Assembly (NCBI GenBank): GCA_003731685.1
Contig: RCNO01000001.1
Location: forward strand, 1,262 to 53,341
Reading direction: 5' to 3'
Length of the DNA: 52,080 nucleotides
Source of the DNA: Bacteroidetes/Chlorobi group bacterium MS-B_bin-24
GTDB lineage: Bacteria; Bacteroidota; Ignavibacteria; Kapaibacteriales; UBA2268
Below are positions 1-52,080 of this stretch, in pieces (position 1 is the first letter of the stretch; each line of letters opens with the position of its first letter). The translations under genes and the position numbers were made by a program. Below the pieces are notes generated by a model. That model was not told where the DNA came from and made no database searches. It saw only the letters and a program-made list of their open reading frames with translations.

Positions 1-2574
1 GTAATTGAAGATGCAAATTCTCCCAACACTCCAAATACTCCAACTCAAGACCAACCCCAAATTTTCGACAAGTCGAAAATCCGTATCATCAATCTTGGAC
101 CTGTTGTGAATTGGAAAGGTTTGGATTATGCACCTACTATTAGCGCCGATGGCAAGACCCTTTACTTTGTCTCCAACAGGCCAGGTAGTAAAATTAATCC
201 CAAAACCGACAAGCCCAGCCACGATTTTTGGGCAACGAAAAAGAATGACCGGCTCGACACAATTTTCTTCAAGCCCTTCAATATTGATACCACAACCATC
301 TGGGGATATCAAGGTGTAAATACACCCGAAAACGAAGGCGTTGCATCAATTGCCGCCGACGGGCAAACACTTTATTTCACTGCTTGCAGTCGTCCCGACG
401 GATTTGGTGATTGCGATATTTACAAAACAACAATTGAAGGAGATAAATGGAGCCGTCCTTACAATCTTGGTCCAAATGTAAATTCTAAATACTTCGATGC
501 CCAACCATCTATTGCCCCAGACCAAAGCAGGCTGTATTTCGTTTCCACACGCCCGGGACCAAATTCCGATGGAAACAACGAAAATTGGGACAATATGGAC
601 ATTTGGTATTCTGATTTCGACCCCGAAACCGAAGAATGGCTCCCGGCAAAAAATCTAACTGAAATTAATACACCTGTCCAAGATTGCGGTCCTTTTATTG
701 CTGCCGATAACCAAACTCTGTTCTTTTCGTCTAAAGGACACCAACCTAATTATGGTGGTCTTGATTTTTACGTAACTCGTTACGACCCTGTCACTAAAAA
801 ATGGTCAAAACCTGAAAACCTTGGAATTCCATTAAACACACCTCAAGATGACCAATTCATAACGCTACCAGCATCGGGCGATGTGTTATATTTCTCTTCT
901 CGTAGAAAAGACATTCCCGGTTATCAGGGCGACTTCGACATATTTATGGCTTTTGTGCCATCTTATTTCCGTGCGGTAGTCGTAAAAACCACAGTAATTG
1001 ATGAATGTAGTGGCGAAAATATTCCAGCAATTGTTACTATCAAGAGTCCAATCATTAATCGTGTCGTTGTCGATACTTTGAAAGCAACCAGAACGGAAAT
1101 TGATTTCGTTGTGTCCAATACTGATTACGGGGACCCACGAGATTCAATTAAATTTGTAAATCTTGAAATAACCGCAGAAAATCCCAAGTATGGCAAAACA
1201 ACTAAGATTGTTCGCGTAGACAAGCCAAAACCAACGACGGACCCAGAAGAAGCCAAAAAGTATGCAGATGTTATAAATGTTGTCATTCCGCTTGGTCAAC
1301 GCCCAGTTATTGGTGCAGAAATTGAAGAAGCAAAATATGTTGCTGAAAACAAAAAAATCAAGCCGGAAATAGCGAATTTCCGTGGTTTGGTAATGGAACA
1401 ATTCCAAACTTGGGACCTTTATCCACTGCTTAATTATGTTTTCTTCGATGCTGGTTCCTCTAAAATTCCAGACCGTTACATTCTATTCAAATCTCCTGAC
1501 GACAAATTCAAAAAGGCATTTACAGACACTACTATTCGTGGCGGAACTTTAGAAAAATACTATCATATTCTCAACATTTACGGCTACCGGCTCAACAAAT
1601 ACCCTGAAGCCAAAATCGAGATTGTTGGCTGCAACGATGGTAAAACCCCCGAAGAAAAGCGACCCAATCTTTCGAAAGAACGAGCCGAAGCAGTTTTCAA
1701 ATATTTGCGTGATGTTTGGGGCATTGACGAAAAACGAATGAAAATCACCGTTCGGAACCAGCCCGCTGTTGTTTCCAACCTTAATGACTCGCTGGGTATC
1801 GTCGAAAATCGTAGAGTAGAAATACTTTGCAACGACTGGAACATTATGAAACCAGTCTTCGATAAAGACCCAAAGACTTTCCCGCAACCAGAAACAATGA
1901 ATTTCACTCTGAAAAATGGAATCGAAGATGCTCTTGTCAAGGCTCGTAGAATCGAAGTGAAACGAGGCGGTCGAGAATGGAATACTCTAAAAGACATTGG
2001 TGTTGTCGAAAATAAATATACTTGGGACTGGAAGAGTTCCGAAGGCGAGTATCCAAAAGATGAGGTTCCATTCACGGCTCAATTAATTGTCACAACGATT
2101 AACGATAAAGAATGCTCTAGCGACCCAATTATGATTCCCGTTATGCAAGTAACAACTGAACAGAAAAAAGTCGATATTCAAAAGGGAGCGAAAGATAGTA
2201 CAATCGAACGATACAGTTTGATTCTATTCCCATTCGACCGTTCCGATGCAGGTCCAATCAACGAAAGAATTATGCGAGAATATGTTTACAACAGAGTTCT
2301 TCCAACCTCCTATGTTGAAGTTGTAGGACACACCGATGTTGTTGGCTTATATGAGCACAATCAAGCACTTTCCGAACGAAGAGCGACCACAGTTTACAAT
2401 GGGATAATGCAACAAACAAAGGGTAAAGTTGGATATATTAACAAACGCGGTGTTGGTGAAGATGAGCCGCTCTACGATAACTCATTGCCCGAAGGTCGAT
2501 TCTACAATCGAACTGTTCAAGTGATAATCAAAACTCCTGTTGAATCTTGGGAACAATTGGGCGGCGGAAAATAA
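1..2574 (+). CDS. PD40-repeat protein with two OmpA-like domains (5' end cut by window)
   Basis: The reading frame is open from base 1, so the gene starts before the window; the GTG at 106 in the ORF track is only the first internal start-like codon. The N-terminal half holds five PD40/TolB-like propeller repeats, each with a core like ADGKTLYFVSNRPG or APDQSRLYFVSTRPG and an acidic D-x-D-I/F-Y ending. A linker with beta-rich character follows. Two OmpA C-terminal-like domains then follow: one around LSKERAEAVFKYL with a VENRRVEI end, and one with VEVVGHTD, LSERRATTV and NRTVQV. OmpA domains bind meso-DAP in peptidoglycan, so an outer-membrane or periplasmic anchoring role is likely. In T9SS bacteria this architecture resembles PorE-type proteins, but that assignment is inference. 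Transcription probably ends at the hairpin at 2612-2646 inside ruvC. The family is sure, the exact role is not. Confidence 0.88.
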   Translation, partial: VIEDANSPNTPNTPTQDQPQIFDKSKIRIINLGPVVNWKGLDYAPTISADGKTLYFVSNRPGSKINPKTDKPSHDFWATKKNDRLDTIFFKPFNIDTTTIWGYQGVNTPENEGVASIAADGQTLYFTACSRPDGFGDCDIYKTTIEGDKWSRPYNLGPNVNSKYFDAQPSIAPDQSRLYFVSTRPGPNSDGNNENWDNMDIWYSDFDPETEEWLPAKNLTEINTPVQDCGPFIAADNQTLFFSSKGHQPNYGGLDFYVTRYDPVTKKWSKPENLGIPLNTPQDDQFITLPASGDVLYFSSRRKDIPGYQGDFDIFMAFVPSYFRAVVVKTTVIDECSGENIPAIVTIKSPIINRVVVDTLKATRTEIDFVVSNTDYGDPRDSIKFVNLEITAENPKYGKTTKIVRVDKPKPTTDPEEAKKYADVINVVIPLGQRPVIGAEIEEAKYVAENKKIKPEIANFRGLVMEQFQTWDLYPLLNYVFFDAGSSKIPDRYILFKSPDDKFKKAFTDTTIRGGTLEKYYHILNIYGYRLNKYPEAKIEIVGCNDGKTPEEKRPNLSKERAEAVFKYLRDVWGIDEKRMKITVRNQPAVVSNLNDSLGIVENRRVEILCNDWNIMKPVFDKDPKTFPQPETMNFTLKNGIEDALVKARRIEVKRGGREWNTLKDIGVVENKYTWDWKSSEGEYPKDEVPFTAQLIVTTINDKECSSDPIMIPVMQVTTEQKKVDIQKGAKDSTIERYSLILFPFDRSDAGPINERIMREYVYNRVLPTSYVEVVGHTDVVGLYEHNQALSERRATTVYNGIMQQTKGKVGYINKRGVGEDEPLYDNSLPEGRFYNRTVQVIIKTPVESWEQLGGGK

Positions 2575-2575
2575 C

Positions 2576-3130
2576 CTACTGAGAAATTACCCTTTCTGGA
2601 TTCATTTGAACGAACTCCCTCCAATTTCGGGGGGAGTTCCTTTTTGTATTTAGATTAACTTTTCGAGAGATATGGCAAAGAGCAACAGCAAGTGCATCTG
2701 AAATATCTGTCGTTTTATTTTTCAAATTAACATCAAAAATGCTTTCAACCATATATTGAACACTTTTTTTCGTGGCACCACCTCTGCCTGTTATTGCAAG
2801 TTTAATTTCCCGTGGTGAATACTCAAAAACAGGAATGTTTCGATTTAGCATCGCAAGTTCAACAACGGTTTTCGCTTGGGTCAATTTCATCAACGATTGA
2901 GGGTTCTTGGAATAGAATTGGGACTCCACTGCCGTTTCGACTATATCGAAATAATCCAGCAAAGAATTTAACTCATCATAAATAAATTTAAGTTTATCGA
3001 GGAAATGGAATTTATCTTTGAACTTTGGTCTTATTAATCCTACTTTAATTATCTTAGGGGGAAAGCCTTCGAAATCAACTATTCCAAAACCACATTTAAC
3101 CGAACCGGGGTCAATTCCAAGAATTAACAT
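2576..3130 (-). CDS. ruvC: Crossover junction endodeoxyribonuclease RuvC
   Basis: RuvC is the dimeric resolvase that cuts Holliday junctions symmetrically after RuvAB branch migration. The 184-residue product has the usual length. It opens with MLILGIDPGS, giving the first catalytic Asp (D7); AVESQF supplies the Glu (E69), and TDISDALAVA supplies the two C-terminal acids (D142, D145), completing the RNase H-fold DEDD site. The ATG overlaps the yebC stop by one base (TGATG), so translation is probably coupled to yebC, a common pairing. The stop lies one base beyond the convergent upstream gene, and the last 20 or so codons double as that gene's terminator hairpin. ruvA and ruvB are not in the window. 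Confidence 0.96.
   Translation of the reverse strand: MLILGIDPGSVKCGFGIVDFEGFPPKIIKVGLIRPKFKDKFHFLDKLKFIYDELNSLLDYFDIVETAVESQFYSKNPQSLMKLTQAKTVVELAMLNRNIPVFEYSPREIKLAITGRGGATKKSVQYMVESIFDVNLKNKTTDISDALAVALCHISRKVNLNTKRNSPRNWREFVQMNPERVISQ
2612..2646 (+). terminator. Rho-independent terminator for the PD40/OmpA gene, inside ruvC coding
   Basis: The stem GAACTCCCTCC / GGGGGGAGTTC has 11 pairs with one G-U, a six-base loop and is followed by CTTTTTG on the + strand. It lies wholly within the 3' coding end of the convergent ruvC gene. No T run follows it on the minus strand, so it should work only on + transcripts. Confidence 0.75.
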
Positions 3131-3891
3131 CAGTTTTGTTCTTTTTCCAGTTGAGAGAGAACCTCATCAGTAAATTCATAATTCCCATACACATTCTGCA
3201 CATCGTCGAGTTCTTCCAATGTATCGAAGAATTTCAAAACTTTACGCGCAGCTTCAATGTTATCTATTTTAACAGTAGTTTTCGGGATATATTCAAATTT
3301 AGATTCCAAAATCTTGAACTTCTTATCCTCGAAATACTTTTGGCAAGCAACCATATCTTCGAATGCACAAATAACGCGAGTTCGTTCTTCATCGTATTCC
3401 ATATCTTCGCAACCTGCTTCCAAAATATGTTCGAGCATTTGCTCTTCGGTCAAACCTTGTGGGTCGATATAAATCACTCCCTTTCGAGTAAAGTTCCACA
3501 TAACGGAGCCGGGCTCGCCAATACTCCCCCCAAGTTTGTTGACCTCTGAACGAATCAATGGATAAGTTCTATTTCGATTATCTGTAATTGCTTCCAGAAT
3601 AACAGCAACTCCTAAAGGTGCATAGCCTTCGTAGATAACTTCCTCGTAGTTTTCACCTTGGATTTCCCCTGTACCTCTTTGAATAGCCCTTTTAATATTC
3701 TCCATAGGCATATTTTCGGCTTTGGCATTTTGTATAGCAAGCCTCAAACGAGGATTAGCCTCGGGGTCGCCTCCGCCCTCGCGAGCCGCAATGGTTATTT
3801 CTTTTGCTAAACGGGTAAACAATTTCCCACGTTTTGCGTCTTTTGCTGCTTTTTTGTGCTTAATATTTGCCCACTTGCTATGCCCAGACAT
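3130..3891 (-). CDS. yebC: YebC/PmpR (TACO1) family protein
   Basis: The product has 253 residues and begins MSGHSKWANIKHKKAAKDAKRG, the hallmark N-terminus of the YebC/TACO1 family. GEPGSVMWNF in the middle and the acidic C-terminal domain also match over the whole length. Members were first named as transcription regulators; more recent work on YebC and TACO1 points to relief of ribosome stalling at proline-rich stretches. From the sequence I can support the family only. It is the first gene of a yebC-ruvC pair with a one-base stop/start overlap. A TAATTTTG octamer upstream (3926-3933, minus strand) may be its -7 element. Confidence 0.95.
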   Translation of the reverse strand: MSGHSKWANIKHKKAAKDAKRGKLFTRLAKEITIAAREGGGDPEANPRLRLAIQNAKAENMPMENIKRAIQRGTGEIQGENYEEVIYEGYAPLGVAVILEAITDNRNRTYPLIRSEVNKLGGSIGEPGSVMWNFTRKGVIYIDPQGLTEEQMLEHILEAGCEDMEYDEERTRVICAFEDMVACQKYFEDKKFKILESKFEYIPKTTVKIDNIEAARKVLKFFDTLEELDDVQNVYGNYEFTDEVLSQLEKEQN

Positions 3892-3925
3892 AACAAATTC
3901 CCTTTGTTTTAAACTTTTAAATATG

Positions 3926-3933
3926 CAAAATTA
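3926..3933 (-). promoter_or_regulatory. Candidate -7 element for yebC-ruvC
   Basis: On the minus strand the octamer reads TAATTTTG, fitting the Bacteroidota -7 form TAnnTTTG and identical to that of the tRNA promoter. It lies 35 bases before the yebC ATG. I see no TTG at the right -33 spacing, so support is partial. Confidence 0.35.
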
Positions 3934-3986
3934 CTAAATTTATGATTTCTTAGGAAATAGTTTCGAGTAGGAAAAATACCAAATCG

Positions 3987-4017
3987 TTTGTCATATCATT
4001 GATTTTTATTAATTTTG
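3987..4017 (+). promoter_or_regulatory. Bacteroidota-type promoter of tRNA-Pro
   Basis: TTTG (3987-3990), a 19-base spacer and TAATTTTG (4010-4017) match the TTTG-N19-TAnnTTTG consensus of the Bacteroidota primary sigma factor. A start site some six bases downstream would fall just before the first base of the tRNA at 4030, which supports the assignment. Confidence 0.72.
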
Positions 4018-4029
4018 CATTCGAGTATA

Positions 4030-4104
4030 CGGCGCGTAGCGCAGCCTGGTTAGCGCACTACTTTGGGGTAGTAGGGGTCGCCAGTTCGAATCTGGCCGCG
4101 CCGA
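4030..4104 (+). tRNA. tRNA-Pro (anticodon GGG)
   Basis: A full cloverleaf can be drawn over 75 bases. The acceptor stem is CGGCGCG/CGCGCCG with A73, and the D arm is GCGC/GCGC. The anticodon stem CTACT/AGTAG encloses loop TTGGGGT, giving anticodon GGG with G37. The variable loop has five bases, and the T arm GCCAG-TTCGAAT-CTGGC is standard. The GGG anticodon reads CCC and CCU proline codons; G37 and A73 are usual for bacterial tRNA-Pro. The CCA end is not encoded. The gene stands alone on the + strand between two minus-strand units. Confidence 0.96.
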
Positions 4105-4105
4105 C

Positions 4106-4147
4106 AAAAATCAAAAGGGGCTTCTTTCGAAGCCCCTGATTTTTTTC
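4106..4147. terminator. Bidirectional terminator between tRNA-Pro and the Ig-repeat adhesin gene
   Basis: The stem AGGGGCTTC / GAAGCCCCT with loop TTTC is followed by GATTTTTTT on the + strand. On the minus strand the same stem is followed by TTTGATTTTTG. It therefore fits ending both the tRNA transcript and the minus-strand gene whose stop lies at 4162. Confidence 0.85.
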
Positions 4148-4161
4148 AGAACCTATTCCAA

Positions 4162-7100
4162 TCATCGAATAATGATAAGTTTCTTGCTCAATTCAACACC
4201 GTTAAATCGCAACTTGTAAACGTAAACACCATTTGTTAAATTCAAATCCTCGGTGTTAACAACAACTCGTGTGGTGCCCTTCGATGCAAAGCCATCGTAA
4301 AGCTTAACAAGTGAACCGCCCAAAATATCTGTCAACAAAAGCTCAACTTTTCCATCGTCGGGAATTGTAAAGGTAATAATAGCAGAGTTTGTCATCGGGT
4401 TTGGAACTGCATCGCCAAGAATGACTCCATCAACAGCATCTGTAACACCGGCAATTTGTTTGAATGTAACGGTCACAACAGTGTTATTGGAACGAACCTG
4501 ACCACAATCATTCGAAACAACGCAATAGTAAGTTCCAGCATTATCGGTTGTAACATTATCAATAACTAAAGTCGATTGATTAGCTCCAGCAACCTGTTGA
4601 TTATCCTTGTACCAAGTATAACTCAACGGCTGAGTACCTTCGGCTTCGACACTAATGGTTAAGGTTTCGCCAGCGTTAAGGTTAATCGATGCAGGGGGCT
4701 GCTGAGTAATTGTTGGCTTAACTTTGACAACTAATTGTGCTGGGGCAGAATTCTTTGTATAACCCGTTGGCAAAAGGGTTAATACCACATCGTAATTACC
4801 AATATCGGATGTGTTAATATTAGATATGGTTAACTTCGAGGTTCGAGCGCCGGAAATTCTGCTATTATCCTGCAACTCCACACCATCTTTGCGCCACTGA
4901 TAAGTCAATCGAGTTCCACCAGTAAAGTTAGCCTGAACATTAAACTCGACCGTGGTTCCTTCGCAAGCATCAACTGATGAGGGCTCTCGGAGGATTGTTA
5001 TCTCGGGAGCCGAAATAGTAAATCCTCGTGCAGTATCGGAACCACAAAGACCTTCGACAACCACCCAGTAATCCGAACCGAGGTCAGAGGCTTTAATGTC
5101 ACGAATCGTTAGATAATTCGAGTGCGAACCCGATATTCTATCGTTATCTTCAAGCAATTGATTTCCACGATACCACTGTATTTTGACTTCGTCAGTCGGA
5201 GGAATTCCATCAACATTTGCATCGAAATCGAAGGTTGCAACACTACCCAAAGTTACGATTTGAGATTTGTTCGCTCGCGTAATCTTGGTCTTGGAATGTG
5301 CATAGATAAGCACTTCATCAGAGTAAACATCGACGACACCTCGGCAGTCCTGAATTGTCAATTTGCAGCGATAAACTCCTGAATTATCGAATTTAATATT
5401 GGAAACAACAAGCACAGGAGATGTTGCCGTTGGATTATCGGTAATATCGACTCCATCCTTTTGCCATTGATGTTTCAAAACGACGCCCTCTGTTACAACA
5501 TAAACCATAACATCTTCGCCAGCGCAAACAGATTGGGGTTGCGGTTGTTCAACAATTCGGAACAGAGGCCATACGGTAATGTCTATTTGGTTTGAAGCAA
5601 CAGGTTCGCCCGTTGGGTAACAAGCTTGTGAACCATAAACAAGAACTCGATAGGAGCCACTCATAGATGGGTCGGCAAGACGGAACTCCAATGTCCTTTG
5701 ATTTGCAGTTGGGAATTTGTTTAAATCAAGGTCAGTCCAAGTTCCTCCGATAAGCTTTTGCCACTTAAATCCAGTTATCGTTCCCGTAGCCGAAGTAGTT
5801 AAAGTGAAATTATCGGTCTCGCAAATGTTTGCCGGGTCTTTATCGCAGGAAACTATATTATTTTTAACCGTTTCCGTAACATCAACATAAGCAGGATTCG
5901 AGGCAACTTGAGATGGTCCGCAGTTCCCAGGTCCATAAATAACTACTCGATAATAACCCGCTGCTGACTGTGGATTAGCAATTGGTTGCACTAAATTTGG
6001 ACCATTGGCTCCCGGAATGTCTACCCAAACATTTGGATTATTTGCGTCTCGTTTCTGCCATTGCCATCCAGTGATAGTTCCATCGGAAACAACACTTAAA
6101 TTTATTGTTGGATTAAAATCTGCACAAATCGATGTATTCGCTGGATGGTTCAAAATAACAATTGGAGACTCAACTTTAAGAAGTTTATCGGGAGCTATAG
6201 TCGACTCCCCAAAGAAGGAAATCTTGCACCCATAGTTCGCCGAATCACTTTGAACAAGTGAGTTGAAAACAAGTGTCTGATTTGTCTGGTTTTGAATGTC
6301 ATTTGAATTCTTTGTCCATTGATACGCAAATGCAGGATTTGTTACGCTTCTTGAAATTCCATCCATATAACCCGTAATACTCGGATTCGCTGTCAATGTC
6401 ACTGAGCCATTTTTGCAATAAACCGCCAAACTGGGATTCAGGGTAATTCCAGCAGAAAGAATTGGCCTTACCTCATCACACCCAATGGTAACATTGCTTG
6501 TTCTTCGTGTTTCATTGTCGAAGTCAGTTGAAATTCCGCTTAATGCCGGAGCCAGAAATCTATTGTCTCCAATATTGCTACCAGTCAGGTGCAAATCATC
6601 ATTTCCAAGGAAGTAAGGCTGAAGATTTATGGAGTTTCCATCTCCACCAGAAGAACTTCTCCAATCTGATAAAGTTGTTTTATCGGCTCCATAATAACCA
6701 AGAATTCCATAAGTTCCAGAAACATAATAATCGTTGTAATTGATTGTTGAGAAGGTAAATCCAGAAGGTACATAGATGGCATACATCTTGCTTCCAGAAA
6801 TGTTACTTCCCAGACTATTAACAAATATATTGTTACGCAAATCTGTCCCCGTGACAGAGGTTGTGGTAATTAAAAGGCAAGCACTCATACTTGCAGATGA
6901 ACCAACATTTGCTTGATTTCCATACATATTTATAGTATTGTGATAAATTTTGTAATTCGTACCGCCAGCAATTCTAATTCCAAATGGATTATATGTCGTG
7001 CTCGAAACGCTATAATTCATAGTATGAAGGTCGGAAATCATATTGTTCGCTATCAAAATATTCGAATTGCCTGTTGAAGAAGCAATATTAATTCCGTAGG

Positions 7101-8955
7101 CACCCCAACCACCAGAAGATTCTTGATAAATTCCGTAAATCTTGTTTCCAACAATTTGTGCGTCTTGGCAATAAGAGCTCAATTCAATTCCAGCCAAATT
7201 TGTTCCATCGGTTCTTTTGATATTGTAAATTGTATTTCCTTTGATTTGAACTCCTTGAGCATATTGTGAAATGTAAATCCCACGATAGCCGATATAATCG
7301 GAGGAAACATCGCCACCAATGATGTTATTCAAAATTTTCAAGCTATCAAGATTCCCACCAGAAACACCATGGGAGTAAATTCCGTAATAAGCACGTCGAA
7401 CGACATTATTCTGGATAGTTACATAGTCGTTATCGCCCCCATAGATGTAAATTCCATAACTTCCAGTTTGAGATGGTGATGTATATGAATTACCAATCCC
7501 ATAGAAATTACAATTTTGCACTTTAACATTTACACAGCCAGCACCAATTCCAAGGGAATAAATCATTAACGCTGCACCAGAGGTTGCAGTAGTTGCATCA
7601 TTTCGGATTGTAAGATACCTACCGCTACCACCAATACTACCATCAATAACAACTCGGTCTGCACCATAAAGAATTACAGTACCGGTTGAGGGATAGGAAC
7701 CATAAATTGTTCGGCTGCCACCACTGGGCTTAATTGTCAATGTATAACCGCTTCCACCATATTCAGTCCATTGCCCAAGCGTAGGAGGATTTGTAGCAGT
7801 CTCATTAATATCAGTCATTATCAACAATGTAACATTTCCCTTCATTCCGAAGGTATTAATATCGGCAAATGCATCAGTAAGTGTGGGATAGTATTGCCCC
7901 GTACCAACCGCATATGTCCCAATTCTCGGACCACGAATTTCCCTGGCTCCCGAGGGATTTGTTACCGAAGGAGTATAGTTATTTGAACCAATCGAAAAGC
8001 CGGTGCATTGTGCATCGACAAAGTTCCCTTCCGTAGCCGAAGATGAAATATCGTAAACGAGCCAGAAGTAATTAGTTCCAGCCTGTAACTGTTGGGAACC
8101 AGTAAATGTCATCGTTCCCGAAGGATTATTGATGGTTGAACCAAATTGCGTTGTCGTTGAAAATGTGGTCGATGTTCCAGTGTAATACACTTTTGCACTT
8201 GCAATATCCGATACATTCGTCGTTCCGGTTGTATTAAATGTAATACTTGTTAGGCTTAATGGGTTGGCAGCACCCTGCATAGTTACTTCCAAACGAATTA
8301 TTGGTTGATTTGTAAACCCTATACCCACAGGACCGATGACTTGGGAAGTAGTTGAACTCGAATAACTCATTACATTGGGATAAGCATCATAACAAACGTC
8401 ATCAATATACATATCATTACCGTAACCACTATAGGCTTGGAAGATTATATAATTCGTGCTACCGTTAAAAGAGGATGGAATACTGTAAGTAAATTGATAC
8501 CATCCTGCTGTGGAATAATAACGATGTACAGCCCCTAATCGGGTAGCCCCTGTTAAGCTTGGAGATGTATTGACCCAAACGATAACACTATCGGGGCTTG
8601 AAGAATAACCGGGGTCCCTGTACATCCAGAAACTAACAGTAGGAGTATTTGAACCTCTTTGAGACCAATCGATTTGTGGTGTTACCAAAATAGCACTGGA
8701 ACCAGTAGTAGCAGACCAAGAATAATACCCTGCCATTCCTGCACCCGAATGAGTGGAAGCAGATGGATAGCGACCTGCGGTCAATCTTTGCCAATTATAT
8801 GAACCGGAAATAATCGAAGCAGTCCAACCGGTTGGGGGAAATGTGGTACCATCAAAAGATTCACAGTAAGTAATTGCAAGCGCAGGCAAACTAAAAGAAA
8901 ACAATGCAAAAATGGTTATTAGAATAGCAATTGATAAATAATTGTGCTTTTTCAT
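4162..8955 (-). CDS. Giant T9SS-secreted adhesin: beta-helix plus seven Ig-like domains
   Basis: The product has 1597 residues. A signal peptide (about 1-28, MKKHNYLSIAILITIFALF...) leads into a jelly-roll/choice-of-anchor-J-like region (30-195), beginning YCESFDGTTFPPTGW. A second beta-sandwich-like segment follows to about 340. Next is a long right-handed parallel beta-helix (about 345-830), with repeated VTIQNN, IKGNTIY and IVGNKIYGI turns. About seven Ig-like repeats of 85-100 residues follow (830-1505), most with a W in YQW or KWQ and a late D-x-G-x-Y. The last 80 residues (GDAVPNPMTNSAIITF... to KLIIIR) form a T9SS type A sorting domain, so the protein should cross the outer membrane and sit at or leave the surface. 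GAGG lies six bases before the ATG. An adhesion or sugar-binding role is inference. Confidence 0.9.
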   Translation of the reverse strand: MKKHNYLSIAILITIFALFSFSLPALAITYCESFDGTTFPPTGWTASIISGSYNWQRLTAGRYPSASTHSGAGMAGYYSWSATTGSSAILVTPQIDWSQRGSNTPTVSFWMYRDPGYSSSPDSVIVWVNTSPSLTGATRLGAVHRYYSTAGWYQFTYSIPSSFNGSTNYIIFQAYSGYGNDMYIDDVCYDAYPNVMSYSSSTTSQVIGPVGIGFTNQPIIRLEVTMQGAANPLSLTSITFNTTGTTNVSDIASAKVYYTGTSTTFSTTTQFGSTINNPSGTMTFTGSQQLQAGTNYFWLVYDISSSATEGNFVDAQCTGFSIGSNNYTPSVTNPSGAREIRGPRIGTYAVGTGQYYPTLTDAFADINTFGMKGNVTLLIMTDINETATNPPTLGQWTEYGGSGYTLTIKPSGGSRTIYGSYPSTGTVILYGADRVVIDGSIGGSGRYLTIRNDATTATSGAALMIYSLGIGAGCVNVKVQNCNFYGIGNSYTSPSQTGSYGIYIYGGDNDYVTIQNNVVRRAYYGIYSHGVSGGNLDSLKILNNIIGGDVSSDYIGYRGIYISQYAQGVQIKGNTIYNIKRTDGTNLAGIELSSYCQDAQIVGNKIYGIYQESSGGWGAYGINIASSTGNSNILIANNMISDLHTMNYSVSSTTYNPFGIRIAGGTNYKIYHNTINMYGNQANVGSSASMSACLLITTTSVTGTDLRNNIFVNSLGSNISGSKMYAIYVPSGFTFSTINYNDYYVSGTYGILGYYGADKTTLSDWRSSSGGDGNSINLQPYFLGNDDLHLTGSNIGDNRFLAPALSGISTDFDNETRRTSNVTIGCDEVRPILSAGITLNPSLAVYCKNGSVTLTANPSITGYMDGISRSVTNPAFAYQWTKNSNDIQNQTNQTLVFNSLVQSDSANYGCKISFFGESTIAPDKLLKVESPIVILNHPANTSICADFNPTINLSVVSDGTITGWQWQKRDANNPNVWVDIPGANGPNLVQPIANPQSAAGYYRVVIYGPGNCGPSQVASNPAYVDVTETVKNNIVSCDKDPANICETDNFTLTTSATGTITGFKWQKLIGGTWTDLDLNKFPTANQRTLEFRLADPSMSGSYRVLVYGSQACYPTGEPVASNQIDITVWPLFRIVEQPQPQSVCAGEDVMVYVVTEGVVLKHQWQKDGVDITDNPTATSPVLVVSNIKFDNSGVYRCKLTIQDCRGVVDVYSDEVLIYAHSKTKITRANKSQIVTLGSVATFDFDANVDGIPPTDEVKIQWYRGNQLLEDNDRISGSHSNYLTIRDIKASDLGSDYWVVVEGLCGSDTARGFTISAPEITILREPSSVDACEGTTVEFNVQANFTGGTRLTYQWRKDGVELQDNSRISGARTSKLTISNINTSDIGNYDVVLTLLPTGYTKNSAPAQLVVKVKPTITQQPPASINLNAGETLTISVEAEGTQPLSYTWYKDNQQVAGANQSTLVIDNVTTDNAGTYYCVVSNDCGQVRSNNTVVTVTFKQIAGVTDAVDGVILGDAVPNPMTNSAIITFTIPDDGKVELLLTDILGGSLVKLYDGFASKGTTRVVVNTEDLNLTNGVYVYKLRFNGVELSKKLIIIR

Positions 8956-9001
8956 AAAAACCTCAATTTTTATTTAACAAACAAAACCTGATATGCAAGT
9001 A

Positions 9002-9032
9002 CAAAAATACAAATTTTTCATTAAAAAACAAA
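9002..9032 (-). promoter_or_regulatory. Bacteroidota-type promoter of the Ig-repeat adhesin gene
   Basis: Read on the minus strand, TTTG (9032-9029), a 19-base spacer and TATTTTTG (9009-9002) match TTTG-N19-TAnnTTTG. A start near 8996 would leave a leader of about 40 bases with GAGG before the ATG at 8955. Confidence 0.6.
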
Positions 9033-9043
9033 AAAACATTTAT

Positions 9044-10048
9044 TTATTTGAATTTATAACTTTTAACCATTTCCCAATGCATTTTTTTGGTTAGATATTC
9101 CTTAAAATTATTTTTTTCGCCTCCAACTGAAAGAGCAATATCTAAACTAATACTCAAAGATTGAACTATACCGGCAGAACTTAGAATTTGTTGAAAATTC
9201 CCTTTCCCAGTCTCAATTGAATAAGGAAGTGAAAGAGTCTTAACACCATAGAATTTAGTTTTTTTCCACTTACTAATTGGCTTCGAGAAGACGCCCTCGA
9301 TAGAATACCTATTGTTCGAGAAACCAGTGCATTTAACAGCAACTGTATCGTAAACAATTAAACCATCCAGATATAAATCAATTGGGGAAAACCAAATTGA
9401 ATCTCTAAACACTGGCGTTGACGGATAAATAATTTTAACCACGTCGCCGATGTGTTTCAATCGGGAATCGCTCAGTCCATCAGTCCAATTATAAAGCCAA
9501 ATCGTGTCTGTAACAGCAGGTTTTAATGTATCAACAAATTTCCTTTTTTCCAAAAGTCTATCACCTTCGATTTTAGCAACCTCGCCGTAGGGTGAATAAA
9601 CAATTGTAAACTCTACTCCCATTGGCACACTGTAAGTCTGAAAATCCTCGAATTTAAAAACACCAGGGCTTGCAGTTTCAATGTTAGAAAATTCATAGAT
9701 ATTTTGTCCTTCTTCGAATTTATAATAAATTGAATCAATTGCGACTTCTATAAAAGAAAAGCCATTTTTGGGGGCATCGGGTTGCACAAAAGTCATATAA
9801 TATGTCATTGTCCGCTTAAACTTCTTAATCGAACTATCGGGATAAACACGCACCACAAAGGCTGTGTCATAAAGATTATAATTATAGTAAATCTGAGTTC
9901 TGAAAACAGGTTTAAGCGTATATGCCGGCGGGAGATTGCCTTCCTTTGCCCCCGTTACAGTTTTTTCTTGTCCCAAAAGCCCAAAAACATTTAAAATTCC
10001 TGCAATGCAAGATATAGCGACCAACTTGCCAAGGTCATTCCATCCCAT
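9044..10048 (-). CDS. Secreted protein of unknown function (334 aa)
   Basis: I do not recognise this gene with certainty. The N-terminus MGWNDLGKLVAISCIAGIL is a plausible signal peptide ending near residue 26. The remainder is beta-rich, with many aromatic residues and no obvious catalytic motif. The segment VEFTIVYSPYGEVAKIEGD recalls periplasmic DUF6263-like proteins, but this is a weak impression. Its ATG start makes the first 58 bases overlap the 3' end of the Nudix-fold gene in another frame. No good later start keeps the signal peptide, so I keep this start. It is the last gene of the probable sucD-ndk-Nudix unit; an export or envelope role is all that can be inferred. Confidence 0.72.
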   Translation of the reverse strand: MGWNDLGKLVAISCIAGILNVFGLLGQEKTVTGAKEGNLPPAYTLKPVFRTQIYYNYNLYDTAFVVRVYPDSSIKKFKRTMTYYMTFVQPDAPKNGFSFIEVAIDSIYYKFEEGQNIYEFSNIETASPGVFKFEDFQTYSVPMGVEFTIVYSPYGEVAKIEGDRLLEKRKFVDTLKPAVTDTIWLYNWTDGLSDSRLKHIGDVVKIIYPSTPVFRDSIWFSPIDLYLDGLIVYDTVAVKCTGFSNNRYSIEGVFSKPISKWKKTKFYGVKTLSLPYSIETGKGNFQQILSSAGIVQSLSISLDIALSVGGEKNNFKEYLTKKMHWEMVKSYKFK

Positions 10049-10524
10049 ATTTCACCTTTTTTTATTTTCGATTCAATTTCACTTTTAGAAAGAAGAATAG
10101 GGCTAATTTCCTCGCTTTCATCGAGGTCTTGTTTGGAAAGTTCTAAATTTTTCGCCAAAAAAACATAGCAAATTTCATCGGTCAAACCATTACAAGGGTT
10201 AAACTGCCCAATTTCGATAAGTTCCCCAGCAACATAACCAGTTTCTTGTTTAAGTTCAAGATGTGCATTCTCGCGTAGCGAATAATCGGGTTTTAAACCG
10301 CCTCCGGGAAATTCCAAACTCATTTTACGATTCAAGTATCTATATTGATTTGTCATCACGAACTTTTCATCCAAAATCGGAATGACCATTGCTGAACCAG
10401 GGGTGTGCACATAATAATACTTCCCCTGCTTCAAATTTGGTAGGATGTACTCATCGACACGATAGTCCCAATATGGATTACTTTCGACTATTTTTTCAGA
10501 TACTTTCTGATACTTTCGGTACAC
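9991..10524 (-). CDS. Nudix-fold hydrolase (ADP-ribose pyrophosphatase-like), degenerate box
   Basis: The 177-residue product has the layout of ADP-sugar/ADP-ribose pyrophosphatases: VITDEKFVMTNQYRY-like strand pairing, LEFPGGGL, then a Nudix helix ending LELKQETGY. Compared with the consensus GX5EX7REUXEEXGU, the first Glu is Tyr, the Arg is Leu and one Glu of the EE pair is Gln, while the Glu of RE, the second Glu of EE and the Gly remain. Catalysis may be changed or weak. The start is a GTG (MYRKYQKVSEK); no ATG lies nearby. It follows ndk by 55 bases and overlaps the next gene by 58 bases. The fold is well supported; the substrate is not known. Confidence 0.82.
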   Translation of the reverse strand: MYRKYQKVSEKIVESNPYWDYRVDEYILPNLKQGKYYYVHTPGSAMVIPILDEKFVMTNQYRYLNRKMSLEFPGGGLKPDYSLRENAHLELKQETGYVAGELIEIGQFNPCNGLTDEICYVFLAKNLELSKQDLDESEEISPILLSKSEIESKIKKGEIWDGMTLASWSLYLALQEF

Positions 10525-10579
10525 AATTTTTTAAACTGCAAGTTAAATTTAATAAAAACACATAAAAAATGAAAAAGTT

Positions 10580-11005
10580 TCAACGATTCCAAACCAATTC
10601 GCTAAGTGCAAAGAAGAAAGCGACTTCCCGCTCTCCGTTTTCTGGAGAGTCTGAACCATGAATTGCATTTCTTTCGATATTTGTTCCGTATAGTTTTCTG
10701 ATGGTTCCTTCTTCGGCTTTTGCAGGGTCGGTGATTCCTATTAATTTCCGGAAATCTTCTATTGCATTCTCTTTTTCCAGTGCAATTGGTACCACAGGTC
10801 CACTGGTCATATATTTAACAAGAGACTCAAAAAATGGCTTATCTTTGTGAACTTCATAAAATGCTTTTGCTTGAGCCTCGGTTAATCTGGTATACTTCAT
10901 ACCCAAAATTTTAAACCCCGCATTTTGTATCCGTTGAATAATATCGCCGATAACCTGCTTTTCGACTGAATCTGGCTTAATAATTGCAAGTGTTCTTTGT
11001 TTCAT
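10580..11005 (-). CDS. ndk: Nucleoside diphosphate kinase
   Basis: Ndk moves the gamma phosphate from ATP onto other (d)NDPs through a phospho-histidine. The product has 141 residues, the normal length, and starts MKQRTLAIIKPDSVEK. The active-site segment NAIHGSDSPE contains the phosphorylated His (H116). GITDPAKAEEGTIRKLYG matches the substrate-binding stretch. It lies 18 bases downstream of sucD; the succinyl-CoA ligase/Ndk pairing makes sense because Ndk equilibrates the GTP or ATP made by that enzyme. Confidence 0.98.
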   Translation of the reverse strand: MKQRTLAIIKPDSVEKQVIGDIIQRIQNAGFKILGMKYTRLTEAQAKAFYEVHKDKPFFESLVKYMTSGPVVPIALEKENAIEDFRKLIGITDPAKAEEGTIRKLYGTNIERNAIHGSDSPENGEREVAFFFALSELVWNR

Positions 11006-11023
11006 ATCACCAAATTAATTTTA

Positions 11024-11950
11024 TTAAACAGCCTTCTTTTGTTTTTTAACAAATTTATTATAAACTTTAAGTATAGTTGAACCAATTTCTGCAGGAGATT
11101 CAACCACAGTTACCCCGGCTTGTTCGAGAGCCTGAATTTTTTCCTTTGCGGTGCCTTTGCCTCCTGATATAATTGCTCCCGCATGTCCCATTCGACGCCC
11201 CGGAGGGGCAGTTCTTCCTGCAATAAACGCAACTACAGGCTTATGGACATACCTTTCGATGTACTCTGCTGCTTCTTCCTCGGCTGTACCTCCAATTTCA
11301 CCAATCATCATAATTATTTCGGTCTTCGGGTCTTTATTGAACAATTCTATGACATCGACAAAAGTTGTTCCAATTATTGGGTCACCACCAATACCAATGC
11401 AGGTGCTTTGGCCCAAACCAACGTCGGTAATTTGCTTGACTGCTTCATAGGTAAGAGTTCCACTACGCGAAACCACCCCGACTGTACCGGGCTTGTGAAT
11501 GAAACCGGGAATAATACCCAATTTGCATTCGCCCGGAGTGATAATTCCGGGACAATTCGGTCCAATCATTCTTGATTTGGAACTTTTAAGAGCGGAGTAT
11601 ACTTTGACCATATCTTTCGTGGGTATTCCTTCGGTTATTGTTACAATCAATTTTATCTCCGATTCGATTGCTTCGAGAATTGCATCGGCTGCGAATGCAG
11701 GCGGAACAAAAATTACCGTTGCATCAGGTTTTACGGTCTCAACAGCCTCCCGAACAGTGTTGAAAATGGGAACTTCTTTGGGAAATGGATACTGCTCGTT
11801 GCCTTTGTAGGTAGTTCCACCTTTCCCGGGAGTTACCCCGCCAACAATTCTTGTTCCATACTCGAGCATCTGGGCAGTGTGGTAAGTCCCTTCCGACCCA
11901 GTTATCCCTTGAACTATCGCTTTTGTCTTTTTGTTAACTAGAATGCTCAT
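11024..11950 (-). CDS. sucD: Succinyl-CoA ligase (ADP/GDP-forming) subunit alpha
   Basis: SucD carries the CoA-binding Rossmann domain and the phospho-histidine of the enzyme converting succinyl-CoA to succinate with NTP formation in the TCA cycle. The 308-residue product starts [21 protein letters not shown] and has [34 protein letters not shown] contains the active His. A C-terminal KKQKKAV tail makes it somewhat longer than the E. coli subunit. The beta subunit gene (sucC) is not adjacent: upstream is the glycosyltransferase gene, 98 bases away. It is probably the first gene of sucD-ndk-Nudix-secreted protein. Confidence 0.96.
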
Positions 11951-12048
11951 AATTTTTCTCCAGAAAGTTAATAAGGTAATTACAAAAATTGCAATTTAAT
12001 ACATTTTATTTTAAGACAAGTGGTTTGAGTACCACTCTTACTCACAAC

Positions 12049-13554
12049 CTAATTGCTGTAATCTTTTTGTTTTGGAAGCCAAACGACTTCTTTTCGAAAC
12101 ACATTTTTCGTGTTAAAAACTCGATGATAAAAAAACTTATCGGTCTTGTAATAATATTTATCAAGATGTTTAAGTGTCAAATCATCATCAAGTAGAATGG
12201 CACTGAACTTATGGGTTTTCAAGGAATATATAAATTCCCTCTCGAAACTCTCCTTTTCTTTGAGATTGGCAATCAACAAATCATTTACAAGGACATAATG
12301 GGGAAAATCTCTTTTCCCAATATATCGCTGAACAAAATTATATCCCATCAGATATACATCCCCTTGAGTTTCTCTAAAATTGTTTAACAAATACTCAATT
12401 TCTCCCTTATCCTTTTGTGTCGGAATAGGAGTTAGAAAATCATAAATCAGTAGGCAGAATTGAACCAAAACCAATGTTAACAAAATAGTTTGAATATTTT
12501 TTGAGTTAAACATTTGTTGAAAGCGAAAAACAATTATTGGCAAAACAATAGAAATTGAAATGACGAAAGGAATGAGAACATTCAAGTACCCTCCGTAATG
12601 TAATCGAAGGAAGTAGGAGTTAAACAAAGTCCCAATCAAGAAGAGCAAAAAATAAATTTCCTTGCTTTTGAATAATTCATCTTTCTGAACAAAGAAGTAG
12701 CCCAAAATTAACGCAAGCGAAATTGAATAAAAAGGCAAAAGGTCGATGCTCCAAAAAGTTACAACTCTCGACCAAATCCAATAATGGGAAGCGGGCAAAG
12801 TAAAATTCCAGAAAATATACCAACCATTGCTCCTGATGGTTTCAATTATTGTCGAAACAAGAATTAAAGAAAAATATAGCAAGAAATGTTTTGAAAATAA
12901 CCCTTTGTCGCGAATTAATAAGCCCAGCAATAAAAACAAATGAACCGAAATAAAACTTTGCTTTGTATAAAAGGCACAAAACGCAAAGAAAGCCGATAGC
13001 AGATTCCGTTTGGGGTTTTCATCGAGCAGAAAGAAAAAAGACAGCAACATAAAAAGATTTGCAATGGTATCGACACGAGCCAAATCGAACCAAAATCCTG
13101 TTGTAGAATAAGAAAAAGCAAGCAAACCGACCGCAACAAAACTCCAAAACTTATTTTTAGTCGTTTTGAAAACCACTAAATAGGTCGTTGAAAGAAGTAG
13201 AACAAATCCAAGAATGGAAACTAAACGAATCGAGAAAAAATTAACACCGAATATTTTAATAAAAGGAATGCCAATGTAGTAGAACAAGGGTGTGTAAATG
13301 TAAGGAATAAATTCTAAACTTGGCGGACAATAAATACATTTGCCATCCAAAAGGCGAAGAATATGCTCAATCTCGCCACCTTCCATCCATTCTAATTGAT
13401 AAGGAAAGAAGAGCCGTGAAATGAAAACAAAAAAAACAGAAAAAATTGCATAGGCAATTAAAAGGTAAATGAAGAATGTGAGTAACTTATTGATATTTAA
13501 AAAGTTCCCTTCCGAAAATTTTTTGGCATTCAATTTGCTTTTTATTTTTTTCAC
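12049..13554 (-). CDS. GT-C type membrane glycosyltransferase (GT39/ArnT-like)
   Basis: This is a polytopic inner-membrane protein with about 11-13 hydrophobic segments. The first extracytoplasmic loop after TM1 reads PYQLEWMEGGEIEHI. It holds the acidic residues where GT39/ArnT/PMT-type polyprenyl-phosphate-sugar transferases place their catalytic Asp/Glu. A soluble C-terminal portion of about 100 residues follows the last membrane span. The ORF track start at 13647 would run 58 bases into the divergent T9SS gene, and the codons there are not convincing. I prefer the GTG at 13554 (MKKIKSKLNAKK...), giving 501 residues, but this is a judgement. Acceptor (lipid A, glycan or protein) cannot be told. 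Confidence 0.8.
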   Translation of the reverse strand: MKKIKSKLNAKKFSEGNFLNINKLLTFFIYLLIAYAIFSVFFVFISRLFFPYQLEWMEGGEIEHILRLLDGKCIYCPPSLEFIPYIYTPLFYYIGIPFIKIFGVNFFSIRLVSILGFVLLLSTTYLVVFKTTKNKFWSFVAVGLLAFSYSTTGFWFDLARVDTIANLFMLLSFFFLLDENPKRNLLSAFFAFCAFYTKQSFISVHLFLLLGLLIRDKGLFSKHFLLYFSLILVSTIIETIRSNGWYIFWNFTLPASHYWIWSRVVTFWSIDLLPFYSISLALILGYFFVQKDELFKSKEIYFLLFLIGTLFNSYFLRLHYGGYLNVLIPFVISISIVLPIIVFRFQQMFNSKNIQTILLTLVLVQFCLLIYDFLTPIPTQKDKGEIEYLLNNFRETQGDVYLMGYNFVQRYIGKRDFPHYVLVNDLLIANLKEKESFEREFIYSLKTHKFSAILLDDDLTLKHLDKYYYKTDKFFYHRVFNTKNVFRKEVVWLPKQKDYSN

Positions 13555-13562
13555 AAAGTATG

Positions 13563-13570
13563 TAATTTTG
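13563..13570 (+). promoter_or_regulatory. Candidate -7 element for the T9SS protein gene at 13590
   Basis: TAATTTTG lies 19 bases before the ATG and is identical to the -7 box of the tRNA promoter. The nearest upstream TTTG (13534-13537) is 25 bases away, more than usual. It supports 13590 as the start and argues against the longest form of the divergent glycosyltransferase. Confidence 0.4.
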
Positions 13571-13589
13571 AATTTTAAAATAAAAGAAA

Positions 13590-15326
13590 ATGAAAAAAGC
13601 GAAATTAAAGAAATTATATTTCCTAATGGTTTTGGTTCTAATTTCATCTTTTAATTTGTTTTCAAAAGATTGTCAGCCCACCCCCCCAAATCCCGAATTA
13701 GTTATAAATGGTAATTTTGAACTTGGACTCTACGGTTTTAGAACCACTTACGACACGATGTATATTAAGTTCCCCAAAAACATAAAGATAACCACAAATC
13801 CATACAACGAATACTATACTTTCGATAGTTGTGCCGACCCTGTGACCCCAAACGGGAAGTTCCTAATCGTAAACGGAAACGACATCTTCGATGGTCTCCA
13901 AATTGTTTGGGAACAAGAATTTGATATTGAGCCTCACACTTATTATGAATTCAAGTTTATGTATGCCAACATTGATGCAAAAGTTGATACAAATAAAAAT
14001 CTCCCCATAATTCAAGTTTCCTTCAATGACCAATTTTTCGATACAGTTTATGTTCCCAAAACAACTTGCCTTTGGCAAACTCGCTCCTTCGTTTGGTATT
14101 CTGGCGAAAACCGCCACGTTGTTATAAATTTCAAGGATTTGCAATTAAAATATTTCGGCAACGATTTTGCACTCGACGAAATCTCGTTTAAATCTTTGTG
14201 CAGTGTTCAAGCCTGTGCTGGGCAAAATCAGGAAATCTGTTTTGGCGATACAGTTGTTCTTGGTGAATTAGCCAACAAAAGTGCAATTCAAGGATTCAAA
14301 CCATACAGCTACCGATGGTATCCCGAAGAAGGTCTTAATTCTCCTTTTGTTCCCAATCCTCTTGCCTTCCCAACCAAAACAACAACATACTATTTGGAAG
14401 TTACCGACAGTTTAGGATGCGCTGCTTTTGATTCAGTTACTGTAATCGTTCATTCTAAACCACTTGCAACAATCACCACCGATAAACCAATGCCAATTTG
14501 CCCTTGCGACAGTGTTAAACTTTCTGCAACCGAAGGTTTAAAATATTTTTGGTCAACTGGTGATACAACTTCTTCAATTGTTGTAAAATCCCCCGGAATA
14601 TATTCCTTAATCGTAAAAACCTATTTCGGTTGTATGGATACATCCAGCATCCGTGTTGATTTCTATAATATTTCCACAACTTTAAAAATCGATACAATCG
14701 ATGCAAAAATTGGCGAGACTATTACCCTCCCGCTGAAAATGATTGACCAGCAAAATCATTTCGTTTGCAACTATGATAGTTTCAAAGTCCATATCACTTA
14801 TAACCCATCTATGCTCTTCCCATTGAATCATAAACCGATACAAAGAACCAATGGTACCGAAGAGATTTTTATCTCTGGCAGAACTTTAACAACGTTACTG
14901 GACAGCCTGAGATTTTTTGTTACTCTTGGCAATTCCGATTACTCCGATATTAATCTTAACTCTTTTCAATGGAATTGCAACGAGGTAAAAGTCCAAACTT
15001 TAAATGGAAGGGTTAATGTTACCAATATCTGCCGAGAAGGGGGAAACCGCTTGGTAGATTTTGAAACCCAGCTGTTTCTTTCGGAATTGCCAAATCCGAT
15101 AAGTTCAGAAGTTCCTATCCTGTTCAGCACAATCGAAAAAGGGTTTACTGTTCTCAAAATCATTAATTCACTGGGAGAGGTGGTGGACATTCCATTTTCT
15201 AAAATTTCAGAACCGGGAAAATATTATGTTGAACTGAATGTAAAAAATTATCCAAACGGAACTTATTTCATCATTCTGCAAACGCCAACACAAACAATTT
15301 TATGGCAATTTTTAGTCTTTCATTAA
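13590..15326 (+). CDS. T9SS-secreted protein with PKD/Ig-like repeats
   Basis: The product has 578 residues. The signal peptide is at about 1-26 (MKKAKLKKLYFLMVLVLISSF). A jelly-roll-like domain beginning ELVINGNFELGLYGF follows (about 32-205). Two short PKD-like repeats come next (about 207-355; GDTVVLG..YRWYPEEG and PCDSVKLSATEGLKYFWSTGD). A cohesin-like or beta-sandwich region (about 360-480) precedes a T9SS type A sorting tail starting LPNPISSEVPILF. The protein should be exported by Sec and then T9SS. A later ATG (13626) would shorten the signal peptide; the -7 box at 13563 fits the first ATG. The gene stands alone, diverging from the glycosyltransferase, and its stop overlaps that of convergent rluB. 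Ligand unknown. Confidence 0.86.
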   Translation: MKKAKLKKLYFLMVLVLISSFNLFSKDCQPTPPNPELVINGNFELGLYGFRTTYDTMYIKFPKNIKITTNPYNEYYTFDSCADPVTPNGKFLIVNGNDIFDGLQIVWEQEFDIEPHTYYEFKFMYANIDAKVDTNKNLPIIQVSFNDQFFDTVYVPKTTCLWQTRSFVWYSGENRHVVINFKDLQLKYFGNDFALDEISFKSLCSVQACAGQNQEICFGDTVVLGELANKSAIQGFKPYSYRWYPEEGLNSPFVPNPLAFPTKTTTYYLEVTDSLGCAAFDSVTVIVHSKPLATITTDKPMPICPCDSVKLSATEGLKYFWSTGDTTSSIVVKSPGIYSLIVKTYFGCMDTSSIRVDFYNISTTLKIDTIDAKIGETITLPLKMIDQQNHFVCNYDSFKVHITYNPSMLFPLNHKPIQRTNGTEEIFISGRTLTTLLDSLRFFVTLGNSDYSDINLNSFQWNCNEVKVQTLNGRVNVTNICREGGNRLVDFETQLFLSELPNPISSEVPILFSTIEKGFTVLKIINSLGEVVDIPFSKISEPGKYYVELNVKNYPNGTYFIILQTPTQTILWQFLVFH

Positions 15327-16099
15327 AGCAAGCCTACAAGTCTTTTTAAATCGTGAATTTCTTTCTTGGTCAATCTACGCCATTCCCCTCTTTTCATTCC
15401 ACGTGTTGTTAAATTACCAAATACTTTTCTATTTAGCTTTTTAACTTCATAACCAAAGTGTTCGAAAATGTTTTTAATCTCGTGATTTTTGCCTTCGGTA
15501 AGTGCAACTTGCACTTTCTTTGGGTCTTTAAAATCTATCAACAGCTCACATTTTCCATATTTAATCCCATCAATCTCAACGCCCTGTGAAATTTCTTTTG
15601 CGTGTTCGGGTTTCAAAGGTTTGTCCAATCCAACATTGTAAACCCTGATAATCTGATACTTTGGATGCATAAGGCGATTAGCCAACTCGCCATCGTTAGT
15701 TAACAATATCACACCAGTCGTGTTTCTATCTAACCTGCCAACAGGGTATACTTTATTTCGAACATTAACTAAATCGACTATGGTTTTACGACCTTTTTCG
15801 TCTTTGACAGTACAAATCACATCCTTTGGCTTGTTGACCAAAATATAATCGTACCGCTGCAAAAGCTTTATTGGCTTACCATTTACTGTTACTAAATCAT
15901 CTAATGAAACGACAGTGCCTAATTTAGTAACAACTTTACCATTAACTTTGACAACACCAGAAGCAATAAGTTCATCGGCTTTTCTTCGCGAAGCCAGCCC
16001 CGATTGGGCAATCAACCGATTCAATCGTATTCGACTCTTCGAGTAGACCTCTAACGGAAATTCCTTTCCCTGCATTTCCTCTTTCGATTCTTTTTTCAT
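15323..16099 (-). CDS. rluB: 23S rRNA pseudouridine synthase, RluB/RsuA family
   Basis: An S4 RNA-binding domain (RLNRLIAQSGLASRRKADEL) precedes the RsuA/RluB catalytic domain with VGRLDRNTTGVILLTNDG, where the Asp is the catalytic nucleophile. Further on are GKNHEIKNIF and a basic C-terminus. The family converts a specific rRNA uridine to pseudouridine; RluB (large subunit) is the likelier assignment than RsuA, but the target base is inferred. The ORF track starts at a TTG overlapping the secA stop (16153); I prefer the ATG at 16099 because the extra 18 residues look unlike the family. It is co-directional with and just after secA. It is convergent with the T9SS gene, with overlapping stop codons. 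Confidence 0.9.
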   Translation of the reverse strand: MKKESKEEMQGKEFPLEVYSKSRIRLNRLIAQSGLASRRKADELIASGVVKVNGKVVTKLGTVVSLDDLVTVNGKPIKLLQRYDYILVNKPKDVICTVKDEKGRKTIVDLVNVRNKVYPVGRLDRNTTGVILLTNDGELANRLMHPKYQIIRVYNVGLDKPLKPEHAKEISQGVEIDGIKYGKCELLIDFKDPKKVQVALTEGKNHEIKNIFEHFGYEVKKLNRKVFGNLTTRGMKRGEWRRLTKKEIHDLKRLVGLL

Positions 16100-16149
16100 T
16101 TTTACCCAACTAATTTCTATGTTTGAAATACTATTCCTATCGGGAATAA

Positions 16150-19100
16150 TCAATTCGATACATTAATTTTTCTTCCGTGACAATGTTTATACTTCTTACC
16201 ACTTCCACAGGGGCATGGGTCATTACGACCAATTTCTTTTTCAGTTTTACGATATGTTTGCACTGGTTGAAAATCCTGAGGAGTTTCGGTTGGTTGTTTT
16301 GCAAAAGGTGCAACAATGAGCTGGGGCAGTTCAGAAGAATGCGAAAATTGCAAATTAGCTGTTTCGGGGGCTGTTTTGCGTAGTGTTGGCAAAGCGCGTC
16401 GTTGCCTGCCAGCCACCTTGACTTCTCGCTCGACAATGGGTGGGAAATATCTAAACACAAAGCGAACTATATCTCTATTTATAGACCTTACTAAATCAAC
16501 AAACAACTTATAAGCTTCTGCTTTATATTCCAAAAGTGGGTCTTTTTGGCCATAGCTTCGCAGGTGAATCCCCTCGCGAAGGTCGTCCATTTCGCGCAAA
16601 TGTTCTCGCCATTTCTCGTCTATTATCTGCAAAGTTGCAATACGTTCAAGCTGAGCCATAAATTCCGTTCCAAGCATTTGCTCTTTTCTGTCGTAAAATT
16701 CTTTTGCAGCATCAAGTATCCTTTGAATTACTTCCTCTTTCTTGAGGTTTTCAGATTCCTCCTTTGTTAACTTTAATTCACAAAGGAGATTCGAGCGAAC
16801 CAAGTTCTTTAACTCCTCAACTTTTAAATCCGGATGAAGCTCATCATACCATTCATAGGCAAGATCTTCAATATATTCGAAAATTTCGGGTCGCAATCGC
16901 TCGCCAGTAAGCGCATTTCGCCGGCGAGTGTAAATCACTTCGCGTTGTTGGTTCATTACATTATCATACTCAAGCAGTCGCTTTCGAATTCCAAAGTTAT
17001 TTTCTTCGACTTTCCGTTGGGCTCGTTCCACATTTTTTGTAATCATCGAATGCTGTATTGGCTCACCTTCGGGAATTTTAAGTTTCTGCATAATATTCGC
17101 AATTCTCTGACCACCAAATAAACGCATTAAGTCATCTTCCAAAGAAATAAAGAATTGCGAGGTTCCAGGGTCCCCTTGCCTTCCCGCACGACCACGCAAC
17201 TGCCTATCGATACGTCTTGCTTCGTGGCGTTCGGAACCAATGATTGCAAGGCCCCCATTCTTTCGAACTTCGTGGTCGATTTTGATATCAGTTCCACGAC
17301 CAGCCATATTTGTTGCAATAGTTACAGTGCCTTTGCGACCTGCTTGGGCAATTATCTCGGCTTCTCGTTGGTGGTGCTTTGCATTTAAAACATTGTGGGG
17401 AATTCCCTTGCGTCGAAGCATCTTGCTAAGCAATTCAGAAACTTCCACGCTAGTGGTACCAACAAGTACAGCTCGCCCCCTTTTCAATTCATCTTCTATT
17501 GCTTGTATGATTGCATTGTATTTTTCTCGTTTTGTCCTGAAAATTAAATCGTCCTTGTCGATACGGATAACAGGCTTATTTGTTGGAATAACAACAACTT
17601 CGAGTCCATAGATTTTTTCAAATTCCAAAGCTTCGGTCTCGGCGGTTCCAGTCATTCCCGCGAGTTTTTTATACATTCGGAAATAATTTTGAATAGTTAT
17701 TGTTGCTAATGTTTGGGTATCCCTTTCAACACGAACGTGCTCCTTTGCTTCGATTGCTTGATGCAGTCCTTCGGAATACCGTCTGCCCTCAAGAATTCTG
17801 CCTGTGAACTCGTCGACTATAAGAACTTTGCCATCTTGAACAACATATTCAACATCTTTTTCGTAAAGCGAGAAAGCAACCAAAAGTTGGTTAATCGCAT
17901 GGATTTTCTCGCTTCTTTCGGAATAAACAACATATAATTCATCTTTTTTCTTTTGCTTTTCTTCGGGGGACAAGTTGGGGTCGCCTTCAATCAAACTCAA
18001 TTCCGTAGCCACATCGGGAATAACAAACATATTCGGGTTTTCCTCAGTATTGCAAAGCAATTGTCTGCCTTTTTCGGTAATATCAACGTTGTGGTTTTTC
18101 TCGTCAATTGTATAGTAAAGTTCATCATCTATTTCGTGCATTCTTCGACCTTGGTCCCGAAGGTAGAGCAGTTCAGTGTCCTTCATCAATTTCAAATTTT
18201 CTGGTTCTTGCAAAAATTTAGTCAAACGTTTATGTTTTGGTAATCCCCTGTAAGCACGAAGCAACAAAACTCCGGCAGCTTCTCGGTCTTCTTTTTTCCC
18301 AGTTTCAAGTAGTTTTTGAGCTTCATTAACAATCTGGTTAACAAGTTTTGTTTGAGCTTCCACAAGGCGACGAACTCGAGGCTCCATTTCCTGATAAATC
18401 TCGTCGGTTGTATGCTCCACAGGTCCAGAAATAATCAAGGGTGTTCTTGCTTCATCAATTAGAACTGAATCAACCTCGTCTACAATTGCATACCAATGGC
18501 CACGTTGAACAATATCTTTCGCATCAATGACCATATTGTCGCGAAGGTAGTCGAAACCAAATTCGTTGTTTGTTCCATAAGTAATATCGCAAGCATATTC
18601 CTTTTGCCTTTGCTCAGTATTCATATAGGATTGAATAATCCCAACCGTTACCCCAAGGAAATCGTAAACCGGCTTCATCCACTCGGCATCACGACGCGCA
18701 AGATAATCATTTACAGTGACCAAATGACAACCTTTGCCCGCAAGCGAGTTCAAATACAAAGGCATTACAGCAACAAGCGTTTTACCTTCGCCAGTAGCCA
18801 TCTCGGCTATTTTACCTTCGTGCAAAACAATTGCCCCCATCAACTGAACATCAAACGGAACCATATCCCAAACATAGTGCTGGCCTGTATAGGTATTGGC
18901 ATATCCCCTATCTTTTAATCTTTTGCAAGCTTGCTTAACAACAGCATAAGCCTCTGGCAAAATCTCATTCAAAGTCTCTTCGACAGTTTCAAAAATTTGC
19001 TGGTCTAACTTTTTTATCTCGGCTCGGATATCCGAAACCTCGTCGGGAGTTAAAAGCTCATTCTTCAATCTTTCGGAAAGTTGTTCCTTCCTTTTTTCTA

Positions 19101-19278
19101 AATCTGCAATTCTACTTTGAATAAGATTTTTAAATTCCGTAGTTTTTCCCTTTAATTCTTCGTCAGTCAAAGAATCAAATTTGTCGTAATATTCGTTAAT
19201 CTTTGCTACGATTGGTTTAAGCCGTTCTACATCTTTTTCGTGCTTTGTTTTGAATATTTTTTTTAATAAATTTAACAT
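16150..19278 (-). CDS. secA: Preprotein translocase ATPase SecA
   Basis: SecA drives unfolded preproteins through SecYEG using ATP. The 1042-residue product has Walker A ATGEGKTLVAV near residue 165 and DEVDSVLIDEART in the first nucleotide-binding fold. TNMAGRGTDI and the QLRGRAGRQGD arginine-finger region mark the second. The helical wing/scaffold region and the C-terminal zinc-binding tail NDPCPCGSGKKYKHCHG are present. Compared with E. coli SecA there is an extra charged helical hairpin at about residues 55-105 ahead of Walker A, as is common in Bacteroidota. The TTG at 19299 in the track is less likely than the ATG at 19278 (MLNLLKKIFKTK). It supplies the Sec step for all T9SS and lipoprotein substrates in this window. 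Confidence 0.98.
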   Translation of the reverse strand: MLNLLKKIFKTKHEKDVERLKPIVAKINEYYDKFDSLTDEELKGKTTEFKNLIQSRIADLEKRKEQLSERLKNELLTPDEVSDIRAEIKKLDQQIFETVEETLNEILPEAYAVVKQACKRLKDRGYANTYTGQHYVWDMVPFDVQLMGAIVLHEGKIAEMATGEGKTLVAVMPLYLNSLAGKGCHLVTVNDYLARRDAEWMKPVYDFLGVTVGIIQSYMNTEQRQKEYACDITYGTNNEFGFDYLRDNMVIDAKDIVQRGHWYAIVDEVDSVLIDEARTPLIISGPVEHTTDEIYQEMEPRVRRLVEAQTKLVNQIVNEAQKLLETGKKEDREAAGVLLLRAYRGLPKHKRLTKFLQEPENLKLMKDTELLYLRDQGRRMHEIDDELYYTIDEKNHNVDITEKGRQLLCNTEENPNMFVIPDVATELSLIEGDPNLSPEEKQKKKDELYVVYSERSEKIHAINQLLVAFSLYEKDVEYVVQDGKVLIVDEFTGRILEGRRYSEGLHQAIEAKEHVRVERDTQTLATITIQNYFRMYKKLAGMTGTAETEALEFEKIYGLEVVVIPTNKPVIRIDKDDLIFRTKREKYNAIIQAIEDELKRGRAVLVGTTSVEVSELLSKMLRRKGIPHNVLNAKHHQREAEIIAQAGRKGTVTIATNMAGRGTDIKIDHEVRKNGGLAIIGSERHEARRIDRQLRGRAGRQGDPGTSQFFISLEDDLMRLFGGQRIANIMQKLKIPEGEPIQHSMITKNVERAQRKVEENNFGIRKRLLEYDNVMNQQREVIYTRRRNALTGERLRPEIFEYIEDLAYEWYDELHPDLKVEELKNLVRSNLLCELKLTKEESENLKKEEVIQRILDAAKEFYDRKEQMLGTEFMAQLERIATLQIIDEKWREHLREMDDLREGIHLRSYGQKDPLLEYKAEAYKLFVDLVRSINRDIVRFVFRYFPPIVEREVKVAGRQRRALPTLRKTAPETANLQFSHSSELPQLIVAPFAKQPTETPQDFQPVQTYRKTEKEIGRNDPCPCGSGKKYKHCHGRKINVSN

Positions 19279-19370
19279 TATACAATCCCATTTAAACAAT
19301 TAATTAAAAAAGACGACTTTTGAATACTTGTATTTGATTTATTTTAACCTATCTTCTTCTACTTTCAAAT

Positions 19371-19398
19371 GAAAAAGGCTGGTTAGAACAACCAGCCT
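19371..19398 (-). terminator. Terminator of the subtilase gene
   Basis: On the minus strand, the stem AGGCTGGTT / AACCAGCCT with a five-base loop is followed by TTTTTC. It lies about 29 bases past the subtilase stop and separates that gene from secA. Confidence 0.8.
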
Positions 19399-19426
19399 CC
19401 ACAATTTAGGAATAAAATTGACAAAA

Positions 19427-20614
19427 TTAACGCGGTGTTCGCGAGGCTAACCGGTCGGGAACATAATCGGGGTCGGATTTGACAGTCCCACGAATGAAAA
19501 CAACTTTGTTGTTTGCAAGCAAAATACCGGCAACGTGCGGAGCAGCCATAGAGGTACCGCTCATTGTTGCATAACTTCCATTTTTGTATGTAGAATAAAC
19601 GCTAACGCCGGGTGCACAATAATCAATCGGAGGATTCCCGAAATTCGAAAAAGAAGCGAAGTTGTCATTAATATCGTGGGCAGAAACTGTGTAAATGTTT
19701 CGACCATTTGCCCGAGCAGGTGAAAAATTCTTTGCGTCGATGCGAGAATTGCCCGCGGCAAGAACAACCAAAAATCCTTTGTTGCCCAATGCAACAACGG
19801 CTTGGTCCAGGGCTGGCGCAACCCCGCCTCCCAAACTCATATTTACAACATCGCCGGGTTTACCCCGCTTAGAAATATAATCCAAACCAGCAATGATGTC
19901 GGAATCCCAGCCCCATCCACTACTCGAAAGGACTTTCACAGCTGCAACTTTGTTCCCCGCAGCAACTCCAACAACACCAAAATCATTATCTTTTGCAGCA
20001 ACAATTCCAGCTACATGGGTGCCGTGTCCATGATAATCATTCGGTGTCAACGAATCAATCCCGGTTCTAACAAATGTTTTAGAAAGAGTTTGGTCAACAT
20101 TTAAATCTGGATGGTCAAGTTGTATTCCTGTGTCAACAATCCAACCAATGCGAGTGCTTCTTTCACAATTATAATAACCACCAACAGCCAAAATTCCCCA
20201 CGGAACTTGTTGGGTACTTGCTAATGGCTTGTTGCCTTGTCCTTTATCGGGAATAAACTCTTCGGGACTAACACTTTTCGGCTTGTCCAAATCAATTAGA
20301 CCCACCATTGGGTCGTTTTTCAACTTTTCCACCTCTTCTTTGGTCAAATACCCCGAAAAACCTAACACAACAGAAGAATAAATATGGGTAACTTTTGAGC
20401 GCGCAATATTATGTGTTTCCCAAAATTTCAGAACATAGAGCTCCATCGAACCTGGATTTAGCGCTTCATCCGATTCAGGAACGTTTAGAAGAACAATGTA
20501 ATGATTCGCAAAATTTGGTTTTGTCCCCGCCTCGTCAATTGGATTATTTCTTTCGCAAGCAAGAAACATAGAAAGTAAGCCAATAAAGAGAAGATGGGTT
20601 AAAAAAGTCCTCAT
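19427..20614 (-). CDS. Lipoprotein subtilisin-like serine protease (S8)
   Basis: The product has 395 residues. The signal peptide ends in a lipobox, LSMFLAC, so Cys20 should be lipidated and the protease tethered to a membrane. An I9-type inhibitor prodomain follows (about 37-112; HYIVLLNVPES). The S8 catalytic domain has all parts: Asp161 in IVDTGIQLDHPD, His197 in HGHGTHVAG, oxyanion Asn289 in LAAGNS and Ser355 in GTSMAAPHVAG. Only about 35 residues follow the serine helix, so there is no sorting or accessory domain. A strong AGGAGG lies four bases before the ATG. The gene has its own candidate -7 box (20665-20672) and terminator, so it is probably monocistronic. Substrate unknown. Confidence 0.93.
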   Translation of the reverse strand: MRTFLTHLLFIGLLSMFLACERNNPIDEAGTKPNFANHYIVLLNVPESDEALNPGSMELYVLKFWETHNIARSKVTHIYSSVVLGFSGYLTKEEVEKLKNDPMVGLIDLDKPKSVSPEEFIPDKGQGNKPLASTQQVPWGILAVGGYYNCERSTRIGWIVDTGIQLDHPDLNVDQTLSKTFVRTGIDSLTPNDYHGHGTHVAGIVAAKDNDFGVVGVAAGNKVAAVKVLSSSGWGWDSDIIAGLDYISKRGKPGDVVNMSLGGGVAPALDQAVVALGNKGFLVVLAAGNSRIDAKNFSPARANGRNIYTVSAHDINDNFASFSNFGNPPIDYCAPGVSVYSTYKNGSYATMSGTSMAAPHVAGILLANNKVVFIRGTVKSDPDYVPDRLASRTPR

Positions 20615-20664
20615 AAAACCTCCTAAAAATGTTACAAAAATTTAAAAGAATAAAAATCAAAAAT

Positions 20665-20672
20665 CAAATATA
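20665..20672 (-). promoter_or_regulatory. Candidate -7 element for the subtilase gene
   Basis: The minus strand reads TATATTTG, fitting TAnnTTTG, about 50 bases before the ATG. I could not find a TTG at -33, so this is partial support. Confidence 0.3.
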
Positions 20673-20716
20673 AAAAATTTAGAGAAAAATAAACCATTTA
20701 AGAAAATACTAAAAAT

Positions 20717-20724
20717 TAAATTTG
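20717..20724 (+). promoter_or_regulatory. Candidate -7 element for guaA
   Basis: TAAATTTG fits TAnnTTTG and lies 17 bases before the guaA ATG at 20742, implying a very short leader. No TTG occurs at the usual -33 distance. It argues against use of the TTG start at 20730. Confidence 0.35.
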
Positions 20725-20741
20725 CATTTTTGATTTTTGCT

Positions 20742-22274
20742 ATGAACGAAAAAGTAATAATTCTCGATTTTGGTTCACAATATACACAACTTATTGCACG
20801 GAAAGTGCGTGAATGCGGTGTTTATGCCGAAATTTATCCCTACAATTTGAATATCGAAGAAATCCAGCGACATCACCCAAAAGGCATAATTTTATCGGGA
20901 GGTCCCGCAAGTGTTTTCGACACAAACGCCCCGCATCCCGATAAGAAAATTTTTTCGATGGACATACCAATTCTTGGCATTTGCTACGGATTGCAGCTTA
21001 TAACTTACCATCTTGGCGGTAAAGTTGGGAAAGCAAACAAGCGTGAATACGGTCGTGCTGTGTTCAAGATCGCTTCCGCAGACCCTATCTTCGAGGATAT
21101 TCCTGCTGAGTCAATCGTTTGGATGAGCCACGGGGACAAAATCGACGGCATCCCACCTAATTTCATCATTTTGGGCAAAACCGAAAATTCAATTTCTGCC
21201 ATCCGTTCACAAAACAAAAAAATTTATGGATTGCAATTTCATCCCGAGGTTCATCATACAATCTATGGGAAGAAAATACTCGAAAACTTCCTCCGAAAAG
21301 TTTGCGAATGCAAAGAACAATGGAATGCTGCTTCTTTTATTGAAACACAAATCAAGCAGATTCGCGAAAAAGTTGGCTCCGACGAGGTAATTCTTGCTCT
21401 CAGCGGTGGCGTAGATTCAACTGTCGCAGCTGTGCTTTTGGAACGAGCAATCGGTAACCAACTGCACTGCATACATATTGATACCGGGCTGATGAGGATG
21501 AACGAAAGCAAAAACATTGTTGAACTTTTCAAAAAGCACTTCAAGATTCCAATCACCTTGGTAGAAGCTGAAACTCTGTTTCTAGAAAGATTTAAAGGAA
21601 TCACCGACCCGGAACAGAAAAGAAAAATCATTGGCAATACATTCATTGAGCTTTTCGAAAAAGAAGCCCAGAAGTTTTCCTCTGCAAAATGGCTTGCTCA
21701 GGGCACCTTGTACCCCGATGTTATCGAATCCACATCGGTTCGGGGTCCTTCGGCAACAATTAAATCTCATCACAATGTAGGAGGCTTGCCAGAAAGAATG
21801 AATCTAAAAGTGCTCGAACCATTTCGAGAACTTTTCAAAGACGAAGTGCGACAGGTAGGAAAAGAATTAGGCGTCCCCGATTGGTTTATTCAACGACATC
21901 CGTTCCCCGGTCCCGGTCTCGCAATAAGAATAATTGGCGAGGTAACAAAGGAAAGGTTGGAAATTTTAAGGCAAGCAGATGAAATTTTCATTCAAGAAAT
22001 CCAAAATGCAAATCTCTATAATGAAATTTGGCAAGCCTTTGCAGTCCTACTTCCAGTAAAATCTGTTGGAGTGATGGGCGACGAGCGAACCTACGAAAAT
22101 GTTTGTGCTCTGCGTGCTGTTGTCAGCCAGGACGGAATGACCGCCGACTGGTTTAAATTCCCTTATGAAGTATTAGAGAAAGCCTCAACAAGAATAATCA
22201 ACGAAGTCAAAGGTATCAATAGGGTTGTTTACGACATCACAAGCAAGCCTCCGGGAACTATCGAGTGGGAATAA
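20742..22274 (+). CDS. guaA: GMP synthase (glutamine-hydrolysing)
   Basis: GuaA makes GMP from XMP, ATP and glutamine. The 510-residue protein joins a class I glutamine amidotransferase domain to an ATP pyrophosphatase domain and a GMP synthase dimerisation domain. The amidotransferase has nucleophile Cys in ILGICYGLQ and the His/Glu pair in QFHPEVHHT. The pyrophosphatase has the PP-loop [13 protein letters not shown]. The C-terminus ends in the typical KPPGTIEWE. The TTG at 20730 in the track is unlikely; [17 protein letters not shown] from the ATG at 20742 matches the family. It stands alone on the + strand and converges with the HAD gene, leaving four bases between stops. Confidence 0.97.
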
Positions 22275-22278
22275 GACA

Positions 22279-23001
22279 TTATTCATTTTCGAATGCCTTT
22301 TTCCGATTAAGTTGTGCTTGCCTACGCGGCTTAATTTTTTTCTCTCGTAACAATTTCTTTAAAACATTTATTATTTCAAGAAAAGTCTTGAAATTGTAGT
22401 GTGGTATCCGTTTCTCATTACAATATCTGCTCAAAATACTTTTCGCAAAAATAATATCGGAATATTCAACCATACAAAAGTCGGAATACCCATCGCCAAT
22501 GTAAACCAATACTTCATCATCTGCTAATCTCGACAATGCTATATTTCGCTTACAGGAACCAACATTTTCACACTGACAAGACTCATTGGCATAAACAAAG
22601 ACAGGTTCATAGTGGTCATTTGTTTTGACCAATTGGTTCCCGAAATATGGAATATCAGTAATTCCAAACTTGTCCAGAGTTGCTTGAATATAAAAATCGA
22701 ATCCATCGCTCAAAATTTCAAAAGGAATTTGATTTTCCTTACAAAAATTCACAAATTCCACAAAATATGGGTCAACTTGAACAGTTTGCTTTACAAATTG
22801 AATCATCTCCTCTATCGAGAGGTTCGAAGGAAATGTTTTCAGAACCTGATGCCAAAAGTCCTTGAGAGTTAACTTCCCTGTGGCTAAAAGTGTTAAATAA
22901 GGTTCCCTGTTCGAGAACTTGTCGATAATATCAATACAAACATCTGTTAATGCAATAGTACCGTCGAAATCCGAAAATATATGTAAACGCCAGTCTTTCA
23001 A
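22279..23001 (-). CDS. HAD-superfamily phosphatase, MtnX/PSPase-like (subfamily IB)
   Basis: The 240-residue protein has HAD motif I SDFDGTIALTD (nucleophile Asp and acid/base Asp), motif II with ILSDGFD, and motif III/IV YIGDGYSDFC. A helical cap lies between motifs I and II. A Cys cluster, ESCQCENVGSCKRN, resembles that of MtnX-like phosphatases (methionine salvage, 2-hydroxy-3-keto-5-methylthiopentenyl-1-phosphate). A broader phosphoserine phosphatase-like role is possible, and no methionine-salvage gene is nearby. The only start near motif I is a TTG (MKDWRLHIF) six bases after the DUF3108 stop, so expression probably depends on the operon. The C-terminal tail is very basic (KKIKPRRQAQLNRKK). 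Confidence 0.82.
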   Translation of the reverse strand: MKDWRLHIFSDFDGTIALTDVCIDIIDKFSNREPYLTLLATGKLTLKDFWHQVLKTFPSNLSIEEMIQFVKQTVQVDPYFVEFVNFCKENQIPFEILSDGFDFYIQATLDKFGITDIPYFGNQLVKTNDHYEPVFVYANESCQCENVGSCKRNIALSRLADDEVLVYIGDGYSDFCMVEYSDIIFAKSILSRYCNEKRIPHYNFKTFLEIINVLKKLLREKKIKPRRQAQLNRKKAFENE

Positions 23002-23007
23002 GTTCGA

Positions 23008-23814
23008 TTAATTAAGTTTTGCATTAATCGGTCCGCGAATTCCACGGTAGGAAACAAGGTCGGCAGAAACATATCCAATCAAGATTTTTGTAGCAACTTT
23101 AACGGGAATTTTCCTATCGTCGTCCGTAAGCCAAACGTAAATAGAACCTTCGCTCTTGAACAATCCACCTTCGACCACAAGCGGTTCAACAACAACGCAG
23201 CGGAATTTCCCAGCCTCGACTTCCACTACTTGTTTCCCCAAAATTTTCACCCCGAGCTTATATGTAGAGTCCTTAAAGAAATTATAAAGATAGAAAACAG
23301 TATCTTTCGGCATTTTGCCCAAAGGCAATGTTCGAACATAATAAAAAGCAGAAACAATGTCGTGAACATACGGAGGCACACGATATTTTTTCCCTTCTGC
23401 ATAAGCGTAATTATTTTCTTGGTCGAAAATTGCTTTGAAATCGCGTTTGTAGTTGCCCTCTCGTATGTGTTGCTCGAATTCCCAAGGGAAAATACCATCG
23501 ACATCGAGCACTGTGCTATACCAATCCCGTACTTTGTATATCCATTCGAGCGACTTTAATGAATTTACTTGGAAACGAACATCATAACAAGTTCGCCCGT
23601 TGCGATAAATTGGCTTAGGCAAAATATGTAAATAACCTTCGCCTGCCACGATAAAACCATATCGAACCTTGTAATCGAGCCGCTCACCAAAACCAAATGC
23701 TTCGTTTGGATGGTAACGAAACTGAATTTTGGCAGTAACTTCGGGTTCGACAAATAAAAAGATAATGCCCAATATGAATACAAAAAGAAATTTACTCTTT
23801 TTTCTATTTGTCAT
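23008..23814 (-). CDS. DUF3108 domain secreted/periplasmic protein
   Basis: The 268-residue product has a signal peptide (MTNRKKSKFLFVFILGIIFLF) followed by a DUF3108 domain over most of its length. Recognisable parts are GERLDYKVRYGFIVAGEGYL near the start, FRCVVVEPLV late on, and the ending LTDDDRKIPVKVATKILIGYVSADLVSY. DUF3108 proteins are periplasmic beta-sandwich proteins of unknown role, often found near envelope genes. The ATG overlaps the nuoN stop as ATGA, so it is probably translated by coupling from the complex I operon. I cannot assign a function. Confidence 0.85.
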   Translation of the reverse strand: MTNRKKSKFLFVFILGIIFLFVEPEVTAKIQFRYHPNEAFGFGERLDYKVRYGFIVAGEGYLHILPKPIYRNGRTCYDVRFQVNSLKSLEWIYKVRDWYSTVLDVDGIFPWEFEQHIREGNYKRDFKAIFDQENNYAYAEGKKYRVPPYVHDIVSAFYYVRTLPLGKMPKDTVFYLYNFFKDSTYKLGVKILGKQVVEVEAGKFRCVVVEPLVVEGGLFKSEGSIYVWLTDDDRKIPVKVATKILIGYVSADLVSYRGIRGPINAKLN

Positions 23815-25280
23815 CGAATCAAATAATAAGTAAAATCAATAATATATTGTGGAACAATACCTAAAATTATTGTGCCTACCAAACAAAGTACTATGGAAAC
23901 AAAAGGCAATCCAAAGCGAGGCGAAATTTCGAGCTTAGGCTCTTTGAAATACATATACAATATCAAACCAATGTAGTAATACATCGATATTATCGAAGCA
24001 ATCACCGCAATAATTGTTAGCCAAAGATATCCGGCTTTAATTGCAGAAACGAATAACAAGTATTTACCAAAGAAACCTGCAAAAGGTGGAATACCAGCCA
24101 ATGACAACATAAAAACGGACATTGTCCCAGCTACAAATGGATGTTTCCTTGAAAACCCAGAAAAATCTTCCATCGTTACGAAATTAATTTCAGAAGTTTC
24201 GATGGTCGAAAGAACAAGAAAAGCTCCAATTTGCATAAACAAATACGATAACGAGTAGAACCCAATGGCGTTCCATCCTTCTGCATTATTAGCCACAATG
24301 CCCATCAGCAGATAACCTGCGTGTGCAATGCTTGAGTATGCAAGCATTCTTTTAACATTCTTTTGAACAAGTGCAATAAAATTACCCACAAGCATTGTCA
24401 ACGCAGAAATAATCGCTACAACCAACTGAACTTGCGAGGAAGTGAACTTGGCGAACTCTATCCCGGAAAACGGGAAAATCAAATAGCGGGCAACTAGATA
24501 TAATCCAAAAATTGCCGAGGCTTTGCCCGCAGTACTCATAAACCCCGCAACTGTCGTTGGCGAGCCAGTGTAAACATCGGCTGCCCATTGGTGGAATGGA
24601 AAAGCAGCAATTTTAAAAGCCAAACCAATAAGAACAAGCACCAAACCAATTGTAAAATAAACTTTTTGGAAACTTCCATTTTGGACCAAGACCGACAACT
24701 CATCTAAATACAAACTCTTGGTCGCCCCATAGACAAACGCAATACCATAAACCAAAAAGCCAGTTGCAAAAGCTCCCAAAAGGAAATATTTCATGGCAGA
24801 TTCAACACTTTCGTTAGATTTTCGGAAAAACCCCGCAAGAACATAGAAGCTCAGCGACATTGTTTCGATGCCCAAAAAGAGCGTTAGCAAATTATTAGAA
24901 TGGGAAATAATCATCATTCCAAAAACAGCAATCAGTATCAGAGTATAAAACTCGTTCAGTTCGATATACTTTGCGCGTTGATAATCCCGCGATGAAAGCA
25001 AAGTCAAAATTCCAGCAAATACAAATACCAAATCAAAATAATAAGAAAAGCCATTAAAAGATAAAAATCCTTTTGTGACCAGCTGATTTCGTGCAATTCC
25101 AGTGATTAAATCAAAATATTGAATCGAAAAGAAAATCGAAACAAAAGTAATGACCAAGGAAGCGAAAGTTCCCCAAAAATTTAGGCTTTTGTTTTTCCAA
25201 ATGCCATCAATTACAAGCCACAACAAAGATGAAAAGGATAAAATTACCAGTGGCAACAAAGCATAAAACTCGTATATCAT
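23811..25280 (-). CDS. nuoN: NADH-quinone oxidoreductase subunit N
   Basis: NuoN is one of three antiporter-like proton-pumping subunits in the membrane arm of complex I. The 489-residue protein has about 14 membrane segments. It holds the conserved Glu in LTLFLGIETMSLSFYVLAGF and the Lys in GLAFKIAAFPFHQWAADVY, and SPTTVAGFMSTAGKASAIF around the broken helix. It overlaps nuoM by four bases (ATGA) upstream and the DUF3108 gene by four bases downstream. It is the third gene of nuoL-nuoM-nuoN. Confidence 0.97.
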   Translation of the reverse strand: MIYEFYALLPLVILSFSSLLWLVIDGIWKNKSLNFWGTFASLVITFVSIFFSIQYFDLITGIARNQLVTKGFLSFNGFSYYFDLVFVFAGILTLLSSRDYQRAKYIELNEFYTLILIAVFGMMIISHSNNLLTLFLGIETMSLSFYVLAGFFRKSNESVESAMKYFLLGAFATGFLVYGIAFVYGATKSLYLDELSVLVQNGSFQKVYFTIGLVLVLIGLAFKIAAFPFHQWAADVYTGSPTTVAGFMSTAGKASAIFGLYLVARYLIFPFSGIEFAKFTSSQVQLVVAIISALTMLVGNFIALVQKNVKRMLAYSSIAHAGYLLMGIVANNAEGWNAIGFYSLSYLFMQIGAFLVLSTIETSEINFVTMEDFSGFSRKHPFVAGTMSVFMLSLAGIPPFAGFFGKYLLFVSAIKAGYLWLTIIAVIASIISMYYYIGLILYMYFKEPKLEISPRFGLPFVSIVLCLVGTIILGIVPQYIIDFTYYLIR

Positions 25281-26863
25281 TTTTTAGCACCCAAATTACT
25301 TTCAATATTCTTTAAAAGATTTAGATTATTAAGAGTTGAAGTATTTCCCAAACTCTGGGTATGCACTTTGCTAACAACCGATTTCACAGTCTTTTCGGAA
25401 TAATTCAAGAAAAACTTTGGATAAACGCCAATCCAAACAATAAAAATGACTATCGGAACAAGATATGCCCATTCCCTTTTATTCAAATCTTTCAGACTAT
25501 GGTTGTGAGGATTTGTGATCGGTCCAAAAACAACTTTTTGGAACATTGTGAGCAAATAAACAGCGGCGAAAATAACTCCCGTTGCACCGAAGATTGTAAA
25601 CAGATAAGAATTTAACACAGGAGATTTAAACGCACCGAGCAGACAAAGAAATTCTCCCACAAAGCCATTCAAACCGGGCAATCCAACCGAAGCAAGCATC
25701 GCAATGCCAAAAAAGACAGAGAAAGCAGGCATCACGCGGGCAATTCCACCATACTCCGCAATTTCCCGTGTATGCCGCCTTTCGTATAAAATTCCAACCG
25801 CAAGAAAGAGCATCCCCGTCGATAGACCGTGGTTCACCATTTGAATAATTGCCCCCTGCATTCCTTCGACTGTAATCGAAAAAATCCCGAGAACAACAAA
25901 GCCAAGATGGCTCACCGAAGAAAAAGCAACAAGCCTTTTAACATCTGTTTGCACAGCAGAAACAAGGGCTCCATAAATAATTCCAATCACCGCAAGAATA
26001 GAGATATACGGGGCAAAGAAGTAGGCAGAATGCGGGAGTAATTCTATATTAAACCGAATCAATCCATAAGTCCCCAATTTAAGCAATATTCCTGCCAAAA
26101 TCACAGAACCCGGTGTTGGAGCTTCGGTGTGGGCATCGGGAAGCCAAGTATGAAGCGGAAATAGTGGCACCTTGATGCAAAATGACAAAGCAAAAGCGAG
26201 AAAAAGCCATTTCTCAATATCGAATGGAATGGGATTTTGACTAAGAACATCTCGTATTTGCATAAAGTTCGAAGTAAATCCGCCGGGCAAATGAAGGATG
26301 TTCCCTCCAACATATAACCCAAGCCAAATGATTGCAACAAGCATAAACAACGAACCCACGACAGTGTAAATAAAGAACTTCACAGCAGAGTAAATTCTGT
26401 TTTTCCCTCCCCACAAACCGATGATGAAGTACATCGGAATCAAAACAAGTTCCCAGAAAATGTAAAATAGGAACAAGTCCAAAGCCACAAATACGCCGGT
26501 CATTGCAAATTGAAGCAAAAGCAGGAGGAAGTAATACTCTTTATTCCGCTTTTCGATAGCCGAAAAGGAGGAAAGAATAGTAATTGGCGTGATGAATGTC
26601 GTTAGCATTACAAGAAGAATGCTTATTCCATCAACGCCAATGCGAAACCCCGCGTTGAGTCTTTCAATCCAAATTGCTTCGGTTAAAAATTGAAAATTAG
26701 TATTATTGAAATCGAATTTCGAAAGCAAAAACAAAGACACAATAAAAGTCAAAAGCGAGACCGAAAGAGTAAAGTACTTAATAAAATTGTGCTTTTCATG
26801 ATTGACAAACAATAAGATAATTGCCCCTGCTAACGGTATAAATAATGTTAATATCAATTCCAT
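25277..26863 (-). CDS. nuoM: NADH-quinone oxidoreductase subunit M
   Basis: This is the middle antiporter-like subunit of complex I, with 528 residues and about 14 membrane spans. The conserved Glu lies in FYIFWELVLIPMYFIIG and the proton-channel Lys in CIKVPLFPLHTWLPDAHTEA. PTPGSVILAGILLKLGTYG forms the discontinuous helix. It starts 24 bases after nuoL on the minus strand and overlaps nuoN by ATGA. A soluble tail of about 35 residues ends NNLNLLKNIESNLGAKK. Confidence 0.97.
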   Translation of the reverse strand: MELILTLFIPLAGAIILLFVNHEKHNFIKYFTLSVSLLTFIVSLFLLSKFDFNNTNFQFLTEAIWIERLNAGFRIGVDGISILLVMLTTFITPITILSSFSAIEKRNKEYYFLLLLLQFAMTGVFVALDLFLFYIFWELVLIPMYFIIGLWGGKNRIYSAVKFFIYTVVGSLFMLVAIIWLGLYVGGNILHLPGGFTSNFMQIRDVLSQNPIPFDIEKWLFLAFALSFCIKVPLFPLHTWLPDAHTEAPTPGSVILAGILLKLGTYGLIRFNIELLPHSAYFFAPYISILAVIGIIYGALVSAVQTDVKRLVAFSSVSHLGFVVLGIFSITVEGMQGAIIQMVNHGLSTGMLFLAVGILYERRHTREIAEYGGIARVMPAFSVFFGIAMLASVGLPGLNGFVGEFLCLLGAFKSPVLNSYLFTIFGATGVIFAAVYLLTMFQKVVFGPITNPHNHSLKDLNKREWAYLVPIVIFIVWIGVYPKFFLNYSEKTVKSVVSKVHTQSLGNTSTLNNLNLLKNIESNLGAKK

Positions 26864-26887
26864 AACAAAATCTCTTGGTTCAACAAA

Positions 26888-28876
26888 TCAAATCACAAAA
26901 AGAAGCCAAATAAAAATTGCAACAATACCACCGAACATTAACAAAGCGTAATTCTGAACAAAGCCTGTCTGAATTCGCCTTAAAAGCTCGCTAACTTTAA
27001 CAGTTACAGTTGCAGAACCGTTCACGATTCCATCTATAATTTTAGAATCAAAGAACTTCCATAGAATTTTATTCGAAAGGAAAAGCAATGGGTCTACAAT
27101 CACATAGAAATAAAATTCATCCAGATAATACTTATTAAATAAGGTTCGATACAACGAGTTGAAACCAGTTGCAAGTTTTTTGGGAATACTCCATTCGGGG
27201 TCACTGTAAAACTTATTAGCAAGGAAAATACCAACCAAAGCAATAAGAATAGAAATAATCATCAGAAGATATTCTTCGAAATGGATTTGGTGACTCAAAC
27301 CAGCAGCGTAGGAAGCATTCAGAACCATTACCTTTTGAGCATCGGCAAAAACAGGCTCAAGCCAGTGTTCAATTAGATTGCAATTGGGACCGAGCCAGGC
27401 TCCAAGTGCATAAGGTATTCCCAGAAAACCACCGAAAGCAGACAAAAATGCAAGTATTTGCAAGGGAATAGTCATAATTTTGGGAGACTCGTGTGGATGG
27501 ATATGATGCATGTCGAACCGCTCCTTCCCAAAAAATACAAGGTTAAGCAAACGAAACATATAAAAAGCAGTAAAGAATGCAGAAACCGCAAGGATTACCC
27601 ATAGCCAAATCTTTCCGCTATCGAAAACCTTCCAAAGTATTTCATCTTTCGAAAAGAAACCACTGAAAAATGGAATTCCAGCAATAGCAAGTGTCGCTAC
27701 AAAAAATGTCAGATATGTTTTTGGCATATAATTCCGCAAGCCACCCATTCTCTTGATATTCTGTTCCTCGTTCATACCGTGAATCACGGAGCCTGCAGCA
27801 AGAAACAAAAGCCCTTTGAAAAAGGCATGAGTCATAACATGGAAAACTCCCGCAACAAAGGCACCAACCCCGAGAGCAGAAAACATAAAGCCCAACTGGC
27901 TAACAGTAGAATAAGCCAGAACTTTTTTGATATCGTTTTGCGTTATTCCTATTGTGGCTGCAAAAAACGCTGTGAATGTACCAATGACGGCAACCACTGT
28001 AAGCGTTGTTGGGGCAAGGGCAAAAAGTGTTGCATTCCTTGCAATCAAAAATATTCCCGAGGTCACCATTGTTGCGGCGTGAATCAATGCACTTACGGGA
28101 GTTGGACCAGCCATTGCATCGGGAAGCCAAACAGCCAAAGGAATTTGAGCAGATTTACCCGTGCAGCCAAGGAATAACAAAAGTGTAATTGCCCAAATCA
28201 GTCCACTATTATAAAGATTTGAATAGGAGTTAGCAAAAATTTGGTTTAACTGAGTATAATTTAAAGTCTGAAAGTTAACAAACAAAAGAAAAATTGCAAT
28301 TAAGAAACCAAAGTCGCCGATACGATTAACAATGAAAGCCTTGTTGCCTGCCTCCCCAGTCCATTCAATTCGAACGCCCTCGAATTTCCTGTCATACCAA
28401 AATCCAATAAGTAAGTAAGAACACAAACCAACGCCCTCCCATCCTAGGAAAGTCAGCAAAAAACTGCTTGCAAGCACAAGGTTCAGCATCATAAAAATAA
28501 ACAAATTCATATACGCAAAGAAGCGATAAAAGCTTCGGTCGTTATGCATATAACCGACGGAATACAAATGAATCAAAAAACCAACACCAGTAACGATTAA
28601 CGCGAATAGAATCGAAAGTTGGTCGACCTGATACGCAATATCAATATGCAATTCCCCAGTAGATATCCACGGAAACAAAGTAACGATATGAGGTTCCTCG
28701 ATGGGATTTTGAACTAATTCAAGAAAAATGAGAAAAGAAAATACGAAGGACAAGAAAACAGTTAAATTACCAATTAAACCGATGATGCTTTCTTTCTTTA
28801 AGTATTTACCAAAAAGTCCCAAAACCAAAAACCCAACGAGAGGGAACAGCGGTATTAAAAAAACATACTCTGCCAT
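26888..28876 (-). CDS. nuoL: NADH-quinone oxidoreductase subunit L
   Basis: This is the distal antiporter-like subunit of complex I, with 662 residues. The conserved Glu is in LTFLGWEGVGLCSYLLIGFW, and the Lys and broken helix are in TGKSAQIPLAVWLPDAM and GPTPVSALIHAATMVTSG. The C-terminus has the amphipathic lateral helix region (KKLATGFNSLYRTLFNKYYLDEF) and a last anchor TM, so it is complete. It is the first gene of nuoLMN-DUF3108-HAD. nuoA to nuoK are not upstream: the next gene is the divergent ribosomal operon, so the complex I genes are split in this genome. Confidence 0.97.
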   Translation of the reverse strand: MAEYVFLIPLFPLVGFLVLGLFGKYLKKESIIGLIGNLTVFLSFVFSFLIFLELVQNPIEEPHIVTLFPWISTGELHIDIAYQVDQLSILFALIVTGVGFLIHLYSVGYMHNDRSFYRFFAYMNLFIFMMLNLVLASSFLLTFLGWEGVGLCSYLLIGFWYDRKFEGVRIEWTGEAGNKAFIVNRIGDFGFLIAIFLLFVNFQTLNYTQLNQIFANSYSNLYNSGLIWAITLLLFLGCTGKSAQIPLAVWLPDAMAGPTPVSALIHAATMVTSGIFLIARNATLFALAPTTLTVVAVIGTFTAFFAATIGITQNDIKKVLAYSTVSQLGFMFSALGVGAFVAGVFHVMTHAFFKGLLFLAAGSVIHGMNEEQNIKRMGGLRNYMPKTYLTFFVATLAIAGIPFFSGFFSKDEILWKVFDSGKIWLWVILAVSAFFTAFYMFRLLNLVFFGKERFDMHHIHPHESPKIMTIPLQILAFLSAFGGFLGIPYALGAWLGPNCNLIEHWLEPVFADAQKVMVLNASYAAGLSHQIHFEEYLLMIISILIALVGIFLANKFYSDPEWSIPKKLATGFNSLYRTLFNKYYLDEFYFYVIVDPLLFLSNKILWKFFDSKIIDGIVNGSATVTVKVSELLRRIQTGFVQNYALLMFGGIVAIFIWLLFVI

Positions 28877-28981
28877 ATCTTACCAACAAAAATTAATTTT
28901 CAAATAAATAAAAATGTAAAATTAAAAATAGTGAGATTTATTACAAAACAATTTGGTTTTTTAAAATTAGAATTTTTTTTG

Positions 28982-28989
28982 TAATTTTG
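28982..28989 (+). promoter_or_regulatory. Candidate -7 element for the rpmE-rpsR operon
   Basis: TAATTTTG, identical to the tRNA -7 box, lies 28 bases before the 58-residue gene. The nearest TTTG (28952-28955) is 26 bases upstream, longer than the usual 19-21. A second octamer, TAAATTTG (29005-29012), is too close to the ATG. Confidence 0.4.
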
Positions 28990-29016
28990 TTTTCTCAAAA
29001 AATTTAAATTTGAAAA

Positions 29017-29193
29017 ATGGCAAAACAACAAACTTTTGCGGACAAAGTTAAGAAAAAGACAAGAACCGAAGTCGGTTACAATGTCAAGGTAATCAAAGGG
29101 TATAGAACACCCGAAGGGAACCTTCGCTTCTTCGCCAAATTTGTTCGAGTTAACGATTTAAACGAACTTGCAAATGTTGATATAAGTAAATAA
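29017..29193 (+). CDS. Small basic conserved-looking protein preceding rpmE (58 aa)
   Basis: This gene is not in the ORF track because it is below the length cut-off. The frame runs ATG to TAA and encodes MAKQQTFADKVKKKTRTEVG... ending ANVDISK. The product is strongly basic in its first third and ends in an acidic FVRVNDLNELANVDI segment. It lies right behind a TAATTTTG box and 12 bases before rpmE, which is followed by overlapping rpsR. Position, size and charge suggest a ribosome-associated or RNA-binding protein. I do not recognise the family by name with confidence and do not claim it is a known ribosomal protein. Confidence 0.75.
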   Translation: MAKQQTFADKVKKKTRTEVGYNVKVIKGYRTPEGNLRFFAKFVRVNDLNELANVDISK

Positions 29194-29205
29194 TTGGGAT
29201 TTACT

Positions 29206-29442
29206 ATGAAAAAAGGAATTCATCCATATTACCATACTGTTGAAGTCGTAATGACAGATGGGACAAAATTCAAAACCCGTTCGTGCTACAAATCTGACCG
29301 AATGGTCTTAGAAATCGACTCCAAATCGCACCCATTTTTTACGGGCAAACAGGTGTTAGTTGATACTGCTGGACGCGTTGACCGATTCCAGAAACGACTT
29401 GAAAAGAGCAAAAAACTTCAAGAACAAAGGAGGAAACAATGA
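29206..29442 (+). CDS. rpmE: Large ribosomal subunit protein bL31 (type A, zinc-free form)
   Basis: The 78-residue protein begins [20 protein letters not shown] and carries HPFFTGKQ and GRVDRFQKR, both diagnostic of bL31. The zinc-binding Cys positions of C+ bL31 are absent (VEVVMTDGT stands where CSCG would be, and DSKSHPF where CSKCHPF would be), so this is the Cys-minus form. The track start (TTG, 29194) is unlikely; the ATG at 29206 fits the family. Its last codons hold the AGGAGG that serves rpsR, whose ATG overlaps the stop. Confidence 0.95.
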
Positions 29443-29702
29443 ACGCCATTCATCCAGTTTTGAGTGCCTCGGCACAAAAAAACAAAAAAACAACTAAGAA
29501 AAAAATTAACCCATACAAGAATGTTGAAGTTTTCGATTATTTAGATTACAAATTTTTGGAAAAATTTATCAATGACCAAGGGAAAATTCTCCCAAGGCGT
29601 TTGACCGGGGTCACTCCAAAGCAACAAAGAAGAATTGCAAAAGCTGTCAAATACGCACGACATCTTGCTCTTCTTCCATTTGTTTCGCAGGATATTGGTT
29701 AA
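29439..29702 (+). CDS. rpsR: Small ribosomal subunit protein bS18
   Basis: The 87-residue protein ends in the bS18 signature: [40 protein letters not shown]. The N-terminus is short and lysine-rich. The ATG overlaps the rpmE stop (ATGA), with AGGAGG five bases before it, so the two are coupled. In most bacteria rpsR sits between rpsF and rplI; here it is joined to rpmE. The transcript probably ends at the hairpin at 29726-29756. Confidence 0.96.
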
Positions 29703-30119
29703 TCAACTTTCAACTTGATTTTCATTAGGGCAGGTTTCCATCTGCCCTATTTTTTTATTTTCCTCAATTTTGCTTTTCTTTGGAAAATCCACCGGTGGTT
29801 CTTTTCTTCTATCGTATAAATGGAGCAGTGCAAGCAGCGGATGTTTGAAAAGCATCTTTGGTCCGGAAAACCTCATCACAAGCCTAATCTTTTGGCGCAT
29901 ATCACTTTTGTAACAATGAATTGGGCATTTGTTACAAGCAGGCTTTCGTTCGGAGTAGGGACAAAAGTCAAGTCGTTTAAATGCATATTCTAACAAATTG
30001 TTACAATCAGGGCAAAGGTTCCCATTATTTTGGGAATGATTCTTTTCACAGTAAATATGAATCATTTTGATAATTGTTACCTTTTCGCGATATATCCTTG
30101 AAAAGAAAATTTGAAACAT
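29703..30119 (-). CDS. YgbA-like (nitrous oxide-stimulated promoter) Cys-rich protein
   Basis: The 138-residue product matches the YgbA_NO family. It has IYCEKNH, then LCPDCNNLLEYAFKRLDFCPY, then KPACNKCPIHCYKSDMRQKIR and VMRFSGPKMLFKHPLLALLHL. Seven or eight conserved cysteines suggest metal or Fe-S binding. In E. coli ygbA is induced by nitric oxide through NsrR; the molecular role here is not known. The track start is a TTG; I use the ATG at 30119 because the preceding IYREKVTIIKM segment still aligns with the family N-terminus. The stop abuts the rpsR stop. A TAATTTTG octamer lies 23 bases before the ATG. Confidence 0.83.
   Translation of the reverse strand: MFQIFFSRIYREKVTIIKMIHIYCEKNHSQNNGNLCPDCNNLLEYAFKRLDFCPYSERKPACNKCPIHCYKSDMRQKIRLVMRFSGPKMLFKHPLLALLHLYDRRKEPPVDFPKKSKIEENKKIGQMETCPNENQVES
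29726..29756 (+). terminator. Terminator of the rpmE-rpsR operon, inside the YgbA-like gene
   Basis: The stem TAGGGCAG / CTGCCCTA with an eight-base loop is followed by TTTTTTT on the + strand. It starts 24 bases after the rpsR stop and lies in the 3' coding end of the convergent minus-strand gene. No T run follows it on the minus strand. Confidence 0.85.
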
Positions 30120-30141
30120 AACGTCCCGAATTAACAAAATG

Positions 30142-30149
30142 CAAAATTA
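30142..30149 (-). promoter_or_regulatory. Candidate -7 element for the YgbA-like gene
   Basis: The minus strand reads TAATTTTG, fitting TAnnTTTG. It lies in the 51-base gap between the SprA-related gene and this one. No TTG at -33 is visible. Confidence 0.3.
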
Positions 30150-30170
30150 AGAAAATTTTGTCCGATTTAC

Positions 30171-30869
30171 TTACACTTTTAAATTGATTCGTTTTTTTAA
30201 ATCGGCAACAGGCGAAACATTGATAAAAGAATTGTTTGAAGATTTATCAGAAGGAGTGTTGTTTTCAACGTTGTCTAAATGGTAAGCCTTATAAAATCTT
30301 GACAATTTACTTGAACCATTCCCTTTGGTTTTTTCTTCTAGCAGTTTGGCTCGCATTTGTGCCTCGATGTTCGAAGCTTGCTGGGCAACGCTGCGGTCTT
30401 GGGGCGAAGGGTCTGCGGGAGCCAAAGCTGCTCGACGCACCTGTTGCATTTTTTGAATTGCCCCTTCAGGGTCATCAGGGTTGACACTCATATCGATTTT
30501 AACTTCGCCACCCACTGCATACTGTTTGCCATCGGGACCAATTTCGTATTGATAATTGGCTCCACCACGAACCAAACCACCACCTGCCGCTATGTGCGCC
30601 ATTTCGTGGGCTCGAACTTTGGCATCTGTTCGTTTCAGTTCCTCAACTCTTTTTTGCTCTTCGGGAGATAAGTTTTTACCAAAGCCAACCGAAAATTTAT
30701 CTATTGTTCCTTCCTTTTGGGACTTTTGCGAAGATTTATCAGATTTTTGCAAGGTAAAACCAACGGGGGAAACTTGGTTGGTCGGAGAAAAATTATTTTG
30801 CTCGGTTTCCACTGAAGTCTTTGCAGAAACCTCATAAGGAGTACTATTTGCAACTCCTTTTATTTCCAC
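30171..30869 (-). CDS. SprA-related putative zinc metalloprotease
   Basis: The 232-residue protein carries the SprA-related domain: ELKRTDAKVRAHEMAHIAAGG with a zinc-binding HExxH (H88-H92), then YQYEIGPDGKQYAVGGEV and MSVNPDDPEGAIQKMQQV. The later PADPSPQDRSVAQQAS is also typical. The first 70 residues are low-complexity and Ser/Gln-rich, with no signal peptide. The start is a GTG after AAAAG; there is no ATG before the metal motif. Members are predicted metallopeptidases of unknown substrate. The name refers to a Pfam family and does not mean the T9SS translocon SprA. It is probably its own unit, with lpdA 57 bases upstream. Confidence 0.83.
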   Translation of the reverse strand: MEIKGVANSTPYEVSAKTSVETEQNNFSPTNQVSPVGFTLQKSDKSSQKSQKEGTIDKFSVGFGKNLSPEEQKRVEELKRTDAKVRAHEMAHIAAGGGLVRGGANYQYEIGPDGKQYAVGGEVKIDMSVNPDDPEGAIQKMQQVRRAALAPADPSPQDRSVAQQASNIEAQMRAKLLEEKTKGNGSSKLSRFYKAYHLDNVENNTPSDKSSNNSFINVSPVADLKKRINLKV

Positions 30870-30926
30870 CTTTTAATCTTATATATTCTCTAATAAAATT
30901 ATCGACAAAATTAGTAAAAACTTTAA

Positions 30927-32330
30927 CTAAATGTTAGGCGATTCATTATAGGCAGCAGCGGCAGCTTCCATAATTGCTTCGCTCAAAGTCGGATGGGGAT
31001 GTATTGTTTTAATAATGCTATGGGCTGTGGCTTCAAGAGAGCGAGCAACAGTTAATTCTCCAATAAGTTCAGTAACATCAGGACCGATAAGATGAGCCCC
31101 AAGGATTTCACCATATTTTTTATCGATAACCAATTTAACAAAACCACGAGCTTCCCCCATACCGTGGGCTTTTCCATTTGCTGTGTAAGGGAATTTGCCG
31201 ATTCGAACATCGTAGCCAGCTTCGCGGGCTTCTTTTTCGGTCAATCCAACGCTTGCTACTTGAGGTTGACAATAAGTACAACCCGGAATGTTACGGTAAT
31301 TTATTGGGGATGGATTTAGTCCAGCAATTTTTTCCACAGCAAGAATACCCTCGGCAGAAGCTTTATGGGCTAACCAAGGGGGTCCAGCAACATCCCCTAT
31401 CGCATAAATATTATCGACAGAAGTTTGCATATACTGGTTAACCTTGATAAAGCCTCTTTCTATTTCGATGCCAACATTTTCAAGCCCAATATTTTCTAAA
31501 TTTGCCTGAATACCAATTGCATTCAATGCATAGTCACTACTTAAAGTTTCTTTCGTTCCATCTGCTTTTTCAACTACTACTTCAACTTTTGAGTTCACAG
31601 TTTTCGCAGAAATTACTTTGGTATTTGTCAAAATCTTGATACCAGATTTTTTGAAATGCCTTTCCAACTCCTTGGAAATCTCTTCGTCTTCGATGGGAAG
31701 AATACGGTCCATCATTTCGATGATTGTAACTTTCGAGCCAAAAGAATTAAAGAAATAGGCAAATTCAACACCAATTGCCCCAGCCCCCATTATTATTAAC
31801 TCTGCTGGTATCTCATTCAAAACCATAGCCTCTCGGCTCGTCAAAATTTTAACTCTGTCCACTTCAATTCCTTTAAACATTCTGGGGTGGGCTCCTGTGG
31901 CAACAATTGTAAACTTTGTTTGAATCAAATCGGTAACATTTCCATTTTCATCAAGAACTTCAATTTGGTTTGGTTCGCGAAAGCGTGCCCAACCTTTTAC
32001 CAAGCCGACCTTGTACTTCTTAAAAAGAAAAGCAACACCATTTGACATTCGGTTTGCTACATCCCGACTTCTTTTGATTACTGAATCAAAATTCACTTTA
32101 TAATCTTTTATTTCGAAACCAAAATTTTTTGCTTCGCCCAAAAACGACATATATTCGGCACTTTTCAATAGAGCTTTAGTTGGAATGCATCCCCAGTTTA
32201 AGCAAATTCCACCAAGCTCGCTCTTTTCGACGCAAATCGTTTTCAATCCCAGTTGCGAAGCCCTAACGGCAGCAACATAGCCACCGGGACCTGAACCAAT
32301 CACAACTAAATCTGCTTTATGATTTTCCAT
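30927..32330 (-). CDS. lpdA: Dihydrolipoyl dehydrogenase (E3)
   Basis: E3 is the flavoprotein that reoxidises dihydrolipoamide in 2-oxoacid dehydrogenase and glycine cleavage complexes. The 467-residue product has VVIGSGPGGYVAAVRA for FAD binding and the redox disulfide in GGICLNWGCIPTKAL (C43, C48). The NAD-binding GAGAIGVEFAYFF, AIGDVAG and the C-terminal active His in TIHPHPTLSEA are also present. GGAG precedes the ATG. Neither E1 nor E2 genes are adjacent, so it may serve several complexes. It is separated by 60 bases from the ABC permease gene. Confidence 0.97.
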   Translation of the reverse strand: MENHKADLVVIGSGPGGYVAAVRASQLGLKTICVEKSELGGICLNWGCIPTKALLKSAEYMSFLGEAKNFGFEIKDYKVNFDSVIKRSRDVANRMSNGVAFLFKKYKVGLVKGWARFREPNQIEVLDENGNVTDLIQTKFTIVATGAHPRMFKGIEVDRVKILTSREAMVLNEIPAELIIMGAGAIGVEFAYFFNSFGSKVTIIEMMDRILPIEDEEISKELERHFKKSGIKILTNTKVISAKTVNSKVEVVVEKADGTKETLSSDYALNAIGIQANLENIGLENVGIEIERGFIKVNQYMQTSVDNIYAIGDVAGPPWLAHKASAEGILAVEKIAGLNPSPINYRNIPGCTYCQPQVASVGLTEKEAREAGYDVRIGKFPYTANGKAHGMGEARGFVKLVIDKKYGEILGAHLIGPDVTELIGELTVARSLEATAHSIIKTIHPHPTLSEAIMEAAAAAYNESPNI

Positions 32331-32390
32331 AATTTCTCCACAAAATAAAAAATCGAAAGACGCATTTTTAAAAAATCAATTTTAAATAAA

Positions 32391-33209
32391 TCACTCTTTT
32401 AGTGCCCCTTGAACCAAACCCTTGATGACATATTTCTGGAAAAACAGAAATATCAGGATTACAGGTAAAGCCGAAAAACTAGCTCCAGCCATTAAGTGTC
32501 CCCAATCTATTGATTGCTTCCCAAGATAAAAAGCTAATCCAACTGGCAAAGTTCTCATACCTTCTTCATTTGTCAAAATAAATGGGAAAAGAAAAGAGTT
32601 CCAGTTTGTTAAGAAAGTATAAATTCCTAAAACTACAAGTATCGGCTTACACAAAGGCATTACAATTTTGAAGATAATTTTCCAATCTGAACAACCATCT
32701 ATCCTTGCTGCTTCCTCTATTTCCACTGGTAATTGTTGAATAAATTGCTTGACCATAAAGATACCAAAAGGTGTAACAACCCACGGAACAATTAGAGCAT
32801 AATATGTGTTTATCCAGCCAAAACTAACAATCAACCGATACAGCGGTATCATTACAATATGCTGAGGAATTATCAATACCCCAAGAATTGTCAGGAAAAC
32901 AATCTTATTAATTTTGACCTTCTTTCTTTCAAGAGCATAGGCAGTCAAAAAGCAAAAGAAAATGTTTCCAGTTGTAACAAAAAAAGCTACAATCAATGAA
33001 TTTAAAAAGTAAACCAGAAAGGAATCGCTACTCAATGCTTCTACGTAATTTTTCAATGTAAATGGAGCAGAAAGCAATTGCACAAATCCAGAATATTGTT
33101 CAGGAAAATCCTTCAGTGATAACAAAATCATCCAAAACAATGGAAAAAGCATAACCAAAGAAGCAATAGTAAGAATAACATAAACCACAATTTGCTTAGC
33201 TCTTTTCAT
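32391..33209 (-). CDS. ABC sugar-type transporter permease (MalG/CUT1-like), without partner genes
   Basis: The 272-residue product has six hydrophobic segments and the permease EAA loop EEAARIDGCSDWKIIFKIVMPL, which contacts the ATPase. YALIVPWVVTPFGIFMVKQF is typical of MalG-type carbohydrate (CUT1) permeases. The start at 33209 (ATG) is preferred to the TTG one codon upstream. The gene begins six bases after the dacB stop. No second permease, solute-binding protein or ATPase is in the window, so its partners must be elsewhere. The substrate cannot be told. Confidence 0.9.
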   Translation of the reverse strand: MKRAKQIVVYVILTIASLVMLFPLFWMILLSLKDFPEQYSGFVQLLSAPFTLKNYVEALSSDSFLVYFLNSLIVAFFVTTGNIFFCFLTAYALERKKVKINKIVFLTILGVLIIPQHIVMIPLYRLIVSFGWINTYYALIVPWVVTPFGIFMVKQFIQQLPVEIEEAARIDGCSDWKIIFKIVMPLCKPILVVLGIYTFLTNWNSFLFPFILTNEEGMRTLPVGLAFYLGKQSIDWGHLMAGASFSALPVILIFLFFQKYVIKGLVQGALKE

Positions 33210-33215
33210 CAATTT

Positions 33216-34808
33216 TCACTCTGTGGAATGAGAATAAAAAAATTCGGTAAGGATTCTGCAAAGCTCGTCCTCTATTTTCTTAAATTGTACTACTCTTTCG
33301 CCATTGAACATAAAAGCAAAGACCAAGCGTTCGTTGTCGCGGGTTTTAGTATATCCCGCTAACCCACTTGCATTAAAATGAGTTCCAGTTTTGGCAAAAA
33401 CCCGACCTTCGGCACAAGTCCCAATCATTCTACTTTTTAAAGTACCATCGTAACCCGAAACCGAAAGCAACGAATCGAAATGCCAATTTGGTCTTCGATT
33501 TGCTACAAAAGCCAGTAAATGAACAATGGATTCAGGGCTTATTCGATTTCGACGGGATAAGCCCGAGCCATCGAAAATTTTACAATCGAGGCAAGGAATC
33601 TTGGCGCTATCCAATGATGTTAAAATATATCGAACAGCTTCCTTGCTATTACTCGTCATTTTCTTATCGTAGGCACCTATCATTTTGAATACCGTTTCTG
33701 CCAAATAATTATCGCTATTTTTGTTCATCTCTCGCAGAATTTCAACCAATGGACGGTCTACAACAGCAATTAATCGGGATTTTTCTGTATTAACGCTTTC
33801 AATTCCTATTGTACCTTTTACTGCAATTCCTGATGATTCCAGTCGCCGTTTAAGTGCACCTGCAACCACAATCGGTGGCTTTTCGATGAAGAACGTATAA
33901 GTCTTTGTTGCCCCAGCAGGAAGATTCCCAGTTACAATAATCGTCTGAAATCCATCATTATCGACTTCGCTGGTAACTTTAAATGCTTTCTCGCTTCGGG
34001 ATTGCCTTTGAGGATGGGTTCTTGCTTGTGCAATCAAATCACCGCCTCCGTATAATGGCTCCAAGTCGTAATTATTTTTCAATCGACCGCTCAAACTTCT
34101 GCTTACTTTCGCTGTGTTATAAACTTTTATACCATCGGAAGCAGGAATAACCTGAACGCTAACAGGTTTTCCATAAATTGAACCTGCTGTAACAATAACA
34201 GTTAAAATATTCCTTTCAATTGCTATTGATGTTATTGGTTGGGTTTTTTGAACAACATCAAAATCGCCACTGTAAACAAATCTATCGGTTTGCGAATCGA
34301 AAAATGATGGGTCGGCATTCACATTTCCCCGAATTTCCTTAATTCCAAACTTACTTACCCCTTCGACAAGCTTATCGATATCCGAAATGGAAAGCATTGG
34401 GTCACCAGTTCCATAAATGTATAAATTTCCATACAAAACGCCGTTCAAAATTTCACCCGTATAATAAAGATAGGTTTTGACTTTAAAGTCCTCTCCAAAC
34501 TTATTTAAAGCCCCGAAAGTAGTAAACAACTTGGTCAAAGATGCAGGAATGAAGTATGTTTCGATATTATGCTTATAATAATATTCCTTCCTGTCGAGCG
34601 AATAAATAGCGATACCATACTTCGACTTATCTTCACCAGACTGTTTGAGGACATCATAAATTTGACGACGCAAAAAATTGATTGATTTAAGCGAATCCTC
34701 AGACGAAAATGTTACCCTTTGGGCATAGCTTTCAATAGGAGCAAAATAGGAAAAGAGAGCTAAAAGGTTTACTAAAAATGCAATTTTAACTAAACTTCTT
34801 CTAATCAT
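33216..34808 (-). CDS. dacB: D-alanyl-D-alanine carboxypeptidase/endopeptidase (PBP4, S13)
   Basis: The 530-residue protein has a signal peptide (about 1-29, ending ESYAQ) and the three penicillin-binding motifs of family S13. These are SLTK (Ser90 nucleophile) in IPASLTKLF, SDN in MNKNSDNYLAE, and KTG in AKTGTHFNASG. The large inserted domain between the first two motifs is typical of PBP4. It trims peptide stems or cuts cross-links in the periplasm. It lies 16 bases after miaA and six before the ABC permease gene, inside the phoH-cdaA-pcm-miaA run. Confidence 0.93.
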   Translation of the reverse strand: MIRRSLVKIAFLVNLLALFSYFAPIESYAQRVTFSSEDSLKSINFLRRQIYDVLKQSGEDKSKYGIAIYSLDRKEYYYKHNIETYFIPASLTKLFTTFGALNKFGEDFKVKTYLYYTGEILNGVLYGNLYIYGTGDPMLSISDIDKLVEGVSKFGIKEIRGNVNADPSFFDSQTDRFVYSGDFDVVQKTQPITSIAIERNILTVIVTAGSIYGKPVSVQVIPASDGIKVYNTAKVSRSLSGRLKNNYDLEPLYGGGDLIAQARTHPQRQSRSEKAFKVTSEVDNDGFQTIIVTGNLPAGATKTYTFFIEKPPIVVAGALKRRLESSGIAVKGTIGIESVNTEKSRLIAVVDRPLVEILREMNKNSDNYLAETVFKMIGAYDKKMTSNSKEAVRYILTSLDSAKIPCLDCKIFDGSGLSRRNRISPESIVHLLAFVANRRPNWHFDSLLSVSGYDGTLKSRMIGTCAEGRVFAKTGTHFNASGLAGYTKTRDNERLVFAFMFNGERVVQFKKIEDELCRILTEFFYSHSTE

Positions 34809-34824
34809 AGCTTGATTTACCTAA

Positions 34825-35808
34825 TTAATTTGTTACAAAAGACTCGATTTTTTGATTTAAAAAGTCCAAGATATTTTTCAAAAGATTATCCTTGAATGTG
34901 TCGAACCATCGAATTTGATTGTTTTTCTTGAACCAAGTAATCTGCCGTTTTGCATAACGACGTGTGTTTTGTTTAATAAGCTCAATGGCTGTGTTTGCAT
35001 CAATTCGACCTTGCAGAAAATCAATTGTTTCTTTATACCCAACAGTGTTCAAAGAGTTCAATTCAGGGGAATAGCCCAAATCCAAAATGTTTTTAACTTC
35101 CACAACCAAACCATCATTCCACATTTTCTCGACCCTATTCTCGATAAGGCTATAAATTTGTTTTCTCTCGGCGATTAAACCAATGTAAATAGTGGTGAAA
35201 TCGGGCTTTCGGTGAAATGTTTTGCGATACACAGAAATTGGGACTCCTTTAACCTCGTAAAACTCCAATGCACGTAACAAACGAACATAATTTTTATCGG
35301 GATACAATTTTGCTGTTTCTGGGTCAACTTCCATTAAACGGGAATACAAAGCATCTCGACTCCAACACGAAAGTTCTCGGCGAATTTTTAAGGCTTTATT
35401 TTTTTCGCTACTCGTGTAACCTTCTTCGAAGAAACCTTCGCAAAGTGCTTTAACATAAAGTCCCGAGCCACCAACAATCAAAGGAATTTTTCCACGATTA
35501 AAAATTTCATTTACAACAGCGTTCGCATCTTTCCCATATTGCCCTGCACTGAAATATTCATCGGGATAACAAATATCGATAAAGTGGTGTGGGACTCGGG
35601 AACGTTCCTCTAAAGTAGGCTTAGCTGTTCCGATGTCGAGATACTTATAAATCTGTCTCGAATCGGCAGAAACAATTTCTACTGGTAAAACATCAGAAAG
35701 GGACAAAGAGAGATTAGTCTTTCCAATAGCAGTTGGACCAACAAGAGCAATAGCAATTTTCCTCTCCAAAAATTCACCGATGAGGTTATCCACCATTTTG
35801 CCAGCCAT
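34825..35808 (-). CDS. miaA: tRNA dimethylallyltransferase
   Basis: MiaA adds a dimethylallyl group to A37 of tRNAs reading UNN codons. The product has the P-loop ALVGPTAIGKTNLSL, SADSRQIYKYLDIGTAKP and RVPHHFID. Also present are LIVGGSGLYVKAL and the C-terminal QNTRRYAKRQITWFKK, all diagnostic. The track start is a TTG; ATG codons at 35808 and 35796 both fit, each overlapping the pcm stop slightly, and I use the longer. It lies between pcm and dacB in a tight run. Confidence 0.96.
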   Translation of the reverse strand: MAGKMVDNLIGEFLERKIAIALVGPTAIGKTNLSLSLSDVLPVEIVSADSRQIYKYLDIGTAKPTLEERSRVPHHFIDICYPDEYFSAGQYGKDANAVVNEIFNRGKIPLIVGGSGLYVKALCEGFFEEGYTSSEKNKALKIRRELSCWSRDALYSRLMEVDPETAKLYPDKNYVRLLRALEFYEVKGVPISVYRKTFHRKPDFTTIYIGLIAERKQIYSLIENRVEKMWNDGLVVEVKNILDLGYSPELNSLNTVGYKETIDFLQGRIDANTAIELIKQNTRRYAKRQITWFKKNNQIRWFDTFKDNLLKNILDFLNQKIESFVTN

Positions 35809-36460
35809 ATTCACCAATTAATGGCACAAATTTGAAAAAATGTTCCTGCTCTTCTTGGAATTGATTATCCCCAACTTTAGTAATGATATACATTGCCTGA
35901 TAAGAACGGTCGCCGACAGGAATAACAAGCCTGCCATTAATGGCAAGTTGTTCAAGAAGCGGCTCGGGAACCTTTGGAGCAGCTGCAGTAACAATTATTC
36001 CATCATATGGTGCATATTCTTTCCAACCCAGCGAACCATCACCCCATCGGGTTAAAACATTCACTCCTAATTGTTGAAAAATTCTATTGGCTTTTAAATA
36101 TAGTTCGTAAATTCGTTCGATAGTATAAACCCTCATTCCCATTAAATAAAGCAAGGTAGCTTGGTACCCGCTTCCAGTCCCAATCTCTAAAACTTTACTA
36201 CCCTCTTTAAGATTTAAAGCTTGGGTCATAAAAGCAACTGTGTACGGTTGCGAAATAGTTTGATTGCAATCTATTGGCAACGCAATATCCTCGTAGGCTT
36301 GGGAAACAAAGGCAGGGTCGACAAATAGCTCACGAGGGATTTTGTTCATAGCCGAAAGTATTCTCTCGTCCTTTATCCCTCTTTGTCGAAGTCTATCGAC
36401 CAGTTGAAAACGGGCTTCTTTGAATTGATAATTGTTCTGATAATTGAGTTTGGGTTCCAT
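35786..36460 (-). CDS. pcm: Protein-L-isoaspartate O-methyltransferase
   Basis: Pcm uses SAM to methylate isoaspartyl residues in aged proteins so they can revert to aspartate. The 224-residue product has the N-terminal LVDRLRQRGIKDERIL and the substrate loop DIALPIDCNQTISQPYTVAFM. The SAM-binding VLEIGTGSGYQATLL and GDGSLGWKEYAPYDGIIVTAAA follow. It starts three bases after cdaA and overlaps miaA downstream. Confidence 0.95.
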   Translation of the reverse strand: MEPKLNYQNNYQFKEARFQLVDRLRQRGIKDERILSAMNKIPRELFVDPAFVSQAYEDIALPIDCNQTISQPYTVAFMTQALNLKEGSKVLEIGTGSGYQATLLYLMGMRVYTIERIYELYLKANRIFQQLGVNVLTRWGDGSLGWKEYAPYDGIIVTAAAPKVPEPLLEQLAINGRLVIPVGDRSYQAMYIITKVGDNQFQEEQEHFFKFVPLIGEYGWQNGG

Positions 36461-36463
36461 ATA

Positions 36464-37228
36464 TCAAGATAGCTTTTCACTCAAAATAGACTCGATTTTA
36501 TTTTTTGGAATATTGAAAATAAATGTTCCCGATTCGGCGATGGAAATCCAACCAGTTTCTTCCGAAACCACAAGCACAAGCGCATCGGTTTGTTCCGACA
36601 ATCCAAGCGCAGCTCGATGGCGAGTTCCAAGCAGTCGCCCTTCTAATTTGGTAACCGTTGACAAAGGCAAAATGCACTTTGCAAATAAAAGGTTCGAGCC
36701 CTCTATCAAAACAGCACCATCGTGCAAAGGCGACTTCGGGTTAAAAATCGAAAGCAACAGCTCCTTCGAAACTCTGGCACCTATTGGTACACCTGTGTCA
36801 ACATTCATCTCGACATTTTGAGAGCGAACAAAAACAATCAATCCGCCTATGTGATTTTCAGACATTTCCTTCACGGCAGAAATAACTTCGTCAATGGTTT
36901 GGGTTAGATTCGTCCGAAGGAAAAATCTTAGGAATGGCAAATTAGAAAGCCTAAGCAAAACTCGCCGCAATTCAGGCTGGAAAAGAATTATAAAAGCCAG
37001 CAGCCAAACCCCCATCACAGATTTCAGTAGCCAATTTATTGCACGCAAGTTAATCATTTCGCTAATAAAAGTCATAAAAATCAAAAGAACCAATCCAAAA
37101 AGAATTTGAACCGCAACAGTATCTTTCAAAAGATTATACATCCAATAAAAAATTACAAAAAGAAGAACCAAATCGAGAAGGTCGAGAAAAGTAATTTGAA
37201 GAAATCCAATCTTGAAAATTTCAAACAT
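36464..37228 (-). CDS. cdaA: Diadenylate cyclase CdaA (c-di-AMP synthase)
   Basis: CdaA makes c-di-AMP from two ATP. The 254-residue protein has three N-terminal membrane helices (about 10-85). A DAC domain follows with the catalytic SPLHDGAVLIEG (DGA) and GTRHRAALGLSEQTDA (RHR), plus a VSEETGWIS end. The membrane part and FQPELRRVLLRL linker are typical of CdaA rather than DisA. No cdaR (YbbR) or glmM is adjacent; it is joined to phoH instead by a one-base stop/start overlap (TAATG). c-di-AMP commonly governs potassium, osmotic and cell-wall balance. Confidence 0.95.
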   Translation of the reverse strand: MFEIFKIGFLQITFLDLLDLVLLFVIFYWMYNLLKDTVAVQILFGLVLLIFMTFISEMINLRAINWLLKSVMGVWLLAFIILFQPELRRVLLRLSNLPFLRFFLRTNLTQTIDEVISAVKEMSENHIGGLIVFVRSQNVEMNVDTGVPIGARVSKELLLSIFNPKSPLHDGAVLIEGSNLLFAKCILPLSTVTKLEGRLLGTRHRAALGLSEQTDALVLVVSEETGWISIAESGTFIFNIPKNKIESILSEKLS

Positions 37229-38241
37229 TAGGTTTTATCCGAATTTTTCTCTTTCTGTTGCTTTTGCAATTGCTTGCTTTCAGCCTCATCCTGATAAGCC
37301 TTAATAATGCGAGCGACCAGTTTATGGCGAACTACATCCTTTTCATCAAAATAAACAAAAGCAATACCTTCGATGTTTTGGAGCAATTTATTTGCATTTA
37401 TCAATCCGCAATCTTCGGGATTTTGCAAGTCAATTTGGGTGATATCCCCAGTTACAATTACCTTCGAATTATTACCCATTCGTGTAAGGAACATTTTCAT
37501 TTGGGTAATAGTGGCATTTTGAGCTTCATCGAGAATAATGAAAGCATTGCTCAAAGTTCTACCTCGCATATAAGCAAGAGGTATAATTTCAATTATGTTT
37601 TTTTCGGAATATGTTTTTAATTTCTCGCTCGAAAGCATATAATACAAAGCATCGGTTAATGGCTTTAAATATGGGTCCAGCTTCTCTTTCAAATCGCCCG
37701 GCAAAAAGCCTAATGATTCCCCTGTTTCGACTGCAGGCCTGGAAAGTATAATTTTCTCTATTCGGTTCTTCTTCAATTCGGCAAGAGCCATAGCAACAGC
37801 AAGGAAAGTTTTGCCAGTTCCCGCTGGTCCAATTGCAAAAACAATATCGTTCTCGGCAACTTTCTTAACATATTCGACCTGTTTTAGATTTTTGGTTTTG
37901 ATTGGACCTTTTGCACTATGGTAAACTACGATTTCGTCGGGATTTGAACTCTTACTTCGAGCCCGAACTGTTGTATCCTCCTCGGTCATTAGCTCCAAAA
38001 CAGTTGAGAGGTCGTTATCCGAAATTGTTCCGCTCCGTCGATGAATATATCCAAGCTCTTTAAAGATTGCTTCGATAGATTTTACCTCTTCGGGTGAACC
38101 TTTCAGAACAAGACTGCTCCCTCTCAAAGTAATTAAAGTATTAAATTTATTTTCTATTACCTGAAGTAATTGGTCATTGTACCCAATAAAGTACAGAAAA
38201 TCCTTATCTTCAAGGTGGATTGTTTTTTCAGTAACTTCCAT
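37228..38241 (-). CDS. phoH: PhoH-like ATPase
   Basis: The 337-residue protein has a small N-terminal KH-like region (NDQLLQVIENKFNTLITLRG, about 20-70) and a PhoH ATPase domain. The latter has Walker A IGPAGTGKTFLAVAMAL, SRPAVETGESLGFLPGD and AFIILDEAQNATITQMKMF (Walker B). The family has RNA-linked ATPase or helicase roles, often next to ybeY in other bacteria; ybeY is not here. The ATG at 38241 is preferred to the TTG three codons upstream. It leads the run phoH-cdaA-pcm-miaA-dacB-permease, all with gaps of 16 bases or less. Confidence 0.94.
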   Translation of the reverse strand: MEVTEKTIHLEDKDFLYFIGYNDQLLQVIENKFNTLITLRGSSLVLKGSPEEVKSIEAIFKELGYIHRRSGTISDNDLSTVLELMTEEDTTVRARSKSSNPDEIVVYHSAKGPIKTKNLKQVEYVKKVAENDIVFAIGPAGTGKTFLAVAMALAELKKNRIEKIILSRPAVETGESLGFLPGDLKEKLDPYLKPLTDALYYMLSSEKLKTYSEKNIIEIIPLAYMRGRTLSNAFIILDEAQNATITQMKMFLTRMGNNSKVIVTGDITQIDLQNPEDCGLINANKLLQNIEGIAFVYFDEKDVVRHKLVARIIKAYQDEAESKQLQKQQKEKNSDKT

Positions 38242-38273
38242 ACCTTTCAAAATAGTGAAACATAATAAAACAC

Positions 38274-38306
38274 AAAAGCCCCACTTAAAAGCAATGGGGC
38301 TTTTTT
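38274..38306. terminator. Terminator after the lipoprotein/LysM unit
   Basis: The stem GCCCCA / TGGGGC with an 11-base loop is flanked by A-rich and T-rich runs. On the minus strand it is followed by TTTTGTGTTTTA, so it can end the LysM transcript; on the + strand TTTTTT follows. It separates the LysM gene from phoH. Confidence 0.72.
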
Positions 38307-38328
38307 AAAAGAAGAAATAACCATAACA

Positions 38329-39144
38329 TTATTTTTTAGTCTCGGTTGATTTAGTCTCACCTTCGTTTTGTTCTCTTTCCACTGCAGCTTTTTTCATTCT
38401 CCAGTACTTTCGTTCTGCTTTAATTTCATCGGGAGTCTTCGGACCCGGTGGTGGAATTGTCAACTGTTGTCCCGGATAAATAATATCAGGATTTTTAATC
38501 AAATTAGTATTTGCTTGCCAAATTTTGGGCCACATAAATGGGTCACCAAAAAATTCCGTTTTCGCTGCGATATTCCATAAGCAATCACGATTTTCAGCCC
38601 AAGTTCCAACCGTATATGTCTTGATTTTCTTTTCCCTGTATAAGCCCTTTATTTCGGACGCAAGAGAAATAATTTTGTTATAAAATTCAGGCAAAATAGC
38701 TAGTTTAATCATTCGTATCTGATTTAACGAATTCTCAAGTTCTTCAACTTCCTTGCGTCTATCGGCAAGTTCGTCGTTCGAAAGTCGTTGCATCTCTCGA
38801 ATTTTTCCTTCGATTTGGCCAAGTTTCTGTTTAAATTTCTCCATATCCTCTTTTGTAAAGGGCTTATTCGTTTCGGGATTAATTCCAAGAAGCCCAAGAT
38901 AATTGTCAAGACAATCGTTTAAACGCTTATTTGTTTGATTCAAATCATCTTGAAGTTTCTGAATGTCTGCATCCAAAGCATTCAACTTGGATTGCAAATC
39001 ATTAACAATATTTTGGAATTCAGCAATTCGCTGTATTGCTTCTTTTTTGGTCAATTCCTCATCGGGTTTTTGCGAAAGCAAATCAAATCGAACAAAAATT
39101 GTCAAAATTGCAATCAAACTTAAAATTTTAACTATACTTTTCAT
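38329..39144 (-). CDS. Secreted coiled-coil protein with C-terminal LysM domain
   Basis: The 271-residue product has a signal peptide (MKSIVKILSLIAILTIFVRF), then a long charged coiled coil (about 30-160, e.g. QNIVNDLQSKLNALDADIQK). A LysM-like domain follows (about 175-235: KTYTVGTWAENRDCLWNIA to YPGQQLTIPPPG), and then a charged tail ending TKSTETKK. LysM binds peptidoglycan, so a periplasmic scaffold is likely. GAGGTGG just before the ATG at 39144 supports that start over the ATG at 39156. It directly follows a coiled-coil lipoprotein gene, suggesting the two products act together; no enzymatic domain is visible. Confidence 0.88.
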   Translation of the reverse strand: MKSIVKILSLIAILTIFVRFDLLSQKPDEELTKKEAIQRIAEFQNIVNDLQSKLNALDADIQKLQDDLNQTNKRLNDCLDNYLGLLGINPETNKPFTKEDMEKFKQKLGQIEGKIREMQRLSNDELADRRKEVEELENSLNQIRMIKLAILPEFYNKIISLASEIKGLYREKKIKTYTVGTWAENRDCLWNIAAKTEFFGDPFMWPKIWQANTNLIKNPDIIYPGQQLTIPPPGPKTPDEIKAERKYWRMKKAAVEREQNEGETKSTETKK

Positions 39145-39167
39145 CTTCCACCTCATTCTTTCTAATA

Positions 39168-39521
39168 CTACTTTTTACGAGTTTTTGTTTTGGGAGCTTT
39201 GGCGGGGGCTGGTTCCTGTTTAGGCTCGACATACTTCCAATCGGGCCAAACATCGGGCCATTTGGCAAGCTTATCTTTTACGAACTGCGTTCGCTCTTCG
39301 CAATCCTTCAGTTCTGCTTCACGAGCATTAAGCTCACGCTCGAGTTTCGATTTGTCTGCTTTTTTCTTATCAATAAGTTCGCTAAGGCTTCGTTCTTGTT
39401 TTCTTAACTCACGCAATTGCATAAGCTGTTCCTGTGTGATTTTATTTGAACAGCCTGCAAAAAACACTCCGAACGCAATCGAAGCGGTTGCAAATAAAAG
39501 TTTCCAATGCTTTTTAATCAT
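39168..39521 (-). CDS. Small coiled-coil lipoprotein
   Basis: The 117-residue product starts MIKKHWKLLFATASIAFG and has a lipobox GVFFAGC (Cys24). A coiled coil of about 55 residues (QLMQLRELRKQERSLSELID...) follows. Next is a Trp-rich segment, KWPDVWPDWKYVEP, and a Pro/Lys tail ending KTKTRKK. A strong GGAGG six bases before this ATG decides the start against the longer track form, and a TTTG-N20-TAATTTTG promoter lies just upstream. It is the first gene of a two-gene unit with the LysM protein. The basic tail could touch peptidoglycan or a partner; its function is unknown. Confidence 0.85.
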   Translation of the reverse strand: MIKKHWKLLFATASIAFGVFFAGCSNKITQEQLMQLRELRKQERSLSELIDKKKADKSKLERELNAREAELKDCEERTQFVKDKLAKWPDVWPDWKYVEPKQEPAPAKAPKTKTRKK

Positions 39522-39547
39522 AAAAATCCTCCAAAAAAGGTTACACA

Positions 39548-39579
39548 CAAAATTACAAAAAAACATCTAAAAATCCAAA
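39548..39579 (-). promoter_or_regulatory. Bacteroidota-type promoter of the lipoprotein/LysM unit
   Basis: On the minus strand TTTG (39579-39576), a 20-base spacer and TAATTTTG (39555-39548) match TTTG-N19/20-TAnnTTTG. The predicted start near 39542 leaves a leader of about 20 bases holding GGAGG. It lies only a few bases past the FG-GAP gene stop at 39590. Confidence 0.65.
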
Positions 39580-39589
39580 TAAATAATTA

Positions 39590-42500
39590 TCACTTTTTCA
39601 AAATTACAATTTTACTTAAAAATTTGCCATTTTCAATTATCAAATAAAACATCGATTCAGAATATGAACTTAAATCAATGAGGTTAACTCCCTCTCCCAA
39701 TGTTGCTTTACAAATTTCCCTACCAAGAAAATCGAAAATTCGAACTTTATAATTGCCCTCGAAAGGTAATTTAATGAAGACCAAACCATCCGTCGGATTT
39801 GGAAAAACAGAGAAACCATTTTCATCAATTTCAACTACGGATGCACTAATAGTTCTAAATTGCCAAACAGTTGACCAAGGACCCGTTCCAACATTATTTC
39901 GCCCTGCCACTCTCCAAAAATATTCTACATCGGGCTCAAGCGATGTCAAATGTTTATAAATAGCTGATTGTACAAATTTTTCCGTTACAAGTGAATCAAA
40001 TGTCGGGGACTTACTCAATTGGAAAATGTAATCATCGACATTTTCAATCTGTGTCCATTTAAAAGTTGGTTTCAATGGTACTCCACTGGCATTATCTTCG
40101 GGAGATGTTAAAACAACAACCGATGGCAATGTGTTTGTTTCGAAAGAAAATACTTCGGACCACACCCCATCTCCATCTTTATTAACTGCTCGAACTCTCC
40201 AATAATAGTTTTTCGCAGGATATAAATAGTTAGAATCCAATGTCAAAATTGTGTCCTTAAGCCCTTTTAGATATAAAAGCGGATTTTGGAAACTATTCTC
40301 TTCGGCAATTTGAAATTCAAAGGAAACCTCAACATCAAGGTATTTTTGGAACTTCGGTCGGTTCCATTTGAATGTTGGCGTTAGGTTCATCTTTTTTGAA
40401 TCATTAATCGGGGCAATTAGCTGAATTGCTGGTGGGATTGGATTGCCCACAAAAAAAGTGTAAACACTCGACCAAGATGATGTATCTTTGGTTGTTATTG
40501 CTCTAACTTTCCAAAAGTATTGCTTCGACTTGCTACCTTTGTTCCAACAAAGTGTGCTATCGTTCGAAAAATATTTTTGAGAATTTTTAAAATCTTTATC
40601 TTCTGAAATTATTATTTCATACGAAGTTGCTCCATCAACAAAATTCCAAACTAAACACAAAGAATCGGGTAAGTTTTGCTGGAAGTTTTTGGGATAAATC
40701 AACACGGGAGTAGATGTTAGCAACTTTTTCAGTTCATCATTATACTTGATCAAGTAAATATTATTCGCTTTAACATTAGTGTATTTTTTTCTAAAACCAT
40801 TTAAATAAATAACAACAACACTATCGATAATTCTCGTGTTGCCTAAACCAAAATGCAAAGTGTTTGAATTTTGCGAGCAACGATTCCCCGATATACTGCC
40901 CATCAGTTCTCGATAAAATTTTCTTCCACCAGCATAAAGGTAAATTTTAGTTCCGTAGCAATCCATATTCACAGAATTTTCGGGACTTCCAATTAATCTA
41001 AACTTTACCCAGTTCCCTTTTCGTTCTAAATCATTTCGCAATAGACGGACACCTTCGAATGGGCTTGCAACGAGCAAATCCAAATCCCCATCGTTGTCAT
41101 AATCAATTCTAACAGCATTCCAAGGTCCGTGAATAATCGCTCCAACTTCCCAAGTTTTATCAATTAATTTAAAATCGGGGGCACCTGTATTAAAATATAT
41201 TCTTCCGGGTCGTTTTGGTTCGCCCCCGTCTCCTTCGGCACGATAAGAGATTTGGCCATGCCAAAGGTCAAGATAGCCATCCAAATCGAAATCTCCCCAA
41301 GTCATACCTGCGTTCATTTCGAAAAACTTCAAACCCATTTTCTGATGTACTTCCCTAAACTTATAATCCGGTGGTCCTTGATTTTCGAAGATCAAAGAAG
41401 GATTTGAATACATTCCGCGCCAATCAGGATGTCCCAGATTCCCAACAGCCAAATCCGGATTTCCATCATTGTTGAAATCGCCCCACTCGGCTCCCATTCC
41501 ATGTCCAAAATAATTTGGCGCAGCGGTTGGAACACCTTGAACACCCGTAACATCGCCAACATTTGTAAATGTTCCATCCCCGTTGTTTTTATAAAGCAAA
41601 TCTCTCACTAATCGATAATTTGCAACAAAAATATCAACTTTACCATCGTTATTATAATCACAAGCATTTGCACCGTAACAATCGTAATATCCCAATGCGC
41701 CACCACTTGGACTAAAAAGTTCAAATTGAGTTAAGCCAGCGGTCTTTGTCACATTTTTAAATTTCCCATTCTTATCTTGAATCCACAATTGGTCTGGGAA
41801 GTATCTTTCAACATAATTCCCTGCAACCGTTACGCCAACGCGATTGTTTGCAAGAAATAAATCCAGCCGGCCATCGCCATTAAAATCTGCCCACAATGGC
41901 GTTATACAATTGTATGGATTTGGTATCGAATCCTGTTGATTGGGAGTAGAAAGATTAAAATCTTCCGATGGACTGGGATATGGCAAGCTAAAAATGTCCT
42001 TCGGATTTAACATTGTAAATGTTCCATTGCCATTATTTTTATAAACTCTATCAAGCGAAAAGACCATCTTCAAATTTTCATCGTAATTTCCATTTCTCAA
42101 TGCATAACAATCGATAAACCCATCATTATTGAAATCGCCCCAAGAAGTCATCGAAGCTGTGATATTAAATTTCTTGCTCACATCAGTAAAGGTGCCGTCT
42201 CCGTTGTTCTGGAAGAAATAACTCCCTATGGCAATGTCGTCCCAACCATCGTTGTTCCAATCGACAACACTAACATCATTGCTTCCGATGTATTTCCCAT
42301 CGGGCAAAGTCAATCCTACTTCCGTTGTAACATCAAAGAATTGTGGAACGGGTGGCTTTGCAGAAGTGCTATCGAGAGGATAAACATATTCCACCACAAG
42401 TCGAACAAGGAAATCACCATTAGCAATGTAGTAATTGCCCGGTCCACCCAAAGAATTATTTTCAAAAGGATTCATCAAGAAAGAAGAATAAGGGGTTGAT

Positions 42501-42943
42501 AATCCATCATTATCAATTGCAAAAAAGGGTCCCTTTTGGTTCAAACGGTGAAGAATAACAACCCTATCTAACCCAGCCAGATAAATATTCCCAGCTGGAA
42601 ATTCATACCATCCCGGTTTTCCTTGATAATCGAAAATGATTGGGTCCGTTTTTAAATTATAATTGGCAACCCAAAGCGTTGGAGGAAGGTAACCTTCGGA
42701 AGGGTCCCCCATTATGTAAATGGTATCTCGGTTCTGATAATCTCCAACAAAGTAAATCTGGATTTTTTTCAAAATGCAAGGACCGTCTGGTTTTAAAATT
42801 TTACTTTCTTCCCAGAAATAACGCTCAACATAACCAGAGGTTTTTGGTATGTTGTTGTCATTCTTAACAACAACATCGAGAGGAAACAATTTGTTCGAAA
42901 ACAAGAAAGAAAAAACCACAAAGAAGTAAAAAAACTTTCTCAT
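39590..42943 (-). CDS. FG-GAP/UnbV propeller protein with fibronectin-like repeats and T9SS tail
   Basis: The true start is probably the ATG at 42943 (MRKFFYFFVVFSFLFSNKLF, a signal peptide), eight bases beyond the upstream stop; the track's extra 53 residues overlap that gene. The 1117-residue product has a beta-sandwich N-terminus. A propeller (about 210-660) follows with seven Ca-binding motifs of the DxNxDGxxD type (e.g. DWNNDGWDD, DYNNDGKVD, DYDNDGDLD). An ASPIC/UnbV domain (VKFRLIGSPENSVNMDCYG) comes next, then three fibronectin-III-like repeats with YWRVRAVN or YFWRVAG. It ends in a T9SS type A tail (FSVFPNPTDGLVFIKL). It should be a large surface or secreted Ca-binding protein. Adhesion or glycan binding is inference. 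Confidence 0.9.
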   Translation of the reverse strand: MRKFFYFFVVFSFLFSNKLFPLDVVVKNDNNIPKTSGYVERYFWEESKILKPDGPCILKKIQIYFVGDYQNRDTIYIMGDPSEGYLPPTLWVANYNLKTDPIIFDYQGKPGWYEFPAGNIYLAGLDRVVILHRLNQKGPFFAIDNDGLSTPYSSFLMNPFENNSLGGPGNYYIANGDFLVRLVVEYVYPLDSTSAKPPVPQFFDVTTEVGLTLPDGKYIGSNDVSVVDWNNDGWDDIAIGSYFFQNNGDGTFTDVSKKFNITASMTSWGDFNNDGFIDCYALRNGNYDENLKMVFSLDRVYKNNGNGTFTMLNPKDIFSLPYPSPSEDFNLSTPNQQDSIPNPYNCITPLWADFNGDGRLDLFLANNRVGVTVAGNYVERYFPDQLWIQDKNGKFKNVTKTAGLTQFELFSPSGGALGYYDCYGANACDYNNDGKVDIFVANYRLVRDLLYKNNGDGTFTNVGDVTGVQGVPTAAPNYFGHGMGAEWGDFNNDGNPDLAVGNLGHPDWRGMYSNPSLIFENQGPPDYKFREVHQKMGLKFFEMNAGMTWGDFDLDGYLDLWHGQISYRAEGDGGEPKRPGRIYFNTGAPDFKLIDKTWEVGAIIHGPWNAVRIDYDNDGDLDLLVASPFEGVRLLRNDLERKGNWVKFRLIGSPENSVNMDCYGTKIYLYAGGRKFYRELMGSISGNRCSQNSNTLHFGLGNTRIIDSVVVIYLNGFRKKYTNVKANNIYLIKYNDELKKLLTSTPVLIYPKNFQQNLPDSLCLVWNFVDGATSYEIIISEDKDFKNSQKYFSNDSTLCWNKGSKSKQYFWKVRAITTKDTSSWSSVYTFFVGNPIPPAIQLIAPINDSKKMNLTPTFKWNRPKFQKYLDVEVSFEFQIAEENSFQNPLLYLKGLKDTILTLDSNYLYPAKNYYWRVRAVNKDGDGVWSEVFSFETNTLPSVVVLTSPEDNASGVPLKPTFKWTQIENVDDYIFQLSKSPTFDSLVTEKFVQSAIYKHLTSLEPDVEYFWRVAGRNNVGTGPWSTVWQFRTISASVVEIDENGFSVFPNPTDGLVFIKLPFEGNYKVRIFDFLGREICKATLGEGVNLIDLSSYSESMFYLIIENGKFLSKIVILKK

Positions 42944-42950
42944 AGTCCAT

Positions 42951-43784
42951 CTATGCAAATTGTTCAAAAATTCCAACTTTTCTTGCACAAACAAGTTGAC
43001 CAACAAAAGCCCCAATCTTTTCTGCTGCGTTTCCATTTCTAATTCCAAGCTCAAGGAAACCACTACTACCAATATAAGCAAGGAACTCACCTTCTTCGAC
43101 ATCAGAATAGGTTGTACTTATGTTCTTTATTTTCGTATGCCCAATTTCAAACTTCCATTTCAAATCTTGCTTCAAAATATTATGCATATTAATCCCCAAA
43201 GAAATATAACTCAACGAGCTAATAATATTTCCGAACCTGTCGATATGAACCACTTCACCAATAAGATTCCCAAAACTATCGTAATAGCTTTTCAAGGGGG
43301 AAAGTTTAACAAGTTTCGAAAGTGGATATTCCTCGCCAAATTCAGCTAAATCAATGCCCATTGCAAGATAGGCAGCCATTGGAGCAAAAATATCACGCCC
43401 GTGAAAAGTTTTGCTGGGATTTTCAAGTTGATACTTTTCGTTTGTAAACAAATGAACTTTGGGTAGCTTAAAATTATTTAGTGTATAGGTCAAAATTCCA
43501 TTATCGGGGGCAACAAAGAAATACTTCCCTGCCCGAACACAAATCGCATTGCGATTTGAGCCCACACCGGGGTCTACAACAGCAACGAATATTGTTCCCT
43601 CGGGGAAATATTTAACTGAGGTCATCAATACAAAAGCAGCCTGTCTGATATTTCGAGGTTCAATCGAGTGTGTAATATCTATTATCTCCACATTTGGATT
43701 GATTGACAGAATCGTTCCTTTCATTATCCCAACATAATTATCAACCAATCCAAAATCGGTCAACAAAGCAATAATATTTTTCAT
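42951..43784 (-). CDS. SAM hydroxide adenosyltransferase (SAM hydrolase, DUF62 family)
   Basis: The 277-residue product begins IALLTDFGLVDNYVGIMKGT and has DITHSIEPRNIRQAAFVL, FVAVVDPGVGSNRNAI and FVAPDNGILTY. This is the pattern of the fluorinase-like family that attacks SAM with hydroxide to give adenosine and methionine. The C-terminal barrel has VHIDRFGNIISSL and LGIRNGNAAEKIGA. The 21- to 23-residue loop specific to fluorinases is not seen, so it is a hydrolase. Its physiological role is unclear. It lies seven bases before the large T9SS propeller gene, a pairing with no obvious metabolic sense. Confidence 0.93.
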   Translation of the reverse strand: MKNIIALLTDFGLVDNYVGIMKGTILSINPNVEIIDITHSIEPRNIRQAAFVLMTSVKYFPEGTIFVAVVDPGVGSNRNAICVRAGKYFFVAPDNGILTYTLNNFKLPKVHLFTNEKYQLENPSKTFHGRDIFAPMAAYLAMGIDLAEFGEEYPLSKLVKLSPLKSYYDSFGNLIGEVVHIDRFGNIISSLSYISLGINMHNILKQDLKWKFEIGHTKIKNISTTYSDVEEGEFLAYIGSSGFLELGIRNGNAAEKIGAFVGQLVCARKVGIFEQFA

Positions 43785-43888
43785 TTTCTTAACTTTTTAA
43801 ACTTTTACCAAAGAAAATTTAATACATTTTGCCTAATTTGAAGCCAAATTTTTATTAAATTTCGATTGTTTATTTTTAAAATTATAAA

Positions 43889-45379
43889 ATGTTCGGTTTA
43901 AGTCGAAAATTTTTCGTTTTGCTTCTTTTGATTTTGCTAAATCAAAAAGACATCCTTTCGTATTCTAAATTCCCTGTGATGACTATAAATCCTCTAAATA
44001 GGCTTACTATCTACTTCGAGAAGTTCCCAAAAGATTTTCAATCCTATTTAAATTCGACAAAGACTTTAATATCTGTTGTTATTTATGACATTGAAAACAA
44101 TACCAAAGAGGATTCTGTTGTTTCCGATGGCATTATCTCGAAAGCAACACTTAAAAAATTTTCTAATCACATTGAAATAAACGTATACTTAAAATCACCC
44201 AGAGGATACACAATCGCACCCCTTGAATTCACTAAATCTCTTATGATTGAAGTTTTCGATTGGAATTCTCTTAGTCCCGAAGAAGAAAACTATCGTATGG
44301 GATTGCTTTCTCTGACGGGTAACCTTGCGGTAGCAAGAAAATACTTTGAATCCGCATTTAACGGGAATATCGCCAACGCTGGCTTTTTCCTTGGATACCT
44401 CTACTTAAAAGCAAACGAAATCGAAAAGGCAAAGGAAGTTCTCGAAAAAGCGGAGACCTTGGGTTGCAACATTCCCGATTTATTCTTTGCTCTGGCTCAA
44501 ATTTTCGACATAATGAAAGACAAAGCCAAAGCAGATGCTTACCGAACAAAATATTACAAAAACCAAGGAACTGCAAAATACAATCCAATCGAAATCGACA
44601 CTGCCTTAAAAGATTCGATTTTCAAAGAAATTACAGAACTTTTGCCTTTGGAAAGAAATGAACAAACTACCGAGAAAAAACTAAGCCCAGATACTTCCAA
44701 TCAACAAAAGCCAATCGTCATTTCCGAACAAGAGGTAACTCCGAAACAGGAGCGATTTTCAATTTTCGAAAAAGTTCTGATTTTCCTTGGTGTTTCAATC
44801 ATTCTGCTTTCTTTGTTACTAACATCGCTCTATTTCAAATGGAAAAGGGAAAAGAAATTGCGTGAGATAAAGAAAAAATTCGAAAACGAACTGCTGAAGC
44901 AAAAACACACTGCATCGAGTGCCCTTGCAGCAAGACTCTACAAAAAGAGCGAAGCAGAGGCAAAGGAAATTTCGGAACAGGAAGCAGACAAAACTCAATC
45001 CCCTAGCACTTTTAATCCCGAAGTCAAAGAACTTGCAGAAAAAATCATTAGTGCCAAACGGCAAGAACAACAAGAAAGCCCAACCGAACAACCAACGATA
45101 GCCGAAAAATCTTCTTCTTCCCCAAAACCGAAAATTCCGTTGAGAGTGGAAAAAGCAATGCAACTCCAAAAAGAGCAAATGGAATTGATTAAACAAAAAT
45201 TCGGGAAACTCGAAACAAGAGATATCCCCACAAGCAAAGAGAAGCTCGAAGAACTTGCCAAAAATCTTGGCATCAACAAAAGTTCACTCTTGGCAAAAAA
45301 GAACATCGAAGCGATGAGCAAAAACAAAGATTTATATGAGAAGTTATTCAAAAAATTTTTCAAAAAAAGCAGTGAATAA
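43889..45379 (+). CDS. Membrane protein with TPR-like repeats, one TM and coiled-coil tail
   Basis: I do not recognise this 496-residue protein by name. A signal peptide (about 1-25, LSRKFFVLLLLILLNQ) leads a beta-rich exported part (to about 130). TPR/Sel1-like helices follow (about 130-230: GNLAVARKYFESAFNGN, LGYLYLKANEIEKAKEVLEKAE), then a linker. One clear TM (about 295-318, VLIFLGVSIILLSLLLTSLYF) precedes a long charged cytoplasmic region with coiled coil and Pro-rich stretches. The small C-terminal helical part reads LEELAKNLGINKSSL. It thus spans the inner membrane with the TPR part in the periplasm. It is the first of three + strand genes ending in a PorV-like barrel, so an envelope-assembly role is possible. 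Confidence 0.78.
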   Translation: MFGLSRKFFVLLLLILLNQKDILSYSKFPVMTINPLNRLTIYFEKFPKDFQSYLNSTKTLISVVIYDIENNTKEDSVVSDGIISKATLKKFSNHIEINVYLKSPRGYTIAPLEFTKSLMIEVFDWNSLSPEEENYRMGLLSLTGNLAVARKYFESAFNGNIANAGFFLGYLYLKANEIEKAKEVLEKAETLGCNIPDLFFALAQIFDIMKDKAKADAYRTKYYKNQGTAKYNPIEIDTALKDSIFKEITELLPLERNEQTTEKKLSPDTSNQQKPIVISEQEVTPKQERFSIFEKVLIFLGVSIILLSLLLTSLYFKWKREKKLREIKKKFENELLKQKHTASSALAARLYKKSEAEAKEISEQEADKTQSPSTFNPEVKELAEKIISAKRQEQQESPTEQPTIAEKSSSSPKPKIPLRVEKAMQLQKEQMELIKQKFGKLETRDIPTSKEKLEELAKNLGINKSSLLAKKNIEAMSKNKDLYEKLFKKFFKKSSE

Positions 45380-45432
45380 ACTAAAAGGCTTCTTGTTTTG
45401 TCTATATTTATTGTGTGTTACAATTTGGTAAA

Positions 45433-45996
45433 ATGAATTATCGATATTTTTTTACTAAATATTTACTTTTAATTTTCCTAAACTTCTTTCTTACCTTTGC
45501 ACTTTATGGGCAATCTTCGGTGAATTATCCATATTTGAGCCCCTTTTTCTATCCTAACTATGAAAATATTTACAATGATACTTGTTTGTATTTTCCCGAA
45601 TTGATTTTTACAGTCGGCGGAGTCCAACCTTCGAAACGATATGCCCAAATAGAGATAAAAAAACAAGACAAGAAAATTAACAACGGGAAAAAACTCGAAA
45701 GACTTTACGAAAATGATACAACATCGACGAAAGGAAACCGAATTGTTTCGATACAAGAAACTGAACGAGGCGACAAAATGGCTGTATATTTAGAAATTGA
45801 AAACCCCGAGCAAAAAATTAAGATAATCGTTTACAACTTGCTGGGCAAAAAAGTTTTGGATATTTACGAAGGGAAACCCAAAGACCCTTCCCAACCCTAT
45901 GAATTTAGCGTTGCCGAACTTCCAAAAGGAATTTTCCTCCTCGTAGTTGTTGGAGACAATTTCAGATTAAGAGAAAAACTTGTGGTAACAAAATGA
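45433..45996 (+). CDS. Small exported protein consisting mainly of a T9SS-like sorting tail
   Basis: The 187-residue product from the ATG at 45433 has a signal peptide (MNYRYFFTKYLLLIFLNFFL...YGQ). A short variable region of about 85 residues follows. The C-terminus of about 80 residues (VYLEIENPEQKIKIIVYNLL to LREKLVVTK) has the strand pattern of T9SS type A sorting domains. No other passenger domain is visible. The stop overlaps the start of the PorV-like gene by four bases (ATGA). The GTG at 45415 is rejected as a start because the ATG begins a cleaner signal peptide. It may be a minimal cargo or a structural partner of the barrel. Confidence 0.8.
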   Translation: MNYRYFFTKYLLLIFLNFFLTFALYGQSSVNYPYLSPFFYPNYENIYNDTCLYFPELIFTVGGVQPSKRYAQIEIKKQDKKINNGKKLERLYENDTTSTKGNRIVSIQETERGDKMAVYLEIENPEQKIKIIVYNLLGKKVLDIYEGKPKDPSQPYEFSVAELPKGIFLLVVVGDNFRLREKLVVTK

Positions 45997-47036
45997 TAAA
46001 AACGAATTTTAAGTTTTTGGTTTCGCTTCTCTTATTTATCTTTTTGAACCAAATCTCGTTACCATTAATTGCACAAAGGCAAGGCGGTGGGTTTTCGGGT
46101 GCTTATTTATTTAGGGAAAACGGAACCCGTCCCATATCGCTGGCGGGAGCGTATACTGCTATTTCGAACGACCCTTACACGATATTTTACAATCCCGCAG
46201 GGTTGTCATCCTGTGCACCAGTTCCAATGGTTTACTCCTCGCTCTCTTTAATGGAGTTTAGCCGAAATTATGCAAATCTAACCTACGCCCAATCAATTGG
46301 TGATTTCGGAATCGGGGCATCCATTTCTTCTCATTATGCTGGAAGTATTATTGCCCGAAACAGAACAGGGAACGAATTTGGCAAGTTATCCGACTATTTC
46401 TTTAATCTTGCTCTCGGTGGTTCTTTCGCTACAAATTTTGCCAGTTTTGGCTTGGTAGTTAAATATCTTAACAATACTCTTCAAGGCTCCGATGTAAGTG
46501 GTTCAGGCGTTGCTTTCGATTTCGGCTCGAAATTTAATATGATGGACTTATTTACTTTCGGAATCGTTGTGCAAAACATTGGTGGAATTATTAAGTATAA
46601 TACAAGGTCAGAAAAAAGCAACATTCCATTTACCATTCGAAGTGGTATTGCTATGGAATTCCCCTTGTCGGCAGAAAAAATCATAACCTTCCGCAACGAA
46701 CTTGGTATGGAAGATACAATCATTCAACCTCCGCCCAAATATCTTCTATTTTCAATCGAATCCAATTACATTCAATATGAAAAGTATCCAAATTTCATTC
46801 TTGCCTGCGAATTCGCACCTTTCGAACTTTTAGCCTTTCGTGGTGGCATAACTTTGGCAGGCAATGACGAAGGAAAATTCAAACTTCTTCCATTTACAAC
46901 TTGGGGTGCAGGTGTCTCGATAAAACCTAACCTCAAAGACTTTTACAATCTTTTTTGTATCGACCTTTCTTTAGGAAACGACTTTCTCGCCGAAAAGAAG
47001 ATTTTCTATACAATAGGCATCGGAATTCAATTCTAA
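45993..47036 (+). CDS. PorV/PorQ-family outer membrane beta-barrel protein
   Basis: The 347-residue product has a signal peptide (to about residue 30) and the family opening FLFRENGTRPISLAGAYTAISNDPYTIFYNPAGLS (quoted loosely from YLFRENG and ISLAGAYTAISNDPY). Repeated amphipathic strands follow, ending in aromatic YTIGIGIQF as outer-membrane barrels do. PorV carries T9SS cargo to the attachment complex and PorQ holds the surface-exchange complex; which of these, if either, this protein matches is not decidable here. Its ATG lies in the stop of the T9SS-tail protein gene, so the two are made together. Confidence 0.85.
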   Translation: MIKTNFKFLVSLLLFIFLNQISLPLIAQRQGGGFSGAYLFRENGTRPISLAGAYTAISNDPYTIFYNPAGLSSCAPVPMVYSSLSLMEFSRNYANLTYAQSIGDFGIGASISSHYAGSIIARNRTGNEFGKLSDYFFNLALGGSFATNFASFGLVVKYLNNTLQGSDVSGSGVAFDFGSKFNMMDLFTFGIVVQNIGGIIKYNTRSEKSNIPFTIRSGIAMEFPLSAEKIITFRNELGMEDTIIQPPPKYLLFSIESNYIQYEKYPNFILACEFAPFELLAFRGGITLAGNDEGKFKLLPFTTWGAGVSIKPNLKDFYNLFCIDLSLGNDFLAEKKIFYTIGIGIQF

Positions 47037-47242
47037 TAATAAAACTCAAATTTTAAATATACAGCACACTCTAATAGTTTTTTAGCCCACTCTTTTATTC
47101 ATTCTATCTTATTCTTTTAAACATTCTCAAATTAAAACCTGCAAACAAACTACCAATGCGTATCATCTGAAATATAAAATTTGGTATGATTTTTACTATT
47201 AGAACTTTTTATTTCGAGGTAGTAGGTAGGAGTTGGTAAAAT

Positions 47243-49789
47243 ATGGTAGAACTTGTGAATTCGAATTGGGATGAATTCATTGAAAATCTTTTAAGTCTTG
47301 AAATAATAAAAGATTATTTCCCTGAAATCATTGAACAATACAATGTTTTGATTGACAAATACAAATCCGAAGAAGATTGGGTTGCAAACTTCCCTTTCCC
47401 CGCTTTGATAACAAATCTTGACGGGGATATTCACCAAGCAAACAAAGAAGCACTTTCATTCTTCCAAATTAAATCAAAAGAAAGTATCATTTCAAAGAAA
47501 ATCACAGAGTTTGGATTTCCTTTCGATCTGGAAAATTTCGAGTTCTTTGAAAGAAAATACTTGCTTACAAAAGCAAAATTCTCTTCCTTAAACTTTCCTA
47601 AAAACATTGAACAAAAAATATTCATTCACTTATACAACATTAAAGGCGAATCCTATTTGCTATGGGTTATTCTTTTCAAAAACAATGATGAGGACTTATT
47701 CTACCAAAACGTCAAAACATTTGAAGAACTCAAATTAATTCTTGAGCACATCCCCTATGTCATTTATGTTAAAGATAAGTATAACAGAATCCTTCGTGTG
47801 AATAAGTTTTTCTGCGAAAAATTCCATAAAAATAAAGATGAAATCGAAGGTTTATTCATTGAATCAATTTTTTCGGAAGAGGTAGTAAAAAATTGCAGAG
47901 AAAAAGACCTTCTAATCATTAAAACGGGGAAACCAATTACTGGAAGTGAGGAAAAATTTTCGATTAATGGCAAAATTGAAAACTTTTTTATTGTTGAAAG
48001 ACTCCCCCTGTTCTACGAAAATCAAGTTTCAGGAATTTTGCTTTTTGCCTTCGACATAACAGAAAAAAAGAAGACAGAAATTGAACTCCGCCGATGGAAA
48101 AAACGATTCGATTTTACAACAACTGCAACTGGTCAAGCAGTTTTCGAACGAGACTGGGAAACAGGCGAAGTTATTTGGACAGACAATATCAAAGACCTTT
48201 TTGGCTATTCTAAAAAGGAATTGAACAAGAGGGAAAGATGGCTCGAAAAAATTGTCCCTGCCGATTTGGATAACTATTTAGCCACTTTTCAGAAGCATTG
48301 CGAAAACTTATCACCCTATAATCTAATCTATCGAATAAAAAATGCTAATGGTGAGCAACGTTATGTGAAGGAAAGTGGATTTTTCCTTTCGGACGAGGGT
48401 AGAATAATTTCGATTGTTGGAATTATCAGCGACATCACAAATCAAAAAGACCTTGAACAAAAGGTTTCCGATTATAACACTTTTCTCCACGTCCTTTTGG
48501 ACACCATCCCAATGCCAATATTTTATGAAAATATCGAAGGAAAATTTATTGGATGCAATAAATACTTCCAAGAACAAATATTACAAATAAGCAAAAAGGA
48601 ATTTTTGGGTAAAACTGTTAACGATTTCCCAAATATATTTGGAGAAAGTTTTAGAACAAAACATCAAGAGACGAACCAAAAGATTATCCAGAAAGAAAAG
48701 GTCGAAAGTTACGACGAAAAAATTACATTGCCCGATGGCTCAGTTCGAGATTTTGCAATTTTCAAGGCAGGATACAAAGATTTCGACGGCGAACTGGCTG
48801 GCATTATAAACATCTTAATCGACATTACCGACCGTAAAACTGCCGAAGAGCAACTCAGAAATATCAACATTGAACTGGAAAAGAAAATTGAAGAGCGAAC
48901 CCGAGACCTCCAAACCGCTTTGGACGAATACAAATTCGAAGTCGATGAACACCGCAGAGTTCAAGAGATTCTTGAGCAAGCCAATTATGAACTGAAAATC
49001 CTAAACGAAACATTAGCCGAGGAAAGCCGAAAACTTATTGTTCTTAACGAAAAACTTACAAATTCGGAAAAGGAACTTCGCGAAGCTAATTCCGCAAAAG
49101 ATAAGTTCTTTTCAATTATTGCTCACGATTTAAGAAATCCTTTGCAATCGATACTAACAGATTCCGAAATTCTCGACCGCTTTTTCGATACATTTTCTCC
49201 CGAAAAGGGTCGTGAATATGTTCACCATATTTACAAAACCTCGACACTACTAAAAAATTTGCTGGAAAATCTGCTCACTTGGGCTAAAACCCAAACAGGC
49301 AGAATTTCTTATCGCCCTGAATGGATTAATATCAACCTCCTGATTAATGACATTGTTCGATACATTGAGCCAACTGCAAAGAACAAGGAAATTTCGATTG
49401 TTTACAACAAAGACATCGACTTTATGGTCTACCTCGATAGGAATATGATTACCACAGTGCTTCGCAATCTCCTTTCCAATGCGATTAAATTTTCTTACAG
49501 AAATTCAAATGTTTACATCGACATACAAAATTTCTACGAAGGGAATATTCCATCGTTAAAAGTCTCGGTTCGCGACGAAGGAATTGGAATTCCCAAAGAC
49601 ATACAGGAAAAACTTTTCAAAATTGAATATAGCATCACAACAAAGGGAACCGAAAAGGAACACGGGACTGGGCTTGGATTAATACTTTGCTACGAACTTA
49701 TCAAACTACATAATGGAAGAATTTGGGTCGAAAGCGAGGAAGGCAAAGGAACAACATTTACGTTCGTAATCCCAATAAATTTTGACTAA
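47243..49789 (+). CDS. Soluble multi-PAS sensor histidine kinase
   Basis: The 848-residue protein has no TM segments, so it senses in the cytoplasm. Four PAS-like domains can be placed at about 45-150, 165-280, 283-405 and 412-540 (e.g. DITEKKKTE, SDITNQKDLE, DITDRKTAEE at PAC ends). A coiled coil (about 540-630) leads to HisKA with FFSIIAHDLRNPLQSI (phospho-His) and HATPase_c. The latter has NLLSNAIKFSY (N box), VRDEGIGIP (G1) and GTGLGLILCYELI (G2), closing VPINFD-like with FTFVIPINFD. A GGAG lies about ten bases before the ATG. No receiver domain or response regulator gene is in the window. The signal is unknown; PAS3 is the most canonical. Confidence 0.93.
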   Translation: MVELVNSNWDEFIENLLSLEIIKDYFPEIIEQYNVLIDKYKSEEDWVANFPFPALITNLDGDIHQANKEALSFFQIKSKESIISKKITEFGFPFDLENFEFFERKYLLTKAKFSSLNFPKNIEQKIFIHLYNIKGESYLLWVILFKNNDEDLFYQNVKTFEELKLILEHIPYVIYVKDKYNRILRVNKFFCEKFHKNKDEIEGLFIESIFSEEVVKNCREKDLLIIKTGKPITGSEEKFSINGKIENFFIVERLPLFYENQVSGILLFAFDITEKKKTEIELRRWKKRFDFTTTATGQAVFERDWETGEVIWTDNIKDLFGYSKKELNKRERWLEKIVPADLDNYLATFQKHCENLSPYNLIYRIKNANGEQRYVKESGFFLSDEGRIISIVGIISDITNQKDLEQKVSDYNTFLHVLLDTIPMPIFYENIEGKFIGCNKYFQEQILQISKKEFLGKTVNDFPNIFGESFRTKHQETNQKIIQKEKVESYDEKITLPDGSVRDFAIFKAGYKDFDGELAGIINILIDITDRKTAEEQLRNINIELEKKIEERTRDLQTALDEYKFEVDEHRRVQEILEQANYELKILNETLAEESRKLIVLNEKLTNSEKELREANSAKDKFFSIIAHDLRNPLQSILTDSEILDRFFDTFSPEKGREYVHHIYKTSTLLKNLLENLLTWAKTQTGRISYRPEWININLLINDIVRYIEPTAKNKEISIVYNKDIDFMVYLDRNMITTVLRNLLSNAIKFSYRNSNVYIDIQNFYEGNIPSLKVSVRDEGIGIPKDIQEKLFKIEYSITTKGTEKEHGTGLGLILCYELIKLHNGRIWVESEEGKGTTFTFVIPINFD

Positions 49790-49796
49790 CAATTAA

Positions 49797-49850
49797 GGCG
49801 AACTAAGGGCTATTCCCTAAGGACGACTTGGAAAGAAGTTCGCCATTTTT
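49797..49850 (+). terminator. Structured terminator-like element after the histidine kinase
   Basis: An eight-base closing stem GGCGAACT / AGTTCGCC encloses about 32 bases with a small inner hairpin (AAGGG-CTATT-CCCT) and is followed by ATTTTTG. It lies eight bases past the kinase stop. It fits a terminator, though the large interior is unusual. Confidence 0.55.
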
Positions 49851-49980
49851 GATACGTCTATCATTCCTATTTAAAACCATCTTTAAGCCATTAAATATCT
49901 ATCAAATAATGTTTTTGAAGTGTTTTAGAAAGTTTTTTAAATCCAATAATTTTCAAACATCATCCGAAACTTTCCCTGCT

Positions 49981-50012
49981 TTTGGTTAAATACTAATAAT
50001 TTAATAATTTTG
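49981..50012 (+). promoter_or_regulatory. Bacteroidota-type promoter of the PpiD-like gene
   Basis: TTTG (49981-49984), a 20-base spacer and TAATTTTG (50005-50012) match TTTG-N19/20-TAnnTTTG. A start near 50018 gives a leader of about 30 bases before the ATG at 50049. Confidence 0.65.
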
Positions 50013-50048
50013 AAATCTTATTTTTAAAAATCGAGGGAATTCGTTGTA

Positions 50049-52080
50049 ATGGGAACATTCGAACGCATACGAAAAATATCGCCATACGCCCTTGTTGCGT
50101 TTGCAATTATCTTTGTCGGATTTATGGTTGCCTCCGACGCCGATATTTCCAACCTCATTCGTCAAGGTCAAGACTACCGTACCGCTGTCATTGGCAAAAT
50201 TAATGGGGAAAAGATTCTCTACAAGAACTTCGAGGAAGAGGTGCGCGAACAAATCGAACAACAGCGAAAGCAATCAACTACCGAGAATATGGATATCGAC
50301 GAAAGTCAAGTCCGTAAATCACTTTGGGCTGAAAAGGTCGAAGAAATTCTGCTTAACCAGGAAGCTAAAAAAATGGGCACAAGAGTAACCGACGAAGAAA
50401 TCCTCGATGTCCTGCTGGATAATCCTCCCGATTACCTTCGCAAACCATTTACCGACTCGGCTGGTAATTTTCAAAGGCAAGCCTATTTGGAAATTATTAC
50501 CAACCCCGATGTTATCTATAAAAGATTACCCAATACAGTTCCACAAGAAGAAAAAAGAAGAATTGTTGAACAATTTAAAAAAGATTTAATCAATATCGAA
50601 AAATATTTGCGAAAAGAACATATGCTTAATTCGATTCGAACATTAGTCGCAATTGCAAGTTCTTTTGCCTCGCCAACTTATGCCAAATTGAAATATATAA
50701 AAGATAATTCTATTGCGGATGTTCGAGCTATCTTTTTCGATCTCAAAGATATTCCCGACAAAAGTGTCTCGGTTACCGAAGAAGAAATCAAACAATACTA
50801 CGAGGAAAACAAACAATTTTATCCAGAAAAGCCTCGACGTAAAATCAAATATGCAATATTCAAGATTGTTCCTTCGCAACAGGATACAAACCTTGTTCAG
50901 AAAAGCATAAACAAATTTGCCGAGGAACTTTCGAAGCTTACAGATATTTCCGAAAGAAGCAAGCTCTTTGAAAAGAAATTTAAAGAGTATAATGGAGAAA
51001 TTTCGGACTTCAAACTTGCCAAAGACTTACCTTCGCAACTTGCTGCATATATTACAACAACACCAATTGGGCAAGTCGTCGGTCCTATCCAAACTTCCGA
51101 TGGTGTTTATTTCATTCGCTTAGAAGATATTCGAAAAGGAGAAAATGAGGTCGTTCGAGCCAGTCATATACTCATTGAATTTGGGAACAATAAAGATAGT
51201 GCCTTGGCTTTTGCAAAAGAAATTTTGGCGAAAGCCAAGAAAGGTGAAGAATTTGAAACGCTTGCCCGCAAATATTCCCAAGACAAAGGCTCGGCAATGA
51301 ACGGAGGCGACCTTGGCTATTTTGGCAAAGGAATGATGGTCAAACCATTCGAAGATGCCTGCTTCGCAGCAAAACCTGGAGAGATTATTGGACCCATCGA
51401 AACTCAGTTTGGATATCATATAATCAAAATTTATGATAAAAAATCTGATGAATACAAATATAGCTTCATTAAATTTGCTCCGACTGTTTCGAGAACAACT
51501 GAACGAATCTTGGCAAGAAATGCCAAAATGTTAAAAGAAAAGGTCGAGAAAGGAACCCCATTCGAGTCCGCTGCAAAAGAATTTAATGTTGTTGCACGAA
51601 CCACCGACTTTTTCGAGCGAACTCGACCAGTCCTTGGTTCAAACTATCTTACTTCGTTGGCATTCGAAGCCAAAGTTGGAGAAGTCCTTGAGCCATTCGA
51701 GCTTAAAAATCAAGGCATAATTGTGGCTCAGGTTGTCGACGAACGCAAAGGTGGTTTCACTCCGCTCGAAGACCTTCGAGAAAAAATCAAATTTACATTG
51801 ATGAAGAGAAAAAAGCTCGACCTTTTGGAAAAGAAAGCAAACGAAGTTTATAACCGAATCAAAAACATAGGAACGCTCCAAGCTGTTCAACAAATCGACT
51901 CAACATTGAATTTCCACGATTGGCACGATATCCGCAACAATGGCTTCATAACCGGATTTGGTCAAGATTATGCTTTTACCGAAAAGATTTTCCTCGTTCC
52001 TATGAACTCAATTGTTCCGCCATTCCGTGGTGAACGTGGATATTACATCTTCGAAGTTTACCGTAGAGTTGTTCCCGACG
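50049..52080 (+). CDS. PpiD/SurA-type peptidyl-prolyl isomerase (3' end cut by window)
   Basis: This gene is absent from the ORF track because it runs off the window; I followed the frame codon by codon from ATG 50049 to the last base without a stop (677 residues). It has one N-terminal TM anchor (ALVAFAIIFVGFMVAS, about 14-29) and then a SurA_N-like helical chaperone region (VIGKINGEKILYKNFEEEVR). An inactive-looking rotamase-like domain is at about 225-360. A clear parvulin domain is at about 364-460 (VVRASHILIEFGN, FETLARKYSQDKGS, GGDLGYFGKGMMVKPFEDA). At least one further rotamase-like repeat follows (QAVVDERKGGFTPLEDL region). It is an inner-membrane-anchored periplasmic folding factor for exported proteins. 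It has its own promoter. Confidence 0.93.
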   Translation, partial: MGTFERIRKISPYALVAFAIIFVGFMVASDADISNLIRQGQDYRTAVIGKINGEKILYKNFEEEVREQIEQQRKQSTTENMDIDESQVRKSLWAEKVEEILLNQEAKKMGTRVTDEEILDVLLDNPPDYLRKPFTDSAGNFQRQAYLEIITNPDVIYKRLPNTVPQEEKRRIVEQFKKDLINIEKYLRKEHMLNSIRTLVAIASSFASPTYAKLKYIKDNSIADVRAIFFDLKDIPDKSVSVTEEEIKQYYEENKQFYPEKPRRKIKYAIFKIVPSQQDTNLVQKSINKFAEELSKLTDISERSKLFEKKFKEYNGEISDFKLAKDLPSQLAAYITTTPIGQVVGPIQTSDGVYFIRLEDIRKGENEVVRASHILIEFGNNKDSALAFAKEILAKAKKGEEFETLARKYSQDKGSAMNGGDLGYFGKGMMVKPFEDACFAAKPGEIIGPIETQFGYHIIKIYDKKSDEYKYSFIKFAPTVSRTTERILARNAKMLKEKVEKGTPFESAAKEFNVVARTTDFFERTRPVLGSNYLTSLAFEAKVGEVLEPFELKNQGIIVAQVVDERKGGFTPLEDLREKIKFTLMKRKKLDLLEKKANEVYNRIKNIGTLQAVQQIDSTLNFHDWHDIRNNGFITGFGQDYAFTEKIFLVPMNSIVPPFRGERGYYIFEVYRRVVPD

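Follow-up and report, generated by a model that had tools for sequence, protein, structure and literature searches.

A PorV-family outer-membrane barrel and a TPR/TM protein that co-occur with flagella in the order Ca. Kapabacteria

PflA consists of an N-terminal AMIN-like β-sandwich followed by TPRs (PMC12222027, PMC11870540), and MotK of C. sphaeroides likewise combines AMIN and TPR domains (PMC13023049). PflB of the Campylobacter motor contains TPRs and a single TM helix (PMC7990780). In type IX secretion (T9SS), CTD proteins are the natural type of ligand of the PorV/PorQ shuttles, as with PorQ and PorZ (PMC5562754). Operons comprising a PorE homologue, a CTD protein and an SprF-like shuttle have been described (PMC12618676), as well as a PorE-PorP-PG1035 trimer (PMC9143113). 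In these PorE-PorP and SprF:SprB systems, a periplasmic anchor, a CTD protein and its cognate outer-membrane barrel are encoded together. The locus described here resembles both the flagellar and the secretion proteins, and differs from each.

The locus lies in a window of 52,080 nucleotides (the whole stretch of DNA that was analysed) from Bacteroidetes/Chlorobi group bacterium MS-B_bin-24. Ca. Kapabacteria/Kapaibacterium and 'Ignavibacteria' MAGs are its nearest named relatives, which places the window in this order. The locus comprises genes for a TPR/TM protein, a short T9SS CTD protein and a PorV/PorQ-family barrel (Table 1). An earlier note on this DNA had reported the three genes, with 53 bases between the first two and an ATGA overlap between the last two; the open reading frames and the sequence confirm this observation. 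An in-frame GTG is found 18 bases upstream of the ATG of the CTD gene.

Table 1. Features of the three-gene module, in window coordinates.
Feature	Position	Strand	Details and basis
TPR/TM protein gene	43889..45379	+	496 aa; ORF list, AlphaFold2 model, orthologues
AMIN-like N-terminal β domain, residues 31-123	43979..44257	+	9 strands in model; Pfam AMIN sub-threshold
TPR region, six helices, residues 130-226	44276..44566	+	Pfam TPR_8 E 3e-5; pLDDT mostly 90-98
Single TM helix, residues 295-317, then KWKREKK	44771..44839	+	Sequence; helix 292-338 in model; W318
Conserved C-terminal helical domain of TPR protein, residues 418-490	45140..45358	+	Alignment A2; model
Short T9SS CTD protein gene	45433..45996	+	187 aa from ATG; TIGR04183; conserved family, alignment A3
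C-terminal 7-strand sandwich of T9SS CTD type, residues 101-187	45733..45993	+	AlphaFold2 pLDDT 94-98; 8glk_D
ATGA stop-start overlap, CTD gene / barrel gene	45993..45996	+	Sequence
PorV/PorQ-family outer-membrane barrel gene	45993..47036	+	347 aa; NF033709, PDB profile match, tree

In the AlphaFold2 model of the TPR/TM protein, the signal peptide is followed by a putatively AMIN-like β-sandwich and by TPRs, and a disordered linker leads to the single TM helix and a helical tail. Given the signal peptide and the TM helix, the TPR array is predicted to be periplasmic, and the basic stretch following the TM helix would place the tail in the cytoplasm according to the positive-inside rule. With its putative periplasmic AMIN-like and TPR domains, single TM helix and basic cytoplasmic start, the protein is a plausible inner-membrane link, as had been proposed. 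Residue W318 is invariant in alignment A2, where the C-terminal domain is largely absent from the L137/L138-type members. The Pfam matches to TPRs are weak, and the array has only about three repeats. Of 23 members examined, six match Pfam AMIN over the N-terminal domain, more than match any other family (best E 0.0066); since these matches are sub-threshold the assignment is tentative. No PDB entry was linked to this domain at the sequence level. A search of the model with Foldseek returned as top PDB match chain K of 9hmf, the C. jejuni flagellar periplasmic scaffold (E 7e-5), with low TM-scores and an E-value lead over generic TPR proteins of less than one order of magnitude. Chain K was taken as PflA by its length. 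No recognised DNA-binding or signalling domain was matched over threshold in the window protein or among the 25 commonest Pfam families of the 23 members; a helix-turn-helix in the tail was considered and rejected, as just HTH_10 was matched, at E 0.1. OmpA-like peptidoglycan-binding and WD40 domains were likewise found neither in the window protein nor among these 25 families.

The TPR/TM protein shares with PflA and MotK TPRs, a predicted periplasmic location and a linkage to flagella, together with a putative AMIN-like sandwich, and 9hmf_K is its top structural match. It differs from PflA, in which 16-17 TPRs are present and a TM helix is absent, and it departs from both proteins by its additional cytoplasmic domain, its sub-threshold AMIN match and the outer-membrane barrel encoded beside it. 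It has TPRs and a single TM helix in common with PflB, but its TPR array is much smaller and it includes a putative AMIN-like domain, none being described for PflB. Each of these structural clues is weak alone; they are independent of the co-occurrence data presented below, and agree with these in pointing to the flagellar motor.

The short protein had been described as little more than a signal peptide and a T9SS-like sorting tail. This is accurate: the signal peptide is followed by about 75 residues modelled with low confidence and by a CTD that matches TIGR04183 (23.6 bits, cut-off 23). The score against PF18962 (24.6) is just below the cut-off of 27. The C-terminal part is confidently modelled with a T9SS CTD fold, as the proposal of the earlier note required, and its top PDB match is the CTD of a T9SS substrate, NucA in a T9SS complex (8glk_D, E 7e-4). 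Likely orthologues occur in the absence of the barrel in genomes G028, G029 and G030 and in families f2 and f7. Conversely, in the genera g14 and g20 the barrel and the TPR protein are retained and no CTD gene was detected upstream of the barrel gene. This distribution does not support the suggestion of the earlier note that the short protein is a dedicated partner or plug of this barrel; the CTD protein often accompanies the TPR and barrel proteins and leads a life of its own. Two candidate PorU/PorZ neighbours of solitary CTD genes were examined and rejected as T9SS sortases: a 1,450-residue choice-of-anchor-D/CTD protein in f2, and a chemotaxis-receptor-like protein with a partial PorZ match in f7. 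In families f10 (L139 8464-9981) and f8 (L150 1147-2691), the CTD protein encoded upstream of the barrel exceeds 500 residues, with repeat-like sequence ahead of the CTD and no NCBIfam match.

The barrel passes the PorV-family model NF033709 (96.2, cut-off 90), and its profile matches the PorV structure 6h3i_F in the PDB (E 1.7e-6). The proposed membership in the PorV/PorQ family therefore stands at the family level; the PorV and PorQ equivalog models NF033710 and NF033711 were both failed, with scores of 35.8 of 250 and 49 of 220. The genome contains separate PorQ and PorV-like genes, so that the window barrel was rejected as either of these and constitutes an extra, distinct member of the family. 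In the tree, the barrels of the order form a single clade (support 100/100), apart from the PorV-like protein, the PorQ and the third PorV-family proteins of the genome and from members of other phyla. Among 393 genomes of the phylum, the barrel was found at E <1e-60 only in this order, and it was absent from 78 sampled FlhA-bearing genomes outside the order. Compared with the PorV and PorQ shuttles, the barrel is thus of the same family and is encoded with a protein of the natural ligand type, but it scores below the equivalog cut-offs, forms its own clade, co-occurs with flagella, and its gene overlaps that of the CTD protein. Compared with the PorE-PorP and SprF:SprB sets, which are encoded in a similar way, the module has a barrel of PorV/PorQ type and a CTD that fits the type A model, and its TPR protein carries a TM helix and gives no match to PorE domains.

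The order of the three genes is conserved across Ca. Kapabacteria, and matches to all three proteins lie side by side in most of 60 relatives. Conservation of the neighbourhood, on which the earlier note had staked its proposal, is therefore present. Of 40 Kapabacteria-like loci, 36 have the CTD gene immediately upstream of the barrel gene, in general only a few bases away, and 27 of the 40 also contain the TPR gene, so that the module is beyond chance. The ATGA overlap is confined to the genus of the window and a few others. The note had further stated that coupling of cargo genes to a PorV-type gene is not the norm. This holds for PorV, but type B CTD genes commonly adjoin PorP/SprF shuttle genes (PMC12618676).

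In many families, the module forms the 3' end of a flhF-flhG-X-fliA-HDOD-histidine kinase cluster. Twelve loci contain, in this order, an SRP54-type GTPase (FlhF), a ParA/MinD protein (FlhG), X, a FliA-type sigma factor, mostly an HDOD protein and a histidine kinase, then the TPR, CTD and barrel genes. Most flagellated relatives encode this protein X, of 130-270 residues and with no Pfam match, between flhG and fliA (L129 4170-4841, L099 4428-4952). In the genus of the window, the module is located away from flagellar genes, yet it is kept in all five species. Flagellar genes were reported as not gathered in one cluster in Ca. Thermonerobacter, a Kapabacterium (PMC6338057). In the genus of the window, most species (L113, L114, L116) have a PAS-rich histidine kinase gene 3' of the module, at window positions 47243-49789 (+ strand) here; it is not found in this place elsewhere.

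Co-occurrence with flagella was assessed in 103 genomes of the order that are at least 90% complete, a genome being counted as flagellated when FlhA or FlgH was found. The barrel is present in 65 of 68 flagellated genomes and the TPR protein in 63, versus none of the 35 non-flagellated genomes for either protein (Fisher p of 2e-24 and 2e-22, respectively, phylogeny being ignored). Barrel and FlhA also agree in 57 of the 60 relatives. Both proteins were lost together with flagella within genera g3 (G030 vs G006), g17 (G084 vs G020, G085 and G086) and g25 (G028 vs G092 and G093), as well as in genus g49 of family f9 and in families f2 and f7. Genomes G034, G060 and G061 are flagellated and lack both proteins, which indicates that the pair is not universally required, unless the genes fall in assembly gaps. 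A full TPR match is missing from G014, a highly fragmented assembly, and from G026, where a partial match lies just upstream of the barrel gene. An apparent case of a barrel without flagellum (G043, devoid of FlhA) was dismissed, as FlgH is present and the genome counts as flagellated. The barrel was also rejected as a replacement of the L-ring, as FlgH is found in nearly all flagellated genomes. It is probable that the TPR protein and the barrel serve the flagellum.

A natural deletion in genus g25 was examined by comparing the locus of the flagellated genome G092 (L129), used as reference, with that of the non-flagellated G028 (L111). The genes flanking the module are mostly 94-97% identical at the protein level. 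Two separate segments of L129 are missing from L111. One, 2215-9338, runs from flhF into the TPR gene and takes in most of the latter; the other, 9990-10884 (895 bp), contains most of the barrel gene. The CTD gene between the two deletions is intact and 83% identical. It follows that the CTD protein has, or had, a use that needs neither flagella, nor the barrel, nor the TPR protein. The deletions that spare it also set the barrel and the TPR protein apart as a flagellum-linked pair, of which the CTD protein is not a dedicated plug. Survival of the CTD gene after loss of both neighbours thus separates two questions that were merged in the earlier note. The scar of the deletion is visible in G028, as the CTD open reading frame (L111 9849-10412, - strand) opens with about 36 residues left over from the 3' end of the TPR gene.

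We give about even odds to the explanation that the Kapabacterial flagellum includes the TPR/TM protein and the PorV-family barrel as accessory envelope components. In the mechanism that we propose, the TPR/TM protein would be anchored in the inner membrane and expose its AMIN-like and TPR domains to the periplasm, like proteins of the PflA/MotK type, and would scaffold or position the motor. On the distal side, the barrel, which is related to the T9SS shuttle barrels but specialised, would act as anchor or partner in the outer membrane. It could hold a CTD protein exported by the T9SS, usually the product of the gene that lies between those for the TPR protein and the barrel, in the manner of PorQ with PorZ or SprF with SprB. 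Such a scaffold with an outer-membrane anchor is quite possible, if slightly short of an even chance. It is suggested more tentatively, as possible rather than probable, that a shuttle-type barrel was recruited as an outer-membrane part of the motor and forms with the inner-membrane AMIN-TPR protein an envelope-spanning motor scaffold specific to Kapabacteria. Under the proposed mechanism, the three proteins may be in physical contact at the motor and may affect its torque or placement.

The tight coupling of the CTD and barrel genes could also denote a cognate pair of shuttle or anchor and cargo, similar to PorQ:PorZ or SprF:SprB, in which case the TPR protein would anchor to the cell wall in the way of PorE. 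The cargo would then be a surface protein of the flagellar regulon, for adhesion or surface sensing, and no part of the motor. The CTD-type fold, the precedents cited above and the large size of the CTD protein in two lineages (L139, L150) are in favour of this explanation, but the CTD protein persists in genomes devoid of the barrel, the barrel and the TPR protein are found without a detected CTD gene, and the TPR protein combines a TM helix with the lack of OmpA-like and WD40 matches; we deem it unlikely. The view that the CTD protein is the dedicated partner or plug of the barrel, in a module unrelated to flagella, likewise draws on the conserved adjacency of the two genes. It is contradicted by the occurrence of each protein without the other and by the strong co-occurrence of the barrel with flagella, and is given scarcely any credence.

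The position of the TPR gene directly downstream of fliA, HDOD and histidine kinase genes in many genomes, together with the conserved C-terminal domain, would fit a regulator with a periplasmic sensor, a TM helix and a cytoplasmic tail, feeding the kinase, the HDOD protein or FliA, the barrel being merely co-regulated. This is quite unlikely: no DNA-binding or signalling domain was recognised over threshold, the C-terminal domain is largely missing from the L137/L138-type members, and the tracking of flagella by the barrel would be left unexplained. The adjacency to flhF-flhG-fliA in many genomes could further mean that the genes simply hitch-hike in a flagellar operon, with no functional link, and disappear with it by large deletions. 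The two separate losses in G028, which spare the CTD gene, argue against this, as does the retention of the module away from flagellar genes in the genus of the window. Moreover, the flagellated genomes G023 and G035 retain both TPR and barrel genes, even though the two are found on different contigs or with some 30 kb between them. Little credence is therefore given to hitch-hiking.

The reading as accessory envelope components of the flagellum, which we prefer, suggests that protein secretion lent the flagellar motor one of its accessory parts. Components of the T9SS would in that case have been recruited to the flagellum, and periplasmic and outer-membrane accessory structures of flagella would be predictable from sequence in this branch of the Bacteroidota. 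The TPR-barrel pair provides a concrete, testable gene pair for the study of this type of flagellar motor. Each part of the module is of a known kind; the searched literature did not contain their combination, with a PorV-family barrel whose presence is tied to flagella. No paper linking a PorV-family barrel to flagella was retrieved in this search, which covered mainly freely accessible papers.

Two other regions of the window deserve mention. A 1170-residue FG-GAP/UnbV/CTD protein (39590-43102, - strand) has its listed start inside the upstream gene for a SAM hydroxide adenosyltransferase (42951-43784), and a signal peptide at residue 53 (MRKFFYFFVVF) suggests that the true start is downstream of the listed one. 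At 36464-37228 and 37228-38250 (- strand), a CdaA-type diadenylate cyclase is encoded beside PhoH and a LysM/coiled-coil protein, an arrangement that is conserved in the genus.
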